DNA of 64,000 bases, from assembly GCF_019456655.1 (NCBI RefSeq), contig NZ_CP080332.1, positions 1,364,001-1,428,000 of the forward strand, written 5' to 3'. The stretch's first letter is position 1. Each line of letters opens with the position of its first letter. The notes below the pieces were generated by a model. That model had not been told where the DNA came from. It searched no databases and was given only the letters and a program-made list of their open reading frames with translations. Made by a program: the position numbers and the translations under genes. This document shows positions 1 to 64,000 of the stretch, piece after piece. Source of the DNA: Mycolicibacterium diernhoferi (GTDB taxonomy: Bacteria > Actinomycetota > Actinomycetes > Mycobacteriales > Mycobacteriaceae).

Positions 1-803
1 CCGACCAGGGAGGCGAACCGGGGGCGCAGTCGAGCCACACCCATGATGCCCAGGGTGTAGGCGAGTGCTGTCGGGATGAGGCCGAGGGCGATGACGGGAA
101 CGAACCAGGGCAGCGTGAAGCCGGCGACCACGGTGTCCTGCGCGCTGAACCGCAGTGGGAGTGCGCCGGACGCGCCGAGTGCGGCGACCGCGATGGTGCC
201 CACGACCAGTCCGCCGGCGGCCAGCGTGATGGGGCTCAGGCCGCTGCCGTCGGAACTGGCCTTCTCCGACATCATGAAGTAGCAGGCGGCGCAGATCGCG
301 GCCGCCAGGCCCCACAGCACGCCGACCGAGTTGACGTGGGCGCCGGCGAACACGTCGAGCACCAGCATGATGCCGACGATGGCGAGCGCGACGCCGCCCA
401 AGGTCAGATTGCCGGGCCGGCGCCGGGTCGTCGCCCACAGCCAGCCCACCACCAGAACCGGTGCGGTGTATTCGAGGAGCAGCGCCACGCCCACGGACAG
501 ATGGGAGACGGCATTGTAGTAGCACAGCTGCGCGCCGGCGATCGGGATGAGGCCGTAGGCGATGACGGTGCGACGGTGCTGCAGCGCTTCGCGGACCCAG
601 CCCGGCCGGGCGAGGCCGGCGAAGACCGCCATGGCCACCGCGCCGCCGGCGAGCCGCGCGGTGACGGCGGCGGTCGGGGTCCAGCCGGCCTCCATGAGCG
701 CCTTCGCCAACGGGCCGGACAGGCCGAAGGCGAACGCGGACGTGATGGCGAACAGCAGCCCGAGCTGGAACCGGTTCGTGGACCGCGCGTCGGTCACCGT
801 CAT
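1..803 (-). CDS. EamA/DMT-family transporter, 3' end beyond window
   Basis: Inner-membrane exporter of the drug/metabolite transporter (EamA) family. Reading the minus strand from an ATG at 803 gives about 267 residues of alternating hydrophobic helices before the window edge, so the gene is cut at its C-terminus by the window and not by mutation. The first helix begins FQLGLLFAITSAFAFG, and later segments such as LTLGGVALAIVGIMLVLDVF show the duplicated EamA repeat. These proteins usually export amino acids or small metabolites; the substrate cannot be read from sequence. It diverges from the CGNR regulator across about 73 bp, so that regulator may control it (inference). Confidence 0.85.
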   Translation of the reverse strand, partial: MTVTDARSTNRFQLGLLFAITSAFAFGLSGPLAKALMEAGWTPTAAVTARLAGGAVAMAVFAGLARPGWVREALQHRRTVIAYGLIPIAGAQLCYYNAVSHLSVGVALLLEYTAPVLVVGWLWATTRRRPGNLTLGGVALAIVGIMLVLDVFAGAHVNSVGVLWGLAAAICAACYFMMSEKASSDGSGLSPITLAAGGLVVGTIAVAALGASGALPLRFSAQDTVVAGFTLPWFVPVIALGLIPTALAYTLGIMGVARLRPRFASLV

Positions 804-876
804 CGAGCACCTCGGGATGTAATGAGTAAAGTGAATGTTGCTCATGACGTTATCGGCGACGGGAGTCATGCGTCAA
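804..876. promoter_or_regulatory. Divergent promoter region, exporter / CGNR regulator
   Basis: AT-richer intergenic stretch between two divergent starts. It contains an inverted repeat ATGAG-N14-CTCAT (822-826 and 841-845) that could be an operator for the neighbouring CGNR regulator. A GGGAG at 861-865 is the likely ribosome-binding site of the rightward gene. No confident -35/-10 pair was assigned. Confidence 0.35.
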
Positions 877-1449
877 ATGATTTTTACTTATGACACGGAG
901 CTCACATTGCGGGCGGCGTGCATGCTGGTCAACAGCAACCGCGGGGCGTCCGGCGGGGTCGACGGGGCCGCCGACACCGTCGGTGATGTGGCGGGTCTGG
1001 ATGCCTATCTGGCCGAGTTCGGATGGACCGGCCGCCGCGACCGGGACGCCGCCGAACTCGCCGACGTGCACCGGCTGCGGGAACGAATCGGTCGGATCTG
1101 GGCGGTGGCCGAGGATGAGGAACGCACCGTCGGGCAGGTGAACGCGTTGCTGTCCGACACCAAGGCCTCGCCCTGGCTGACCCGGCACGCCGAGATGCCG
1201 GAGTGGCATCTGCACCTGGCTTCGATCCACGATCCGCTGGCCCAGCGGATGGGCGCCGAGATGGCCATGGCGCTGGCCGATCTCATCCGCGGCGGGGAGC
1301 TACGCCGGCTCAAGACCTGTGCGGCCCCGGATTGTGACGCCGTGCTCTTCGATGTGTCCCGTAACCGGTCGAAGATCTTCTGCGACACCGGCAACTGCGG
1401 GAATCGTCAGCACGTGGCAGCCTATCGGGCGAGGTCGCGAGACGGCTGA
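877..1449 (+). CDS. CGNR zinc-finger (ABATE-type) transcriptional regulator
   Basis: Putative transcriptional regulator with an N-terminal ABATE-like ligand-sensing region and a C-terminal CGNR zinc finger. The C-terminus shows CAAPDCDAVLFDVSRN followed by CDTGNCGNRQHVAAYRARSR, giving the four cysteines and the name-giving CGNR signature expected of this family. The start is placed at ATG 877 (protein begins MIFTYDTELTLR); an in-frame ATG at 868 is an alternative, with GGGAG at 861-865 upstream of both. The last 28 bp overlap the convergent proline-rich gene. The probable target is the divergent exporter, by position only. Confidence 0.85.
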   Translation: MIFTYDTELTLRAACMLVNSNRGASGGVDGAADTVGDVAGLDAYLAEFGWTGRRDRDAAELADVHRLRERIGRIWAVAEDEERTVGQVNALLSDTKASPWLTRHAEMPEWHLHLASIHDPLAQRMGAEMAMALADLIRGGELRRLKTCAAPDCDAVLFDVSRNRSKIFCDTGNCGNRQHVAAYRARSRDG

Positions 1450-2225
1450 ATCAGCTCCAGGCGCGGGTGCAGCGACAGGTCCTGTCGCAGCGGGGCGACG
1501 TGCTGCAGCTTGTCCGGAGGCTTCACCCCGGACGCCGATCCGTCGCCCTCGTCACCGGCCGGCCCGGTGTGTTGGGTCTGCCCCTCGTCGGAGGGCGGTT
1601 GGTATTCGGTCTTCGACGTCCCCGCCGTGGGCGCGGGCGGCTCGGATGTGGGGCTGGAGCCGGCCTCCCACCATTGTGTGGTCGGGGGCGATGTGGGCTG
1701 TGCCGCAGACGAATACAATGATTTCGGCGTCGACTGGACGTAATCTTCGGCAGCTGGTACGCCGGTCTCGGGCGGGTAGGCAGACCCCACCCGCGGCGCC
1801 GGTGGCCCGGAACCGGTCGGTGGTCGCACCGGCTCGCTGCGGCTGGCGTCGTCGAGGTACGGGGCGAGCACCACGTGCTCGGCCGGCGGGTCTGCCTCGG
1901 CCGGCGTCGGCGCCACCGGTCTGGTGCGCACCGAGTTCTCCAGATACTGGCGCCAGGCCTGCAGGGTGTTCAGCAGCTGCTGGATGTAGTCGGCCGATGG
2001 CGCCGCCGGAGCCGTGCCCGGATGGGGAGGCGGGGCCGCAGCGGGCGGCAGCGGCGGCAACGCGGGAGGAAGCAGCGGGTTGGGTGGCAGTTGGGGCAGG
2101 CCCGGGAACGCCAGGCCGGGAACGGTCAGGCCGGGGGCCGCCGCCGCACCGGCCAGCTGCTCCAGGTACTGCCGCCAGGCCTGCAGATAGGCCGGCAGGT
2201 TCGGGTCGAACTGCGGTGTTGTCAT
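1422..2225 (-). CDS. Proline-rich disordered protein with duplicated LQAWRQYLE motif
   Basis: Unrecognised 267-residue protein and the last gene of the isoprenoid/shell-like operon. Its ATG overlaps the stop of the FAD enzyme by 4 nt (ATGA). The nonapeptide LQAWRQYLE occurs identically at residues 14-22 and 88-96, the second copy preceded by a predicted helix (DYIQQLLNT). The copies are separated by a Pro/Leu/Ala-rich linker (residues 31-76), and the C-terminal half is Ser/Pro/Thr/Glu-rich and looks disordered. There is no signal peptide or membrane segment. Two short amphipathic helices on a flexible tether suggest a bivalent adaptor or targeting protein, for example joining an enzyme to a shell or another partner. 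That role is inference; I do not recognise the family. Confidence 0.75.
   Translation of the reverse strand: MTTPQFDPNLPAYLQAWRQYLEQLAGAAAAPGLTVPGLAFPGLPQLPPNPLLPPALPPLPPAAAPPPHPGTAPAAPSADYIQQLLNTLQAWRQYLENSVRTRPVAPTPAEADPPAEHVVLAPYLDDASRSEPVRPPTGSGPPAPRVGSAYPPETGVPAAEDYVQSTPKSLYSSAAQPTSPPTTQWWEAGSSPTSEPPAPTAGTSKTEYQPPSDEGQTQHTGPAGDEGDGSASGVKPPDKLQHVAPLRQDLSLHPRLELIQPSRDLAR
1938..1964 (-). repeat. Second copy of duplicated LQAWRQYLE coding motif
   Basis: These 27 bp encode LQAWRQYLE at residues 88-96 of the proline-rich protein, identical at protein level to the copy at 2160-2186. Codons differ at some third positions, so the peptide looks conserved by selection and not by recent DNA duplication (inference from the visible synonymous differences). 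Confidence 0.8.
2160..2186 (-). repeat. First copy of duplicated LQAWRQYLE coding motif
   Basis: These 27 bp encode LQAWRQYLE at residues 14-22, close to the N-terminus of the proline-rich protein and preceded by DPNLPAY. It pairs with the copy at 1938-1964. Confidence 0.8.
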
Positions 2226-4459
2226 CTTCGTGCCTCCGGAAAGGGTGACGGGAATCCATTGCGGGCGACGGGTGGCGGGGCGGGAATGTCCAGGGGGTGC
2301 GGCATCGACTGCGCGGCATAGCGGGAGTCGAGGTTGCGCAGCGGACGGGTGTCGGCGGGTTCGCGGTTCTCCAGGTCGAAGATGTAGCAGTAGTCTCCGG
2401 CCGGTGTGGGCATCCGGATCGGGCTCGACAGATTCTGATCGAGGAAGCCGTACGGGAACCGCCAGTCCAGGGTGGTGTGATCGCGGCGGTCGGCGCCGCC
2501 GGTACCGATCCAGATGTAGTGATCCAGGATGGCGTTCACGGCGTGGCGGCCCGATTCGCAGGCGGCCTCCATCGATGTCATGCGGGTGAACGTCTTCGTC
2601 CAGGTGCCCGCGAAGACCACCGAATTGTGGTGCACCTGGTAACCGCCGTGCCGGGCCTGCCAGACATGACGGCGCCACAGATCATCCAGCCATAGGTCTT
2701 CGGGCGGCCGCGTCGCCCAGGACGAGCCGTGCGGATTCCACGGATCTCCGCCGGGCCGGTTCGGCCAGTCGCCGAGTATCGGTATGAGATAAGGGGTTTC
2801 GTTGCGAACGATGCGTCGGCCGTCTGGGGCCATGCGCAGCCCGCTGTCCAGGGTGTACCAGGCGGGCCACGGCAGGATCGACTTCGAGTCTGTCCCGTTG
2901 ACCGCGGTGAGTGCACCGGAGATCTGGCGCCACACCTCGGCGGCGATCTCGTCGGCGGTGCAGTCCCGGGCCGCCTTCGGCCGCCCCGATTCATCGCGAA
3001 GGTGCGTCGAGGGCGTGTTGAAATCGCCGATGTCCACCGACAGGACCGACACGTAGCCGTCGCGGGCCAGGTTCGGGCGGTGCTCCCACATCCCGTGCTG
3101 GTTGATCGACGACAGCGCCCACTCGGTCCCGGAGTAGTACATGTGCCCGCGCAGCAGCTGGAACTCGGTGTCGAAGAAGAACTGTATGCCGGACAGGGTC
3201 TGGAACCGGTCCCACGGCACCCGCCCCATGTGGTCCATGGCGTAGGGATCCCGGCGCGTGGGCGGTCTGGTCGCGCCCGGCTGCAGCGGACCGTCCGGCG
3301 GCGGCGCGGAGGTGGTGAACCCGTCGAGTCCGGCGACCGTGCCTCCGGTCCCGGCAGCGCGCAGGGCCGCGGTGACGCGCTCGGCGCCCGGAGCATCGAG
3401 CGCCACCACGACATAGTCCGGGGTCACTCGAGTGCCGTCGGCCATCTTCACCCGCACCCGAGGTCGCAGGTGCGGAGGCTGTCGCAGGTCGACCACCGGC
3501 GGATCGATGCACTCGACCACCGCCTGGACGAAGTGGACGCCGATCTGGTCCAGGTGGCGGTACCAATGGTCGAACCACGAGTCGGTGGTGGGGCCGTTGA
3601 GGACGCCGTCGGCCTTGTTGTCGCGGCGGTCCATCTGCAGTTGCAGCTGTAGATAGGTCGTCAGGTTGGTGCGCGCGTCACCCCATTGCACGTCGAATGC
3701 GGCCAGCACCTTGGGCATCTCCCGCAGGTAGCTGTCGAACTCGGCCGTGTAGTAGAACCGGCGGGTGCCGTCGGGTTGCCTGCCGACGAAGAAGTCGTAG
3801 GCCGACTGATTCTGCAGTTCGGCGGCCCGGCGCACCGGGCTGGTCACCAGATACTGGAGCAGCCGGCTGACGAAGTTGTACACGTCGGTCGGGGCGAACC
3901 CCAGGCTGGTGAGCTGTCTTCCGATGCTGACCACTTCGGCCGAGTTCCGGGGTTTCTCGCGGGGGAAGACCAGCGAGGGTTTGCCGTTGACGGTGGTGCC
4001 CTGGGTGACCACCCGGCGGACGTTGTCCAGCACGGTGCGCGACGTCGGCGTCCAACGCTGCGAGCCGTCGGGGGAGAGGGACCGGTGGTAGATGGGGATG
4101 CGATTGAACAGGTCCCAGGTGTGCAGATAGTAGGCCGGGAAGAAGCGGAATCCGTGCTCGCCGGCGATGGCCCCGCCGGGCACCGGGTAGGTGCCCGGCC
4201 GGCCGGGGAAGGGGCGCAGTTCGGCGCAATGCCCGTGACCGGGAGCGGCTTTCGCGTACTGGGAGGCGGCCAGGCCGCCGAGTTTCACCGGCGGGTGTCC
4301 GCCGCCGTCGCGTTCGTCGGCGCGTGCCTCGTAGACGGTGACGTCGAAGCCACGTTCGGCGAGTGCCTGGGCGGCGGTCAGCCCGGCGATACCGGCGCCC
4401 AGGACGGCCACGGTGGGACGGCGCGGGCACGAGGCGGGGCTGGTGATCGAGTGGCTCAT
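2222..4459 (-). CDS. FAD-dependent phytoene-desaturase / HpnE-like oxidoreductase
   Basis: Large (745 aa) flavin amine-oxidase-fold enzyme related to phytoene desaturases and hydroxysqualene dehydroxylases. The N-terminus has the dinucleotide-binding motif GAGIAG (21-26) with an acidic residue ending strand 2 (E44). A family segment GEHGFRFFPAYYLHTWD follows, typical of FAD desaturase-like proteins acting on isoprenoids. It is longer than ordinary CrtI/HpnE proteins (about 420-550 aa), with extra central and C-terminal sequence. It overlaps its neighbours by 4 nt at both ends, so it is translated with a polyprenyl synthase and a CrtC-like hydratase. It probably desaturates or isomerises the polyprenoid made by this operon; the substrate is unknown. 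Confidence 0.8.
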   Translation of the reverse strand: MSHSITSPASCPRRPTVAVLGAGIAGLTAAQALAERGFDVTVYEARADERDGGGHPPVKLGGLAASQYAKAAPGHGHCAELRPFPGRPGTYPVPGGAIAGEHGFRFFPAYYLHTWDLFNRIPIYHRSLSPDGSQRWTPTSRTVLDNVRRVVTQGTTVNGKPSLVFPREKPRNSAEVVSIGRQLTSLGFAPTDVYNFVSRLLQYLVTSPVRRAAELQNQSAYDFFVGRQPDGTRRFYYTAEFDSYLREMPKVLAAFDVQWGDARTNLTTYLQLQLQMDRRDNKADGVLNGPTTDSWFDHWYRHLDQIGVHFVQAVVECIDPPVVDLRQPPHLRPRVRVKMADGTRVTPDYVVVALDAPGAERVTAALRAAGTGGTVAGLDGFTTSAPPPDGPLQPGATRPPTRRDPYAMDHMGRVPWDRFQTLSGIQFFFDTEFQLLRGHMYYSGTEWALSSINQHGMWEHRPNLARDGYVSVLSVDIGDFNTPSTHLRDESGRPKAARDCTADEIAAEVWRQISGALTAVNGTDSKSILPWPAWYTLDSGLRMAPDGRRIVRNETPYLIPILGDWPNRPGGDPWNPHGSSWATRPPEDLWLDDLWRRHVWQARHGGYQVHHNSVVFAGTWTKTFTRMTSMEAACESGRHAVNAILDHYIWIGTGGADRRDHTTLDWRFPYGFLDQNLSSPIRMPTPAGDYCYIFDLENREPADTRPLRNLDSRYAAQSMPHPLDIPAPPPVARNGFPSPFPEARR

Positions 4460-4860
4460 GGCGTGTCCGCCCGGAGGGCATCCAGCAGCCCCGGCTGCGA
4501 CGGTGCCCGGACCGCCGCGTGGACATAGGCCCGCAGGGTGTCGTGCGCACGCAGCACGTCATCGAGCGCGCCGCGCACATTGAGTGCGCCGGTCTCGATC
4601 GCGTCATCGAGAGTGATCGCGGCGTCGAGGATGGCCAGGATGGCGGGCCGCGACGTGACGACCCGGATGCCCGTCGGGTCATCGGCGTCATCGGTGACCT
4701 CGAGTCGTCGGCCGCCCCGCAGCGTGCAGCGTTCGTCGTCGACCTCCAGGCCGACCACCAGTGCGCCGAGGGCGTCCAGGACGTGCCGGTAGCTGGCGGG
4801 AAGCTCATCGGCGAGGTGGCCGATCGATCTGCGCAGCAGAGACGAAACCGATTCAGCCAT
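4456..4860 (-). CDS. SCP2-like sterol/lipid-carrier protein (probable)
   Basis: A 134-residue soluble protein. The central and C-terminal part (LEVDDERCTLRGGRRLEV, then a segment ending AILDAAITLDDAIETGALN and a RGALDDVLRAHD helix) resembles the SCP2 sterol-carrier fold, in which a beta sheet is followed by helices and a 'gain of function by dose' G-x-L-x-V/R-G turn. In this operon it may hold a hydrophobic isoprenoid intermediate for the FAD enzyme or hydratase. Its start overlaps the hydratase stop by 8 nt and its stop overlaps the FAD gene start by 4 nt. The assignment rests on pattern similarity only. Confidence 0.5.
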   Translation of the reverse strand: MAESVSSLLRRSIGHLADELPASYRHVLDALGALVVGLEVDDERCTLRGGRRLEVTDDADDPTGIRVVTSRPAILAILDAAITLDDAIETGALNVRGALDDVLRAHDTLRAYVHAAVRAPSQPGLLDALRADTP

Positions 4861-5875
4861 GGAGGAACTCGAATACGCCGGTGCCGCGGAAGTCCATCCG
4901 TCGGCCGTTGATCGAACCGGTCACGACGGCGGCGCCGGTGGATTCGCACAGCACGGTTACCCCGTCCAGCGACAGCTCGCTGGGCTGGGCGAGTCGCGCG
5001 TAGGACTGTGGCAGGAACTCGACCCGTGCGGCGTCACCGGCCCGGTGCGCGGTCACCGTGACGCACTCCGGTACGCCCGGAACCTCACCGTCGAGCAGCA
5101 GGCGCATCGGTGCCGGCAGGGTGCAGTCCGCCCGACGGTGCAGCACACCGGATGTCCGGACCGCCACGGCCGCGTGCCGGAAGATCGCCGCGGGTTCGTT
5201 GTGGTGCCACACATAGAGGGCCTGGGAGAAGTAGCGCAGCCGTCGGCGGTCGGTCATCCGCAGGAACACCAGCGACCACGGCTGGTCGGGATCGCTCGGC
5301 AGGACGGTCGCCCACTCCCAGCCGAAGTCGTCACCCCACCGGAACCGGCCCCAGTTGTGGTCGTGATAGGCGATGTCGTCGGTGAACCGGTGCTCGCGGC
5401 CGCCGATGCGCAGCCACCCGGTGGCGTGCAGGCGCGGGACGAACAGCCAGCTCATCCGCCCGGAACCGACCGGCTGGTTGGTGACGACGAAGGGCTTGCT
5501 GGCCGGGACGAAGGACAGTTCCCCGGCGATGCCGCGAGCCGGGAGATCGATGACGACGCGGTACCCATCGGGCCGGATCAGCATCCGGTTCCCGCCGATC
5601 GTCAACTCGCCCAGGCTGGGTGCGATGGCGAGCGCGTCCGCGGCGAATCGTTCGACGGCGCCGCCCCATCGGTCGTCATGGGCGATGACGATCACCCGCG
5701 GCGCGAGGCGGTACCGACCGTCGGGCGCGCTCTCGGTGTTCAGGCTGAAGTTGACGAGCAGCCGACAGCCCCCGGCGTGGATGACGAAGTGATGCCATTC
5801 CTTGAAGGCCTCGGCGTTCGCCATGCCGATGGTGGGGGTGCGCAGGAAGTCGGCCGCTGCGAGGGTGGCCGTCAT
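4853..5875 (-). CDS. CrtC/AttH lipocalin-like hydratase
   Basis: A 340-residue protein of the CrtC/AttH/kievitone-hydratase type, a double lipocalin-like barrel family that includes carotenoid 1,2-hydratase. The diagnostic acidic-aromatic segment is DDIAYHDHNWGRFRWGDDFG near the middle, flanked by beta-rich sequence and W/R-rich strands (GWEWATVLPSD). Family members hydrate or otherwise modify isoprenoid double bonds. With a polyprenyl synthase and a desaturase-like FAD enzyme in the same coupled operon, addition of water to a desaturated polyprene is the likeliest reaction (inference). No signal peptide is seen. The start ATG at 5875 overlaps the upstream stop by 4 nt. Confidence 0.75.
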   Translation of the reverse strand: MTATLAAADFLRTPTIGMANAEAFKEWHHFVIHAGGCRLLVNFSLNTESAPDGRYRLAPRVIVIAHDDRWGGAVERFAADALAIAPSLGELTIGGNRMLIRPDGYRVVIDLPARGIAGELSFVPASKPFVVTNQPVGSGRMSWLFVPRLHATGWLRIGGREHRFTDDIAYHDHNWGRFRWGDDFGWEWATVLPSDPDQPWSLVFLRMTDRRRLRYFSQALYVWHHNEPAAIFRHAAVAVRTSGVLHRRADCTLPAPMRLLLDGEVPGVPECVTVTAHRAGDAARVEFLPQSYARLAQPSELSLDGVTVLCESTGAAVVTGSINGRRMDFRGTGVFEFLHG

Positions 5876-6108
5876 GGTGACGACCTCGCCGCAGGTGTGT
5901 CCGAGGTGCGTTCGGCCAGGGCTTCGATGGCCGATCCCAGGCTCGCGATCCCGAGCAGCAGGTGCACGAAGTCATCGGCGGTGCCGGAGGTGTGCGGGTC
6001 GGGGCCGGCCACCGTGCGCACCAGTCGGCCGAGGCCGGCCAGGCCGGTGAGATAGTCGATGAAGCTGCAGTCATCGGCCAGTGCGGCAACGGGATCGGTG
6101 AGGGTCAT
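5872..6108 (-). CDS. Small hypothetical protein of the isoprenoid operon
   Basis: A 78-residue protein, mostly helical, rich in Leu/Ala/Gly and with two aspartate-rich patches; no domain recognised. It overlaps both neighbours by 4 nt (ATGA), so translational coupling supports it as a real gene in spite of its size. The segment HLLLGIASLGSAIEALAER could be an amphipathic or peripheral membrane helix. The function is unknown; operon membership suggests an accessory or assembly role. Confidence 0.6.
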   Translation of the reverse strand: MTLTDPVAALADDCSFIDYLTGLAGLGRLVRTVAGPDPHTSGTADDFVHLLLGIASLGSAIEALAERTSDTPAARSSP

Positions 6109-6556
6109 GCGAATCCCTCTGGGCGCAGCCGGGACAGTACGGAGTCGTCGAGGCCGTGTCCGACGACCGCGTCGGCCAGTAGCTCGGCCCAGGCGCTGGG
6201 GGTGGCCTTGGGTTCGCAGGGCCCGTCGAGGACGTTGAGGCTCAGCGTCTCCCAGATGCGCCGAAGGTTCTCGACGGCTTCGGAGGCGGCCAGCCGGTCG
6301 CGCAGCTGGGCGCCTTCGGGTGTCCGGGCGTATCGCGCGCCCTCGGCCACGAGCATGTCGTGCACGCTGCGGGCGGCGGCCGGGTTTCCCAGGACGGCGC
6401 GCCGCGCGCCCATCAGCAGGTCGAAGGCCGCGCGTTCGGATCCGGCGTGTTCGGGCGGTGTCGGCAGCAGGGCGGGCGCGTTGCGTTCGACGAGGTCGAG
6501 GGCGGCCTCTCGGATCCGTTCCAACTCGGCCAGCATGCCGATCAGCTGTTCGGGGG

Positions 6557-6560
<4 letters not shown>
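6105..6560 (-). CDS. Hypothetical helical protein of the isoprenoid operon
   Basis: A 151-residue helical protein with no recognised domain (begins MTPEQLIGMLAELERIREAA). It has no membrane segment, signal peptide or obvious catalytic motif. It is coupled by 4-nt overlaps to the polyprenyl synthase upstream and the 78-residue protein downstream. A regular heptad-like spacing of Leu/Ala in the first 40 residues suggests an oligomerising helix. It could be a partner of the synthase; function unknown. Confidence 0.6.
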
Positions 6561-7720
<1,160 letters not shown>

Positions 7721-7738
7721 GTGGGCGGTGCCGAGACA

Positions 7739-8542
7739 TCATGCGCCGGTGATGACGACCAGGCCGCCCGGCGTCTTCGGCCGTACCGCACAGCGGATTC
7801 GAACGTTGAGCGTGATCAGATTGGCGCCAGTCTCCCCGACGATCTCGAAGCTCGGGGGGATGCTGACGGCAAGGTCGACGGGTTCCTCGCCGGCAGATGC
7901 CTGTGACGCCGCGCCCGGGGCGATGCGCTGACGGCGTCCGAGCATGATCGCGTGCTCGGTGCGTCCGGCGGCAGCGGAAACATTCGGCAGCAGCAGCACG
8001 TTATCGAACACTTTTGTGATGTGGTGGAAATCCGAGATATTGCCGGCGTCCAGTAGTGGATTCTTCACCGGGTTGTACCCGCCGTACAGTTGATAGAGGG
8101 CTTGCATCGCCTTGACGTCGCCGAATAGCGTGGCCGGCGCCCGGAACCCGGCGGTCTCCAGTGCGATCCGCGCCGCGATGAACGCATTCACGATGTCCGG
8201 TCCTGGCAGTCCTGGGTTTGGCACATCTTCGACCGCAGCAGCCTTCTGACGCAGTATTGGGAACACATATTCATCGACCTTCACCGCGAGCTTCGCGACC
8301 GCGGCGTTGACCTTGTCGAGCAGGGCATCGGGTGTCGGCGCCATCAATTCGGCGACGGACGGAGTGAGAGGCTCGAATGGACTCTCGACTTTCACCACGC
8401 CACTGTTGTTGTCCGAAACGTTGGTCTGCCCGGGATCCCCTGTGTCCCAATGCGGTATGGCCTGCCAGGCCACACAGGTCTGCTCGAAGGTCGTCCGGAT
8501 CGTGTGGTTGACGAGGGCAACCCGCTCGGCGCTCAGATACAT
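7739..8542 (-). CDS. Candidate HK97-fold (encapsulin-like) shell protein
   Basis: A 267-residue protein that I do not recognise by close homology. Its layout fits an HK97-type capsid/encapsulin subunit: an N-terminal helix; a long helix around LLDKVNAAVAKLAVKVDEY; then NAFIAARIALETAGF followed by a loop and a MQALYQLYGG helix; then KVFDNVLLLPNVS; a glycine/alanine-rich turn; and a C-terminal beta segment with NLITLNVRIRCAVRPKTPGG. The length matches family 1 encapsulins (about 265-270 aa). The start is ATG 8542 because AGGGGG lies 7 nt upstream; a GTG at 8590 has no such site. It is first in the operon. Alternative: an unrelated alpha/beta protein. Structure prediction would settle it. Confidence 0.5.
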   Translation of the reverse strand: MYLSAERVALVNHTIRTTFEQTCVAWQAIPHWDTGDPGQTNVSDNNSGVVKVESPFEPLTPSVAELMAPTPDALLDKVNAAVAKLAVKVDEYVFPILRQKAAAVEDVPNPGLPGPDIVNAFIAARIALETAGFRAPATLFGDVKAMQALYQLYGGYNPVKNPLLDAGNISDFHHITKVFDNVLLLPNVSAAAGRTEHAIMLGRRQRIAPGAASQASAGEEPVDLAVSIPPSFEIVGETGANLITLNVRIRCAVRPKTPGGLVVITGA

Positions 8543-8568
8543 ACCGTGACCCCCTAGGTCCAGTGTGT

Positions 8569-8593
8569 GTTGTGAATCATCGCAGATCACAAC
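8569..8593. promoter_or_regulatory. CRP-like inverted repeat upstream of shell-like gene
   Basis: Perfect 7-bp arms GTTGTGA and TCACAAC separated by 11 nt, in the 87-bp gap between the cyclase stop and the shell-like gene's start. The half-sites match TGTGA/TCACA of CRP-type regulators, but the spacer is 11 nt and not the usual 6. It may be an operator for the operon at 8542-1422. Confidence 0.4.
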
Positions 8594-8629
8594 GTCGCGC
8601 GTACGGAAACTCGGTGTCCGCCGATCGAA

Positions 8630-11600
8630 CTATTTCTGGTGCAGCACCACCTCTCTGCCCGGGGGCAGCTCACCCCGTTCGGCCGCCTCGCAATGCGCCA
8701 GGTGCAGCGTGGCGACCGGATCGCCGGGCAGCAGGTCCCGGCAGCGCTCGAAGGCCCGCCGTGCCTGCTCCACATCGCCGGTGTCGAACAGCGCGAAGGC
8801 TTCATCGAAGGCCGGCTGTGCGGCGCGCTTGGCTTCGCGCAGCGGGGCCGGGTCTTCGTCGTACACCTCGTAGACGGTCACCGGCCGGCGCCTGTTGACC
8901 ACCATCACCCGTTCCATCCGGCGGATGTGGAACAGGTCCGGCCGGGCCAGTCGCGCGTAGGTCGCATCGGAGATGAGCATCGCCGAGTCGTAACGCTTGG
9001 TGGTGCCCTCGATACGTGCGGCCAGGTTCACCGCGTCACCGATGACGCTGAGCACCATGCGGTTCACCCCGCCGACGAGCCCCAGACCGACAACACCGGT
9101 ATTGATACCGATGCCCACCCGGAACTCGTGGGACCCGTGCGCCTGCCGTTCCCGGTTGTGCTCCTGCAGCGAGCGCAGCATGCCGAGTCCGGCCCGCAGG
9201 GCGTTGTCGGGCTCCGATTCGAACACGGCCAGGATCTCGTCCCCGCGCAGATCCTGGATCACCCCGTTGCAGGCAATGATCGGCAGCTCCACGGCCCGGA
9301 AGAAGCCGGTGGCGAGATTGTTCGCCTCCGCGATGTCCATGTCCTCGAGCAGCGTGGTGTACCCGCGGATATCGGAGATGAGGACCGTCATCTCGCGTTC
9401 CACCCGACGGCCGCTTCGGACCCGGCGGATGTCGTCCAACTCCAGGATGCGCAGCAACTCGTTGGGCACGAACCGGGACTGCATGTCGAGCAGCGACTGT
9501 CGTTGCTCATCGGCGGCCCGCAGCCGCGCCTCCAGCTGGAAATTCCACAGCGGGGCGGCGCACTGGGCGCACACGAATGACACCGCCTCCTCGTGCCCGG
9601 CGGTGAACGTGTGCTCCGGATCGTCCTGCTCGGCATAGATCACACCGATCACGTTCTGCTGTAAGGAAATCGGCACCGCGAGGATCGACGGAATCTCCTG
9701 AACCGGATCGCCCGGGACCCGGACCGGAGCGCCGGTGGCGAGTACCTGGGAGATGATCTCCTCGTCGTAGGACACCGGAGTCCACGGTCCGTCGACCGCG
9801 GCGGTGACGCCGTGTTCGTGCACGGCGCGCACGCCGAGCCGGTCCGCCTCCCCGGTGAGCGCGATGATCCGGCTCGCCCCGGTCATGGCGGCGACGGTGC
9901 CCAGGGCCAGCCTGCCCAGGCCGTCGGGGGTCCGCGCCGCCGACAGGGTCCGTACCAGCTGGTGCGCGCTGACCGGGTCGATGCCGGTCCCTTCGTCCTG
10001 CACCAGATCCCGGCTGAGCAGCCAGGGATGGGCGTGGGCGAGTCGATCGGTGCGGACCGTCATGCCGATGCCCAGGAAACCCTGATACGCGGCCCGGAGC
10101 ATGTGCTGGTGCAGTCTGGTCCGGCCGGTCTCGGCGTACAGGATGGCCGCCTCTTCGTATGCGCTCGCGGCGATCAGTGGAAGCTGGTGCGTCTCAGCCA
10201 GTTCGATCGCCTGCTCGAGGAAGCGTTCGGCCTTGCGGTGCTCCTTGCGTGCCCGCGCCCATGCTCCCTCGATCAACGCGTACGGCGCAGCGTAGTTCGC
10301 CGGTGAGTCCGCTGCCCATTTGCGGTGCAGGGCAAGGGCGGTGCGGACCGCTCGCTTGGTGGACCGTTCATCGGGCGCGGCGTGGATCCTGCTCAGCGCG
10401 CACTTCATATGGATGAGCTGCATGACCGGGTTACCGTCCATACCGGCGATCTGCTCCATGGCCTCATCGACCACGGTGAGCGCCCCGGCATAGTCACCCG
10501 ACCAGAAGTGCAGGCCGAGTTTCATGGTGGCCGCCACGCTGAGTGCCACGCCGTCGCTTTCCAGGCGGGCGGCGGGTACCACCTCCCGTTCGTCGTAGCC
10601 GCTTTCCCCGGCGAGCAGATAGGCGTCCTCGCTGCGGCCCATCAGATTGAGGCAGATCTGTTGGACGGCCTGACACAGCGTCGCCGGCGTCGGTTGGGAA
10701 CGGATACCGGGGATCACCGCCTGGGCGAGCGCGTCGATCTCGGTGAGCGGTCGGCCCAACCAGAAGGACTGCGACAGCAGTGCCGCCGCCTGGTACCCGG
10801 CGAATTCCTGGTCACCCTGGTCGAGGGCGTGGCCGATCGCGTCGTGCAGCCGGTTCAGGTTCTCTCGGACCGGCTCCTTCCAGTGCCGGATGAAGTGCAG
10901 GTAGATGAACAACGTGTGCGGATGTGCTTCGCGGAACTCCTCGCGCTCGGCAAGCGCCAAGGCCACTTCACCGAAGCGTTGACTACCGGTGCGGTCCCCG
11001 GTGAACACCAGCACGATCGCGTAGTTGGCCAGCATGATCGGCGAGGCCGGGGTGTGCCCGTGGGCCAGGGTGAGGTCGAGCTGCTTGCGCACCAGGATCG
11101 GGGCGTAGTTCGGCTGGATGCTGTAGCAGACGTGAAAGAGCTCACCCAGGATGCGCTGAATCTCGATGACCCGGCGGTCCTCGCAGTAGGTCAGCTCGAG
11201 GAGCCGCTCGTTGCTCCACTGCCGCACGGTGAGCTTCATGTTCGCCACCGCGAGCACCATCCGCGGCTTGCCCGGGTCGCGCGGGAGCGGTTCGCCCAGT
11301 TGCTCCAGCGCCTGCAGCCCGGTCTCCAGGGCGTCCTGGGGTCGGTTCTGCGCGATCCGGCCCTTGATCCGGAGGAAGGCCAACCGGGCCCGATCGGCCG
11401 GGTCGTGCAACACTTCCTCACCCTCGTCGAGCAGGCTGTGCAGGGCGGGCACATCGCAGACCAGCAGGGCTGCCTCGGTCGCGTCGAGGTGCAGCTCCCG
11501 GCTCTGCTCGAACGACGTCGTCCAGCGCTGCTCGCCCAAGAGGTCCAGCGCGTTGCGGCAGTAGTCGAGGGCGAGCGGGAAGGACGCCTGGGCCCGGGCC

Positions 11601-12943
11601 TGGCGTGCCGCGCGGCGTAGGACGTCGACGAACCGGGCACGCTCTCCGGCCTCGAGGAGCCCGCGCCCGCCGATGCCGAGGTGCCGTGCGGCTTCGAAGA
11701 GCCGGTCCTCGCCGAGGGTCACCAGGCGGCGGCCGAGGCGGAGATGGGTGCGGCGCGCGTCCTCGTCGGACAGGCCGTGCCGCGCGGCTTCGGCCACCCG
11801 GTCGTGGCTGAACCGGTAGCGCGCCTGACGGCTGATGGCATTGGAGATCCGCTGACCGGAGCGGTCCAGCGCTTCCAGCAGGCGCAGTTCCTGGGCCGCC
11901 CACAGTGCCTGCGCCACCACGTCGGCGGGCTGGTTTGCTGCGGTGACGGCGTCGTCGAGGTCGAACTCGCTGCCGATGCAGGTCAACGACCGCAGGACGG
12001 CTCGATGCGCAGGGTCGAGTTGGTCGAGGTAGCGGCCCATCGACTCGGCGGCCGATGCGCTGACCTCCAGCGCGGCGAGCGCGCGCAGATCCCACTCGGG
12101 CGGTCTGCCCGGCCCCACCGGTGCCAGCGCACCCACCTGCTGCGCCCGATACAGCAGCTGACGGATCTGAAACGGGTTGCCCTCGGTCCGGTGGTGAAAC
12201 TCGGTCGCCACGTCGGCCAACTCGACGGTGTGGCCGCTGACCGTGGCGAGGAGCTCCTCGATGTCCGGGCGGGAGAGCGGCTGCAGATGCATCTCCTGCA
12301 GGTTGGGGGAGGTGAAACCGGCTGTCTGCGCGTCGAATTCGCCGGCCCGGTGGGCGCCGAGGACCAGGACGTTGCGCGGGGACACCGTCAGCAGTTCCGA
12401 CAGCAGTAACAGGGTGTCGCGGTCGGCCCACTGCAGATCGTCGACGGCGAGCACGACCGGCCGGAAGAGCGCGGTCTCGGAGAGCAGGCGGATCACCGCG
12501 CGATGCAGTCGGCGGCGGGAGTCGGCGGCGTTCAGTTCGGTGACGCGCGGAGACGGACCGAGGACGGTCGTCAGGTCGGGCACGAGTTGCACGAGCACGC
12601 CGGGCAGCGTCGCCATCCCGGTGTGCAGCCCGTCGCGCCACCGGTCCCGCTCGGCCGCCGGGGCTGCGTCCATGGTGTGCACGAGCGCGCCGAGCGCGTC
12701 CCGCAGCGCGGAGTAGGGTGCCGGCGCGCGGTCTCGGCACCGTCCGTAGCCGAAGACGCCGTTGCGGTCGGCGACTTCACGGCCGAATGTCTGGACCAGA
12801 GTCGACTTCCCGACGCCGGGTACGCCGCTGAGCAAGACGCATGCCCCGTCACGGCCCGCCGCGTCGACGGCCGCTCGCAACTCTGCGAGTTCGCGCTTGC
12901 GGTTGACCACCCGGCCGTCGAAGTCGTATAGCGAGGTCGTCAT
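8630..12943 (-). CDS. AAA-TPR-GAF class III adenylate/guanylate cyclase
   Basis: About 1437-residue cytoplasmic signalling protein. An N-terminal STAND/AAA-type ATPase (P-loop GVPGVGKST at 40-48, Walker B-like VVLAVDDLQWAD) is followed by a long TPR-like helical region, a GAF-type sensor, and a C-terminal class III nucleotide cyclase. The cyclase has the metal-binding segment VLISDIRGYTTLLED, a second DLRGDEILAVF, and VGIGINTG with IGDAVNLAARIEG. It should convert ATP (or GTP) to a cyclic nucleotide in response to ligand or protein signals; ATP versus GTP specificity is not certain. The start is ATG 12943 with GGAG 9 nt upstream; ATG 12964 is also in frame. It lies 87 bp upstream of the isoprenoid operon on the same strand. 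Confidence 0.88.
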   Translation of the reverse strand: MTTSLYDFDGRVVNRKRELAELRAAVDAAGRDGACVLLSGVPGVGKSTLVQTFGREVADRNGVFGYGRCRDRAPAPYSALRDALGALVHTMDAAPAAERDRWRDGLHTGMATLPGVLVQLVPDLTTVLGPSPRVTELNAADSRRRLHRAVIRLLSETALFRPVVLAVDDLQWADRDTLLLLSELLTVSPRNVLVLGAHRAGEFDAQTAGFTSPNLQEMHLQPLSRPDIEELLATVSGHTVELADVATEFHHRTEGNPFQIRQLLYRAQQVGALAPVGPGRPPEWDLRALAALEVSASAAESMGRYLDQLDPAHRAVLRSLTCIGSEFDLDDAVTAANQPADVVAQALWAAQELRLLEALDRSGQRISNAISRQARYRFSHDRVAEAARHGLSDEDARRTHLRLGRRLVTLGEDRLFEAARHLGIGGRGLLEAGERARFVDVLRRAARQARAQASFPLALDYCRNALDLLGEQRWTTSFEQSRELHLDATEAALLVCDVPALHSLLDEGEEVLHDPADRARLAFLRIKGRIAQNRPQDALETGLQALEQLGEPLPRDPGKPRMVLAVANMKLTVRQWSNERLLELTYCEDRRVIEIQRILGELFHVCYSIQPNYAPILVRKQLDLTLAHGHTPASPIMLANYAIVLVFTGDRTGSQRFGEVALALAEREEFREAHPHTLFIYLHFIRHWKEPVRENLNRLHDAIGHALDQGDQEFAGYQAAALLSQSFWLGRPLTEIDALAQAVIPGIRSQPTPATLCQAVQQICLNLMGRSEDAYLLAGESGYDEREVVPAARLESDGVALSVAATMKLGLHFWSGDYAGALTVVDEAMEQIAGMDGNPVMQLIHMKCALSRIHAAPDERSTKRAVRTALALHRKWAADSPANYAAPYALIEGAWARARKEHRKAERFLEQAIELAETHQLPLIAASAYEEAAILYAETGRTRLHQHMLRAAYQGFLGIGMTVRTDRLAHAHPWLLSRDLVQDEGTGIDPVSAHQLVRTLSAARTPDGLGRLALGTVAAMTGASRIIALTGEADRLGVRAVHEHGVTAAVDGPWTPVSYDEEIISQVLATGAPVRVPGDPVQEIPSILAVPISLQQNVIGVIYAEQDDPEHTFTAGHEEAVSFVCAQCAAPLWNFQLEARLRAADEQRQSLLDMQSRFVPNELLRILELDDIRRVRSGRRVEREMTVLISDIRGYTTLLEDMDIAEANNLATGFFRAVELPIIACNGVIQDLRGDEILAVFESEPDNALRAGLGMLRSLQEHNRERQAHGSHEFRVGIGINTGVVGLGLVGGVNRMVLSVIGDAVNLAARIEGTTKRYDSAMLISDATYARLARPDLFHIRRMERVMVVNRRRPVTVYEVYDEDPAPLREAKRAAQPAFDEAFALFDTGDVEQARRAFERCRDLLPGDPVATLHLAHCEAAERGELPPGREVVLHQK

Positions 12944-13471
12944 GTGCGGCGTCTCCGCCTGCATCGACCGGACGGCGACCGAAGGACGGGAACGGTCGGC
13001 CGCCTCGTCCGATCGTCCCGCACGGATACCGATATCGGGCCCATGACCTGACCGAATCTCCTCACGACCGCCGCAGCACGGGTGTACGTCTCAAGATCGA
13101 GATGTGCCGAAGCTTAACCCCGATCGGGTGACGACGGACATTCTGGGAAGCCTCCCGCTCCGATATCAAGATCGCGGTATGGACTCGCGGCTAATGGATT
13201 TCGGCTCTCGACGTCGCGGACCGCCTCACCAGGACGGCTGATCGGATAGACCTTTCCTCATGCAAATAAGTTGCTGCACATAGGATTGTCCATGCTCGGG
13301 AGGGCCGTCCGCTTCGCGGGAGCAGTCCCGAGGTCGGGCGGAGTCGAGAATTTTGGGGGGCTATACGAAGGTCGACAGGTTGCTGTGAACGGTCGCCGGC
13401 GAACTCGCGTTCGGTAGCAACTGGTGCGCTGCGGACCGCTGGGCGCCGGTTAGGGTCGACTCGGGGGATAC
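12944..13471. other. 528-bp divergent intergenic region, cyclase / eccB4
   Basis: Non-coding gap between the divergent cyclase and eccB4. It holds a 10-bp palindrome CCCGATCGGG (13119-13128) and a direct repeat TCAAGATCG at 13091-13099 and 13166-13174. The eccB4 ribosome-binding site CGGGGG sits just before ATG 13472. Promoters for both directions must lie here, but I cannot assign hexamers. No RNA gene or coding frame with supporting features is evident. Confidence 0.5.
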
Positions 13472-14857
13472 ATGGTTCGGCATTCGGTGACACGACTTGA
13501 GGCCAGCGGCTACCGCTTCATCCGGCGCAGAATGGAATACGCGCTGGCCTGCCGGGACACTCGCATGCTCGACGACCCGATCCGAAGTCAGGCCATCGCA
13601 CTGACCGCGGGCGTGGTGCTGGCCGCGATCGTGCTGGCTGCCTGCGCCGTGCTGGCGTTGCTGCGGCCGCACGGAAGCCTGGGGACCGCCCCCGTCGTCA
13701 TGGTCCGCGAGTCCGGGGCGCTGTACGTCCGGGTCGGCGACACCATGCACCCGGCGCCGAACCTGGCGTCCGCCCGGCTGATCACCGGGGCGCCGGGCCT
13801 GCCGCGTCTGGTGAGCGCCCAGATGATCGCCGGCGCCAAACAGGGTCCGGCGATGGGCATCCCGGGTGCACCGGAGACCATTGCGCCCGCGCTGGAGCCG
13901 GACCGGGCCACCTGGACGGTGTGCGACGAGGCCGCCGGCCGCACCGTCGTACTCATCGGTCCGCCCGCCGATCTGCCGGTCGCCGAACCCGTCCTGGTCA
14001 CCGCGGCACAGGAGCGCGCCCCGGGTGTGTATCTGCTGCACGCCGGCAGACGCGCCGCGGTGGATCTACGCGACCACGCCGCGGTGCGCGCGTTACGCCT
14101 CGATGGTGTTGTCCCACGCACGGTTTCGGCGGCACTGCTCGATGTCCTTCCGGAGGCGCCGCCGATCGGGGCCCCACGGATTCCGGGCGCCGGCGGGCCG
14201 GGTCCCGTTGCGCTGCCCGACTTTCGGGTCGGCGAGGTCTTGCGGGTCCCGCGCGCGGAGGGCGCCGATCATTATGTAGTCCTGGCCGACGGCGTGCAGC
14301 GGGTGGGACGGGTCGCCGCCGACCTGATCCGGTTCGCCGGTACGCACGCCGACAAGTCGATCCCCGATGTGGCGGCGTCCCGGCTCGCGCCGGTGCCGGT
14401 GTTACAGACCTTGGCGGTGACCGATCTGAGCGAGACGGCTCCGGTGGGAACGACAGACGGGGTGCTGTGCGCACGCTGGCATGCACGCACAGGCACGCCG
14501 GCCCCCGACACCACCGTGCTGACCTCCGCCACGCTGCCGGCGCCGCGGTCGTTCGACCTGGCCCAGGCCGACGGCGACGGGCCGCGGATCGACGCTGTCG
14601 CCGTCCCGGCCGGGCGCAGCGCCTACGTCCGGGCTGCGGGAGTGGCCGGCGACGGTGTGACGACCGGGCCGCGGTATCTGGTGACCGGCGCCGGTGTGGC
14701 CTACGGCATCGGTGATGACCGCGACGCGGTGTCACTCGGACTGCCGCCCGCCCCGGGCGTCGCACCGTGGCCGCTGCTCGCGCTGCTACCGCGCGGCCCC
14801 GAACTCAGCGCCACCCGGGCCGCGGTCGTCCGGGACAGCCTCGGTGTGCCGTCGTGA
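13472..14857 (+). CDS. eccB4: ESX-4 secretion system protein EccB4
   Basis: Core membrane component of the ESX-4 type VII secretion system. The protein (461 aa) opens with the canonical EccB cytoplasmic segment, including SGYRFIRRRMEYALACRDTR and MLDDPIRSQ, followed by one membrane helix at about residues 41-64 and a long periplasmic region. EccB proteins form part of the EccBCDE pore complex and have a periplasmic ATPase-like fold. The start ATG has a GGGGG site 5 nt upstream. Its last 72 bp overlap the 3' end of the convergent mycP4. Its position with mycP4, eccD4 and eccC4 matches the Rv3450c-Rv3447c arrangement of M. tuberculosis. Confidence 0.93.
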   Translation: MVRHSVTRLEASGYRFIRRRMEYALACRDTRMLDDPIRSQAIALTAGVVLAAIVLAACAVLALLRPHGSLGTAPVVMVRESGALYVRVGDTMHPAPNLASARLITGAPGLPRLVSAQMIAGAKQGPAMGIPGAPETIAPALEPDRATWTVCDEAAGRTVVLIGPPADLPVAEPVLVTAAQERAPGVYLLHAGRRAAVDLRDHAAVRALRLDGVVPRTVSAALLDVLPEAPPIGAPRIPGAGGPGPVALPDFRVGEVLRVPRAEGADHYVVLADGVQRVGRVAADLIRFAGTHADKSIPDVAASRLAPVPVLQTLAVTDLSETAPVGTTDGVLCARWHARTGTPAPDTTVLTSATLPAPRSFDLAQADGDGPRIDAVAVPAGRSAYVRAAGVAGDGVTTGPRYLVTGAGVAYGIGDDRDAVSLGLPPAPGVAPWPLLALLPRGPELSATRAAVVRDSLGVPS

Positions 14858-16165
14858 TCGGCGGCGGGGCAGCAGCAACGCGGATACCGCCAGCACCGCG
14901 CAGGCCGCCGCGCCGGTCAGCGCGAACCGGCCCGGACGGCCGTCGGCCACCCTCGCCGGCGACGGCGCCGGCGAGCGCTGCGCCCCTGCCGGCGCCGGCG
15001 CACCGATTCCCCGCACGGCCGCCAGCACATCGACCACACCGTGGCCCACCAGGGGGTTCCAGCCGGACGCCGGTCGACGGGCGGTGCTCTCGATCCGGTG
15101 CATCACCTGCCGCGCGGTCAAGGCCGGGGCGGCAGCGCGAATCAGCGCGGCGATCCCCGCCACGACCGGCGCGGCGTAGCTGGTGCCGGAGATGGGCGCC
15201 GGTTGCCCGGGGCCGGGCATGGTGTCGACCAGACCCTCGCCGGTCGCGGCCAGCGAGGTCACCGCCTCACCCGGCGCCGCCACATCCACCCACGGCCCGG
15301 CCAGACTGAACGCCGACGGCGCGCCATCGGCATCCACCGACCCGACCGTCAGGACGTAATCGTCGTACCAACTCGGGCTCGCGACCACCTCGACACCGTC
15401 CCAGTCGGGTTGAGCGGGCGCCGCCGGGTCGGGCGGCGGATTCTGGCTCGGGCAGGTGCCCCGGCCGCCCACGTTGCCCGCCGCGGCGACCACGACCGCG
15501 TTCCGGACGTCCACCGCATAGGCCAGGGCCGCGCCGAGTGCCCGGTCGTCGAGCGTATCGGCCACCCCGAGACAGGCGACCGACGATATGTTGATCACCG
15601 TCGCGCCCTGGTCGGCGGCGGCGCGCACCGCGGCGGCCAGCGATTCCACGTCACCGACCCCGCTGCCCCCGTACCCATCCGTGACGCGGAACTTCATGCT
15701 GGACTGGCGAATTCCGAGAATGGTGGCGTCGGGGGCGATCCCGCTGAACCCGTCGGACGGATCCGATGCCGCCCCGATGATCCCGGCAACGATGGTGCCG
15801 TGACCGTCGCAGTCCTCGGTGCCGTCCCCGTCGGCGACATAGTCCCCGCCGGGCACCAGGTGTGGCAGCAGCCGGTGCCGTGCCACCCCGGTGTCGATGA
15901 CGGCGACGATCTGTCCGGCTCCGCGGGTGCGGACCCATGCGGCGCGCAGATCGGGTCGGTCATCACGCGGCCGCGTCTGCACAACCGGTGCCGCATCGCA
16001 TGTTTCGGACTGTGCCGTCGGGTGCCGCGGCGCGGCCGGGCCCTGCGGGGGGAGCATCCGGTTGTCGACCGGCGGCGGGGTCACCGCCGCCGCCGGGGCC
16101 GCGGTGCCGACGGGCGCACCGACGAGTGCCACCGCGGCCAGCACCCGGACGAACCGGCCCGTCAT
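14786..16165 (-). CDS. mycP4: Mycosin-4, subtilisin-like serine protease
   Basis: Membrane-anchored subtilisin-type protease of the ESX-4 system, 459 aa. A signal peptide covers about residues 1-28. The catalytic triad is visible as Asp91 (AVIDTGV), His122 (CDGHGTIVAG) and Ser329 (ISGTSYAAPVVAG), with an oxyanion Asn231 in AAAGN. A C-terminal membrane helix (ALTGAAACAVLAVSALLL) is followed by basic residues, the normal mycosin topology with the protease in the periplasm. It starts 4 nt inside the end of eccD4 (ATGA), so the two are co-translated. The 3' end runs 72 bp into eccB4 on the other strand. Confidence 0.93.
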   Translation of the reverse strand: MTGRFVRVLAAVALVGAPVGTAAPAAAVTPPPVDNRMLPPQGPAAPRHPTAQSETCDAAPVVQTRPRDDRPDLRAAWVRTRGAGQIVAVIDTGVARHRLLPHLVPGGDYVADGDGTEDCDGHGTIVAGIIGAASDPSDGFSGIAPDATILGIRQSSMKFRVTDGYGGSGVGDVESLAAAVRAAADQGATVINISSVACLGVADTLDDRALGAALAYAVDVRNAVVVAAAGNVGGRGTCPSQNPPPDPAAPAQPDWDGVEVVASPSWYDDYVLTVGSVDADGAPSAFSLAGPWVDVAAPGEAVTSLAATGEGLVDTMPGPGQPAPISGTSYAAPVVAGIAALIRAAAPALTARQVMHRIESTARRPASGWNPLVGHGVVDVLAAVRGIGAPAPAGAQRSPAPSPARVADGRPGRFALTGAAACAVLAVSALLLPRRRSRRHTEAVPDDRGPGGAEFGAAR

Positions 16166-17478
16166 CCGAGGCTCAACGATCGGACCACCTGATAGATCCC
16201 CGCCACCCAGCAGGCCAGCGGCACCACGGCGGCGATCAGCAGGTATTCGGCGATGTCCGCGGTGCGCGACCAGGACGGCGCACGGTGGGCCCGGCCGGCG
16301 TGCCACCACCCCGCCAGCGCCACGGCCGGCACCGCGGCCGGCCCGCCGTAGCGCGGCGCCGACACCGTTGCCAGCGCGACCGTGACGGTGGCACCCACCA
16401 GAGCGCACCAGCCCGCGGCGGCCCGGCAGGTGCGGTCGGCGTAGAAGCGCACCCGCAGCAACAGCAACGCCGAGATCACTGCGGCCAGTGCGGCACCCTG
16501 CGGCCACGACGGTGAGCCCGCGCTGTCCACCGCGACCATCCCGACCGCGAGAGTGGCGGCCACCGCGCTGCCGCCCACCAGCCCGGTGAACACCGCTCGG
16601 CAGCGAACGGCCGTCTCATCCGAGACCGGTCCGGTGTCATCGCTGCGCCCCGGCAACCTCGGCCGCGGCCCGGCAATGCCGATGGCGATACGCCCCGCAG
16701 CGCTCGACATCCCCAGGGCCAGCACGCCCAACACCGCGCCCTGCGCGCCGGGCCCGGCCGGCAGGAGCAGCGCCGGCGCACTCACCGCCGTGAGCAGCGC
16801 GAGAGCGGTCGCGGTGGCGGTGAAGAACCGCGTATCGGCGCCGCCGGCCCGCAGCAGCCACATCGACGCGGCGCACCCCGTCGCCGCTCCGAGCACGACG
16901 CCGGGCATCCCCGCGGGGCCGGGCACCGCGAGAAATCCGGCGACCCAAGTGAATCCGATGGCAGCGGCCTGAAGGGCCAGCCGCATCGCGGTGTCTGCGC
17001 GGCGTGCGATCAGCACGCAGCCGGCGGCGGCCGCCACGGCGAGGGCGGGCGCAACCGGCGTCGGGGCGGCGGCGCCGGAGTATCCGAGCGCGGCCACGGC
17101 CACCGCGCAGGCACCCGCCCAGGCCCCGGCCGGCACCGTCGGTGGCTCGGGGCGGGCATCGGCGGCGGCCACCGTGCGGAACACGTCGCGCGGCAGCGGC
17201 CCGGGTGGCGGGCCCGTCACCGCGGAGAGCACGATGACGTCCCCGTCGACGATCCCGATCTCCTGTAGTGACAGCGACTCGTCACACCGCCCGCCGCAGA
17301 TGCGGTCCAACCGCCAACCCTGGGTCGCCGCATCCGGGGAAGGGTCACCGTCTCCGGTGACGAGACCGACGATGTCGGGCAACAGCACCCCGAGTGCCGC
17401 GTGCCGGGGCAACGCGACGTCGATGGCCCGTGCCGCATCGGCACACTGAATCGAGATCCGGCACAACGGATCGTCCAC
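16162..17478 (-). CDS. eccD4: ESX-4 integral membrane protein EccD4
   Basis: Multi-spanning membrane subunit that lines the ESX-4 translocation channel. About 438 residues: an N-terminal ubiquitin-like cytoplasmic domain (CRISIQCADAARAIDVALPR ... GRCDESLSLQEIGIVDGDVI) followed by roughly 11 hydrophobic helices to the C-terminus. The start is GTG 17478, preceded by AGGGGG with an 8-nt spacer; an in-frame GTG at 17487 is the alternative. It diverges from eccC4 across about 108 bp and overlaps mycP4 by 4 nt. It is somewhat shorter than the M. tuberculosis protein. Confidence 0.92.
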   Translation of the reverse strand: MDDPLCRISIQCADAARAIDVALPRHAALGVLLPDIVGLVTGDGDPSPDAATQGWRLDRICGGRCDESLSLQEIGIVDGDVIVLSAVTGPPPGPLPRDVFRTVAAADARPEPPTVPAGAWAGACAVAVAALGYSGAAAPTPVAPALAVAAAAGCVLIARRADTAMRLALQAAAIGFTWVAGFLAVPGPAGMPGVVLGAATGCAASMWLLRAGGADTRFFTATATALALLTAVSAPALLLPAGPGAQGAVLGVLALGMSSAAGRIAIGIAGPRPRLPGRSDDTGPVSDETAVRCRAVFTGLVGGSAVAATLAVGMVAVDSAGSPSWPQGAALAAVISALLLLRVRFYADRTCRAAAGWCALVGATVTVALATVSAPRYGGPAAVPAVALAGWWHAGRAHRAPSWSRTADIAEYLLIAAVVPLACWVAGIYQVVRSLSLG

Positions 17479-17586
17479 CCCCGGCACCCCCTGAAAAGCT
17501 CCCGGGATCACGGTAACCGCGCCACCGATCGCCCTTGCGCACCAAATCGGGTGGAACCGCAGCCCGCTCCGTCCCGTCTGAACAAC
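17479..17586. promoter_or_regulatory. Divergent promoter region eccD4 / eccC4
   Basis: 108-bp gap between the divergent ESX-4 units. It carries the eccD4 ribosome-binding site (AGGGGG on the minus strand, about 17487-17492). Promoters for both units are expected here or overlapping the 5' coding ends; no hexamer pair was assigned. Confidence 0.4.
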
Positions 17587-20500
17587 ATGGAGTTCCTGCG
17601 GGAGAGACGGTCGGCGGCCCCGCTCATGCCTGCCGGGGCGATACCGGTGCGGCAACCGCCGGAGGTGCCGGTCGCCGAACCGGCCGGCCCGGTGGCGCGC
17701 CTGCTGCCGGTCCTGATGCTCGTCGCCGTCGGCGGCATGGTCGTGCTGTACCTGAGCGCACCGGCCGGGGCCGGTTCCTCGACCACCCGTAACCCGATGT
17801 ACCTGATCTTTCCGGTGATGATGGTGGTGTCGGTGCTGGGCACGCTGGCCCACACCGCGCGCGGACGCACCGCCGAGGTGGACGCCGGCCGCCGCAACTA
17901 TCTGCGCTACCTCGACGAACTGGCCGATCAGAGCAGGGAAACCGCCGCGGCCCAACATCTTTGCCTGCACTGGCGACATCCGGACCCGACAGTGCTGTGG
18001 GCGGTGGCCGGTGGCGGCCGGATGTGGGAGCGCCGTCCCGGGGATCCGGACTTCGGTCAGGTCCGGATCGGCCTGGGTCCCGGGCAGCCGGCGACCCCAC
18101 TGGTCGCCGCGCCGGCGGATCCCGTCGCCGAGAGTGACCCGGTCACCGCAGGGGCGCTGGAGGCCCTGATGATGGCCCGATCGACGGTGCCGGACCTGCC
18201 GGTCACTGTCGATCTGACCGGGCGCATCGGGTTGGCGGGCGGCCCATCTGCCGCCCGCGACCTGGTGCGCGCGATCATCTGCCAACTCGCGGTGTGGCAT
18301 GCTCCCGCCGACTTCGGAATCACTGCGGTGGCGGGAGAGGTTGACCACCAATGGGACTGGTTGAAGTGGTTGCCCCACCACGTGCGGTGTGCCGGCGCCC
18401 CCGGGCCGGCGCGCACCGTGGTGGTCCGCGATGGTGACGGGCCCGTGCCGGCCGGCCCCGATGTCGTGGTGTTGGACCTCAGCGGGGACGGCGACACCGT
18501 CATCGACCCGGCGGAACTCGCCCGCCCGGATGGGCTGTCCGTCGCCCAGGCGACGATGTGCGCCCGTCGACTGGCCCGGTGGCGTGCGGGTGCTGCGGGC
18601 GTCGAGCGCCGGGGGTGGGCGGAGTTGATGGGGGTGGGCAGCACCGCCGAACTCGATCCGGCGGTGCTGTGGCGCCCGCGACCGGACCGTGACCGGTTGC
18701 GGGCCCTGATCGGCATCGGTGCGGGGCCCGAGGATGGGGGCGAACCGGTGTATCTGGACATCAAGGAGGCCGCCGAACAGGGCATGGGTCCGCATGGCCT
18801 GTGCGTCGGGGCGACCGGTTCCGGGAAATCCGAGTTCCTGCGTACCTTGATCCTGGGCCTGGTCGCCACACATTCACCCGACGATCTGAATCTCGCCCTG
18901 ATCGACTTCAAGGGCGGCGCCACCTTCCTGGGCTTCGACCGGCTGTCCCACGTCTCGGCGGTGATCACCAACCTGGCCGAGGAGGCGTATCTGGTCAGCC
19001 GGATGCACGATGCGCTCTCCGGGGAGATCAACCGGCGGCAGCAGATTCTGCGCGCCGCGGGCAATCTCGGCAACATCGCCGATTACCGCCGTGCTCGCCG
19101 GGCCGGCGCCGAACTGCCCGCGCTGCCGGTGCTGTTCATCGTCATCGACGAGTTCTCCGAATTGTTGAGCAAGCATCCGGATTTCGCCGAGTTGTTCGTG
19201 GCGATCGGTCGGCTGGGCCGGTCGCTGGGCATGCATCTGCTGCTGGCCAGTCAACGCCTGGACGAGGGCAGGCTGCGCGGGCTGGAGACCCACCTGTCCT
19301 ATCGGGTATGCCTGAAGACGTTCTCGGCCGCGGAATCCCGGGCGATTCTCGGCGTTCCCGACGCCTACGAACTGCCCGCCGCACCGGGTGCGGCCTACCT
19401 GAAGACCTCGGACGGGCGACTGGTCCGGCTGCGCACGGCCTTCGTCTCCGGTACGGAGACCGGGACCGACACGCCCCGTGATGTCCGGCCGCGGCTGTTC
19501 ACCTGCACGTCCGGCCCGGCAGACGACCACCCGGCACCGGACCGCGGCGAGGACACCCCGACCGTCCTCGACGCCGCACTGGCCCGGTTGGTCGGCCACG
19601 GCGCCCCGGCACACCGGATGTGGCTGCCCGTGCCGGTTACCTCGCCCACCCTGGACGACCTGCTCGCCCAGCATGAGCAAACGCCGCTGAGTGCACCGAT
19701 TGCCCTGGTGGACAACGCCTTCGCGCAGCGGCGTGATGTGCTCGCCGTCGATCTGACCGGCGCCGGCGGACACGCGGCGGTGGTGGGGGCGACGCGGTCG
19801 GGCAAGTCCACCGTGCTGTGCACGCTGCTGCTGGCGTTGGCCGCCGCGCATACCCCCGCCGAGGTGCAGTTCTACTGCCTGGACTTCGGCGGCGGAACAC
19901 TTGCCGCCGTGGCGGACCTTCCGCACACCGGTGTGGTGGCCGGTCCCGGTGACGGCGAGCTGGCCGGTCGCACGGTCGCGCAGCTGCAGGCGCTCATCCG
20001 GCGCCGGGAGAGTGGTCGGGAACCGGTCGCCGACGGGTACGGCGAGGTGTTCCTGGTGGTGGACGGCTGGGGCGCACTGCGCGCCGTCGACGAGGAGGGC
20101 CGGCCGGGTATGGAGGACGCCATCACCGCGATGGCGATGCACGGGCTGGCCTACGGGGTACACGTGATCGTGGCCGCCTCGCGGTGGGCCGAGCTGCGGC
20201 CCGCGCTCAAGGACCAACTCGGCACCCGCATCGAGCTGCGCCTGGGCGAACCCGCCGAATCGGAGATGGACCGCACGGCGGCGCGTCACCTCGCCGACAG
20301 CCCGCCGGGCACCGGCATCACCCGCGACGGCCGGCTGTTCCGGGTGGCCCGGCCACAGCTGTACGGGATGGATGCCGCCGGCGCCGCGGACGACATGCGT
20401 GGCCGATCCGCCGGACGTGCCGCCGTCCCGGTCCGGTTGCTGCCGGCGTTGGTGCAACGCACCTCGGTTCCGGCGCCCGGGGCGAGCGCCACGCATGTGA

Positions 20501-21183
20501 CCATCGGCATCGGTGAATCCGAACTGCGGCCACTGGCAATCGATTTCGCAGAATCCTCGCATCTGATCGTGCTGGGCGACACCTGCTGCGGCAAGACCGC
20601 GGCACTACGCACCCTGTGCGCCCAGCTGACCGCGACGTGCACGCCGCAGCAGGTCGAGCTGCACATCGTCGACGTGCGCCGGACCTTGCTCGGGGCGGTC
20701 GACACCGGGCACCTCGCGGGCTATCTGATGTCCGCCGGCATGCTGGGCGAGCACCTCTGCGGATTGGTCGAGCGGCTCCGCACCCGGTTGCCGGGCGCGG
20801 GGGTGACTCAGCAGCAGTTGCGTGACCGGTCCTGGTGGTCGGGACCGGAGATCTACCTCATCGTCGACGACTACGAGCTGATCACCGGGGCCGGGCACGA
20901 CCCGTTGGCGGCACTGCTGGAGCTGCTGCCGCATGCCCGCGACATCGGCCTGCACCTGGTGCTCGCCCGGCGGGCCGGGGGCGCGGCCCGGTCGATGTTC
21001 ACCGCGGTGCCGTCCACCCTGCGTGAACTCGGCAGCGCCGGCCTGCTGATGAGCGCGGGACCCGAGGAGGGCGCGCTGCTGGGTTCGGCTCGGCCCGCTC
21101 GGCTGCCTCCCGGGCGGGCGACCCTGGTCGTGCGGGGGCGCGCCGATGAACGGGTCCAGATCGGATGGTCGGCACCTCCGTGA
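17587..21183 (+). CDS. eccC4: ESX-4 FtsK/SpoIIIE-type ATPase EccC4
   Basis: Motor ATPase of ESX-4 that recognises Esx-type substrates, about 1198 aa as a single chain. The N-terminus begins MEFLRERRSAAPLMPAG and includes a PPEVP motif, then two membrane helices (about residues 36-80). Three tandem ATPase domains follow: P-loop 1 GATGSGKS (408-415, Walker B LFIVIDEF), P-loop 2 GATRSGKS (734-741) and P-loop 3 with GDTCCGKT (Lys1003). All three keep the Lys; the third has two cysteines in the loop. ATG 17587 is chosen for the match to EccC N-termini, although no strong ribosome-binding site is seen. It overlaps the next gene. Confidence 0.93.
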   Translation: MEFLRERRSAAPLMPAGAIPVRQPPEVPVAEPAGPVARLLPVLMLVAVGGMVVLYLSAPAGAGSSTTRNPMYLIFPVMMVVSVLGTLAHTARGRTAEVDAGRRNYLRYLDELADQSRETAAAQHLCLHWRHPDPTVLWAVAGGGRMWERRPGDPDFGQVRIGLGPGQPATPLVAAPADPVAESDPVTAGALEALMMARSTVPDLPVTVDLTGRIGLAGGPSAARDLVRAIICQLAVWHAPADFGITAVAGEVDHQWDWLKWLPHHVRCAGAPGPARTVVVRDGDGPVPAGPDVVVLDLSGDGDTVIDPAELARPDGLSVAQATMCARRLARWRAGAAGVERRGWAELMGVGSTAELDPAVLWRPRPDRDRLRALIGIGAGPEDGGEPVYLDIKEAAEQGMGPHGLCVGATGSGKSEFLRTLILGLVATHSPDDLNLALIDFKGGATFLGFDRLSHVSAVITNLAEEAYLVSRMHDALSGEINRRQQILRAAGNLGNIADYRRARRAGAELPALPVLFIVIDEFSELLSKHPDFAELFVAIGRLGRSLGMHLLLASQRLDEGRLRGLETHLSYRVCLKTFSAAESRAILGVPDAYELPAAPGAAYLKTSDGRLVRLRTAFVSGTETGTDTPRDVRPRLFTCTSGPADDHPAPDRGEDTPTVLDAALARLVGHGAPAHRMWLPVPVTSPTLDDLLAQHEQTPLSAPIALVDNAFAQRRDVLAVDLTGAGGHAAVVGATRSGKSTVLCTLLLALAAAHTPAEVQFYCLDFGGGTLAAVADLPHTGVVAGPGDGELAGRTVAQLQALIRRRESGREPVADGYGEVFLVVDGWGALRAVDEEGRPGMEDAITAMAMHGLAYGVHVIVAASRWAELRPALKDQLGTRIELRLGEPAESEMDRTAARHLADSPPGTGITRDGRLFRVARPQLYGMDAAGAADDMRGRSAGRAAVPVRLLPALVQRTSVPAPGASATHVTIGIGESELRPLAIDFAESSHLIVLGDTCCGKTAALRTLCAQLTATCTPQQVELHIVDVRRTLLGAVDTGHLAGYLMSAGMLGEHLCGLVERLRTRLPGAGVTQQQLRDRSWWSGPEIYLIVDDYELITGAGHDPLAALLELLPHARDIGLHLVLARRAGGAARSMFTAVPSTLRELGSAGLLMSAGPEEGALLGSARPARLPPGRATLVVRGRADERVQIGWSAPP

Positions 21184-22286
21184 CAGTGCTGGTGATCGGC
21201 CCGGCAGCGGTATCGGGTGGCGAACCGGTACCGGATGAAATGGTCTGTGCGGCAATCGATGCGATCGATGACCGGCATGCGCTCGTCGAGGACCGGGTGG
21301 TGGATGTCGACGCGCTGTGGGCGTCGGTCATCGCTGCGGCCCTGCCCCACCCGGTGGCCCGGCTCACCCTGGTGTGCCCGGGCTGGTGGAGCGATGACCG
21401 GGTGACCCGCATCCGTCGGGCGGTCGGCCCGGACCCGGAGATCGTCATCCGGAGGCGGCACGAGGTCGACGGGACGGGCGGATGCCGGGTGGAGATCGCA
21501 CGGGAGTTCGTGCTGTGCCGCATCGCCGGCCGGCCGGTCGCCGCGGTACCGAGATCGGCGCCGGCCACCGACGTCGCACGGGCGGTCGTGGCCGGCGTCG
21601 ACGGCGGCGGCCCGGTACTGATCGATGTGCCCGCACGCGTGGCCGGTGCGACCGAGCTCGCCGCCATGATCGCCCGGGGTCTGCGCGAACACGGCCGGGA
21701 GGTCGGGATGACCGACGATGCGGCCCTGTGCGCGGCGGTGCCCGACGACGGTCCCCCCGGCGCCCCGGCGCGGCGGGGCGCCGGGGCCTGCGCACTGCTG
21801 ACCTGCGGTGCGCTGCTCGCGGCCGGCTGGCTGGTGCCGCGCGCCGAGGAGGCTGGGGAACCGGTGGCGCTGATCACCGAAGGGCGGGTGACGGTCCGGC
21901 TCCCCGCCGGCTGGATGATCGACCGCGTCACCGGCAGCGCGGGTTCGCCACGCGTACAGGCGGATTCGCCGAGCGATCAACTCGCCGCGATACTTCTCAC
22001 CCAGTCACCGGCCGGCCCCGACCCGGGCCGCAGCGCGGCCGTTCTCAAGGCGGCACTGGAGCGCCAGCCCGAGGGTGTCTTCACCGACTTCCGCACCGAC
22101 GACCACCGCGGCGGCCGTGCCGTCAGCAGTTACACCGAGATCCGCGGCGATCGCGAAATCGCCTGGGCCGTCTTCATCGACGGCCCGGTGCGCATCGCCA
22201 TCGGATGCCAGCAGCCCGCGGGCGGCGGCCAACCGATCCGTGAGCACTGTGACGAGGCGATCCGGTCGGCCCGCGGCACGCCGTGA
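21180..22286 (+). CDS. Type VII secretion-associated protein (Rv3446c / TIGR03931 type)
   Basis: About 368-residue protein found between eccC4 and esxU in mycobacterial ESX-4 loci (Rv3446c-like). The N-terminal half, beginning with VTVLVIGPAAVSGG, is soluble and cytoplasmic. One membrane helix (CALLTCGALLAAGWLVP) follows, then an extracytoplasmic domain beginning ITEGRVTVRLPAGWMIDRVT. Its exact role is unknown, but genomic conservation ties it to ESX-4 function. The start is GTG 21180, overlapping the eccC4 stop by 4 nt (GTGA); ATG 21165 is the alternative. Confidence 0.85.
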   Translation: MTVLVIGPAAVSGGEPVPDEMVCAAIDAIDDRHALVEDRVVDVDALWASVIAAALPHPVARLTLVCPGWWSDDRVTRIRRAVGPDPEIVIRRRHEVDGTGGCRVEIAREFVLCRIAGRPVAAVPRSAPATDVARAVVAGVDGGGPVLIDVPARVAGATELAAMIARGLREHGREVGMTDDAALCAAVPDDGPPGAPARRGAGACALLTCGALLAAGWLVPRAEEAGEPVALITEGRVTVRLPAGWMIDRVTGSAGSPRVQADSPSDQLAAILLTQSPAGPDPGRSAAVLKAALERQPEGVFTDFRTDDHRGGRAVSSYTEIRGDREIAWAVFIDGPVRIAIGCQQPAGGGQPIREHCDEAIRSARGTP

Positions 22287-22370
22287 CATCAATTCCGGCA
22301 CAGACGGAACCGAACCGGGCATCGCTGCGTCCTACTCATGACGGCACCACACCGAACACGGGGGAGAGCG

Positions 22371-22682
22371 ATGATGTCCGCACTGAACACCGACCTGGAG
22401 CTCATGCATTCGGTCTCGGGTCAGATCGACGCCCGCAACGAGGAGGTCCGGGCCATGCTCGGCACCTTCATCGGGCGAATGTGCAGTGTCCCCGCATCGG
22501 TGTGGGGCGGTGCGGCGGCGGTGCGCTTCCGCGAGGTCGTGGACCGGTGGAACGCCGAATCGATGGCCCTGCACACCGCGCTGGGGCGCATCGCCGAGAC
22601 CATCCGGCTCAACGAGCGGACCCTGCGCGAGGCCGGCGACGGCCACTCGCACCGGATCGGCGCCGTCAGCAGCGAGCTGTAG
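22371..22682 (+). CDS. esxU: ESAT-6-like WXG100 protein EsxU
   Basis: Probable ESX-4 substrate, 103 aa, of the WXG100 family. It forms a helical hairpin with the turn at [15 protein letters not shown] (the W-x-G motif) and long amphipathic helices on each side. It likely pairs with EsxT, encoded 13 nt downstream. The start is ATG 22371, with GGGGGAGAG just upstream; ATG 22374 is equally possible. Order and spacing match Rv3445c/Rv3444c. Confidence 0.9.
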
Positions 22683-22695
22683 AGGAGCCGGACCG

Positions 22696-22992
22696 ATGGA
22701 CATGATGCTGACCTACAACTTCGACGAGATCGAGTACACGGTGCGCCAGGAGATCCACGCCACCTCGGCCCGGTTCAATGCGGCGCTGGAGGAACTGCGC
22801 GCCCAGATCGCCCCGCTGCAGCAGACCTGGACCGCCGAGGCCGCCGAGGCGTACCGCGCCGAGCAGGTGCGCTGGAACCAGTCGGCCGCGGCGCTCAACG
22901 ACATCTTGTTCCGGTTGGGCAACGCGGTGCGCGAGGGGGCCGAGGACGTCTCGGCCACCGACCGCCGCGCGGCGAGCGCCTGGGGGCGGTGA
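22696..22992 (+). CDS. esxT: ESAT-6-like protein EsxT
   Basis: Probable ESX-4 substrate, 98 aa, helical-hairpin partner of EsxU. The turn reads LQQTWTAEAAEAYRAEQVRW, a W-x-A variant of the WXG motif followed by the YxxxQ-type helix. ATG 22696 has AGGAG (22683-22687) 8 nt upstream. The stop codon sits inside the first copy of a 22-bp tandem repeat (22973-23016), so the C-terminus (SAWGR) is encoded by the repeat. It is the last gene of the eccC4 unit. Confidence 0.9.
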   Translation: MDMMLTYNFDEIEYTVRQEIHATSARFNAALEELRAQIAPLQQTWTAEAAEAYRAEQVRWNQSAAALNDILFRLGNAVREGAEDVSATDRRAASAWGR

Positions 22993-23016
22993 CTCGAGCG
23001 CCTGGGGGCGGTGACC
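22973..23016 (+). repeat. Tandem 22-bp duplication across esxT stop
   Basis: Two copies (22973-22994 and 22995-23016), identical at 21 of 22 positions, beginning CGAGCGCCTGGGGGCGGTGA. Each copy carries a TGA in the same place; only the first is used by esxT. It looks like a slippage duplication, and a remnant of a longer esxT C-terminus is not needed to explain it. Confidence 0.85.
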
Positions 23017-23065
23017 CTGTGCGGTCCCGATTCGGGGGAGAGACCGGCGGGACCGCACAGTCACC
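23010..23065 (+). terminator. Strong hairpin after esxT
   Basis: Stem of 6 bp (GGTGAC/GTCACC), a 2-nt bulge, and a 12-bp perfect stem (TGTGCGGTCCCG / CGGGACCGCACA) around an 18-nt loop. There is no U-tract, as is common for actinobacterial terminators. A smaller hairpin CCGGGT-N6-ACCCGG follows at 23073-23090. It probably ends the ESX-4 transcript. Confidence 0.6.
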
Positions 23066-23193
23066 GCTCACCCCGGGTCGGTGAACCCGGCGGGTCGTTG
23101 TCGGCCGTCAACTATCCTGGTCACATGCGCTGCTGCCGGTGATCGGCTCAGCGCCGGAACAGTGGGCGTCGGCTCAGTGCCGGGAGTGTGAGC

Positions 23194-24480
23194 ATGGTGG
23201 CGATATCGGACACCGCCGGCGGCCCAGGGCCGTCGGCCAAAGTGCGTGCGCTCCATGAACTCTTCGTCGCAGGTCAGGTGGACGCCGCCTACCTCGATTC
23301 GGTGCCGTTGCGCCGGGTGGTGGCCGAGAGCTGGCAGCGCAGCCTGGCGACCGGAGTCGACCCGAACGGCGCCGGTCGGCACGCCGAGGCCCTCACCGCG
23401 CTGGAGGAGCTGCGCAGTTCCCATCCACTGGCACCGACGCTGCCGCTGATCCGCAGACTGCTCGTCGAGGATGCGGTGGACTCGGGCGGCGTCGTGGTCG
23501 CCATCACCGCCGCGGACGGCACCCTGCTCTGGGTCGAGGGGGACCGACAGGCCTGCCAGAAGGCCGAGGCGATGAACTTCGTTCCCGGCGCGAACTGGAG
23601 TGAGGACGTCGCGGGGACCAACGCCCCGGGCACCGCGCTCGCCCTGGGCCGCGAGGTGCAGATCCGCGGGTCCGAGCACTACGCGCGCATCGTGCACCCC
23701 TGGAACTGCACCGCTGTACCGGTCCACGATCCCGCCACCGGCGTGGTGCTGGGTGCCATCGACCTCACCGGCGGATCCCGCGTCGCCGCCCCGGAGACCC
23801 TGGCGTTGGTGCGGGCCACCGCCGTCGCGGTGGAAAACCAGCTCGCGCTGTTGCGGCTTACCCGCCCGGCCGTCGACACCGACACCGGGACCGCGAGACT
23901 GTCGGTCCTCGGCGCCGCCCGGCCCCGCTGGCAGGCCGGGGGTTCCACCCCGATCACCCTCACCGGTCGGCACGCCGACATCCTGGTGCTGCTGATCCGC
24001 CATCCGGAAGGCCTGAGCGCCGACCATCTGGCGATGCTGCTCGACGAGAAGGACCTCGACGTGGTGACCATCCGCGCCGAGATGTCGCGACTGCGCCGGG
24101 TGATCGGCAAGAATTTCATCGAGTCCCGGCCCTACCGGCTGCAGGAACCGGTGACCAGCGACCTCGGTGATGTGCTCGACGCGCTGCAGGCCGGCAACGT
24201 CAACGGCGCCCTCAACGCGTACACCGGAGCGCTGCTGCCGCAGTCGGTGTCCCCGGCCGTCGGGCGGCTGCGCAACGAACTGATAGCCAGCCTGCGTGGC
24301 GCCGTGCTCGCCGAATCCAAGGGCAGCAACGTCAGCCTGTTGCGGCGCTGGCTCCAGTTGCCGGAGGGGCGCGAGGACCGGACGGGATGGAAACTGCTGC
24401 ACGATCACGCCGCCACCGATCCGGTCGCGCGGGCCAGGGCCCGCGCGCATCTGGCGGGCCTGGACGCCGAACTCGGCTGA
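23194..24480 (+). CDS. GAF-domain transcriptional regulator with winged-helix end
   Basis: A 428-residue regulator. The N-terminal half resembles the sensor region of acetoin/AcoR-type activators: VVAESWQRSLATGVDP, then a GAF domain containing the NFVPGANWSEDVAGTNAPGT signature and HPWNCTAVPVHDPATG. The C-terminal half lacks the sigma-54 AAA domain of AcoR and instead has a winged-helix-like region (LTGRHADILVLLIRHPEGL ... VVTIRAEMSRLRRVIG). ATG 23194 is chosen because GGGAG lies 7 nt upstream. It is co-directional with the aldehyde/alcohol dehydrogenase genes and probably senses a metabolite of that pathway. Confidence 0.8.
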   Translation: MVAISDTAGGPGPSAKVRALHELFVAGQVDAAYLDSVPLRRVVAESWQRSLATGVDPNGAGRHAEALTALEELRSSHPLAPTLPLIRRLLVEDAVDSGGVVVAITAADGTLLWVEGDRQACQKAEAMNFVPGANWSEDVAGTNAPGTALALGREVQIRGSEHYARIVHPWNCTAVPVHDPATGVVLGAIDLTGGSRVAAPETLALVRATAVAVENQLALLRLTRPAVDTDTGTARLSVLGAARPRWQAGGSTPITLTGRHADILVLLIRHPEGLSADHLAMLLDEKDLDVVTIRAEMSRLRRVIGKNFIESRPYRLQEPVTSDLGDVLDALQAGNVNGALNAYTGALLPQSVSPAVGRLRNELIASLRGAVLAESKGSNVSLLRRWLQLPEGREDRTGWKLLHDHAATDPVARARARAHLAGLDAELG

Positions 24481-24577
24481 AAAATCTGAGCAATCCGGGC
24501 GGCACCCTGCCTGAACTGGTGTTTTGCCGTCCAAAAGGCGAGTTGCCGAAACCGCCGTGACGCCGCAGCATCGAGGC

Positions 24578-25513
24578 GTGGACATCGAACGTTACGCAGC
24601 CTTCCTGCCGCCGCACCGTCGCGCGATGACGATGGCGGCACCCGAGTCGACCTGGATGGCCTGGCGTGGGCGGCGCATCCACATCGCGCGCGCCGGCGCC
24701 CCGGACGCCCCGGTGCGCGCAATCCTGGTGCACGGCGGTGGCGGGTACTCGGGTGCGCTGTGGCCGCTGGCCGGTCTGGTCGTCGGCGACCCCGAGATCG
24801 ATGTCCAGGTGTTGGCACCGGACCTGCCGCTGTACGGCTACACCGAGGAACCCGCGCCCGGGACGGTGCGCTACCAGGACTGGATCGACCTGCTGTGCGA
24901 CATCGTCACCGCCGAACGGGCCCGCGACGACCGGCCGATCATCCTGTTCGGCGCCAGCATGGGCGGCATGCTGGCCTACGAGGTGGCCCACCGGACCGGC
25001 CAGGTGGACGCGGTGCTGGCCACCTGCCTGCTGGACACCGCCGACCCCCTCGTGCGCCGCGCGGTGGCCCGGCACCCGGTGCTCGGTCGGATCAGTGCCG
25101 GCGCGTTGCGCGCGATCAGTCCGGTGCTCGGGTCGGTACGGCTGCCGATCCACTGGCTGTCGGACATGTCGGCGATGAGCAACGACCCGGGACTGTCGCG
25201 GCTGTGCGCGGCCGACCCGCGTGGCGGCGGGGCGCGGGTGCCGCTGGGCTTCCTGTCGAGCTGGCTCAACTACCGGCACACCGCGCCGGAACACTACCGC
25301 GGCGCACCGGTCACCCTGGTCGCCCCGGCTGCGGACACCTGGACGCCGCCGGAGCTGAGTCTGCGCTTCCTGCACCGTATTTCAGGGAAGACAACGGCGG
25401 TGTTGCTGGAGGGCTGCGGGCATTACCCGATCGAGGAGCCCGGTCTCACCCAGCTGGAGGAGGCGGGTCTGCAGGTGCTGCGGGACGTGCTGGAGCAAGA
25501 TGCGCGACGGTGA
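24578..25513 (+). CDS. Alpha/beta hydrolase
   Basis: About 311-residue serine hydrolase of the alpha/beta fold. The oxyanion segment is LVHGGGGYSGALWPLAG, the nucleophile elbow is FGASMGGML (Ser in G-x-S-x-G) and a late histidine lies in LLEGCGHYPIEEPG. The substrate is unknown. The start is uncertain: GTG 24578 gives the sequence VDIERYAAFLPPHRRA and is preferred; TTG 24524 and GTG 24557 are in frame. The 3' end overlaps the convergent TetR gene by 68 bp. Confidence 0.82.
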   Translation: MDIERYAAFLPPHRRAMTMAAPESTWMAWRGRRIHIARAGAPDAPVRAILVHGGGGYSGALWPLAGLVVGDPEIDVQVLAPDLPLYGYTEEPAPGTVRYQDWIDLLCDIVTAERARDDRPIILFGASMGGMLAYEVAHRTGQVDAVLATCLLDTADPLVRRAVARHPVLGRISAGALRAISPVLGSVRLPIHWLSDMSAMSNDPGLSRLCAADPRGGGARVPLGFLSSWLNYRHTAPEHYRGAPVTLVAPAADTWTPPELSLRFLHRISGKTTAVLLEGCGHYPIEEPGLTQLEEAGLQVLRDVLEQDARR

Positions 25514-26105
25514 GCCGTAACTGCTCGATGTCGTAACCGTGGTCCGGCATCACCCGGTGCAGCTGCGCGTCGACCAGCGCCACGATGCTGCGCGCGGTCA
25601 GCTCCGGGTCTTCCTCGGTGCCCCGGTCGCAGCGTTTGAGGTGGTAGGCCACCTCGGCGCAGATCCGGTCCTCGAATATCCGCATCTCCTCAAGATCCGC
25701 GGCCGTCATCGCGACCCGGTGCAGCAGCGCGTGCAACCTCGGGTGATCGGCGTGCAGGTCCACCAACTCGCGCAGCACCTGATCCATGGTGTCCTCGAAC
25801 GGCGGGGCGGTGGCGCGGAGGCGCTCGAACAGCGCGGTCAGCCGGGCGTCGCTGTGCAGAACATGCCGGGCGGCCACCGCGTGCAGCAGCGCACCCTTGT
25901 CCGGGAAGTACTGGTAGAGGGTGCCGATCGAGAGCCCCGCCCGCTCGGCGATGCGATTGGTGGTGGCGGCCATCCCCTCCCGGGAGAACACCTGCGCAGC
26001 GGCCTCCACCAGGGTGGCCATCGTCTCTTTGGACCGGGCCTGGAGTGGACGTCTGCGTGCGGTGCCGATACTGGCGATGTTCTCCGAACTTGTTGTCCGT
26101 TGCAA
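25446..26105 (-). CDS. TetR-family regulator, divergent to aldehyde dehydrogenase
   Basis: DNA-binding repressor of the TetR family. The helix-turn-helix reads AATTNRIAERAGLSIGTLYQ followed by YFPDKGALLHAV, the usual family signature; the remaining helices form the ligand-binding domain. The start is uncertain: TTG 26105 gives about 219 aa, and the frame stays open upstream to an ATG at 26195 inside the dehydrogenase gene. The gene diverges from the aldehyde dehydrogenase across a region rich in TGCAAC repeats, likely its own operator. The probable inducer is an aldehyde, alcohol or acyl compound (inference). Confidence 0.8.
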   Translation of the reverse strand: MQRTTSSENIASIGTARRRPLQARSKETMATLVEAAAQVFSREGMAATTNRIAERAGLSIGTLYQYFPDKGALLHAVAARHVLHSDARLTALFERLRATAPPFEDTMDQVLRELVDLHADHPRLHALLHRVAMTAADLEEMRIFEDRICAEVAYHLKRCDRGTEEDPELTARSIVALVDAQLHRVMPDHGYDIEQLRLTVAHLAPARPAAPADPPPPAG

Positions 26106-26125
26106 CCGTGATGCAACTGTGCAAC
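26099..26125. promoter_or_regulatory. TGCAAC repeat cluster, candidate TetR operator
   Basis: Three direct copies of TGCAAC at 26101-26106, 26112-26117 and 26120-26125. The first lies within the palindrome GTTGCAAC (26099-26106). They sit between the TetR gene and the divergent aldehyde dehydrogenase gene, where an operator is expected. Confidence 0.45.
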
Positions 26126-26179
26126 CCCTAGGTTGGGTGATGAGCGACACACTGGAGTGTCCCGACCCAGGAGAAGGCC

Positions 26180-27703
<1,524 letters not shown>

Positions 27704-27717
27704 TCTGAGCGCTCCGC

Positions 27718-27774
27718 CGAACGTGGGCTCGGGTGCGATAGCCCCTCAAGGTCTCGCACCCAGGCTCACGTTCG
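27718..27774. repeat. Long imperfect inverted repeat between ALDH and ADH
   Basis: Two 21-nt arms (27718-27738 and 27754-27774) pair at 18 of 21 positions around a 15-nt loop; the left arm starts CGAACGTGGGCTCGGGTGCG. There is no U-tract. It could be a transcription attenuator between the two dehydrogenase genes or one copy of a dispersed mycobacterial palindrome. Confidence 0.6.
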
Positions 27775-27872
27775 CGGTCCCATGCCGATCGGCGTACCGC
27801 CGAAAACTGAGTAACAACTGGAGAAAAACAGAAGACAGCCATCGACCTATCACGATTCGCAGGAGCAGGACC

Positions 27873-28931
27873 ATGACCCAGACCTTCAATCCCCAGACCG
27901 ATGTGGGCGCCAACGCCATGCGCGCCGCCGTGGTCACCGAATTCGGTGCACCGTTGCAGATCTCCGAACTCACCCTTCCCGAGCCCGGCCCGGGCGAGGC
28001 TTTGGTGAAGCTGGAGACCTCAGGGGTCTGTCACACCGATCTGCATGCCGCACATGGAGATTGGCCGGTCAAACCCACCCCGCCGTTCGTGCCCGGTCAC
28101 GAGGGGTGCGGCACGGTGGTCGCGCTCGGGCCGGGGGTCGAGGACCTCGCGATCGGTGACAAGGTCGGCAACGCCTGGCTGTGGTCCGCGTGCGGCATCT
28201 GCGAGTACTGCCGCACCGGCTGGGAGACGTTGTGCGAGAAGCAGCAGAACGGCGGTTACTCGGTCAACGGCAGCTTCGGCACCTACATGGTGGTCAATGC
28301 CGCGTATGCGGCGCGAATCCCCGATGGCAGCGACCCGGTCGAGGTCGCGCCGATCCTGTGTGCCGGGGTGACGGTCTACAAGGGGCTCAAGGTCACCGAC
28401 ACTCGTCCGGGGCAATGGGTGGCGATCTCCGGGGTCGGTGGGCTGGGCCACGTCGCTGTGCAGTACGCGCGGGCGATGGGCCTGCGGGTGGTCGCCATCG
28501 ACATCGACGATGCGAAACTGGCGCTGGCGACGCGACTGGGCGCGGAGATCACCGTCAACGCAAAGACCTCCGACGTGGTGGCCGAGGTGCAGAAGGCCAC
28601 CGGCGGGGTACACGGTGTGCTGGTCACCGCGGTGCACCCGCAGGCGTTCGGCCAGGCGATCGGTCTGGCCCGCCGCGGCGGCACCATCGTGTTCAACGGT
28701 CTTCCTCCGGGGGACTTCCCGGCGCCGATCTTCGACATCGTGCTCAAGGGTCTGACCATCCGCGGTTCGATCGTCGGCACCCGTCAGGACATGGTCGAGG
28801 CACTGGACTTCTATGCCCGCGGCCTGATCCACCCGACAGTCGAGACCGCGTCACTGGACGACATCAACGACGTGTTCGGGCGGATGCAGCGTGGGGAGAT
28901 CGACGGCCGGGTGGTCATCGACTACCGATAG
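27873..28931 (+). CDS. Zinc-dependent alcohol dehydrogenase (AdhP-like)
   Basis: Interconverts primary alcohols and aldehydes with NAD(H). About 352 aa. Zinc ligands are visible: catalytic Cys and His in SGVCHTDLHAAHGDWP and PGHEGCGTV, and the structural four-cysteine loop CGICEYCRTGWETLC. The Rossmann motif GVGGLGHVAVQYARAMG follows. ATG 27873 has AGGAGCAGG 6-8 nt upstream; longer frames toward 27723 would cross the inverted repeat and are not favoured. It works naturally with the aldehyde dehydrogenase upstream in ethanol oxidation. Confidence 0.92.
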   Translation: MTQTFNPQTDVGANAMRAAVVTEFGAPLQISELTLPEPGPGEALVKLETSGVCHTDLHAAHGDWPVKPTPPFVPGHEGCGTVVALGPGVEDLAIGDKVGNAWLWSACGICEYCRTGWETLCEKQQNGGYSVNGSFGTYMVVNAAYAARIPDGSDPVEVAPILCAGVTVYKGLKVTDTRPGQWVAISGVGGLGHVAVQYARAMGLRVVAIDIDDAKLALATRLGAEITVNAKTSDVVAEVQKATGGVHGVLVTAVHPQAFGQAIGLARRGGTIVFNGLPPGDFPAPIFDIVLKGLTIRGSIVGTRQDMVEALDFYARGLIHPTVETASLDDINDVFGRMQRGEIDGRVVIDYR

Positions 28932-29011
28932 CCGCGTCTCTCCGCGCGTCATACCGACATGGGGCATGCTGATCCTGCTCGGATACAACCGTTTCGACAG
29001 TAGGAGCAGCA

Positions 29012-30529
29012 TTGCCCGATTTCGTCGCGGCCATCGATCGGGGGACCACCAGCACGCGCGCCATGATCTTCGATCACGCCGGTGCCGAGGTCGGCCGCCA
29101 CCAGTTGGAGCACGAGCAGATCATGCCGCGGGCCGGCTGGGTGGAGCACAACCCGGTGGAGATCTGGGAGCGCACCGTGTCGGTGTTGCTCTCGGCGCTC
29201 AACAACACCGACCTGCAGCCCGAAGATCTTGCCGCACTCGGGATCACCAATCAGCGTGAGACGACGCTGGTGTGGAACAGGCACACCGGCCGGCCGTACT
29301 ACAACGCCATCGTCTGGCAGGACACCCGCACCGACCGGATCGCCACGGCACTGGACCGCGACGGCCGCGGTGACGTCATCCGCCGCAAGGCCGGCCTACC
29401 GCCGGCCACCTACTTCTCCGGCGGCAAGATCCAGTGGATCCTGGAGAACGTCGACGGGGTGGCCGAGGCCGCCGAAAAGGGTGACGCGTTGTTCGGCACC
29501 AGCGACTCCTGGGTGCTGTGGAATCTGACCGGCGGTACCCGCGGCGGGGTGCACGTCACCGATGTGACCAACGCCAGCCGGACCATGCTGATGAACCTGG
29601 AGACCCTGGATTGGGACGATGAGTTGTTGTCCTTCTTCAAGATTCCCCGGCAGATGCTGCCGCAGATCCGGCCGTCCTCCTCGCCGGAGCCCTACGGTGT
29701 GACGCTGGGCGCCGGACCGCTGGGCGGCGAGGTGCCGGTGACCGGCATCCTCGGTGACCAGCAGGCCGCGATGGTCGGGCAGGTGTGTCTGAAGGCCGGC
29801 GAGGCCAAGAACACCTACGGCACGGGAAACTTCCTGCTGCTGAACACCGGTGAGAAGATCGTCCGCTCGGAGAACGGCCTGCTGACCACGGTGTGTTACC
29901 AGTTCGGGGACGCCAAACCGGTGTACGCCCTTGAAGGTTCCATCGCCGTCACCGGTTCGGCGGTGCAGTGGTTGCGTGATCAGCTGGGCATCATCAGTGG
30001 CGCGGCGCAGAGCGAGTCGCTGGCCCGGCAGGTCGAGGACAACGGCGGGGTGTACTTCGTCCCGGCGTTCTCCGGGTTGTTCGCCCCGTACTGGCGCTCC
30101 GATGCCCGGGGCGCCATCGTCGGGCTGTCCCGGTTCAACACCAACGCCCACGTGGCGCGCGCGACGCTGGAGGCCATCTGCTACCAGAGTCGGGACGTGG
30201 TGGACGCCATGGAAGCCGATTCCGGTGTGCACCTTGAGGTTCTGAAGGTCGACGGCGGCATCACGGCCAACTCGCTGTGCATGCAGATCCAGGCCGATGT
30301 GTTGGGCGTCGACGTCGTCAAACCCGTGGTCGCCGAAACCACGGCGCTGGGTGCGGCGTATGCCGCGGGGCTGGCGGTGGGATTCTGGGACGGCCCAGAT
30401 GACTTGCGGGCCAACTGGCAAGAGGGGAGGCGCTGGAGTTCGGCGTGGTCGGAGCAGCAGCGAAACGATGGTTACGCGGGGTGGCAGAAGGCCGTCCGGC
30501 GCACCCTGGATTGGGTCGACGTGTCCTGA
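29012..30529 (+). CDS. glpK: Glycerol kinase
   Basis: Phosphorylates glycerol to sn-glycerol 3-phosphate with ATP. A full-length 505-residue FGGY-family protein: [18 protein letters not shown] at the N-terminus, substrate loop [26 protein letters not shown], and the C-terminal [19 protein letters not shown]. The start is TTG 29012, preceded by TAGGAGCAGCA. It lies 80 bp after the alcohol dehydrogenase on the same strand. Its presence among C2/ethanolamine genes suggests use of phospholipid head-group products (glycerol plus ethanolamine), an inference from context. Confidence 0.95.
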
Positions 30530-30762
30530 TGCCGGCCGCGGTCGTGTCGGGGTGGACACGGGGGCGCCGACAGACGATACTGCTGATCAAAGGTTGGGTA
30601 TCAGACCTTTAGGCTGCCTCAGTGGCGAGCAGTCGAACGCTGAAAGTCCGCTTTCCCGGTCAGCCCGGTGGCTGGCAGTAACCAGGCGCCACCCGGCGCA
30701 GCGCGAGAGCCAACAACCCCACACAACCAAGCTGTATTGCTCCCCGAACGAAGGAGTTCGAA

Positions 30763-32175
30763 GTGGCCGGTGTCGAAGAACACCTCGAGAGTGCGGACTA
30801 TCTGCAGAAACGCCAACTGAAGTCCGGCAGCGCGGGCTGGTTGCTGCTGGCCGGCCTCGGCGTCAGCTACGTCATCTCCGGTGACTACTCCGGCTGGAAC
30901 TTCGGGCTGGAGCAGGGCGGCTTCGGCGGCCTGGCCATCGCCGCGGTCATCATCGCCGGCATGTACCTGGCCCTGGTGCTGGGTATGGCCGAGTTGTCCT
31001 CGGCGCTGCCCGCCGCCGGTGGGGGATACACCTTCGCCCGGCGCGCGTTGGGGCCGTGGGGCGGTTTCGCCACCGGCACAGCGATTCTGATCGAGTACGC
31101 GATCGCGCCCGCGGCCATCGCCACCTTCATCGGTGCCTACGTCGAATCCCTCGGGCTGTTCGGTATCACCAGCGGCTGGTGGATCTACCTGGCCGCGTAC
31201 GCGTTGTTCATCGGTATCCACCTGGCCGGTGTCGGTGAGGCTCTCAAGGTGATGTTCGTGATCACCGCCATCGCCCTGGTCGGCCTGCTGGTCTTCGCGA
31301 TCGCCGCGATCGGGCATTTCGACATCGCCAACCTGACCGACATGGCCGTCGACGACACCGCCGCCGGCGCCTCGTCCTGGCTGCCGCACGGCTATATCGG
31401 CATCTGGGCGGCGATCCCGTTCGCCATCTGGTTCTTCCTCGCCATCGAAGGGGTGCCGCTGGCCGCCGAGGAGACCGCCAACCCCGAACGCAACGTCCCG
31501 CGCGGCATCATCGCCGGCATGGGCGTCCTGCTGGTCACCTGTGTCACCGTGCTGTTCCTGACCACCGGAGCCGGTGGCGCAGAAGCGATGTCGACCTCAG
31601 GCAACCCGCTGGTGGAGGCGCTCGGTGACGGCACCGCCGCGAAGGTGGTCAACTACATCGGGCTGGCCGGTCTGATCGCGAGCTTCTTCTCGATCATCTA
31701 CGCCTACTCGCGGCAGCTGTTCGCGCTGTCGCGCGCCGGCTACCTGCCGAGGGCGCTGTCGGTGACCAACAAGCGCAAGGCGCCCACCCTGGCGCTGATC
31801 ATCCCCGGCATCATCGGCTTCGTGCTGTCGCTGACCGGCCAGGGCGACCTGCTGCTGAACATGGCCGTGTTCGGCGCGGCGCTGAGCTACGTGCTGATGA
31901 TGGTCAGCCACATCGTGCTGCGGGTACGCGAACCCGATATGCCGCGGCCCTACCGGACCCCCGGCGGCGCGGTGACCACCGGTTTCGCACTGGTCATCGC
32001 GGTGCTCGCGGTCATCGCGACCTTCCTGGTCAACCCGGTCGCGGCCGGCTGGTGCCTGGCCGTGTTCGCCGCGTTCATGCTGTATTTCGCGGTCTACAGC
32101 CGGCACAAGTTGGTGGCCAACTCTCCCGATGAGGAGTTCGCCATGCTCGCGAGTGCGGAGAGTGAACTGAAGTGA
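30763..32175 (+). CDS. Ethanolamine permease (APC superfamily)
   Basis: Inner-membrane importer, 470 aa, about 12 helices, of the amino acid-polyamine-organocation superfamily. Family-type segments include GWLLLAGLGVSYVISGDYSG at the N-terminus and EGVPLAAEETANPERNVPRG. Overlap of its stop with the eutB start (GTGA) fixes its role as ethanolamine uptake. The start is GTG 30763 with GAAGGAG upstream. The 233-bp gap before it contains AAAGGT-N10-ACCTTT (30589-30610), a possible operator or weak hairpin. Confidence 0.9.
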   Translation: MAGVEEHLESADYLQKRQLKSGSAGWLLLAGLGVSYVISGDYSGWNFGLEQGGFGGLAIAAVIIAGMYLALVLGMAELSSALPAAGGGYTFARRALGPWGGFATGTAILIEYAIAPAAIATFIGAYVESLGLFGITSGWWIYLAAYALFIGIHLAGVGEALKVMFVITAIALVGLLVFAIAAIGHFDIANLTDMAVDDTAAGASSWLPHGYIGIWAAIPFAIWFFLAIEGVPLAAEETANPERNVPRGIIAGMGVLLVTCVTVLFLTTGAGGAEAMSTSGNPLVEALGDGTAAKVVNYIGLAGLIASFFSIIYAYSRQLFALSRAGYLPRALSVTNKRKAPTLALIIPGIIGFVLSLTGQGDLLLNMAVFGAALSYVLMMVSHIVLRVREPDMPRPYRTPGGAVTTGFALVIAVLAVIATFLVNPVAAGWCLAVFAAFMLYFAVYSRHKLVANSPDEEFAMLASAESELK

Positions 32176-33584
32176 TCTACCGGCAGCAGATCTCGGGCGT
32201 GAACTACGCCTTCGACGGACTCGTGGAGGTGCTGGCCAAGGCCACACCGCTGCGCTCGGGCGACCAGCTCGCCGGGTGCGCGGCAGAGCACGACGCCGAA
32301 CGGGCGGCCGCCGCCTGGGTGCTCGCAGATCTGCCGCTGCAGACCTTCCTCAACGAGGACATCGTCGCGTACGAGACCGACGAGGTCACCCGGCTGATCA
32401 TGGACACCCATGACCGCCAAGCCTTTTCGGCCATCTCGGCGCTGACCGTCGGCGGCCTGCGGGACTGGCTGCTGGAAACCTCCTCGCACGACGACAGTGC
32501 CGCCCGGATCGCGGCCATCGCCGGAGGGCTCACCCCCGAGATGGTGGCCGCGGTCAGCAAGATCATGCGCAACCAGGACCTCATCGCGGTCGCGGCCGCC
32601 GCCGAGGTCACCGCCGCGTTCCGCACCACCATCGGGCTGCCGGGCACCCTGGCGACCCGGCTGCAGCCCAACCATCCCACCGACGATCCCCGCGGCATCG
32701 CCGCCGCGGTGCTCGACGGGCTGCTGCTGGGGTGCGGGGACGCGGTGATCGGCATCAACCCGGCCACCGACTCCCCGCACGCCACCTCGGATCTGCTGCA
32801 TCTGCTCGACTCCATCCGGACCCGCTACGACATCCCGGTGCAGTCCTGCGTGCTGTCGCACATCACCACCACCATCGGCCTGATCGAGGAGGGGGCACCG
32901 GTCGACCTGGTGTTCCAATCCATCGCCGGCACCGAGGGCGCCAACTCCGCGTTCGGCGTGAACATCGCGCTGCTGCGTGAAGGACGGGATGCCGCAACGG
33001 CTCTCGGTCGCGGCACCGTCGGCGACAACGTGATGTACCTGGAGACCGGGCAGGGGTCCGCCCTGAGTTCGGGGACGCACCTGGGCGTCGGCGGCAAGCC
33101 GGTCGATCAGCAGACCCTGGAGACCAGGGCCTATGCGGTGGCCCGGGACCTGAACCCGCTACTGGTCAACACCGTCGTCGGTTTCATCGGCCCGGAGTAC
33201 CTCTACGACGGGAAGCAGATCATCCGGGCCGGGCTGGAGGACCACTTCTGCGGCAAGCTGCTCGGGCTGCCGATGGGTGTGGACGTCTGCTACACCAACC
33301 ACGCCGAAGCCGACCAGAACGATATGGACACCCTGCTGACGCTGTTGGCCGCGGCCCGCGCGGCGTTCGTCATCACGGTGCCCGGCGCCGACGATGTGAT
33401 GCTCGGCTACCAGAGCCTGTCCTTCCACGATGTGCTCACCACCCGGCGGACCCTGGGGCTGCGGCCCGCCCCGGAGTTCGAAGCCTGGATGCAACGGGTC
33501 GGCATGGTCGACGACGCCGGGCGGCTGACCCCCTTCGATCTGACGCACTCACCGCTGCGCGCGCTCACCCAGGCGCCGGCATGA
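32172..33584 (+). CDS. eutB: Ethanolamine ammonia-lyase large subunit
   Basis: Adenosylcobalamin-dependent catalytic subunit that converts ethanolamine to acetaldehyde and ammonia. The 470-residue sequence is full length and contains the barrel segments LQTFLNEDIVAYETDEVTR, GINPATDSPHATSDLLHLLD and IAGTEGANSAFGVNIALLRE typical of EutB. The GTG start overlaps the permease stop (GTGA) and the end overlaps eutC (ATGA). Acetaldehyde produced here would feed the aldehyde dehydrogenase at 26180. No microcompartment shell genes accompany it, so the reaction appears to be cytosolic. Confidence 0.95.
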   Translation: MIYRQQISGVNYAFDGLVEVLAKATPLRSGDQLAGCAAEHDAERAAAAWVLADLPLQTFLNEDIVAYETDEVTRLIMDTHDRQAFSAISALTVGGLRDWLLETSSHDDSAARIAAIAGGLTPEMVAAVSKIMRNQDLIAVAAAAEVTAAFRTTIGLPGTLATRLQPNHPTDDPRGIAAAVLDGLLLGCGDAVIGINPATDSPHATSDLLHLLDSIRTRYDIPVQSCVLSHITTTIGLIEEGAPVDLVFQSIAGTEGANSAFGVNIALLREGRDAATALGRGTVGDNVMYLETGQGSALSSGTHLGVGGKPVDQQTLETRAYAVARDLNPLLVNTVVGFIGPEYLYDGKQIIRAGLEDHFCGKLLGLPMGVDVCYTNHAEADQNDMDTLLTLLAAARAAFVITVPGADDVMLGYQSLSFHDVLTTRRTLGLRPAPEFEAWMQRVGMVDDAGRLTPFDLTHSPLRALTQAPA

Positions 33585-34357
33585 CCGCGCAGGATCCCGC
33601 GGTCCGGGAGTTCTGGGACGACCTGCGCAAAACCACCCAGGCCCGGATCGGCTTGGGCCGGGCCGGAACGGCGCTGCCCACCCGCGAGGTCCTGGAACTG
33701 GCGGCCGCGCACGCCGCGGCCCGCGACGCCGTGCACATCCCGCTGGATGTGCAGGAGATCTGCGGAGCTGTTCGTTCGGTCGGGATCGGCGAACCGGTGG
33801 CCGTGACCAGCCGCGCCACCTCCCGCGACGAATACCTGCGCCGCCCCGACCTGGGCCGGGTGCCGGCCGAGGACATGGAGGTGCCGCACAGCCCGGCCGA
33901 TATCGGCTTCGTGCTGGCCGACGGGCTGTCGCCGACGGCGCTGAGCCATCACGGCGCCGCGCTGCTGGGCGCGTTGGTCGAGCAGCTTCGCGACCGGTAC
34001 ACCCTGGCGCCCCCGGTCATCGCCACCCAGGCCCGCGTCGCATTGGGCGATCACATCGCCGCCCGGCAGGGGGTGCGCACCGTGGCGGTGATCATCGGGG
34101 AACGCCCCGGTCTGAGCGTCGCCGACAGCCTCGGCATCTATCTCACGCACCTGCCCCGGCCGGGGTGCACCGACGCCGACCGCAACTGCATCTCCAACAT
34201 CCATCCACCCGACGGGCTGGGCTACGCCGAGGCGGCCCGGGTGGCGGCCGGGCTGGTCGGTGGGGCGGTGGCACTCGGCCGCTCGGGCGTCGGCCTCAAG
34301 GACACCTCGCGCCTGGAACTGGGCGCCCAACCTACGGTGGACGGGGAAATCGCCTGA
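33581..34357 (+). CDS. eutC: Ethanolamine ammonia-lyase small subunit
   Basis: Small subunit (258 aa) that completes the cobalamin-binding site of ethanolamine ammonia-lyase. Recognisable segments are RTPAR-like TSRATSRDEYLRRPDLGR, DIGFVLADGLSPTALSHHG and ISNIHPPDGLGYAEAARV. ATG 33581 overlaps the eutB stop by 4 nt. It is the last gene of the permease-eutBC unit, about 190 bp before rplM. Confidence 0.95.
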   Translation: MTAQDPAVREFWDDLRKTTQARIGLGRAGTALPTREVLELAAAHAAARDAVHIPLDVQEICGAVRSVGIGEPVAVTSRATSRDEYLRRPDLGRVPAEDMEVPHSPADIGFVLADGLSPTALSHHGAALLGALVEQLRDRYTLAPPVIATQARVALGDHIAARQGVRTVAVIIGERPGLSVADSLGIYLTHLPRPGCTDADRNCISNIHPPDGLGYAEAARVAAGLVGGAVALGRSGVGLKDTSRLELGAQPTVDGEIA

Positions 34358-34398
34358 GGGTGCGGGTTTCCGGTATCACCGCGGCCGCCGGACGCGTT

Positions 34399-34428
34399 TT
34401 GACCTGGGCGGATAACGACCGGTAAGCT
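34399..34428 (+). promoter_or_regulatory. Vegetative promoter of rplM-rpsI
   Basis: TTGACC (34399-34404), 18-nt spacer, TAAGCT (34423-34428), a good match to the mycobacterial housekeeping promoter. It would give a leader of about 115 nt before the rplM GTG at 34551, long enough for an r-protein autoregulatory structure, though none was proven by eye. Confidence 0.65.
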
Positions 34429-34550
34429 GCTCGGTTGGCGTGAGCTGCCCTTCGCCGGGCGCACGGGTCCCGGGTCAACGTCGGTCGCCGGAATCCTGAA
34501 TCGCGTCCGCCTGACCGGCATCAATAACCCGAGAGAAGAAGGTAAGCACT

Positions 34551-34990
34551 GTGCCTACTTACACGCCGAAGGCGGGTGACACCACGCGTTCGTGGTACGT
34601 CATCGACGCCCAAGACGTGGTGCTCGGCCGTCTCGCCGTCGAAGCAGCCAAGCTGCTCCGCGGCAAGCACAAGCCGACATTCACGCCCAACGTCGACGGT
34701 GGCGACTTCGTCATCGTCATCAATGCCGAGAAGATCGCCGTCAGCGGCGACAAGCTCACCAACAAGTTCGCTTACAGCCACTCGGGTTACCCCGGCGGCC
34801 TGCGCAAGCGCTCCATCGGTGAACTGCTGGAGAAGCACCCCACCCGGGTCGTGGAGAACGCGATCATCGGGATGCTGCCGCACACCAAGCTGAGCCGCCA
34901 GGTTCAGAAGAAGCTGAAGGTGTACGCCGGCCCGGATCATCCGCACGCCGCGCAGCAGCCGATTCCGTTCGAGATCAAGCAGGTGGCGCA

Positions 34991-34994
<4 letters not shown>
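34551..34994 (+). CDS. rplM: 50S ribosomal protein L13
   Basis: Component of the large ribosomal subunit, 147 aa, full length. Family segments: [37 protein letters not shown] and [20 protein letters not shown]. The GTG start follows AGAGAAGAAGG. It overlaps rpsI by 4 nt and is driven by the promoter at 34399. In M. tuberculosis rplM lies directly after esxT; here about 11 kb of catabolic genes intervene. Confidence 0.98.
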
Positions 34995-35512
<518 letters not shown>

Positions 35513-35528
35513 TCTGCTCTGCTTTACA

Positions 35529-35574
35529 CCGCCGGGTGTGGATTCCGATCCACACCCGGCGGTTTTCTTTTTTT
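35529..35574 (+). terminator. Rho-independent terminator of rplM-rpsI
   Basis: Perfect 15-bp stem (CCGCCGGGTGTGGAT / ATCCACACCCGGCGG) with a TCCG loop, followed by a T-rich tract (35563-35574). A textbook intrinsic terminator, unusual in its clarity for this genome. Confidence 0.95.
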
Positions 35575-35910
35575 CGTGACCTTGTTTGCTCGGGGCCGCG
35601 GGGCACCCGGGTGCCGATCGCGGGGTCGAGCAGCGCGAAGGGGGCACTCCGGCACTGTTCAGTGGGAAATCGGCGACGATACCGGGGCCGGTCGGCGGGG
35701 ACCATGATCGGCGCGACGAGGCGTTGGCTCGTTCGGCGGGGTTCGCAGGAGATCGGGCCGGGCATGTTTGAGATCGCCCTCGACGGTGCAAACCCTGGGA
35801 GTGGAGCGGGGACGCCGTCGTGCGTCCGAGGCAGACCGAATCTGTCGCCGGAACGAGTCAGTCAGCTCGTGGGGGACCGGACCGCTTCACTGACTGAAAG
35901 GATGAATGTC
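35575..35910. other. 336-bp gap between rpsI terminator and secreted protein
   Basis: Non-coding region ending in the ribosome-binding site AAAGGA of the next gene. It must hold that gene's promoter, but I could not assign one. No repeat or RNA gene is evident. The open frame running through it lacks supporting start signals and is not called. Confidence 0.5.
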
Positions 35911-36399
35911 TTGAAGACGAGCACTTTGACCCGCGTAACTGCCGGTGCCGCCATGGGCGGAGCATTTCTACTGTTCGGAGGCGCCGCGGCGGCCAACGCC
36001 GAGCCCGGCGACGGACGAGTAGACCTCGCGATCGGGACGGCAGGCGTGCTGACCGGCGTGCCTATCGAGACTGCTTCGAAGATCGCCGCCGGTGTCTGCG
36101 ATGCCGACCAGTCGACCATCGCATCCACCGCCGAGAGCGTGGACGCCAGCGGCGCCCAGCAGAGCGTCTGCACCAGCCCCGAGATCGGCGCCGTCGACTT
36201 CCGGCAGAACACCACCGGCGCCGAGGCCGGCACCTCCGGCGTGATCGATGCGCCGGGTACCGCGGAGGGCACCTCGTACTCCGAGGAGCCCACCGAGCAG
36301 CCGGCGCCTGACGTGACCGGCGATGAGGAGACCGCCGTCGAGGACGGTGAGACTCCTGTCACCACCACGACCGTTCCCGTACCGAGCCCGGTCGGCTGA
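35911..36399 (+). CDS. Secreted acidic protein of unknown function
   Basis: A 162-residue exported protein. A signal peptide spans about residues 1-30 with a cleavage site after AAANA, before EPGDG. The mature part has two cysteines that may pair, and a C-terminus rich in Glu, Thr and Pro (low complexity, likely extended). The start is TTG 35911, because AAAGGA lies 8 nt upstream; ATG 35902 is too close to that site. It stands alone between rpsI and glmM. No family recognised. Confidence 0.7.
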   Translation: MKTSTLTRVTAGAAMGGAFLLFGGAAAANAEPGDGRVDLAIGTAGVLTGVPIETASKIAAGVCDADQSTIASTAESVDASGAQQSVCTSPEIGAVDFRQNTTGAEAGTSGVIDAPGTAEGTSYSEEPTEQPAPDVTGDEETAVEDGETPVTTTTVPVPSPVG

Positions 36400-36549
36400 T
36401 CTGGTCCGCTAGCACCACCACCGCCCGCGCCCACCTGGGGTGCGGGCGGTGCCTCGTTCCGGGCGGACCCGGATACCGATTCGGTACCTACTCGGGCGTA
36501 CGAGTTGCCGGTTGGCTCTTTGGGTGCTTTCTGTGAGAAATTTATGGGC

Positions 36550-37887
36550 ATGGCTCGACTGTTCGGCACCGACGGCGTGCGCGGAGTCGCCAATCGCGAT
36601 CTGACCGCAGAGTTGGCGGTGGCCCTCGGTTCGGCCGCCGCCCGACGGTTGACGTCGGCCGGGACCGCCCGGCGCCGGATCGCCGTGGTGGGACGCGACC
36701 CGCGGGCCAGCGGCGAGATGCTGGAGGCGGCGGTCATCGCCGGAATCACCAGCGAGGGCATCGACGCACTGCGGGTCGGTGTGCTGCCCACCCCCGCGGT
36801 GGCCTATCTGACCAATGCGTATGACGCCGACTTCGGCGTGATGATCTCCGCATCGCACAATCCGATGCCTGACAACGGCATCAAGATCTTCGGCCCCGGC
36901 GGGCACAAGCTGGATGACGCCACCGAGGACCGCATCGAGGAACTCCTGAACTCCGGGCCGGGGACACGCCCGGTGGGCGCCGGCATCGGGCGCGTGGTCG
37001 ACGCCGAGGACGCTCTGGACCGGTATCTGCGCCACGCCGCCAAGGCCGTCACCGCCCGGCTGGACGGCATCAAGGTCGTGGTGGACTGCGCGAACGGCGC
37101 AGCCTCGGTGGCCGCGCCGCTGGCCTACCGCGCGGCCGGCGCCGAGGTGATCACGCTGCACGCCGACCCGGACGGTCTCAACATCAACGACCGCTGCGGA
37201 TCCACCCACATGGAGGTCCTGCAGGAGGCCGTGTTGGCGCACGGTGCCGACCTCGGGCTGGCCCACGACGGCGACGCCGACCGATGCCTGGCCGTCGACG
37301 CCACCGGTGCCCTCATCGACGGCGACGCCATCATGGTGATGATGGCGCTGGCCATGCAGGAGGCCGGTGAACTGGCTTCCAACACCCTGGTCGCCACCGT
37401 GATGAGCAACCTCGGCCTGCACCTGGCGATGCGCGCAGCCGGGATCGAGGTGCGCACCACCGCCGTCGGCGACCGCTATGTGCTCGAAGAACTGCGGGCC
37501 GGGGAATTCTCGCTGGGCGGTGAGCAGTCCGGCCACATCGTGCTGCCGAGCTTCGGCACCACCGGCGACGGGATCGTGACCGGCCTGCGGGTGATGTCGC
37601 GAATGGCCCAGACCGGGGTATCGCTGGCCGCGCTGTGTGAGCCGATGCACACCCTGCCCCAGGTGTTGATCAATGTGGCGGTTGCCGACAAGGCCACCGT
37701 CGCAGAAGCCGTTTCGGTGCGTGCGGCGGTCGCCGAGGCCGAGGCCGAGCTCGGGGACACCGGCCGGATTCTGTTGCGGCCGTCGGGAACCGAGCAGGTG
37801 GTACGGGTGATGGTGGAGGCTGCCGACGAGGTCACCGCGCGCCAGCTCGCGGCCCGGGTGGCCGAATCGGTCAGCCGGCAGGGCTAG
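36550..37887 (+). CDS. glmM: Phosphoglucosamine mutase
   Basis: Converts glucosamine-6-phosphate to glucosamine-1-phosphate for peptidoglycan and UDP-GlcNAc synthesis. 445 aa, full length. Starts [19 protein letters not shown]; the phosphoserine loop is [18 protein letters not shown], the metal loop is [13 protein letters not shown], the sugar loop is [10 protein letters not shown] and the phosphate loop is [17 protein letters not shown] 36550 is preferred over ATG 36544 because it gives the family-standard N-terminus. Position after rplM-rpsI matches M. tuberculosis. Confidence 0.97.
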
Positions 37888-37936
37888 TTTCACCCGACAG
37901 GGAACCGATCGCAGCGCTGCTGCGTCCAATTCGGGT

Positions 37937-38242
37937 ATGGGATTCATCGACGCTGCCCGGGTGGATGTCGCCGCCGTCCTCGACGCCGCGCACCGCTACG
38001 ACACCGCGGCCGGGATGCTGGACGGTGCGGTGCAACGATGCGTGACCGCGCTGGTCTTCGGGGGCGCGCGGGCCGGCCGCGAGTACAACGCCGAGGGTGA
38101 GGACGTGCGACGGGCCGTCGACCGGGCCGTCGTGGCCCTGCGCGAGTGGTCCCGCAGCTGCCGGGACGTGGCCGCCCAGCTGAGGGTGTCGGCGGCCGAG
38201 TATGAACAGGTCGACGACCGCGCCGCGCGCCGGATCGGGTGA
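37937..38242 (+). CDS. Small helical ESX-associated protein (Rv3440c-like)
   Basis: A 101-residue alpha-helical protein, size and layout of WXG100-like proteins but without a clear W-x-G turn (the centre reads FGGARAGREYNAEGEDVRRA). It lies directly after glmM and 4 bp before the larger partner gene, as Rv3440c-Rv3439c do in M. tuberculosis. It may form a complex with the N-terminal helical domain of the next protein; function unknown. Confidence 0.75.
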   Translation: MGFIDAARVDVAAVLDAAHRYDTAAGMLDGAVQRCVTALVFGGARAGREYNAEGEDVRRAVDRAVVALREWSRSCRDVAAQLRVSAAEYEQVDDRAARRIG

Positions 38243-38246
38243 GGCG

Positions 38247-39647
38247 ATGAACGAGCTCGCGCCGGGTTTGCCTGCCGTGCAGGTGATGTCCGAGTATGTC
38301 CGGGCCGTTCGCCTGCTCGGACACCCCGCCCCGGAGCCCACCCGCCTGCACACCGCATACACCGCGGAGGACGGGATGGACCTGGCGGCGCTGGACGCCG
38401 ACGCCCGCGCGCTGTCGGCGGCGGCCGCGACCGCCGAGGAGACACTGCTGCTGCAGGAGCACGCGCGACGAACATTGGACGGGACCTGGCGGGGTGCCGG
38501 GGCGCAGGCGGCCGCCGACCGGCTGCACCGGCACGCCGACTCTGCCGGTGCGCTGGTCGAGGGTCTCCGCGGGACTGCGGTGGCGCTCGGCGATCTGGGA
38601 AACCGGTTGCGGCAGTTGATCGATGCCAAGGTCGACACCACGCTGGAGGTCGAAGCACGCGGCGCGAGGGCCCAGTGGCTGGGTGCCGCCCGCACCGTGA
38701 CGACCGGTGCCGGGGACCGTTCTGCCGCCAGCGAGTTGGTGGATATGCAGGTGGCGCCGTTCGTCGCGAACGACATCGGCATCGACTGGGTGTCGTCGAT
38801 GCGGGACACCGAGGCCGCGATCCGGCAGGCCTACCGCGATGCGGCCACCGCGGCCGGCAGCGCTGCAGCGGTATTCGAGCGGTCGGGCTCATTTTTGAGC
38901 GTTGGTACCGGATCTCCGGCAGCTGAGCAGGTGTGGGCTCGCACCGGTCCGGCGGCGGTGACCGTTCCGGCGGGCTATGCGCCGGCACCGCAGGCACCGG
39001 AGTCCTTGGCGGCACCCGCATCTGCCCCTGTCGCGCCGGCCGCGTCGGTGATGCCGTCCTCCGCACCGCCCGCGGCCGGGCCGGCGCCGCTGGATCCGGC
39101 AGCCACAGTGCCCCCGGCCACCCCGATGCCGAACGGTCTCGGCGGCGGGGCATCCCCGCTGGGATCCGGCATGACGGGGTTGTCCGGACTGGGACAGTCC
39201 TTGACCGACATGCTCGGCGGTCTGCTCGGGTCCGGGGGAGATGCACTGGGTGAGAACCTAGCCGGGACTCACGATCTCGACCTTGGACCAGACGATGATC
39301 CGGAGGACCGCGAGATCGAGGACCCCGCCGAGGGTGAGGTGCCCGACGGCGAGGTGCCCGAAGACGAGGTGCCAAAAGGCGACGACTCTGAAGAGGATGA
39401 CTCTGAAGAGACTGAAGGCGAGGCCGAGGCCGGTGACCCGGAGGAGCCCGACGACGCGGCACCCGGCGAACCGGCCGCGGCCGGTGAACCCGCCTCACCC
39501 TCCGAACCCGTTGCCCCGCAACCGGAGCCGCCGGTGCCGACACCCGTGCCCGACCCACCGGTCGATCCGGTCATCCCTGCCGAACCGGCACCGCCGGAGA
39601 CCCCGTGCCAGATCGCGGCCGACGATCTGCCGCAGGCCGGGCCCTGA
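38247..39647 (+). CDS. Ala/Pro-rich protein with helical N-terminus (Rv3439c-like)
   Basis: A 466-residue protein. Residues 1 to about 215 are helical, including TWRGAGAQAAADRLHRHADS, a WXG-like turn (W-R-G) resembling ESX substrates or PE/PPE-associated domains. The rest is Pro/Ala-rich, then strongly acidic (Asp/Glu-rich repeats of the type GEVPDGEVPEDEVPKGDD), then Pro-rich to the C-terminus. There is no signal peptide, so if exported it would use a type VII route (inference). The start ATG has GAGG just upstream. Confidence 0.75.
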   Translation: MNELAPGLPAVQVMSEYVRAVRLLGHPAPEPTRLHTAYTAEDGMDLAALDADARALSAAAATAEETLLLQEHARRTLDGTWRGAGAQAAADRLHRHADSAGALVEGLRGTAVALGDLGNRLRQLIDAKVDTTLEVEARGARAQWLGAARTVTTGAGDRSAASELVDMQVAPFVANDIGIDWVSSMRDTEAAIRQAYRDAATAAGSAAAVFERSGSFLSVGTGSPAAEQVWARTGPAAVTVPAGYAPAPQAPESLAAPASAPVAPAASVMPSSAPPAAGPAPLDPAATVPPATPMPNGLGGGASPLGSGMTGLSGLGQSLTDMLGGLLGSGGDALGENLAGTHDLDLGPDDDPEDREIEDPAEGEVPDGEVPEDEVPKGDDSEEDDSEETEGEAEAGDPEEPDDAAPGEPAAAGEPASPSEPVAPQPEPPVPTPVPDPPVDPVIPAEPAPPETPCQIAADDLPQAGP

Positions 39648-39657
39648 GAGGTGCCCG

Positions 39658-40365
39658 TCAGGGGCTCATCCGGCTGGCGACCAGTTCCCAGCCGTCGACC
39701 GGATTGCCGCGAATGACGAAGTATCCGGTGTTCTGCATCGGCGCGGTGAGGAACGTGCCGGGGTCCACACCGCGCACGTTCATGGCCACCCACATCATGG
39801 TGGCGGCCCCGTGCGAGTAGGCGACCGCGTTGCTGTCCCCGCTGTCGTAGATGGCCTGGACGGCCTCGTCGTAGCGGGCATCGAACTCGTTGCCGTCGAT
39901 GGACCCGGGGATGCGTGCGGCGCGGTCACCGCTCAGCCACCGCAGCGGCGCGGCGGCGTAGGTGGTGGCGGCGTCGGCCTCCGGCAGGCCCTCGTAGTCC
40001 CCGGCCTCGATTTCGCGGAGCCCGGGCAGCACCACGATCGGTTCCCGCAGCGCGGCGGCCATCGGTTGGGCGGTCTGCTGGGTGCGGATCATGGTCGACG
40101 CGTAGACACCGTCGTAGCTGTTGCCCTTGCCGCGCAGTGCGGCGGTGCTGGCCTCGGCTTCCCGGCGGCCGAGGTCGGTGAGTGCGGGGCCCGGGGTGGA
40201 GCTGTCGATCAGACCCGAGGCGTTGCCGGCGGACTGCGCGTGCCGCACCAGGGTCAGGGTGATGTCGCGGAGCTCGGCCGCCGCGATCGGCGCCGACACC
40301 AGCGCCAGCGCGACGGTCAGCAGCAGGGCCGCGGTCGCCCGCCCGATTGCGGTAATGGCCGGCAC
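39658..40365 (-). CDS. Secreted histidine-phosphatase family protein
   Basis: A 235-residue phosphoglycerate mutase-like phosphatase with an N-terminal signal peptide (LLLTVALALVSAPIAAA). The catalytic histidine is in LTLVRHAQSAGNASG (the RHG-type motif reads RHA), a downstream Arg/Glu pair lies in LREIEAGDYEGLPE, and a second His is in AYSHGAATMM. It should dephosphorylate an extracytoplasmic substrate. GTG start at 40365 with GGGAGG upstream. Tail-to-tail with the previous gene, 10 bp apart. Confidence 0.85.
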   Translation of the reverse strand: MPAITAIGRATAALLLTVALALVSAPIAAAELRDITLTLVRHAQSAGNASGLIDSSTPGPALTDLGRREAEASTAALRGKGNSYDGVYASTMIRTQQTAQPMAAALREPIVVLPGLREIEAGDYEGLPEADAATTYAAAPLRWLSGDRAARIPGSIDGNEFDARYDEAVQAIYDSGDSNAVAYSHGAATMMWVAMNVRGVDPGTFLTAPMQNTGYFVIRGNPVDGWELVASRMSP

Positions 40366-40388
40366 AGCGCCTCCCAGAAGTGAGCACG

Positions 40389-40423
40389 AAAAAGGTCGCC
40401 GTCAAACGTATCTGACGGCGACC
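40389..40423 (-). terminator. Terminator downstream of DEAD-box helicase
   Basis: Perfect 11-bp stem (GGTCGCCGTCA / TGACGGCGACC) with an 8-nt loop; on the minus strand it is followed by TTTTT (40389-40393). It ends the helicase transcript and separates it from the phosphatase gene. Confidence 0.85.
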
Positions 40424-40449
40424 ATTTCTCGGTCTCGATCCCTAGCGGA

Positions 40450-41829
40450 TCAGCGGGTGCCGGTGCGTGCGGCACCCGAGCCGCTGCGGCGCGGACGTCC
40501 ACGCCCACCGGCCTGGCCGCCGCCGGAGTGGCCGCCCTGGGCGTGTCCGCCACCGGAATGGCCGGACCCGCCCGAACTGCGCTGCGGCCGGCGGCGGCGT
40601 CCGGGCTGCTGCGAGGTACGCGCCGGCTGGTCGGCCGGGGTCTCCTGCACCAGGCCCCCGCTGAACGAGCGCTCGCCGGGGGCGATCTCCTGCAGCACCG
40701 GGTGCGATGTGCCGGCGAACTTGGTGATGGTCGGCTTCACGCCGGCCTTGCGGGTCAGCACCCGCACGTCGGCGACCTGATCGTCGAGCATCAGGGTCAC
40801 CACCGTGCCGTCGTTGCCGGCGCGGGCGGTACGCCCGGACCGGTGCAGGTAGGCCTTGTGCTCGACCGGCGGATCGGCGTGTACCACCAGGTTGACGTCA
40901 TCGACGTGGATGCCGCGCGCAGCGATGTCGGTGGCCACCAGCACCGCGGCCGACCCGTCGGAGAACGCACCGAGGTTACGCGTGCGGGCGTTCTGGGAGA
41001 GGTTGCCGTGCAGTTCGACTGCCGGGACGCCACGCGAGTTCAGCTTGCGGGCAAGGCCTTTGGCGCCGTACTTGGTGCGCGCGAACACGATGGTGCGACC
41101 GGGGGAGGCGGCCAGATCGGCCAGCACCTCGAAGCGGGCCGAGCCGTCCACGTGCAGGACGTGGTGCACCATGGCCGAGACCGGGGACTGCTCGGAGTCC
41201 ACGCTGTGCACGATCGGGTTGTGCAGGTAGCGGTCGACCAGGACGTCGATGCCGTTGTCCAGGGTGGCCGAGAACAGCAGCCGCTGGCAGTTGCGCGGGG
41301 TGCGGTCCAGCAGGCGCTTCACCGGCGGCAGGAAGCCCAGGTCGGCCATGTGGTCGGCCTCGTCGAGCACGGTGACCTCCACCGCGGACAGGTCGGCATG
41401 ACCGGACTTGACGTGATCTTCCAGCCGGCCGGGGCAGGCGATGACGATGTCGACGCCGTCGCGCAGCTTCTGGATCTGGGGTCCGGCGCTGACGCCGCCG
41501 AAGATGGTGGCCGAACGCAGGTTGGTGGCCTTGGCCAGCGGTGCGAGCGAGGCGTCGATCTGGGTGGCCAGCTCCCGGGTCGGGGCCAGGATCAGCGCGC
41601 GGGGCTTGCCGGAACGCCGCGGGGCGGCAGACGCTGCCAGGCGAGTGACGACGGGCAGCAGGAACGCGTAGGTCTTGCCGGACCCGGTGCGGCCGCGGCC
41701 GAGCACGTCACGGCCGGCCAGCGAATCGGGCAGCGTCGCGGACTGGATGGGGAAGGGGGACTCGATGCCACTGGCGGCGAGCGTGGTGACAACGGCCTCG
41801 GGCAAGCCGAGGTCGGCAAAGGTAGACAA
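40450..41829 (-). CDS. DEAD-box ATP-dependent RNA helicase
   Basis: Unwinds RNA duplexes; RhlE/DeaD-like, about 459 aa. Motifs: Q motif SGIESPFPIQSATLPDSLAG, I GRTGSGKT, II VLDEAD, III SAT in LLFSATLDN, VI HRSGRTARAG. The C-terminal tail is rich in Gly, Arg, Gln and Ser (GGSGHSGGGHAQGGHSGGGQ), a basic RNA-binding extension. The start is TTG 41829 with GGAG 7 nt upstream, giving MSTFADLGLPEAVV. A long untranslated stretch (about 200 bp) precedes it, as is common for cold-regulated helicase genes (inference). Confidence 0.93.
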   Translation of the reverse strand: MSTFADLGLPEAVVTTLAASGIESPFPIQSATLPDSLAGRDVLGRGRTGSGKTYAFLLPVVTRLAASAAPRRSGKPRALILAPTRELATQIDASLAPLAKATNLRSATIFGGVSAGPQIQKLRDGVDIVIACPGRLEDHVKSGHADLSAVEVTVLDEADHMADLGFLPPVKRLLDRTPRNCQRLLFSATLDNGIDVLVDRYLHNPIVHSVDSEQSPVSAMVHHVLHVDGSARFEVLADLAASPGRTIVFARTKYGAKGLARKLNSRGVPAVELHGNLSQNARTRNLGAFSDGSAAVLVATDIAARGIHVDDVNLVVHADPPVEHKAYLHRSGRTARAGNDGTVVTLMLDDQVADVRVLTRKAGVKPTITKFAGTSHPVLQEIAPGERSFSGGLVQETPADQPARTSQQPGRRRRPQRSSGGSGHSGGGHAQGGHSGGGQAGGRGRPRRSGSGAARTGTR

Positions 41830-42036
41830 GTAAATGCTCCAGAAATAGAAACGGTCGTCCTGCCCGGCGCGGATGGTCCCGCGGCGCTCGGTGTGACGAT
41901 CAGCAGAGCTCAAGAATGGCCCTGGCGAAGCGGCAAAAGGCAGAACAGACGATGCCGCTGTTACACAGGGTACCTAATGATGCCGCCGGGCCCCAATCAG
42001 TGAGGTGAGCGTCACCCGCAACCGCCCTCGGCGGGG

Positions 42037-43083
42037 CTACAGGTCGCCGGTCAGCGACACCAATTCCTCGGTGAACCGAATGGCCTCGGCATCGTCGGTG
42101 GCCAGTGGGTGCACCAGCATGGTGGTCACGCCGGCCTCCTTGTAGGCCGCCAGTCGCTCCTGGACGAAGCCACGCGGACCGACCAGTGACACCTGCCGGA
42201 CCAACTCGTCGGGCACCGCGGCGATGGCTTCGGATTTCTTGCCGGACAGGAACAGGTCCTGGATGTGATCGGCCACCTCGCCGAATCCGTACCGGGTGGC
42301 GAGGTTGTGGTAGAAGTTCTTGCCGCGTGCGCCCATGCCGCCGATGTAGAGCGCCAATTGGGGTTTGGCCCAGGCCAACCTGTCATCGAGATCCTCGCCG
42401 ATGGCAAGGCTGGCGCTGACCATGATGTCCAGCGGTCCCAGGGCCGGGTCGCGCTTGGCGTAGCCCGCGCGCAGCGCATCGCCCCACACCTCGTCGGCCT
42501 TCTCCGGGTAGAAGAACACCGGCTGCCAGCCCTGTGCGATCTCGGCGGTCAGCTCGACGTTCTTCGGTCCCAGCGCAGCGATGGTGATCGGGATGTCCTC
42601 CCGCACTGGATGATTGATGAGGCGCAGCGGTTTGCCGAGGCCGGTGCCGCGGTCGGCGGGCAGCGGGATCTGGTAGTGCTTGCCCTCGTAGTTCACCTTC
42701 TCGCGGCGCCACACCTGGCGGCAGATGTCCACCACCTCGCGGGTGCGGCCCAGCGGGGCGTCGAACGGCACCCCGTGGAAGCCCTCCATGACCTGCGGGC
42801 CGGAGGTGCCGATACCGAGCCGGAAGCGACCGTCGGAGACGTAGTCCAGCCCGGCCGCCGTCATCGCCAGCAGGGTGGGGGTGCGCACGTAGATCGGCAC
42901 CACACCGGATCCGAGCTCGATGGTCGACGTCTTGGCGGCCAGGTATCCGAGTTGGCTGATGGCGTCATAGGAGTACGCCTCGGCGACCAACGCGATATCG
43001 GCGCCGACCTTCTCCAGTTCGACGACCTGCTCGACCGCCTGTTTGAACCCGCCCGCGTAGCTCATGAAGATGCCTGTCCGCAT
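42037..43083 (-). CDS. LLM-class F420-dependent oxidoreductase
   Basis: Luciferase-like monooxygenase-fold enzyme, 348 aa, likely using coenzyme F420. Family segments: VAEAYSYDAISQLGYLAAKT, GSGVVPIYVRTPTLLAMTA, DGRFRLGIGTSGPQVMEGFHG and ITIAALGPKNVELTAEIAQG. Mycobacterial relatives (Rv3520c type) are encoded near lipid or sterol catabolism genes. The substrate is not deducible. The start ATG is 43083; a perfect palindrome (43097-43110) lies 13 bp upstream and may be its operator. Confidence 0.88.
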   Translation of the reverse strand: MRTGIFMSYAGGFKQAVEQVVELEKVGADIALVAEAYSYDAISQLGYLAAKTSTIELGSGVVPIYVRTPTLLAMTAAGLDYVSDGRFRLGIGTSGPQVMEGFHGVPFDAPLGRTREVVDICRQVWRREKVNYEGKHYQIPLPADRGTGLGKPLRLINHPVREDIPITIAALGPKNVELTAEIAQGWQPVFFYPEKADEVWGDALRAGYAKRDPALGPLDIMVSASLAIGEDLDDRLAWAKPQLALYIGGMGARGKNFYHNLATRYGFGEVADHIQDLFLSGKKSEAIAAVPDELVRQVSLVGPRGFVQERLAAYKEAGVTTMLVHPLATDDAEAIRFTEELVSLTGDL

Positions 43084-43096
43084 TCGTCAGTTATAC

Positions 43097-43110
43097 ACCA
43101 ACCAGTTGGT
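43097..43110. promoter_or_regulatory. Palindrome ACCAACCAGTTGGT, candidate operator
   Basis: 14-bp perfect inverted repeat (6-bp arms, 2-bp centre) directly upstream of the LLM oxidoreductase start. Size and symmetry fit a TetR-family operator. It resembles, but does not match, the KstR consensus. Confidence 0.5.
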
Positions 43111-43251
43111 TGAGCAAGGCGGTGAGCGTCCGCACGTGTCGGGGTGTTTTCCGTTTTCGCGCCCGACAATGGCGTAAACCGATCCGACAATATCGCTCGC
43201 ACAGTTATTCTCGTCGAATATCGCAGTATGCGGGGATCGGGTGGAATTTCG

Positions 43252-43974
43252 ATGCGTAAATCGGTGGGGTTCGCACTGGCGGCGGTGCTGGCGGTGTCGT
43301 CTGTGCTGTGCATCTCCGCGGCCCGGGTGGCGGTCGCCGAGGTCGGGGCCGGCTGGTTCCCGGTCGGCGCAGTGATCGCCGGCAAGAGTCCGGATCAATT
43401 GGGCGACTGGACTGTTCGCTACGAACGCCTGGGTGGTCCGGATCCGGCCATCGTGGATTCGATCAATGCGGTGATCGACGCGGAGGCGCGCGGCCAGGTC
43501 GCCACCTACGAACCGAGCGCCACCAAGACTCAGCCCTGGACGCTCGATGTGAACGGCACCCTGTCATTCCGGGAAATCACGGTATCGGCGCTTTTCGTCG
43601 GTGAATACGACACCGATATGCCGAATATGCCGATTCACACCGTGGGTACCCGGGTATTCGACAAACGCAGCGGAATTCTGATCAGCTGGGACAATCTGTT
43701 CGTCGACAAATCGGCGGGGCTGGCCCGGATCTCGGAGCTCACCAAGGCCATCCTGCCGACCGTCTACGCACCGCCCCGCCGGCCCGGGGTGTGGCAATTC
43801 GGCAGTGAGATCGCCCCGGTCGACGCCAACTTCCGGTTCTGGATCCCCACCGCCGGCGGTATCGAACTGCACTTCCCGGACGGGCAGTTCGGCCGCGGGG
43901 CGGCGGTGATCACGGTGCCGTGGGCCGGGGTCGCCGATCTGATCGCACCGGTGTTCGGGCCGATCACCGGGTAG
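43252..43974 (+). CDS. Secreted DUF3298/RsiV-like protein
   Basis: A 240-residue exported protein. The signal peptide (residues 1 to about 29, SVGFALAAVLAVSSVLCISA) ends before EVGAGWFPVG. The mature domain has the layout of DUF3298/RsiV-type secreted proteins: LSFREITVSALFVGEYD, GTRVFDKRSGILISWDNLF and the C-terminal GIELHFPDGQFGRGAAVITV. Its function is unknown. ATG 43252 gives a clean signal peptide; longer frames do not. It overlaps the 3' end of the convergent carotenoid oxygenase by 11 bp. Confidence 0.75.
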   Translation: MRKSVGFALAAVLAVSSVLCISAARVAVAEVGAGWFPVGAVIAGKSPDQLGDWTVRYERLGGPDPAIVDSINAVIDAEARGQVATYEPSATKTQPWTLDVNGTLSFREITVSALFVGEYDTDMPNMPIHTVGTRVFDKRSGILISWDNLFVDKSAGLARISELTKAILPTVYAPPRRPGVWQFGSEIAPVDANFRFWIPTAGGIELHFPDGQFGRGAAVITVPWAGVADLIAPVFGPITG

Positions 43975-45421
43975 CCGTCGCCCCCTTGGGCTGGGCGACC
44001 CGCGGGGTGTAGCAGCCGTGGAAGCTCAGCGGCAGGTGGTGGCGCAGCTGCCCGATGTAGACGGGGCCGGCCTCGATCCTGCGGGCGTCGAAGATGTAGA
44101 GGCCGGCGGTGTTGTTGATCCCGTCCAGCACCGGTTCGATCAGCCAGCCGTCGTCCTCCTCGGTCGCGCCGGGCCGGGCGGCGAAGATCACCTCGTGCGG
44201 CAGGTGCCCGTCGGGGAACTGGAACAGGGTGTCCTTGCCGGTCTCGTTGTCGATCTTGGCCAGTGCATTGGGGAACAGGCTTCCCCCGGTGGCCGCCGAC
44301 AGGTAGAAGTACCGGTTCGGCCGGGCCATCTGGTTGATGTTGATCATCGGGAATTCGCCGGGCACGTCGGAGAACTCGTCGATCGTCACCTTCCCGGACC
44401 CGGAAACCCTCACCCGGGTGGGCAATCCACCGTAGGGCATGGTCGAGGTCTCCATCAGCGTCTCGACACCGGCCAACTGGCCGTTGAGTTGCTCCCAGGT
44501 GGCGTGGTAGTTCAGGACGTCGACCACGACGTCGCCGTTCTCGTCGTCGTAGGCGTTGGCGAAGTGCAGATGCAGCATCGGATCGGTGTGGAAGATCCGG
44601 GTTTTGCCGCCGTCCCGCGGCACCAGCGCGATCGTGGTGCCGACCGACGCTTTGTAGTCGATGGCGTCGATGTAGTTGCGCAGGCCGAACGCCGCGCCGA
44701 AGAACTTGTGCAAGGGGAACACCAACGGCGGGATGACGAAGACCAGGTACCGCTTGGTCAGGCCCATGTCGTGGTTGAACATCGGTCCGGGCAATTTGAC
44801 CTGACCGAGCCTGCTCAACTTGCCCTGACGGTCCACCCGGTAGCAGATCAACTTCGGGACCGGTGCCATCGCCAGCCCGAAGTTGAACATCTCGCCGGTG
44901 TCGCGGTCCCACTTGGGATGCGCCGAGAACGCGCCCAGCCATTTGAGTTCACCGTCGTAGTCGTACTCACCCTTGGTGCGCAGCGTGTCGGGATCGAGTT
45001 CGGTGGGCCGCCCACCCTCCCACAGCGCCAATAGCTTTCCGGCGTTCATGATGACCGAGGTGTTGGCCACGTTGGCGGGGAAGCGCAACGCATTGGCCAG
45101 CAGGCCACCGTCGCGCATGGTGCCCAGCGCGCGGAACGGCGCGCCCTCGGAGATGATCGAGCGCTGGTAGTGCTTGGTCTGGACGAACCGGTTGCGAAAG
45201 CGCACCACGCCGTCGGACATGGAGTACATCGACAGCATGCCGTCGCCGTCGAAGATGTGCCCGAGCGGGGTGCCGCCGGCCTCCATCTTTCCCGGGCCGT
45301 TGCGGTATACGGTCCCGCGTAGCTCGGCGGGCAACTCGCCGGTGACATCGTCGATCGTGTAGTCGTGCTCGTCGTAGAGCGGGGAATACACCTGGAACGG
45401 ATTGTTGTCGATGGTGGTCAT
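43964..45421 (-). CDS. Carotenoid cleavage dioxygenase (CCD family), copy 1
   Basis: Non-haem iron dioxygenase, 485 aa, that cleaves conjugated C=C bonds of carotenoids, apocarotenoids or stilbenes. Iron ligands by pattern: His168 (FSAHPKWD), His217 (MFNHDMG), His286 (LHLHFANAYDDE) and His468 (SFHGCYTPR). N-terminal family segments such as YRNGPGKMEAGG and HIFDGDGML are intact. It is the last gene of a leftward operon, 23 nt after a D27-like isomerase gene and downstream of yrbE/mce and a P450. An apocarotenoid substrate is favoured by the D27-like neighbour; lignostilbene-type cleavage is the main alternative. Confidence 0.92.
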   Translation of the reverse strand: MTTIDNNPFQVYSPLYDEHDYTIDDVTGELPAELRGTVYRNGPGKMEAGGTPLGHIFDGDGMLSMYSMSDGVVRFRNRFVQTKHYQRSIISEGAPFRALGTMRDGGLLANALRFPANVANTSVIMNAGKLLALWEGGRPTELDPDTLRTKGEYDYDGELKWLGAFSAHPKWDRDTGEMFNFGLAMAPVPKLICYRVDRQGKLSRLGQVKLPGPMFNHDMGLTKRYLVFVIPPLVFPLHKFFGAAFGLRNYIDAIDYKASVGTTIALVPRDGGKTRIFHTDPMLHLHFANAYDDENGDVVVDVLNYHATWEQLNGQLAGVETLMETSTMPYGGLPTRVRVSGSGKVTIDEFSDVPGEFPMININQMARPNRYFYLSAATGGSLFPNALAKIDNETGKDTLFQFPDGHLPHEVIFAARPGATEEDDGWLIEPVLDGINNTAGLYIFDARRIEAGPVYIGQLRHHLPLSFHGCYTPRVAQPKGATATR

Positions 45422-45444
45422 GGCGGGTTTCCTTCTCGTCAGGT

Positions 45445-46128
45445 TCAGTGGGCCGTGCGGACGCGTAGGGTGCAGCCCAGGCCGGGCAGGTGCGGGTCGA
45501 ACTCCAGCGGCATGGGTCCGCCGGCGTGAAAGACTTTCTCGCAGGCTGCCTTACAGCCCATCCGGCAGGACGCGTCCTGGGCGGTGTCCGGGCTGACGCA
45601 GGTGTGCATCGCGCATTCCGGGATCTCGTAGACCAGGGTGCCGTCCGGCTCGGTACCGGTGCGGTGGATGGGCCCGACCAGGAAGGTCGACACGCTGACC
45701 CCGAGGTCCAGCACGGTCGGGTACAGAGCCTTGGGGATCCACGGGACGACATTGAAGACCGGCAGCAGCAACCGCAGCCAGCCCCGCAGCCGGCCGGCGA
45801 CGGCGTCGGACACCAGTTCCTCGACCGCGGGCCAGGGCAGGATCCGCAGCAGTTCGGTGCTGGTCCACTCCAATTCGCGGACGAACTGCCGGTATTGACG
45901 CTGCCAGGAACGCCGCGGACTCTCGAACAGGCCACGGCGCCGACGGCGTTCGCTCACCAGTGCGGCCCAGTTCTTTTCGACCGCGTCGCGATCGTCGGTG
46001 ACAACCCGCAGCAGCGGCAGGAACACCGTCTCGGGTAGGTCGCCGACCCGCTTGAGCATGGAGTGCATCAGCCATTCGTCGCGCAGCGCGGTGAGCGGGC
46101 CGATCTCGGTGCTGAGAGTGGTTGTCAT
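45445..46128 (-). CDS. DWARF27-like (DUF4033) beta-carotene isomerase candidate
   Basis: A 227-residue protein whose C-terminus carries the cysteine pattern of the D27 family. Cys172 and Cys177 are followed by Cys188-x3-Cys192-x3-Cys196, F200, a G-x-P-x-P-L stretch (GGPMPLEFDP) and Cys219. Plant D27 is an iron-containing all-trans/9-cis-beta-carotene isomerase acting before CCD7, and shows the same C-x3-C-x3-C, F, G-P-L and C order. The N-terminal 160 residues are helical and basic (SERRRRRGL). It lies between the Mce genes and a CCD, 15 nt and 23 nt from its neighbours. Assignment is by motif only; the substrate is unknown. Confidence 0.65.
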   Translation of the reverse strand: MTTTLSTEIGPLTALRDEWLMHSMLKRVGDLPETVFLPLLRVVTDDRDAVEKNWAALVSERRRRRGLFESPRRSWQRQYRQFVRELEWTSTELLRILPWPAVEELVSDAVAGRLRGWLRLLLPVFNVVPWIPKALYPTVLDLGVSVSTFLVGPIHRTGTEPDGTLVYEIPECAMHTCVSPDTAQDASCRMGCKAACEKVFHAGGPMPLEFDPHLPGLGCTLRVRTAH

Positions 46129-46143
46129 GGGCGCTTCTTTCTG

Positions 46144-47433
46144 TTACCACTGCCCGCCCTGGAGAATGGGCTCAGACTCCGGGGGAAGTTGCGGTCCGCC
46201 ATACGGCAGTTCGATGGTGTGCTCGGTGATCGGGGTGGGGTCGGCGCGCCGGAGCGGATCGAGGCCCGGCGGGGGCAGCGCGGTGTCGTCGCCCGCCGGT
46301 CGCGGCGCGTTACGGGCGCCGCGGACCAACAGGTTGGGATCCGGGTTCTGGCAGTAGGTGTAGAGATACGGTTCCGGGTAGTTCGGGATGAACGGCACAT
46401 CGCGCGGATGCGGGTAGTCGCACACCGGTCGGGGATAGATGTCGGCGATCGCCCAGATCGCACCGTCGTGCATCAGCGACCGGATGCCGTTGAGCAGCGG
46501 CTGACGGTCTTCGCTGAACATCCTGTCCAGAGCCGGAACCCGGACATAGGACAACTGCGACACCGTGGTCAGGTCGCCGAGCAACTGCACCATGGTGGGG
46601 GAGTTGTCCGCGATCACGGTGTCCACGGTCTGCAGCAGATGCGGGGTGCGGTCGAGCAACGTCCGGATCCCGGCGTCCTTGGCGCCGATACCGCCGAGTG
46701 TGACGGCCAGATTGTCCGAGGTGGCCTGCAGCCCCGCCGAGGATTCGTCGAGCAACCGGAAGACGCTGCGGCTGCTGCGCAGCAATGTCGTGGTCTGCGG
46801 CAGCACCCCGTCCAGGGTGTTGAGCAACAGTTGGGCGCCGTTGAACAGGTCGCGCAGCTTCTCCGGTCCCTGATCGCTGACGCCGAGTTCGTCGATGACG
46901 GAACTGATCTGGGCTGGATCGGCCTGGGCCAGCACGCCGTCGACGTTGGTCAGCAGGCGCCATAGTGGGATCGGGGTCTCGGTGTGGTCGCGGTCGATCA
47001 CCGTGTCGTCGGCCAGGAACGGGCCGCTGGTGTGTTGCGGGGCGAAATCCAGGTACTGCTCCCCGGCCGGGGAGAGCCCGGAGACCCGGACGGTGGTGTC
47101 CTGGAGCGGGATGCGGGCGTCACCGTCGATCACCGCGGTGGCGAGCACCCCGTCGCCGGTGACCTCCACGGACTGCACCCGGCCGACCGGGATACCCCGC
47201 ACGGTGACGTCCTGTCCGGCCAGCAATCCACCGGACTCGGCCAGGTCCACCCCGACGGTGATCTGGCTGTCGAACGGGTTGATCCGTAGCGATCCGAACG
47301 CCAGATAGGAGGCGCCGACGACGACCAGCAGGCACTGGCCGACCACCGAGAGCAGGAGCCGACGCGACGTCGCGGTCTCCACCGCGCGAATGGCGAATGC
47401 CGACAGGGGATTCAGCACGCTTCGGATGCTCAT
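46144..47433 (-). CDS. MCE-family protein, sixth of operon (MceF)
   Basis: Last of six MCE-domain proteins that form a periplasmic lipid-transfer conduit. 429 aa: one N-terminal membrane helix (about residues 24-45, SVVGQCLLVVVGASYLAFG), an MCE domain (VGVDLAESGGLLAGQDVTVRG, PVGRVQSVEV), a helical region, and a Pro-rich C-terminus with a Tyr/Pro segment (PRPVCDYPHPRDVPF) typical of MceF. ATG overlaps the mceE stop by 4 nt. The paralogue class (mce1-8) cannot be assigned from this sequence alone. Confidence 0.9.
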   Translation of the reverse strand: MSIRSVLNPLSAFAIRAVETATSRRLLLSVVGQCLLVVVGASYLAFGSLRINPFDSQITVGVDLAESGGLLAGQDVTVRGIPVGRVQSVEVTGDGVLATAVIDGDARIPLQDTTVRVSGLSPAGEQYLDFAPQHTSGPFLADDTVIDRDHTETPIPLWRLLTNVDGVLAQADPAQISSVIDELGVSDQGPEKLRDLFNGAQLLLNTLDGVLPQTTTLLRSSRSVFRLLDESSAGLQATSDNLAVTLGGIGAKDAGIRTLLDRTPHLLQTVDTVIADNSPTMVQLLGDLTTVSQLSYVRVPALDRMFSEDRQPLLNGIRSLMHDGAIWAIADIYPRPVCDYPHPRDVPFIPNYPEPYLYTYCQNPDPNLLVRGARNAPRPAGDDTALPPPGLDPLRRADPTPITEHTIELPYGGPQLPPESEPILQGGQW

Positions 47434-48545
47434 TGTGGCGGCCCCCAGATCCGGCCCCGGTCCGGGCCCCACACCCGGTCGCCGAGCTGGGTCAGCACGA
47501 ACCGGATGGAACCGACCATGTTGTCCCAGTTGGCCTGCTTGGGGCCGGTGAACCCCGGGTCGGCGTAGTGGTTCATGTCGCCGATGTGCCCGAGCGCGAC
47601 CTGCTGCAGCTCGACATCGGCCCCGGCGGCGTTGCTGCTGAAGAACTTCATCGCCGCGGGCAGGAAGCGCAGGAAGTTCGCCATGGTCACCCGCGGGTCG
47701 GTGGACACCTCGTTGAAGGCCGCCGACAGGGCGTTCAGATCGCGGATCCAGCTGCGGGTGTCGGTGCCCTGGATCGCCGGGAACTTCTGCAGCGCGGTGG
47801 TCACCCGGCCGATCTCGTCGGCCAGGTCCGCCATTGCGGAGGTGTTGTTCGCGATGGTCATCAGCGCCGGCGCCGAGGCGTCCAGCAGATCGTTGATGGT
47901 GTCCCGGCGCGCGTTGAGATCGTCGGCCAGGTCGGCGGTCTGGGTGAGCATGGTGCGGATCTCGTCGGAGCGCTCGGCCATCGTGGACACCAGCGCCCGG
48001 GATTCGCGGATCAGGCTGGACAGGCCCTCACCCTCCTTGCCGAGCGCCCCGCCGACCCCGTTGAGTACCCGGGTCAGGTTCCGGACGACGCCGCCGTTGA
48101 CGATCATCGACGTGGTGGCCAGGACCTGCTCGATCGTGGCGGCCGCCGCGGTGTCCTGCTGCGGGATCCGGTCTCCGTCGGCGAGCACACCGCCGGCGGC
48201 ACCGGCAGGGGGAGTGAGGGAGACGAACACATCGCCCAGCGGTGTCGCCGAACGCAACTCGGCGGTGGTGCCCTCGGGCAGCCGGATGCCGTCCAGGATG
48301 CGCAGCGCTACGACGGCGGTGTAGTCGACCGCCGTCATACCGACCACCTCGCCGACATCGGCGCCGCCAACCCGGACCTTCGCGCGGTCCGGCAGGTTGA
48401 GTGCATTGGTGAACTCGGCGTCGAGTCGATAGGTGGGCCCGCTCAACCCGGGCGCGGGCAGCGGTAGTTGTTCGACGCCTGCCGAGCAGCCCACTGCCGC
48501 AACCGCTACCAGGGCGCCGACGGCGGCGCGCACACCGACCGTCAT
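47430..48545 (-). CDS. MCE-family lipoprotein (MceE / LprN type)
   Basis: Fifth MCE protein and the lipid-anchored one. The signal ends in the lipobox VAAVGC (Cys20), so it is a lipoprotein. 371 aa, with the MCE segment PDRAKVRVGGADVGEVVGM and long helical sequence. MceE proteins are lipoproteins in every mycobacterial mce operon, supporting a complete, functional set. Four-nt overlaps on both sides. Confidence 0.92.
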   Translation of the reverse strand: MTVGVRAAVGALVAVAAVGCSAGVEQLPLPAPGLSGPTYRLDAEFTNALNLPDRAKVRVGGADVGEVVGMTAVDYTAVVALRILDGIRLPEGTTAELRSATPLGDVFVSLTPPAGAAGGVLADGDRIPQQDTAAAATIEQVLATTSMIVNGGVVRNLTRVLNGVGGALGKEGEGLSSLIRESRALVSTMAERSDEIRTMLTQTADLADDLNARRDTINDLLDASAPALMTIANNTSAMADLADEIGRVTTALQKFPAIQGTDTRSWIRDLNALSAAFNEVSTDPRVTMANFLRFLPAAMKFFSSNAAGADVELQQVALGHIGDMNHYADPGFTGPKQANWDNMVGSIRFVLTQLGDRVWGPDRGRIWGPPQ

Positions 48546-49648
48546 TGCTCACCCAGTTTCGTCATGGCGTCCAGCACGCTGGTCACCCCGAAGTCGGGTC
48601 CCAGATCACGGATGGATCCGGTGCGGCAACCCAGTTGGCGCAGGCCGAGGATGTTGCAAACTTCCTTGGTCATCGAGCTGTCGAAGAAGACGTTGTCGAA
48701 ATGGGCGCCGACGCGCAGCATCCCGTTCTGCATGTCGATCGCGGCGGAGGCGTTGTCGATGGCCAGCGGCGCCACGTCGAAGACCTCGGCGAGTTCCCGG
48801 CGGTAGTCGACCAGCGCCCGGGTCAGCCTGCCGCTGCTGGCGAGACTGTTCTTGAGGGTGTCCCCGTGGTCGCTGAGCAGGGTATTGAGTTTGTCGAGCA
48901 GGCTGTTGACCCGGGTGCCGGTGGCGCCCCGCCCGACACCCTCGGCGGCCATCAGATCGGTGAGTTGCCTGACATAGGAGCCGAATTCGCGGACCTGCGT
49001 CTCGTTGCGGGCCGCGCCGTCGGTCAGCGTGCTGAGGTTGGTCAGGATGGTCTCGAGGTTCTGCTTGGTGGCGGCACCGCCGTCGGCCCCGGTGCGCAAC
49101 GCATCCGAGAGGCCGGCCAGGGCGGCCTTGATCTCGGGCCCGCTGGTGGAGGTGATCCCGGAGGTGGCCGACATCAGGTCGGCCAGCGGGCCGGCGCCCT
49201 CGCCGTCGCCGCCCATGGCGCCGCCCAGTTTGTCCACCATCGCCAGGACCCGGTCGAATTCGATGGGGGTCCTGGTGGATTGCGCGTCGAGGACGGCCCC
49301 GTCGGCCAATACCTGCCCACCGGAGTAGGCGGGGGTGAGTTCGACGTGGCGGTCGGTGAGGATGGAGGTGCCGACGGTGACGGCGGTGACATCGGCGGGA
49401 ATGTCGACACCCGGGTCGATCTCGATGTCGACGTCGACGTGCGCACCCCGATTCTCGATCGCGGTCACCCTGCCGACCGGCATGCCGAGTACCGATACGT
49501 CGTTGCCGACATACAGGCCGATGGCATTGTCGAACTGGGCGGTGAAGCGCAGTGGTTCGGCCGGGGTGGGGCGGAATACGTAGGCGCCCGCGACGACCAG
49601 CGCCACCGCGGTGAGCAGTGCCGCAATCAGAACGGTCCGTCGGGTCAT
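48542..49648 (-). CDS. MCE-family protein (MceD)
   Basis: Fourth MCE protein, 368 aa. One N-terminal membrane helix (TVLIAALLTAVALVVAGAYV), an MCE domain (AQFDNAIGLYVGNDVSVLGM, PVGRVTAIENRG) and helical C-terminal region. ATG 49648 overlaps the mceC stop by 4 nt. Role: subunit of the hexameric or tubular Mce lipid shuttle together with the YrbE permeases. Confidence 0.9.
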   Translation of the reverse strand: MTRRTVLIAALLTAVALVVAGAYVFRPTPAEPLRFTAQFDNAIGLYVGNDVSVLGMPVGRVTAIENRGAHVDVDIEIDPGVDIPADVTAVTVGTSILTDRHVELTPAYSGGQVLADGAVLDAQSTRTPIEFDRVLAMVDKLGGAMGGDGEGAGPLADLMSATSGITSTSGPEIKAALAGLSDALRTGADGGAATKQNLETILTNLSTLTDGAARNETQVREFGSYVRQLTDLMAAEGVGRGATGTRVNSLLDKLNTLLSDHGDTLKNSLASSGRLTRALVDYRRELAEVFDVAPLAIDNASAAIDMQNGMLRVGAHFDNVFFDSSMTKEVCNILGLRQLGCRTGSIRDLGPDFGVTSVLDAMTKLGEQ

Positions 49649-50691
49649 TTGCAGTCCTTGAAGTACTGGTAGCGCTCCGGCCACTTCCACTGCTCGGCGC
49701 GGCCACTGATGGCGCACATCCAGGAATCCACCATCAGCCCGCCCGGCAGCATGAAGTCCAGGAACGGACCGGATCCGGTGGCGTTGGCGGCGTTGCGCAT
49801 CGCCACCGGCATGATCTGGAACAGGTTGCGCAGCAGCGCGTCATGGTCACCGAGCATGGCGGTGACCTGCTGTAGATCGGTCAGCAGCGCCTCGATCTGG
49901 GTGTAGTCGGAGCCGATGATCTCGTCGGCGGTGGTGATGAGTGTGGTGGCCGCCCGCAGCAGGCGTTCGACACCGGCACGGCGGCGGACGATCTCGCCGG
50001 TGAGTTCACCGCCCGCGATGATGAGTTCGGCCAGATCGTCGCGCTGCCCACCCAGGATCTCGGCGACCGTGGCGGTGTTGCGCAGCAGATCCGCGATCTG
50101 ATCACGCCGGTCGGAGATGATGGCCGACAGGCTCTGGACATTGGACAGCGCGTCCGGCAGCACCGCGGGCACCCCGGTGAGCTGCTGGGACAGCGTCTGC
50201 ATCGAGGTGGCGAACTGCTCGGCGTCCACGTCCTCGAACGTCGTGGTCGAATCGGTCAGCAGCTTCTGCAGGTCGTAGGGGACGGAGGTGTGCGACAACG
50301 GGATTCGGTCGCCGGGCAGGGTGCGCTCGCCGCGGGGGCGTAGCTCGACATACCGCGACCCGAGCACCGTGGTCAGTTTGATCGCGGCCTTGGTCTCGGT
50401 GCCCAGCCGCACACCGTTGTCCAACTCCATGGTGACGATGACGCGGTTGACCGCGAGCTTGGTGGCGCTGACCAGGCCGACCGGGACACCGGCGATGCTG
50501 ACCTGATCACCCGGGCGCAGGCTGGCGGCCTGCAGGAACTCGGCGGTGTAGGTCCGTTTCCCGATGTGCAGCGCGTTGAGCCCGGTGGTCGCCGCGATCA
50601 CGGCGACCAGCACGATGAGCGCGACGGTGCCGATCACGGCCCGGTTGCGGTCTTCGAGAGCTTTTGATCGACCGAATGTCACTCGACTCAC
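49645..50691 (-). CDS. MCE-family protein (MceC)
   Basis: Third MCE protein, 348 aa. One membrane helix (VIGTVALIVLVAVIAATTGL), then the MCE domain (TAEFLQAASLRPGDQVSIAG, PVGLVSATKLA). The start is GTG 50691, chosen for its 4-nt overlap (GTGA) with mceB; other in-frame GTGs are at 50697 and 50682. A C-terminal Cys/Trp-rich tail (WMCAISGRAEQWKWPERYQY) resembles other MceC-type proteins. Confidence 0.9.
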   Translation of the reverse strand: MSRVTFGRSKALEDRNRAVIGTVALIVLVAVIAATTGLNALHIGKRTYTAEFLQAASLRPGDQVSIAGVPVGLVSATKLAVNRVIVTMELDNGVRLGTETKAAIKLTTVLGSRYVELRPRGERTLPGDRIPLSHTSVPYDLQKLLTDSTTTFEDVDAEQFATSMQTLSQQLTGVPAVLPDALSNVQSLSAIISDRRDQIADLLRNTATVAEILGGQRDDLAELIIAGGELTGEIVRRRAGVERLLRAATTLITTADEIIGSDYTQIEALLTDLQQVTAMLGDHDALLRNLFQIMPVAMRNAANATGSGPFLDFMLPGGLMVDSWMCAISGRAEQWKWPERYQYFKDCK

Positions 50692-51752
50692 CTGCACTTC
50701 GCCGAATACTTGCGCTGACCACCCGGGGTGGCGGCGTTGACGATCGTCGGGACGATCGGTCTGAGGAAGTTGAACAGCGTGAAGTTGAAGTCACACGCCG
50801 TCGCGCTCATCGCGGTGGAGTCCCCGGTGATGCGCGACAGCCCCTTGAGCACGGCGGGCAGATTCGAACCGAGCGTGGCCCACCCATCGCGGTTGGCCAC
50901 CATGGAGGCCAACATCCCGGGCTCCCGGGCGAGCAGTTCGTGCAGGTCGGGTTGGGCCGCGCTGGTGATCGCCGACAGGCGGGACACCACCGCCGCGATC
51001 GACCCGGTCGACTGCACCAACTGGTCACGGCGGGCGTTGAGCCCGGTGACCACCGACCGCATCTGGGTCAGGGTGGTCTGCAGGTCGGTGCCGCGCGAGG
51101 CCAGATTCGCGGTGACGGCGTTGAGGCTGTCGATCACCCGGCCGAGGACCTGGTCGGGGCCCGCCATCGACTGCGCGAGCTCGGAGGTCTGCGACACCAG
51201 CATCACCACGGAGTCCGAATCACCCTGCAGCGCATTGATCAACGCGTTCGACAGGTTGCCGCGGTTCGTCGGATCGAGCAGGGTGAACATCGGTTCGAAA
51301 CCGTTGAGCAGGGCGGTGACATCGAAGGAGGGCTCGGTGCGCTCCACCGGGATCACCGCGCCGTCGGAGAGCCGTTCGGGCCGGCCGAAGTCCGCCAGGG
51401 TCAGCCCGATGTAGCGCTGGCCGATGATGTTCTGGTAGACGACCGCGGCCTTGGTGTTGCCGTACAGCGGCTGGTCGCGCTGCACCCGGAAACGCACGGT
51501 GGCCAACGGTTCCGCGTTCGGACCGGACTCGTCGAGGCTGACCTCGTCGACGCGGCCCACCCGGACACCGGCCACCCGGACGTCGGAGCCCGCACGCAGT
51601 CCGGTGACATCGGTGAACTGTGCGGTGTAGGTGAAGGTGTCACCGTGTACGTCTCGGCGCAGCGTCACCAGGATCATCCAGGTCAGGGTCAGGCATACCG
51701 TCAGGAAGGCGATGAGCCAGATCAGCTTCCGTGAGCGCGAACGTGTGGTCAT
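50688..51752 (-). CDS. MCE-family protein (MceB)
   Basis: Second MCE protein, 354 aa. N-terminal membrane helix (LIWLIAFLTVCLTLTWMIL), MCE domain (AQFTDVTGLRAGSDVRVAGV, RVGRVDEVSLD), helical middle and a short basic C-terminus ending KYSAKCR. ATG 51752 overlaps the mceA stop by 4 nt. Confidence 0.9.
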   Translation of the reverse strand: MTTRSRSRKLIWLIAFLTVCLTLTWMILVTLRRDVHGDTFTYTAQFTDVTGLRAGSDVRVAGVRVGRVDEVSLDESGPNAEPLATVRFRVQRDQPLYGNTKAAVVYQNIIGQRYIGLTLADFGRPERLSDGAVIPVERTEPSFDVTALLNGFEPMFTLLDPTNRGNLSNALINALQGDSDSVVMLVSQTSELAQSMAGPDQVLGRVIDSLNAVTANLASRGTDLQTTLTQMRSVVTGLNARRDQLVQSTGSIAAVVSRLSAITSAAQPDLHELLAREPGMLASMVANRDGWATLGSNLPAVLKGLSRITGDSTAMSATACDFNFTLFNFLRPIVPTIVNAATPGGQRKYSAKCR

Positions 51753-53029
51753 GGCGTTCCCGGGGGCTGCTCGCCGTGCTGGTGCGGGCCGGGAACGAAC
51801 TCGGCCGGTGCGGGCGGCACCTGCAGGGTGTTCTGCAGCACCGCCTCGGCCGGGTTGGCCGGTGCGGGCAGGGTGATCCCGGGTGGCGGGACGTAGGCAC
51901 GCGGATCGGGCAGGCCGCGGGTGTCCACGACCGGGATGCCCTCGGGCGCGGTATCGCAACTCGGTCCGCGCAGTTCCCGGTATCTCGGGCAGTCCGCGCG
52001 GTTGTACAGCCGCAGCGGCGCCAGCGAGACGACGAGTTTGAACTTGAACGTCAGCTTCTGCCCGGTGCGCGTCCACATCTCGGCGAAGAATCCGTTGACG
52101 ACGTCGTTCAACCCGACGGCGATGGCCGGGAACATGGCGCCGCGCTCGGCCAGGACCCCGATCACCGGCGTCAGATGGGTGGTGATGTCCACCATCTGGT
52201 CCGCGCGGTTGTCCATCGCGCTGCCCACGGTGCCCGCGGTGTGGCGCGCTCCGGTCAGCAGATCGCTCAGCGCCGAGTGCTGTTCGGCGACGGTGTGCAT
52301 CGGTGTGACCGCGGCCTGCAGTGAGTCCAGCAGGTCGGGCGCGGTGGCCCCGAGTGCGTCGATCGCCGAGTTCCAGGTCTGCAGCGTCGACTCCCCGGTG
52401 CCGTCGGTGCGCAACTCGTTCATCTCGGTGACGATCCGATTGAGACCCTGTGCCGCCGAGGTCAGTTCGGGACCCCTACCGGCGGTCGCGTCGGCGATCG
52501 TGCGCAGCACGCCCAGGGTGTGATCGGTGCCGGGCCGCCCCACCGCGGCGACGAGTTCGCGGACCTTGGCCAACGTGGTCTGGAACAGCTGGGTGGGCAA
52601 CGCGGTGTCGGCGGTGATGACGTCACCGGCCCGCAACGGCGGCCCGTCCCCGTTCTCGACCAGCTGCACGGTGGACACCGCGAAGGCGTTGCCGGGCACG
52701 ATGCGGGCGGTCACGGTGTTGGGGATGGCGGTGACGTGACCGGGCTGCAGGTCGATGGTGACCACGTTGTCCCCGCCGCCCAGCGCCGGGCTGACCGATC
52801 GGACCGCGCCGACCAGAACGCCGCGGTACTTGACGTCCGATTTCGGTGGCAGGCCGTCACCGACGCTGGGCAGCGTCGCGATGATCGGCACCCGACGATC
52901 CAGTGCGCCGGTCGATTTCGCGAACATCAGCGATCCGACCAGCGCACACACCAGCAGGAAGGCCAGGCAGGTGAGCGTCAGGGCGCGTTCGGAGGGACCG
53001 CGGCCGTCCATTTCGAACCGGTTGGGCAT
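51749..53029 (-). CDS. MCE-family protein (MceA)
   Basis: First MCE protein, 426 aa. Membrane helix (LTLTCLAFLLVCALVGSLMF), MCE domain (IATLPSVGDGLPPKSDVKYR, LVGAVRSVSPA), helical region, and a Pro-rich C-terminus (PPPGITLPAPANPAEAV) typical of MceA. The ATG shares one base with the stop of the upstream yrbE gene. With the other five Mce proteins it should form the periplasmic path for a hydrophobic substrate. Confidence 0.9.
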   Translation of the reverse strand: MPNRFEMDGRGPSERALTLTCLAFLLVCALVGSLMFAKSTGALDRRVPIIATLPSVGDGLPPKSDVKYRGVLVGAVRSVSPALGGGDNVVTIDLQPGHVTAIPNTVTARIVPGNAFAVSTVQLVENGDGPPLRAGDVITADTALPTQLFQTTLAKVRELVAAVGRPGTDHTLGVLRTIADATAGRGPELTSAAQGLNRIVTEMNELRTDGTGESTLQTWNSAIDALGATAPDLLDSLQAAVTPMHTVAEQHSALSDLLTGARHTAGTVGSAMDNRADQMVDITTHLTPVIGVLAERGAMFPAIAVGLNDVVNGFFAEMWTRTGQKLTFKFKLVVSLAPLRLYNRADCPRYRELRGPSCDTAPEGIPVVDTRGLPDPRAYVPPPGITLPAPANPAEAVLQNTLQVPPAPAEFVPGPHQHGEQPPGTP

Positions 53030-53883
53030 CAGCCGCCGAGCCTCCCGCCGGAGTCGACACCCCAGAACGCCATGGTGAGCATCATGTTGGTGACGACCAT
53101 CAAGGTGATGCTCAGCCGCATCGCCCGGCCGGCCGCGATGCCGACACCCTGGGGGCCGCCGGCGGCGTAGAAGCCGTAGTAGCACTGCACCGTCGACATG
53201 ATCGCCACGAACACAGCCACTTTGATCACCGCGAAGACCATGTCCCGCCCGGACAGCATCAGCGTGAAGTAGTGCAGATAGGTTCCCGATGCCTGGCCGC
53301 TGGCCAGGAAGACGACCAACTGGCAGACCAGGAAGTTCAGGGCCAGACAGACCACGAACAGCGGGATGACCGCCATTGCCGATGCCAGTACCCGGGTGGT
53401 GACCAGATAGGGGATCGGCCGGATGGCCACCGCGTCCAGCGCGTCGATCTCCTCGGAGATCCGCATGGCGCCCAGTTGTGCGGTGAACCGGCAGCCGGCC
53501 TGGATCGCAAAGGCCAAGGCCGCCATCATCGGTGCCAGTTCGCGCACCGTGGCCAGCGCGGTGAGCAGTCCGGTGGCCGGCCCCAGGCCGAGCAGGTTCA
53601 GCGCGTTGTAACCCTCGATGGCCACCACGGCTCCGGCGGCGGCGCCCACCACGAGCACCACACCGGCCGTCCCGCCACCCACCACGATCGACCCGTTGCC
53701 CCAGGTGACGTCGGAGGACAGTCGCAGGAACTCGCGCGGGTACCTCTTCAGCACGATCGGGATGCCGGCCAGCGTGCGGAAGAAGAACGCCACGATATGG
53801 CCGTTGCGGGCCATCTGGTATCCGGTCGCCTGCGCGGCGCCGACCAGTGGGCGGGTGCCGAGGGGGTAGTGGATGGCGGCCAT
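53029..53883 (-). CDS. YrbE/MlaE-family ABC permease, second copy
   Basis: Membrane permease of the Mce system, 284 aa with about five helices, MlaE family. The conserved segment GCRFTAQLGAMRISEEIDAL (cytoplasmic loop with E-E and D) interacts with the Mla/Mkl-type ATPase, which is encoded elsewhere. It follows the first yrbE after a single base and leads into mceA. Confidence 0.93.
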   Translation of the reverse strand: MAAIHYPLGTRPLVGAAQATGYQMARNGHIVAFFFRTLAGIPIVLKRYPREFLRLSSDVTWGNGSIVVGGGTAGVVLVVGAAAGAVVAIEGYNALNLLGLGPATGLLTALATVRELAPMMAALAFAIQAGCRFTAQLGAMRISEEIDALDAVAIRPIPYLVTTRVLASAMAVIPLFVVCLALNFLVCQLVVFLASGQASGTYLHYFTLMLSGRDMVFAVIKVAVFVAIMSTVQCYYGFYAAGGPQGVGIAAGRAMRLSITLMVVTNMMLTMAFWGVDSGGRLGG

Positions 53884-53884
53884 G

Positions 53885-54739
53885 TCAGAAGCTCGTCTTG
53901 GGGACCAGGATCAAATACATCTGGCTGATCAGGGTGTTGGTCAGCAGGAGCAGCAGAATGGATTGCACGACAGCGGCATTCACCGAGTTGGCGACGCCGG
54001 CGGGCCCGCCGGTGGCGTCGAGTCCCTTGTAGCAGGCGATGACGGCGACGATCACCCCGAAGACCACGGCCTTGATCAAGGTGATGACCAGATCGTCGAC
54101 GGTGGCGAACGAGGAGAAGGTGGTGGTGTAGCTGCCCGGCGTCCCGCCCTGCAGCATGACGGTGAAGGCGTAGCCCGCCAGAAAGCCGATGAAGCAGGTG
54201 AATCCGGTCAGCGCCACCGAGACGATGACGGCGGCGGCCAGCCGGGGGACCACCAGGCGCCGGATCACCGAGATGCCCATCACCTCCATCGCGTCCGTCT
54301 CTTCCCGGATCGTGCGGGCGCCGAGGTCGGCGCTCATCGCCGAGCCGACGGCGGCGGCCATCAGGATCGCGGCGACCAGGGGTGCCCCCTGCTTGATCAC
54401 GGCCAGCCCGTTGGCTGCGCCGGCCAGTGCGGTGGCGCCGAGTTGTCCTGCCAGCAGGCTGAATTGGACGGCGAGGGTCACGCTGATCGGGATGGCGATG
54501 AACAGCGTCGGCACCACCGCGGTACGGGCCATGAAGACGGCCTGGTCGACGAACTCCCAGAACGGGAACCGGCCCCGCACCATATCGCCGAACAGGTACT
54601 GGAACGTGCGGACCGCGAGGACACATTGCCCGCCGACGGTGCGCAGCGATGCCAGCGGGTGCCGGTGCAGGTACCCCCGCCACCACCGCACGACCCGGTC
54701 GGTCGCGTCGTGGGTGTCCGCCGGACCGGACGTGGGCAC
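53885..54739 (-). CDS. YrbE/MlaE-family ABC permease, first copy
   Basis: Partner permease, 284 aa. The MlaE signature is SADLGARTIREETDAMEVMG. The start is GTG 54739, only 2 nt beyond the P450 stop, so the P450 belongs to the same transcript. This order (P450, yrbE, yrbE, mceA-F) makes an oxidising enzyme the promoter-proximal gene of an import operon, which suggests that the imported compound is a P450 substrate. Confidence 0.92.
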   Translation of the reverse strand: MPTSGPADTHDATDRVVRWWRGYLHRHPLASLRTVGGQCVLAVRTFQYLFGDMVRGRFPFWEFVDQAVFMARTAVVPTLFIAIPISVTLAVQFSLLAGQLGATALAGAANGLAVIKQGAPLVAAILMAAAVGSAMSADLGARTIREETDAMEVMGISVIRRLVVPRLAAAVIVSVALTGFTCFIGFLAGYAFTVMLQGGTPGSYTTTFSSFATVDDLVITLIKAVVFGVIVAVIACYKGLDATGGPAGVANSVNAAVVQSILLLLLTNTLISQMYLILVPKTSF

Positions 54740-54741
54740 GG

Positions 54742-56010
54742 TCAGTTCGCCTGGAAGGTCAGGTGCAGTCGTTTGAGTCCGCGCAGCATGAAGCTGGGCT
54801 CGTATTCGAGATCGTTGTCTTGGGCGAGTTCGACGGAGCTGAACCGGCGGGCGATGTCCTCCAACGCGATTCGGGCCTGCAGGCGCGCCAGCGCGGCGCC
54901 CAGGCAGGAATGGATACCCTGGCCGAACGCCAGATGGGTCTTGGCGTTCGGGCGTTGCGGGTTGAACTTCTCGCCGTCCTCGAAGTGCGCTTCGTCGCGG
55001 TTGGCGGAGCCGAAGACCAGCACCACCAGCGAGCCTGCCGGGATGGTGTAGCCGCCGAGCTCGGCCTCGGCCTTGGTGATCCGGAACATCGACTGCACCG
55101 GGGTGAGGAAGCGCAGTGACTCCTCGACGAGCAGCTCGGAGCGCGGGCCGGGGTCCTCCTGCAGCCAGGTCCACCACGTCGGGTCGGCCGCCAGCTGGTG
55201 CAGGGTGCCGGTCATCAGCTTGCGGGAGGTCTCGTTTCCGGCGATCAGGATCTGCTGGATGATGCTCAGCGCGGCCCCGGTGGTCAGCGGTTCGTCGTCA
55301 TTGGCGTTCGACGCCTGGACGAGCCCGGTGAGCAGGTCGTCCTGCGGGGCGGTGCGGCGGTCCTCGAGCTCGGCGGCGAAGTACCGCTGGTATTCGAGCA
55401 GGCTGCGGGCCTGCTCGAGGGCACCGGCGTCATCGATCTCGGCGCCGATGGTCAACGCGAACTGATCGGACCAGCGCCGGAAGTCGTCGATGCGAGCGTC
55501 GGGGACGTTGAGGGCCTGCGCGATGACCCGCAACGGGAGCGGCGCGGCGAACTGTTCGACGAACTCCACCGGTTCGCCGACCGGCAGCGCGTCGAGCAGC
55601 TGGGTGACGATCGAGCGGATGGTGGGTTCACGCTGCGCGACGAACTTCGGGGTGAACGCGCGGGCCACCATCCGGCGGTAGTAGTGGTGATCGGGCGGGT
55701 CGGCGGTCAGCAGGGTGGGGATCATGTCCCAGCCCTGTGCCTTGAGCGATTCGACCTCGGCGGCGACCGACGCCGGCGGGGGCATCTGGGGCAGCCCGAA
55801 CGCGGAGGAGAACACCTCGTGATCGCTGAGCGCCTGCGCCACCAGGTCCCGGGCGGTGACGAACCACATGCCCCGCTCCGCCACGAAGTGCACCGGCGCT
55901 TCCTTGCGCAGCGCCTGGTACCAGGGGTGCGGCACCTGCATCGTCTGTGGGTCCAGCGGGTCGAACGACCCGATCGGGCACTTGGCGGGCGGGCTGGCGA
56001 TCTCGGTCAA
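54742..56010 (-). CDS. Cytochrome P450
   Basis: Soluble bacterial haem monooxygenase, about 422 aa. Visible motifs: I-helix IAGNETSR, K-helix ExxR (EESLRF), and the haem loop FGQGIHSCLGAALARLQ with Cys369. The start is TTG 56010, preceded by GGAG and a 6-nt spacer, giving MTEIASPPAKCPIGSFDP; a longer frame begins at GTG 56064 without a ribosome-binding site. It is the first gene of the yrbE/mce/D27-like/CCD operon and diverges from an SDR gene at the operator near 56080. It probably oxidises a compound imported by this Mce system. Confidence 0.92.
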   Translation of the reverse strand: MTEIASPPAKCPIGSFDPLDPQTMQVPHPWYQALRKEAPVHFVAERGMWFVTARDLVAQALSDHEVFSSAFGLPQMPPPASVAAEVESLKAQGWDMIPTLLTADPPDHHYYRRMVARAFTPKFVAQREPTIRSIVTQLLDALPVGEPVEFVEQFAAPLPLRVIAQALNVPDARIDDFRRWSDQFALTIGAEIDDAGALEQARSLLEYQRYFAAELEDRRTAPQDDLLTGLVQASNANDDEPLTTGAALSIIQQILIAGNETSRKLMTGTLHQLAADPTWWTWLQEDPGPRSELLVEESLRFLTPVQSMFRITKAEAELGGYTIPAGSLVVLVFGSANRDEAHFEDGEKFNPQRPNAKTHLAFGQGIHSCLGAALARLQARIALEDIARRFSSVELAQDNDLEYEPSFMLRGLKRLHLTFQAN

Positions 56011-56066
56011 GGCCGTCTCCAGGTTCGGTAGGTCTGAGGTGTTCGCATCGGGTCGTCGGGGCACAC

Positions 56067-56092
56067 TTGACTAATTGGTGGACCAATATAAT
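56067..56092. promoter_or_regulatory. Bidirectional promoter with palindromic operator
   Basis: The perfect palindrome ATTGGTGGACCAAT (56074-56087) lies between TTGACT (56067-56072) and TATAAT (56087-56092) on the plus strand. The minus strand reads TATTAT at 56087-56092. The 14-nt hexamer spacing is short, so one element may be fortuitous. The position midway between the divergent P450 and SDR genes marks it as the control point of both arms, likely bound by the TetR at 58376. Confidence 0.65.
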
Positions 56093-56146
56093 AGTGATGT
56101 GGGTCATAATCAAGCGTGGCCAACCAGCTTGGGAAGCGAGGGAGCG

Positions 56147-56932
56147 GTGCCGACAGCAGTGGTGACAGGGGCAGGCAGAGGTATCGGCCGGGCCATTGCG
56201 GAACGACTCGCGGCCGGCGGTGCCGACGTCGTCGTGGTGGACATCGACCCTGCTGCCGCCGCCGCCGTGGCCTCCGCGATCGGCGCCCGGGCGGTCGCCT
56301 GCGATGTCACCGCGGAGGGTTCGGTGGCCGCGCTGGCCGACCAGCTCGGCGAGATCGACGTCCTTGTCAACAATGCCGGTATCTGGCGGTCGAACACCCT
56401 GGCCGACAGCACCGTCGCCGACGTCGAGGCGGTGCTGCGGGTCAATGTGCTGGGCAGCTGGCTGGTCACCCGGGCGCTGATCGGCAACTTCGCACCCCGC
56501 GGGGGTGCCATCGTGAACCTGACGTCGGTGCTCGCCGAACTCGGCGGCGCCGGGCGCGGGATCTACCCGGCATCGAAAGCCGCGCTCGTCGCACTCACCA
56601 AACAGATGGCGACCGAGTATGCGCCACAACGTATCCGGGTCAACGCCGTGGGTCCCGGCCTGGTCCTCACCCACGGCACTGCGGGCGAGTTCGCCGACCC
56701 GGGACTGCGCTCGGCCATCGGTGACTCCATGCCGCTGGGCCGCATCGGCGAGCCCGCGGACGTCGCGGCGGCGGTGGCCTTCCTGGCATCGGCGGACGCC
56801 GGCTACATCACCGGGCAGGTGCTCTATGTGGACGGGGGCTGGGGCATCAACGGATCGGCGTTCATCGGCACCGCCGTGGAGCAGTACATCGCAGGACTGG
56901 CCGCACAACCCATGACCGAGGAGGCACGGTGA
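56147..56932 (+). CDS. Short-chain dehydrogenase/reductase
   Basis: Classical SDR, 261 aa, oxidising or reducing an alcohol or carbonyl with NAD(P). Cofactor motif TGAGRGIGRA (TGxxxGxG), NNAG in LVNNAGIWR, catalytic Ser region NLTSVLAELG and YxxxK (YPASK). An acidic residue after strand 2 (VVVDIDPA) favours NAD. The GTG start at 56147 follows GAGGGAG. It is the first gene of the rightward arm and overlaps the Rieske gene by 4 nt (GTGA). Confidence 0.93.
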   Translation: MPTAVVTGAGRGIGRAIAERLAAGGADVVVVDIDPAAAAAVASAIGARAVACDVTAEGSVAALADQLGEIDVLVNNAGIWRSNTLADSTVADVEAVLRVNVLGSWLVTRALIGNFAPRGGAIVNLTSVLAELGGAGRGIYPASKAALVALTKQMATEYAPQRIRVNAVGPGLVLTHGTAGEFADPGLRSAIGDSMPLGRIGEPADVAAAVAFLASADAGYITGQVLYVDGGWGINGSAFIGTAVEQYIAGLAAQPMTEEAR

Positions 56933-58326
56933 CACAGACGACGGGGCGCACGGACAAGCCCGGAGAGGCGCGATCGTCGGGTCCGACCGTGCAGAGCCTG
57001 CTGGCCGGTGACACCCGTGACGTCCCGGCGCCGCTGCTGGAGGAATCCTATGAATTCCTCGGGTCCGCCGACATCGACAAGGACCGCTACATCAGCGCCG
57101 AGTTCCACCGGCTCGAGGTGGAGCGGATGTGGAAGAAGGTCTGGCAATTCGCGTGTCGCGAGGAGGACATCCCGGAACCGGGCGACTACTACGTCTACGA
57201 CCTGGCCGACATGTCGCTGGTCGTGGTGCGCACCGCCGCCGGCGAGATCAAGGCCTTCCACAATTCCTGCCTGCACCGCGGCACCCGGTTGTGCGACGAG
57301 GCCGGACGTGCCAACCAGTTGCGCTGTCCCTTCCACGGTTTCACCTGGAGCCTGGAGGGTGCGCTGACCAATGTGCCGGGGCGGTGGGACTTCCCGCACG
57401 TCGACGATGCGGCCTTCGCGCTGCCGCAGGCGCAGACCGGGGTCTGGGCCGGGTTCGTCTTCGTCAATCCCGATCCCGACGCCGCGCCACTCGCGGACTA
57501 CCTGGGCGATCTGGAGAAGCACTTCGCCCCGTTCAATCTGGCGGACCGCTTCAAGGCCATCCACGTCGCGAAGATCATCGACTGCAACTGGAAGGTCGGG
57601 ATGGAGGCGTTCCTGGAGTCCTACCACGTGATCGCCACGCACCCGCAGCTGTTGGAGTATCTCGGCGACGCCAACACCCAATACGACGTATACACCCGCA
57701 GCGACGGTCTGCCCGGGTTCAACCGGATGATCACCCCGCAGGCCACCAGCAGCCCGCACCTGGAGCCGCTGGAGCCGCAGGACGTTCTCGACGCGATGTT
57801 CCGGGACTTCTTCCCGGAGGGAGTCGGCGCGTTCGAGGTCCCCGACGGCGAGTCCGCACGTCCCATCGTCGCCGCGGCGATGCGGGACAACCTCGCCCAG
57901 ACCACCGGTGCCGACCTGTCCGCCACCTCCGACTCGGAGATCCTGGACGCGATCCAGTACTTCGTCTTCCCCAACATGGTGCCGTGGGCCGGGGTCGGGG
58001 CCCCGCTGACCTACCGGTTCCGGCCCTACGGCAACGACCCCGACCGGTGCATCTTCGACATCATGATGCTGATCCCGCTGCCGGCGGGCGTACCCAAACC
58101 CAAGACGGCCCCGCCGCACTGGCTGAGCACCGACGAGGACTACAACGCCGCGCCGGAACTGGGTGGATTGTGCGCGGTGTTCAATCAAGACCTGGCAAAT
58201 CTGCCCAAGGTCCAGCGCGGTCTGCGATCGATGACCAAACCCGGTGTCACACTGGCCAATTACCAGGAGGTCCGGATCCGCCAGTTCCATCAGGATCTGG
58301 ATCGCTACGTCGCCGATGACGACTGA
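56929..58326 (+). CDS. Rieske ring-hydroxylating oxygenase, alpha subunit
   Basis: Oxygenase with an N-terminal Rieske 2Fe-2S domain and a C-terminal mononuclear iron domain, 465 aa. Cluster ligands: Cys114/His116 (SCLHRG) and Cys133/His136 (CPFHG). The iron site has His233 and His238 in ESYHVIATHP, with NWKVGMEAF just before. No ferredoxin or reductase gene lies nearby, so electrons must come from elsewhere. Such enzymes hydroxylate aromatics, sterols or other rings; here a ring or polyene-derived substrate linked to the Mce import operon is likely. GTG start overlapping the SDR stop. Confidence 0.93.
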   Translation: MTQTTGRTDKPGEARSSGPTVQSLLAGDTRDVPAPLLEESYEFLGSADIDKDRYISAEFHRLEVERMWKKVWQFACREEDIPEPGDYYVYDLADMSLVVVRTAAGEIKAFHNSCLHRGTRLCDEAGRANQLRCPFHGFTWSLEGALTNVPGRWDFPHVDDAAFALPQAQTGVWAGFVFVNPDPDAAPLADYLGDLEKHFAPFNLADRFKAIHVAKIIDCNWKVGMEAFLESYHVIATHPQLLEYLGDANTQYDVYTRSDGLPGFNRMITPQATSSPHLEPLEPQDVLDAMFRDFFPEGVGAFEVPDGESARPIVAAAMRDNLAQTTGADLSATSDSEILDAIQYFVFPNMVPWAGVGAPLTYRFRPYGNDPDRCIFDIMMLIPLPAGVPKPKTAPPHWLSTDEDYNAAPELGGLCAVFNQDLANLPKVQRGLRSMTKPGVTLANYQEVRIRQFHQDLDRYVADDD

Positions 58327-58375
58327 GACGTACACGGGCGTCCCGCCCGCCGCGTGGCTGCGCAATGATGGCGGG

Positions 58376-59008
58376 ATGAGCGAAACAACCAGTTCAAGAT
58401 CAGGTCCCGGCCGTCCGGCCGGCACGGACAGCGGGGACACCCGGCAGCGGGTGCTCGCCGCCGCCTGCCAGTGTTTCGCGCAGCACGGGTACGGCCCCGC
58501 GACGAACAATCTGATCGCGGAGATGGCCGGCGTGACCGCCGGTTCGCTGCATTACCACTTCGGCTCCAAGAGCAAACTCTTCGAAGCCGTCTGTGAGTAC
58601 GTGTACGGCAGGATCATCGCGCGCTCGGTGGAGGCGCTGGCCGGCCCGCACTCGGTCCGCGGCCTGCTCCGTGCGGTGCTCGCGGAATCGATGCGGATCA
58701 ACCACGAATCGCCGGAGTTGGCCGGATTCGTGGCGACCGCGCCCATCGACGCGCGGCGCCACCCGGAACTGTCCGAGGCCTTCGCCAAACAGGCCGAGGC
58801 CATGGCCCGCACCCTGGGCGAGGCCGTGACCGCCGGCCAGCACTCCGGCCTGATCCCGGAGAACCTGGACCCACTGGCCGTTGCGGGGATGATCAGCGCG
58901 ATCGTCGACGGCTTCGCGCACGCCGCGGCCAACACCGATGTCACCGTCATGGATCAGATGATCGATCTGTTCGGCGGGCTGCTGCTCGAGTCGGACGACA
59001 TCCCGTAG
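58376..59008 (+). CDS. TetR-family regulator of the CCD/Mce locus
   Basis: A 210-residue TetR repressor. The HTH region reads NNLIAEMAGVTAGSLHYHFG followed by SKSKLFEAV. It is embedded in the rightward arm, 50 bp after the Rieske gene and 20 bp before the aldehyde dehydrogenase. It is the best candidate to bind the palindrome at 56074-56087 and to switch both arms in response to the substrate (inference). Confidence 0.88.
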   Translation: MSETTSSRSGPGRPAGTDSGDTRQRVLAAACQCFAQHGYGPATNNLIAEMAGVTAGSLHYHFGSKSKLFEAVCEYVYGRIIARSVEALAGPHSVRGLLRAVLAESMRINHESPELAGFVATAPIDARRHPELSEAFAKQAEAMARTLGEAVTAGQHSGLIPENLDPLAVAGMISAIVDGFAHAAANTDVTVMDQMIDLFGGLLLESDDIP

Positions 59009-59028
59009 CCGATGACGCCCGGTAACCC

Positions 59029-60411
59029 ATGACGGCCGGCCTGGAACCCGACTGCGCGGCGACGATCGCCCGGCTGCGGCACACCTTCGACAGTGGGCGC
59101 ACCCTCGATGTCGACTGGCGCCGCACCCAACTACGGGGGCTGGCCGCCATGGTGGTCGACAATGCCGACGCCATCGTGGACGCGGTGTCGGCAGACCTGC
59201 GCAGGGCACCGTTCGAGACCTGGATGGCCGAGATCCTGGCCACGGCGAACGAGGCCCGCCACGCGGCGCGCAATGTGCGGAGGTGGACGCGGCGCAGGTT
59301 CCGGCTGCTGGAATGGACCCAGCTGCCGGGGCGGGCCTGGATTCAGTACGAGCCCTACGGGACGGTGCTGGTCATCGGCCCGTGGAACGTCCCCTTCCAG
59401 CTCACCCTGACCCCGGTGATCGGGGCGATCGCGGCGGGAAACACCGTGGTGATCAAGCCATCCGAACTCGCGCCCGCGTCCTCTCGGTTGCTGGCCGAGA
59501 TGGTGCCGCGCTACCTCGATCCCGACGCGGTGGCGGTGGTGGAGGGCGACGGCGCCATCACCCAGGAGCTGATCGCTCACGGTCTGGACCGGGTGCTGTT
59601 CACCGGGGGCACCGCGGTCGGTCACAAGATCATGGCCGCCGCGTCCGGTCACCTGACCCCGGTCACCCTCGAGTTGGGCGGTAAGAGCCCGGTGATCGTC
59701 GCGGAGGACGCCGACGTGAAGACCGCGGCGCGCCGGATCGCCTGGATCAAGCTGATGAACTCCGGTCAGATCTGTGTCGCCCCGGATTATGTGCTGGCGC
59801 ACGCGACCGTGCGTGACCGGTTGATCGACGAGTTCCGCGCCGCCATATCCGAATTCCGGGCCGGTGCGCGGGCCGGGCTGCCGATCGTCAACGGGAGCCA
59901 GTTCGACCGGCTGGCGGGCGCGCTGGCCGCGACCCGTGGCGACATCGTGGTCGGTGGCGGCGTCGATGCGCAGCGCCTCGAGATCGAACCCACCGTGGTC
60001 ATCGACCCCGCCGAGGATGAGCCGCTGATGACCGAGGAGATCTTCGGCCCGGTGCTGCCGGTGCTGACCGTGGAATCCGTGCAGCAGGCGGTCGGTTTCG
60101 TCCGTCAGCGACCCAAACCGCTTGCGGTATACCTGTTCACCCGATCGGCGGCGACCCGTGAGCTGGTCGTGCGACGAGTACCCGCCGGCGGCATGGTGGT
60201 CAATCAGCTACTGATGCAGGTGGCGACGGCGAAGATGCCGTTCGGTGGGGTGGGGCCGTCCGGGATGGGCGCCTACCACGGGCGGTTCGGGTTCGAGGAG
60301 TTCAGTCACCGTAAATCGGTGCTGACCAAGCCGACTCGTCCCGATCTTTCGTCGCTGTTCTATCCGCCGTACACGGACAAGGGATTACGTCTGTTGCGCC
60401 GGATGACCTGA
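59029..60411 (+). CDS. Class 3 aldehyde dehydrogenase
   Basis: Oxidises hydrophobic aldehydes to acids; 460 aa, shorter than typical class 1/2 enzymes and fitting the class 3/fatty or aromatic aldehyde group. Catalytic Glu215 (TLELGGKSP) and Cys249 (GQICVAPDY); nucleotide segment GPWNVPFQLTLTPVIGAIAA; C-terminal ATAKMPFGGVGPSGMG. Directly upstream of a CCD gene, its natural substrate could be the aldehyde released by carotenoid or stilbene cleavage (inference). Confidence 0.92.
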   Translation: MTAGLEPDCAATIARLRHTFDSGRTLDVDWRRTQLRGLAAMVVDNADAIVDAVSADLRRAPFETWMAEILATANEARHAARNVRRWTRRRFRLLEWTQLPGRAWIQYEPYGTVLVIGPWNVPFQLTLTPVIGAIAAGNTVVIKPSELAPASSRLLAEMVPRYLDPDAVAVVEGDGAITQELIAHGLDRVLFTGGTAVGHKIMAAASGHLTPVTLELGGKSPVIVAEDADVKTAARRIAWIKLMNSGQICVAPDYVLAHATVRDRLIDEFRAAISEFRAGARAGLPIVNGSQFDRLAGALAATRGDIVVGGGVDAQRLEIEPTVVIDPAEDEPLMTEEIFGPVLPVLTVESVQQAVGFVRQRPKPLAVYLFTRSAATRELVVRRVPAGGMVVNQLLMQVATAKMPFGGVGPSGMGAYHGRFGFEEFSHRKSVLTKPTRPDLSSLFYPPYTDKGLRLLRRMT

Positions 60412-60446
60412 CGAATCGTGTTCAGCCACATGTGAGGAGACGTTCT

Positions 60447-61904
60447 ATGGATGCCACCCTGGTGCGGGAGAGCCCGTTTCTGACCGGGCATCATCAGCCC
60501 AACCGGATGGAGGTCGACGCCCCGGATCTGGTGATCCGCGGCCGACTGCCCGATGACCTGGCCGGGGTGTTCTACCGCAACGGCGCCGAACCGCTGTATC
60601 CGCCGACCGACGAGGACTACCACTGGTTCGACGGCGACGGCATGGTCTACGCGTTCTTCATCTCCGACGGCCGGGTGTCCATGCGCAACCGCTGGGTACG
60701 CACCGACAAGTTCCTGCTCGAACAGGGGGAGGGGCGCCGACTGTTCGGGGTGCTGGGCAACCCGATGACCGCGGACCCCAAGTCGCACGGCACCCGGTAC
60801 AACACCGCCAACACCAACGTCATCATCCACGGCGGCAAGCTGCTGGCCCTGATGGAAGGTGCGCCGCCGGTCGCGCTGGACCCGCGCACCCTGGACACGC
60901 TGGGGGAGGAGACCTACGGCGGGCTGATCACCACCACCTTCTCCGCGCATCCCAAGGTCGATTACAGCACCGGGGAACTGATCAACATCGGCAACGCGGT
61001 GCACGGCCTGGGCGGTGAGGCGGTGATCCGTTATGACGTCCTCGATTTCGACGGTGCGCCGGTGGTCACCGAGCTGATCCCGGTGCCGCACATGACGATG
61101 CTGCACACCTTCTTCGTCACCGAGAACTGGGTGGTGTTCCCGGTCATGCCGTTGGAGATCAGCCTGCAGCGGCTGCTCTCGGGCGGCCCGATGACGGCCT
61201 GGGTGCCGGACCGGCCGTCCAAGCTGGGTCTGATGCCACGCCGCGGTACCGCCGCCGACGTCCGCTGGATCGAGGTGGAGCCGCGGCACATGCTGCACGA
61301 GGCCAACGTGTGGGAGGACGAGCAGGGCCGGATCGTCGCCGACGTGGCCGCGGCCGAGGGCACCGCGCTGTTCCCCGACGTGAACGGGAACCGGGCCGGC
61401 CACGCCGAGACCCGGCAGAGCCTGCGGCGCTGGACCATCGACCCGAAGGCGAAGTCCGACAGTCTCAACGAGGAGATCGTCAACGACCGCGACATCCAGT
61501 TCCCGCGCCCGGATGACCGCCTGATGGCGCGGCGCAGCCGGCAGGCGTTCGCCAACAGCAATCTGAACTCGCACGACGGCCGGGTGGAGGGGATGGACTC
61601 GGCGCTGCGGGTGGACACCGCCACCGGCGCCGAGGATCTCTACCACTTCGGGGCCGGCACCGCGGTCGGTGAACTGATCTTCGCCCCGCGCATCGGCAGC
61701 ACCCATGAACTCGACGGCTACGCCCTGACCTTGGTGCACCGCAAGGACTCGCCGGAAAGTGAGCTCGCGGTGTTCGACGCGGCCAACATCGCGGACGGCC
61801 CGATCGCCACCGCGGTCATCCCGTTCCGGATTCCCAGTGGCTTCCACTGCAACTACTACAGCGTGGACGGCCCGCTGTACCGGCAGGCGTTCGGGACCGC
61901 TTAG
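60447..61904 (+). CDS. Carotenoid cleavage dioxygenase (CCD family), copy 2
   Basis: Second CCD of the window, 485 aa, the same length as copy 1 but clearly divergent in sequence. Iron ligands by pattern: His168 (FSAHPKVD), His220 (MTMLHTFF), His284 (HMLHEANVWE) and His467 (GFHCNYYS). ATG 60447 has GAGGAGA 8 nt upstream. Two CCDs, one D27-like protein and a P450 within 18 kb parallel the CCD7/CCD8/D27/MAX1 enzyme classes of plants, though by class and not by orthology. Lignostilbene cleavage remains possible. Confidence 0.92.
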   Translation: MDATLVRESPFLTGHHQPNRMEVDAPDLVIRGRLPDDLAGVFYRNGAEPLYPPTDEDYHWFDGDGMVYAFFISDGRVSMRNRWVRTDKFLLEQGEGRRLFGVLGNPMTADPKSHGTRYNTANTNVIIHGGKLLALMEGAPPVALDPRTLDTLGEETYGGLITTTFSAHPKVDYSTGELINIGNAVHGLGGEAVIRYDVLDFDGAPVVTELIPVPHMTMLHTFFVTENWVVFPVMPLEISLQRLLSGGPMTAWVPDRPSKLGLMPRRGTAADVRWIEVEPRHMLHEANVWEDEQGRIVADVAAAEGTALFPDVNGNRAGHAETRQSLRRWTIDPKAKSDSLNEEIVNDRDIQFPRPDDRLMARRSRQAFANSNLNSHDGRVEGMDSALRVDTATGAEDLYHFGAGTAVGELIFAPRIGSTHELDGYALTLVHRKDSPESELAVFDAANIADGPIATAVIPFRIPSGFHCNYYSVDGPLYRQAFGTA

Positions 61905-62500
61905 CCGAACAACTCGCCGTATCGGGCCATCAGGGCGGGGATGTCATCGTCGATGGTCAGGTCCAGCGAACCGAACATCCTGGCGAGGGTGTCGTAGCCG
62001 CCGACGGTGAAGATCAGATCCAGCAGTTGTCTGGTGTCCAAGTCGGCGGAAAGCGTCTGCCAGGTCGCCGTGCTGATCGCGCCGGGATCGATGAGTTCGT
62101 CCACCGCGCGCAGCATGGCGGCCTCCAGCGGGCTCCAGAACGGGGCATCCGGTCCGTAGGCGATACGTCCGATCTCCTCGTCGGTCAGCCCCGCGTCACG
62201 TGCGACGAACAGATGCTGGGCCCACTCGTAACCGCACTTGCGTACCGCCGCGACGCGCATGACCAGTAGCTCGCGTTGCCGTTCGGTCAACGTCGTGCCC
62301 GACAACAAGTGGCCGTTGAAGGTGAAGTAGGCGCGGGCCAGATCGGGGTGGTGTGCCAGGGCGCCCAGCACGTGCAGCGCCTTGGGGCGGTCCTCGGTGG
62401 GCAACGGCTCGTGCCGAGGGTTGGGTGGGCGTAACGCGGCCAGCGCCTCCCGCATCTGCGGCGGAAACTCCCTGGGCCTCAGGGGTTCAATGCGTGCCAT
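61901..62500 (-). CDS. Carboxymuconolactone decarboxylase-family protein
   Basis: A 199-residue helical protein of the CMD/AhpD-like superfamily. The family motif appears as RKCGYEWAQHLFVARDAGLT, with a single Cys and the E-W-x-x-H pattern, so it lacks the CxxC pair of AhpD peroxidases. Members decarboxylate or act as redox partners in aromatic catabolism; the role here is unknown. Its stop overlaps the convergent CCD stop by 4 bp, and it lies downstream of the TauD gene on the same strand. Confidence 0.85.
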   Translation of the reverse strand: MARIEPLRPREFPPQMREALAALRPPNPRHEPLPTEDRPKALHVLGALAHHPDLARAYFTFNGHLLSGTTLTERQRELLVMRVAAVRKCGYEWAQHLFVARDAGLTDEEIGRIAYGPDAPFWSPLEAAMLRAVDELIDPGAISTATWQTLSADLDTRQLLDLIFTVGGYDTLARMFGSLDLTIDDDIPALMARYGELFG

Positions 62501-62524
62501 GTCAGTCGATGGTCCTTCCGAGGT

Positions 62525-63358
62525 TCACGCGATGGCCTCCTCGCCGACCAGGGTGGTGCGGTGCATCAGTCGGCGGGAGGTCGGTTCGTAGGGGATGGCG
62601 CGGTGCAGCATTCCGGTGTTGTCCCACACGACGAGGTCACCGACGGTCCACGTGTGGTGCAGGACGAATCGCGGCTGGGTCGACCAGTCGAGGATCATGT
62701 CGAGAATCGCGCGGCCGGCGGCGCGGTCCATTCCGACGATCTCGCCTGCTGTTGCGCCGATCAGCAAAGACTTTCGTCCGTCGGCGTGGGTCCAGACCAG
62801 CGGGTGTTCCCGCGAGGGTGCCCGGTGCCATTTGACGAGTTGCTCGGGCGTCGGGTCGGGTTCGAGCAGCAACTGGGAGGCGGCGACGCTGTGCACCACC
62901 CGGTAGCCGTCCAGCTCGGCTTTCTTCTCCGCCGGCAGCGCCTGGTAGGCGGCGTAGGTATTCGCGAACTCGGTGTCGCCACCGTCGTCGGCCACTTCAC
63001 GCGCGGTCAGCAGGGTCGCCTTCTGTGGCACCGCATCGATCAGCCCGTCGGTGTGCCAGAAGATGGTGCTGCGACGTAGACCCGCCAACGCGCTCTTGGA
63101 CGGGTCCATGGTGACCGGCGAGATCTCCGGGAAATCAGGATGGGCGCCGGCAGGAGCGATCACCACATCACCGAGCATCCGACTGAAGCTCACCAGGTCG
63201 GCATCGCTGATGTGGGCTTCGCGGTAGACGATCACGCCGTGAGCGGCCAGCAGCTGCCGGCAGTGGTCTGCGGTCTGTTCCCGGGTGAAGTCGTCGCTGG
63301 TCATACCGCGAACGTCGACACCGATCGATTCCGAGATGGGGGAGATGCTCACGCTCAC
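62525..63358 (-). CDS. TauD/TfdA-family Fe(II)/2-oxoglutarate dioxygenase
   Basis: Hydroxylase that uses Fe(II), 2-oxoglutarate and O2; about 277 aa. Iron ligands: His102-x-Asp104 (FWHTDG) and the distal His252 (NTGMLHRAIPY), followed by an Arg that binds oxoglutarate (RRLMHRTTL). GTG 63358 is chosen because AGAAGG lies 8 nt upstream; a longer frame to 63406 is possible. It is divergent to a TetR gene and co-directional with the CMD-family gene. Another oxygenase in this cluster; substrate unknown. Confidence 0.9.
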   Translation of the reverse strand: MSVSISPISESIGVDVRGMTSDDFTREQTADHCRQLLAAHGVIVYREAHISDADLVSFSRMLGDVVIAPAGAHPDFPEISPVTMDPSKSALAGLRRSTIFWHTDGLIDAVPQKATLLTAREVADDGGDTEFANTYAAYQALPAEKKAELDGYRVVHSVAASQLLLEPDPTPEQLVKWHRAPSREHPLVWTHADGRKSLLIGATAGEIVGMDRAAGRAILDMILDWSTQPRFVLHHTWTVGDLVVWDNTGMLHRAIPYEPTSRRLMHRTTLVGEEAIA

Positions 63359-63378
63359 GATGAAGCCCTTCTTGTTTG

Positions 63379-63410
63379 GGCGATCGCCTAACATCAGACT
63401 GGGCATATGC
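63379..63410. promoter_or_regulatory. Divergent control region, TauD-like / TetR
   Basis: Contains the perfect palindrome GGCGATCGCC (63379-63388) and a second, GCATATGC (63403-63410), within the 133-bp gap between the divergent dioxygenase and TetR genes. Either may be the TetR operator. Confidence 0.4.
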
Positions 63411-63491
63411 TTAGCACTCCAAAGTTGGGGTGGTCAAGGATGTGGCAGGCCACTGCGGCGGGCGGCGGCGAACGCGGGACAGGACCATGCG

Positions 63492-64000
63492 ATGGCGAAA
63501 CCGAACGAGGCCGGTAAACGGGACACGGGTACTCGCGAGAGAATCCTCGACGCCTGCGCGCACATCATGCTCACCGAGGGGTACGCCGCAGCCACGTCGC
63601 GTCGCGTTGCCGAGCAGGCCGGCGTGCAGCGGGCGCTGGTCTACTACTACTTTCCGGCCATGGACGAGCTGTATCTGGCCGTGTTGCGTCGCGGTACCGA
63701 GGCAACCATGGAAATGCAGCGCGCCGCATTGACCGCTGATCGTCCGCTGCATGCACTGTGGGACATGACAGTTGACCCCCGTGGTGTGGGTATTCTGACC
63801 GAGTTCATGGCGCTGGGAAACCATCGCGAGGAGATTCGCGCCGAACTCGCGGTCGGTGCCGAAAGGTTCCGCGAAGCCCAGGTGGCCGCGCTGACCCTCA
63901 TCCTCCGCAACCGCTCCGGCGATGTCGCGGTGCCGCCGGATGTGGTGTCGATCCTCATCGCCGCGGTCGGCCGGCTGATCGTGCTGGAGGCCGCCATGGG
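63492..64000 (+). CDS. TetR-family regulator, 3' end beyond window
   Basis: TetR-type repressor, 169 residues visible before the window edge. HTH: SRRVAEQAGVQRALVYYYFP, followed by AMDELYLAVLRRG; the ligand domain is only partly present. The frame is open to the last base, so truncation is by the window. ATG 63492 gives MAKPNEAGKRDTGTRERILD. Divergent to the TauD-like gene, which it probably represses. Confidence 0.88.
   Translation, partial: MAKPNEAGKRDTGTRERILDACAHIMLTEGYAAATSRRVAEQAGVQRALVYYYFPAMDELYLAVLRRGTEATMEMQRAALTADRPLHALWDMTVDPRGVGILTEFMALGNHREEIRAELAVGAERFREAQVAALTLILRNRSGDVAVPPDVVSILIAAVGRLIVLEAAM

What the first reader, a model, noticed from the sequence alone, without database searches (positions are those of the whole stretch)
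43964..56010. P450, YrbE/Mce importer, D27-like isomerase and CCD in one operon
Seen: eleven leftward genes with overlaps or short gaps. The protein at 45445-46128 has the C-x3-C-x3-C, F, G-P-x-P-L, C pattern of DWARF27, followed by a CCD with all four iron histidines; a P450 opens the operon. Known: plant strigolactone synthesis uses D27, CCD7, CCD8 and a P450. Inference: a bacterial apocarotenoid/strigolactone-like conversion or catabolic pathway served by a dedicated Mce importer, which I have not seen described.
Basis: partly seen in the sequence, partly recalled or inferred. Interest (0 to 1): 0.88.

Follow-up and report, generated by a model that had tools for sequence, protein, structure and literature searches.

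The report
D27-like protein in mycobacterial import cluster
Some mycobacteria and Nocardia carry a conserved gene cluster that joins a lipid-import machine to carotenoid-cutting-type enzymes and to a distant relative of the plant enzyme DWARF27, a protein reported before from plants, algae and cyanobacteria, which suggests that they take up and break down carotenoid-like molecules made by other organisms.

Summary
In detail: eleven tightly packed leftward genes (P450, YrbEA/B, MceA-F, a 227-aa Cys-rich protein, a carotenoid-cleavage oxygenase). The 227-aa protein fails PF13225 on its own (no match at E<=10), but its wider family is a remote homologue of D27: 31 of 51 members match PF13225 weakly, profile-profile E=3.3e-7, 93 of 120 plant D27s found at E<1e-3 against 0 of 240 decoys at E<1; both predicted folds have the same solved-structure neighbours. 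Four cysteines are shared, candidate Fe-S ligands. The locus is larger than reported: a divergent arm (SDR, Rieske oxygenase, TetR, ALDH, second CCD) shares a 31-bp promoter/operator found in 14 of 14 intergenic stretches (13 mycobacteria, one Nocardia). 14 of 22 carrier genomes have no phytoene synthase match and no crtI over cut-off, so there the substrate probably comes from outside: import and catabolism, not strigolactone-like synthesis. A 2024 paper reports finding no D27 in prokaryotes other than cyanobacteria by BLAST. Isomerase activity and substrate are unproven. Verdict: real and conserved; a D27-related family in an Mce-linked, probably (apo)carotenoid-catabolic locus for which I found no description.

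The parts
54742..56010 (-). cytochrome P450 (422 aa, TTG start), first gene of the leftward arm; no close solved relative (best 216 bits)
   Evidence: PF00067; heme, ExxR and I-helix motifs; PDB comparison
53885..54739 (-). YrbEA-type permease (GTG start at 54739, inferred)
   Evidence: PF02405 205.4 bits; start read
53029..53883 (-). YrbEB-type permease
   Evidence: PF02405 191 bits
51749..53029 (-). MceA-type protein (ATG start at 53029, inferred)
   Evidence: PF02470 and PF11887; start from translation
50688..51752 (-). MceB-type protein
   Evidence: PF02470, PF11887; start
49645..50697 (-). MceC-type protein
   Evidence: PF02470, PF11887, TIGR00996 over cut-off
48542..49648 (-). MceD-type protein
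   Evidence: PF02470; start
47430..48545 (-). MceE-type protein with lipobox-like AVGC
   Evidence: PF02470, PF11887
46144..47433 (-). MceF-type protein
   Evidence: PF02470, PF11887
45445..46128 (-). D27-related Cys-rich protein, 227 aa; C172, C188, C192, C219 shared with plant D27
   Evidence: family-level PF13225 matches, hhalign, decoy-controlled hmmsearch, AlphaFold model pLDDT 91.6, column counts
43964..45421 (-). CCD1: carotenoid-cleavage oxygenase family, nearest solved relative apocarotenoid-15,15'-oxygenase (ACO)
   Evidence: PF03055 400.6 bits; 2biw 227 bits
56067..56097 (+). 31-bp conserved promoter/operator TTGACT-AATTGGTGGACCAAT-ATAATAGTGA between the arms; dyad ATTGGTggACCAAT at 56074-56087; promoter-like hexamer pairs on both strands overlap it (the minus-strand pair reaches to 56113)
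56147..56932 (+). short-chain dehydrogenase (start inferred: GTG 56147, because the listed TTG at 56075 lies inside the operator)
   Evidence: TGAGRGIG and YPASK; 10 of 13 relatives align from residue 19-28 of the listed ORF
56929..58326 (+). Rieske ring-hydroxylating oxygenase, alpha subunit
   Evidence: PF00355, PF00848
58376..59008 (+). TetR-family regulator, proposed repressor of both arms
   Evidence: PF00440; kept with the operator and CCD1 in G469 where the Mce block is missing
59029..60411 (+). aldehyde dehydrogenase
   Evidence: PF00171; a close relative in 4 of 13 upstream stretches
60432..61904 (+). CCD2: second CCD-family oxygenase, LSD-like overall but with Leu and Met where LSD1 has Tyr and Lys
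   Evidence: PF03055 hit G000:1424495-1425859
42037..43083 (-). LLM-class F420-dependent oxidoreductase downstream of CCD1 (possible accessory gene)
   Evidence: TIGR03559 529.9 bits; beside CCD1 in 7 of 18 named loci

Best explanation
A TetR-controlled, two-armed locus for taking up and oxidatively breaking down a hydrophobic polyene from outside the cell, most likely a carotenoid or apocarotenoid. Steps: (1) without inducer the TetR protein sits on the dyad between the arms and blocks both promoters (inferred from a conserved element; not shown). (2) The YrbE/Mce complex imports the substrate (transporter shown by homology; substrate inferred). (3) The D27-related protein, on a fold that resembles the V4R/H-NOX/TRAPP group and with a metal or Fe-S site on C172, C188, C192 and C219, shifts the polyene between trans and cis forms (homology shown; site and activity inferred). 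(4) CCD1, an ACO-like non-heme iron oxygenase, cleaves the isomer to aldehydes; CCD2 may make a second cut (family shown, reaction inferred). (5) P450, Rieske oxygenase, SDR and ALDH hydroxylate and oxidise the fragments for central catabolism (families shown, order inferred).
For: Conserved gene order in 16 of 18 named loci. Homology to D27; same fold neighbours for both models; the four Cys are in 51 of 51 here and 20 or 21 of 21 in plants. CCD1 nearest to apocarotenoid-15,15'-oxygenase. Exogenous substrate: no phytoene synthase match and no crtI over cut-off in 14 of 22 carriers. Divergent SDR-Rieske pair in 12 of 13 and TetR in 11 of 13 upstream stretches. Operator in 14 of 14 intergenic stretches, promoter-like hexamer pairs on both strands.
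Confidence: 0.55

Rival explanations
1. Import and catabolism of another hydrophobic alkene: a stilbenoid, lignan, diterpenoid or sterol side chain. CCD1/CCD2 cleave an alkene that is no carotenoid, and the D27-related protein isomerises or merely carries it.
For: Known Mce systems carry sterols and fatty acids (recalled; Mce4 and cholesterol also in a passage of PMC4263727). CCD2 scores best with lignostilbene-type dioxygenases. P450, Rieske, SDR and ALDH are generic catabolic families.
Against: CCD1 is nearest to an apocarotenoid oxygenase (227 bits against 117 for LSD1). CCD2 has Leu and Met where LSD1 has Tyr and Lys (alignment; that these bind the phenol is recalled). The characterised D27 proteins known to me act on carotenoids (recalled; CaD27 in PMC11449226).
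Confidence: 0.25
2. The D27-related protein is not an isomerase but a ligand-binding or electron-transfer protein on a V4R/H-NOX/TRAPP-like fold, for example an intracellular carrier that hands the imported lipid to CCD1, or a sensor.
For: Fold neighbours include ligand-binding proteins: H-NOX (heme), Bet3 (one entry with covalent palmitate), MopR/DmpR aromatic sensors for the plant model. Its gene lies between importer and CCD. P153 of the LVGP stretch, shared with D27 by the close family, is kept in only 26 of 51 members of the wider family.
Against: Four Cys plus Lys193 and Pro212, all shared with D27, are invariant in 51 of 51 members down to about 30% identity, which looks like a catalytic or metal site; no further domain is recognised in the 227 residues.
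Confidence: 0.3
3. Endogenous apocarotenoid synthesis: D27-related protein, CCD and P450 convert the cell's own carotenoids into a strigolactone- or ABA-like signal, and the Mce system exports or recycles it.
For: Same kinds of enzyme as the plant route; this genome has phytoene synthase and a crtI-family gene over cut-off side by side.
Against: 14 of 22 carrier genomes have no phytoene synthase match and no crtI over cut-off; Mce systems are held to be importers (recalled). Whether the P450 or CCDs are close to CYP711 or CCD7/8 was not tested.
Confidence: 0.08

Closest known systems
DWARF27 beta-carotene isomerase of plants, algae and cyanobacteria (PF13225; cyanobacterial CaD27, PMC11449226)
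   Same: Remote sequence homology, aligned over the C-terminal 81 columns; same order of secondary structure in that part of the two models; C174, C186, C190, K191, P210, C217 of D27 shared; CCD-family gene next door.
   Different: No direct PF13225 match; H175 and E197 invariant here, Leu and Gln in D27; D27 C182, C238, C242 have no Cys partner; most carriers lack carotenoid synthesis genes; gene sits in an Mce operon.
Mce4 cholesterol and Mce1 fatty-acid import systems of mycobacteria (mce operons, Casali and Riley 2007, PMC1810536)
   Same: YrbEA, YrbEB, MceA-F in the same order; P450 neighbours are also known from the cholesterol locus (recalled).
   Different: Flanked by a D27-related gene and CCDs; the main text of PMC1810536 has 0 occurrences of P450, carotenoid or dioxygenase; substrate unknown.
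Synechocystis apocarotenoid-15,15'-oxygenase (PDB 2biw)
   Same: Best solved relative of CCD1, all four histidines.
   Different: Only 227 bits over 485 residues; cleavage site unknown.
Lignostilbene dioxygenase LSD1 and related solved dioxygenases (5v2d, 5j53, 6xm6; CAO1)
   Same: Best solved relatives of CCD2 (243-282 bits).
   Different: Below the equivalog cut-offs (375.4 of 800, 310.6 of 675, 275.9 of 650 bits); the Tyr and Lys of LSD1 are Leu and Met in CCD2.
V4R / H-NOX / TRAPP (Bet3) fold
   Same: 47 of the 50 listed entries for this model and 49 of 50 for plant D27 are TRAPP, H-NOX or guanylate cyclase, BcsD, YslB or MopR/DmpR proteins, many of them repeats of a few proteins (that BcsD and YslB belong to this fold group is recalled).

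Membership tests
D27 (PF13225, D27-like_C) | PF13225 match over the 27-bit gathering score | tested here: not met
   window protein: no match at E<=10; 0 of 61 genomes over cut-off
D27 (PF13225, D27-like_C) | homology at family level | tested here: met
   31 of 51 members match PF13225 at E<=10, best 2.3e-4, no other family in more than 2; hhalign 93%, E 3.3e-7; 93 of 120 plant D27 at E<1e-3, 0 of 240 decoys at E<1. Against: 5.6% with the narrow family, reciprocal best E 0.019
D27 (PF13225, D27-like_C) | conserved cysteines for an Fe-S site | tested here: inconclusive
   four of the D27 cysteines shared (C174, C186, C190, C217), C182, C238, C242 not; metal not testable here
D27 (PF13225, D27-like_C) | same fold | tested here: inconclusive
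D27 (PF13225, D27-like_C) | carotene cis/trans isomerase activity | not testable with these tools
   needs assay
Carotenoid-cleavage oxygenase family (RPE65, PF03055) | profile match and four iron histidines | tested here: met
   CCD1 400.6 bits, H168, H217, H286, H468
Lignostilbene dioxygenase | equivalog score NF053778 | tested here: not met
   CCD1 171.5 and CCD2 375.4 bits, cut-off 800
Mce ABC importer | two YrbE permeases and six Mce proteins in one operon | tested here: met
   PF02405 twice, PF02470 six times
Mce ABC importer | Mkl/MceG ATPase | not tested
   none among the eleven genes; in mycobacteria it is unlinked (PMC1810536 passage); not sought in the genome
Strigolactone biosynthesis | endogenous carotenoid supply in carriers | tested here: not met
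   phytoene synthase in 8 of 22 and crtI over cut-off in the same 8 of 22 carriers
V4R/H-NOX/TRAPP fold | structural match well above background | tested here: inconclusive

The most novel reading that the evidence does not exclude
A branch of the D27 superfamily outside the photosynthetic lineages (Mycobacteriaceae, Nocardia, Acidimicrobiia, and a protein labelled Halioglobus) works as an Fe-S polyene isomerase in catabolism: mycobacteria that make no carotenoids import foreign carotenoids or apocarotenoids through a dedicated Mce system, isomerise and cleave them. Its reduced cysteine set marks the four cluster ligands of all D27 proteins, and the fold places D27 in the V4R/H-NOX/TRAPP group.
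Probability: 0.42. Interest if true: 0.88.

Novelty: new variant of a known kind. Interest (0 to 1): 0.8.

Why it matters
D27 catalyses the first step of strigolactone synthesis; a profile of plant D27 matches no chain in the PDB copy searched at E<=10, and a 2024 study states that no D27 gene was found in prokaryotes other than cyanobacteria by BLAST (PMC11449226, section 7). A bacterial relative with a confident model and only four cysteines in common with D27 offers a protein on which to find the metal ligands and the mechanism. For mycobacteria it would name a substrate class, carotenoids or apocarotenoids, for an Mce importer, a family in which few substrates are known (recalled), and would show that mycobacteria can use pigments they do not make.

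Tried and rejected
Direct Pfam and NCBIfam scans of the 227-aa protein gave nothing. Its profiles against solved structures gave only noise: a tRNA-lysidine synthetase at E 0.092 (A1), apolipoprotein E at 0.098 (A2), nothing for plant D27. Foldseek against viral models gave nothing with E<1. No Rfam match at gathering scores and no tRNA in the window. PF13225 over 61 genomes: none over cut-off, weak matches in 10; the two best (E 0.011 and 0.106) are the C-termini of this very family in G022 and G012. A first sample of 100 relatives gave 5 matches, one of them marginal (G076, E 0.001, 25% identity, one stop inside). A wider hunt with profile A2 found 2 of 148 genomes of the Acidimicrobiia class sample and 2 of 396 of the phylum sample, both of the window's genus (only 6 candidates a genome were scored there, so a lower bound). 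The 2014 M. massiliense paper was read in passages as a possible earlier description; the mce operon of its island (about 991 kb) and the gene listed as carotenoid oxygenase (2,886 kb) lie far apart. A paper search for lignostilbene active-site residues found nothing of use, so those roles are recalled. Strigolactone synthesis was rejected as the main reading (see rivals). A tree of the CCDs was not built.

Data choices: A1 is the window protein plus 38 of the 57 hits; A2 the window protein plus 50 of the 100 proteins (which scored only 7999 candidates), leaving out the fragments P0057 and P0100 and most of the close relatives; A3 is 21 of the 120 plant proteins listed, of 496 found. The operator pattern (five free positions, one two-fold) was derived from the stretches in which it was then counted. 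In one search, 31 sources were scanned: 14 P450-SDR stretches have it with 0-1 mismatch, L077 with 3, L085 with 1, 15 sources have none (L020, L024, L028, L030, L031 do not hold the P450-SDR spacer; L086 has TetR and CCD1 but no element). One search returned nothing because my pattern had one N too many. In some searches the reference proteins for yrbEA, mceA, mceB and mceD began a few codons off; the starts in the parts list are corrected. The output was cut; the counts of the element come.
Full report
What is there. The window is part of a 5,998,503-base single-contig genome whose nearest relative at this locus among the 18 named loci is Mycobacterium aurum (84-99% protein identity, L016). 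Eleven leftward genes run from a P450 (54742-56010) through yrbEA, yrbEB and mceA-F to a 227-aa protein (45445-46128) and a CCD (43964-45421). Coupling is tight: the five junctions within mceA-F overlap by 4-10 bases, and the widest gaps, 15 and 23 bases, flank the 227-aa gene.

Is it conserved? The named-genome scan returned 18 loci that encode a relative of the 227-aa protein. In 16 of 18 the order P450, yrbEA/B, mceA-F, D27-like, CCD holds, in Mycobacterium, Mycolicibacter, Mycolicibacillus and Nocardia (L019 begins at mceC at a contig end). The exceptions are L023 (M. sp. UM_WGJ: D27-like gene and TetR with a scrap of mceF) and L033 (an Acidimicrobiia MAG with no Mce, P450 or CCD in the fetched stretch). 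In the window's genus the gene is patchy: 17 of 396 genomes, two of them with truncated copies, G012 and G421.

Is the 227-aa protein a D27? On its own it has no Pfam match at E<=10, so it is not filed as a PF13225 member. The wider family tells more. A profile search listed 100 proteins, down to 29% identity, one of them labelled Halioglobus. Of 51 members scanned, 31 match PF13225 at E<=10 (best 2.3e-4) and no other family is matched by more than two. Profile against profile, this family and 21 plant D27 proteins align with 93% probability, E 3.3e-7; the narrow family alone gives only 5.6%. A profile of the wider family finds 120 of 120 plant D27 proteins at E<1 and 93 at E<1e-3 (best 1.6e-7), against 0 of 240 reversed or shuffled decoys at E<1; the narrow profile finds 51 of 120 at E<1 and none at 1e-3; the plant profile on 100 bacterial proteins gives 6 at E<1 and none at 1e-3. 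I take this as real but remote homology.

Residues. In the profile alignment C172, C188, C192-K193, P212 and C219 pair with D27 C174, C186, C190-K191, P210 and C217. They are invariant in 51 of 51 here, and in 21 of 21 in plants save C174, 20 of 21 with one gap. A saffron paper (PMC9504799, passages) points to eight conserved cysteines (printed as cytosines) in its D27 proteins and cites iron content and silver inhibition as signs of a 4Fe-4S cluster; the four shared here are therefore the best candidate ligands (inference).

The CCDs. CCD1 is closest to Synechocystis apocarotenoid-15,15'-oxygenase (227 bits; LSD1 117), with all four histidines and LALWEGG as in ACO. CCD2, in the other arm, is LSD-like overall but below the three equivalog cut-offs it was scored against, and has Leu and Met where LSD1 has Tyr and Lys. 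The genome has eight PF03055 genes.

The second arm. Divergent from the P450 lie SDR, Rieske oxygenase, TetR, ALDH and CCD2 (56147-61904). In 13 upstream stretches of other genomes (12 mycobacteria, one Nocardia) SDR and Rieske are divergent from the P450 in 12, TetR is present in 11, CCD2 in 7, a close ALDH in 4; L060 has all but ALDH. In the Nocardia loci L020 and L028 a TetR of 62-64% identity lies on the other side, beyond CCD1. Between the arms lies TTGACTAATTGGTGGACCAATATAATAGTGA (56067-56097), present with 0-1 mismatch to the pattern in 14 of 14 P450-SDR stretches, the window included, while the rest of the spacer varies in length and sequence. In the window it occurs once and 0 times in 100 shuffles. 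It holds a dyad, ATTGGTggACCAAT. In L060 the dyad has changed on both sides (ATTAGT...ACTAAT); in L074, where the arms are 1.4 kb apart, each has a copy; in L077, where SDR and Rieske are not found, the TTGACT part has decayed and the dyad stays. Promoter-like hexamer pairs with a 17-base spacer overlap it on both strands (3 such sites in 19 kb against 1.6 expected, so the conservation is the evidence, not the scan). In G469, where the Mce block is missing, the element stands between TetR and CCD1. A TetR repressor acting on both arms is the simple reading.

What it works on. A CCD1 orthologue occurs in 22 of 396 genomes of the genus (E<=1e-120). Fifteen have a full-length D27-like gene with Mce genes beside it; two have a truncated D27-like gene and no Mce seen; five have neither, though CCD1 stays (about 7-35 kb upstream looked at in those seven, least in G495). 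The named locus L023 is an exception to this rule. So the D27-like gene belongs with the importer. Of 22 carrier genomes searched, 8 have a phytoene synthase match and the same 8 have crtI over cut-off; 14, all of the window's genus, have no phytoene synthase match and only below-cut-off crtI-family matches, as every control genome has. Leaving out the two genomes with truncated copies, 7 of 20 have both genes. One of the negatives is Mycolicibacter nonchromogenicus (G364 and L029 share contig length and position). The substrate is thus probably external in most carriers. With an ACO-like CCD and a D27 relative the likeliest class is carotenoids or apocarotenoids.

Known or not. PMC11449226 (abstract, sections 6 and 7, passages) characterises a cyanobacterial D27, finds D27 in 22 of 204 cyanobacterial genomes, and states that no D27 genes were found in prokaryotes other than cyanobacteria by BLAST. 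The listings (20 of 108 shown) show no paper that by title or start of abstract describes a D27-like protein in other bacteria or an Mce operon with a carotenoid oxygenase; most subscription papers are not held. The main text of the 2007 survey of mce operons holds no P450, carotenoid or dioxygenase.

Verdict. The finding is real and more than ordinary: a conserved, apparently regulated, two-armed catabolic-type locus with a D27-related family. The function is inferred.

Noticed in passing
   Followed up: partly
G000:C1 5732208-5735373: Two of the genome's eight PF03055 oxygenase genes lie in tandem far from this locus.
   Followed up: no
window 43246-43974 (+): A 242-aa ORF without a Pfam match, convergent with CCD1, recurs in 12 of 18 named loci, all 12 of them mycobacterial, in none of the five Nocardia.
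   Followed up: no
window 42037-43083 (-): An F420-dependent LLM oxidoreductase (TIGR03559) lies directly beside CCD1 in 3 of the 5 genomes that lack D27-like gene and Mce block and in both with a truncated D27-like gene.
   Followed up: partly
window 62525-63406 (-) and 61901-62500 (-): A TauD-like dioxygenase and a peroxidase-related protein lie beyond CCD2; no relative was shown in the 13 upstream stretches.
   Followed up: partly
L056 9524-9586; L058 13459-13953: Truncated D27-like genes beside a CCD1 orthologue, with no Mce gene seen upstream: the locus decays in some lineages.
   Followed up: partly
models m14fef0ddded2 and m43a816379c33: Plant D27 itself may have a V4R/H-NOX/TRAPP-like fold; no paper was listed that says so.
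   Followed up: partly
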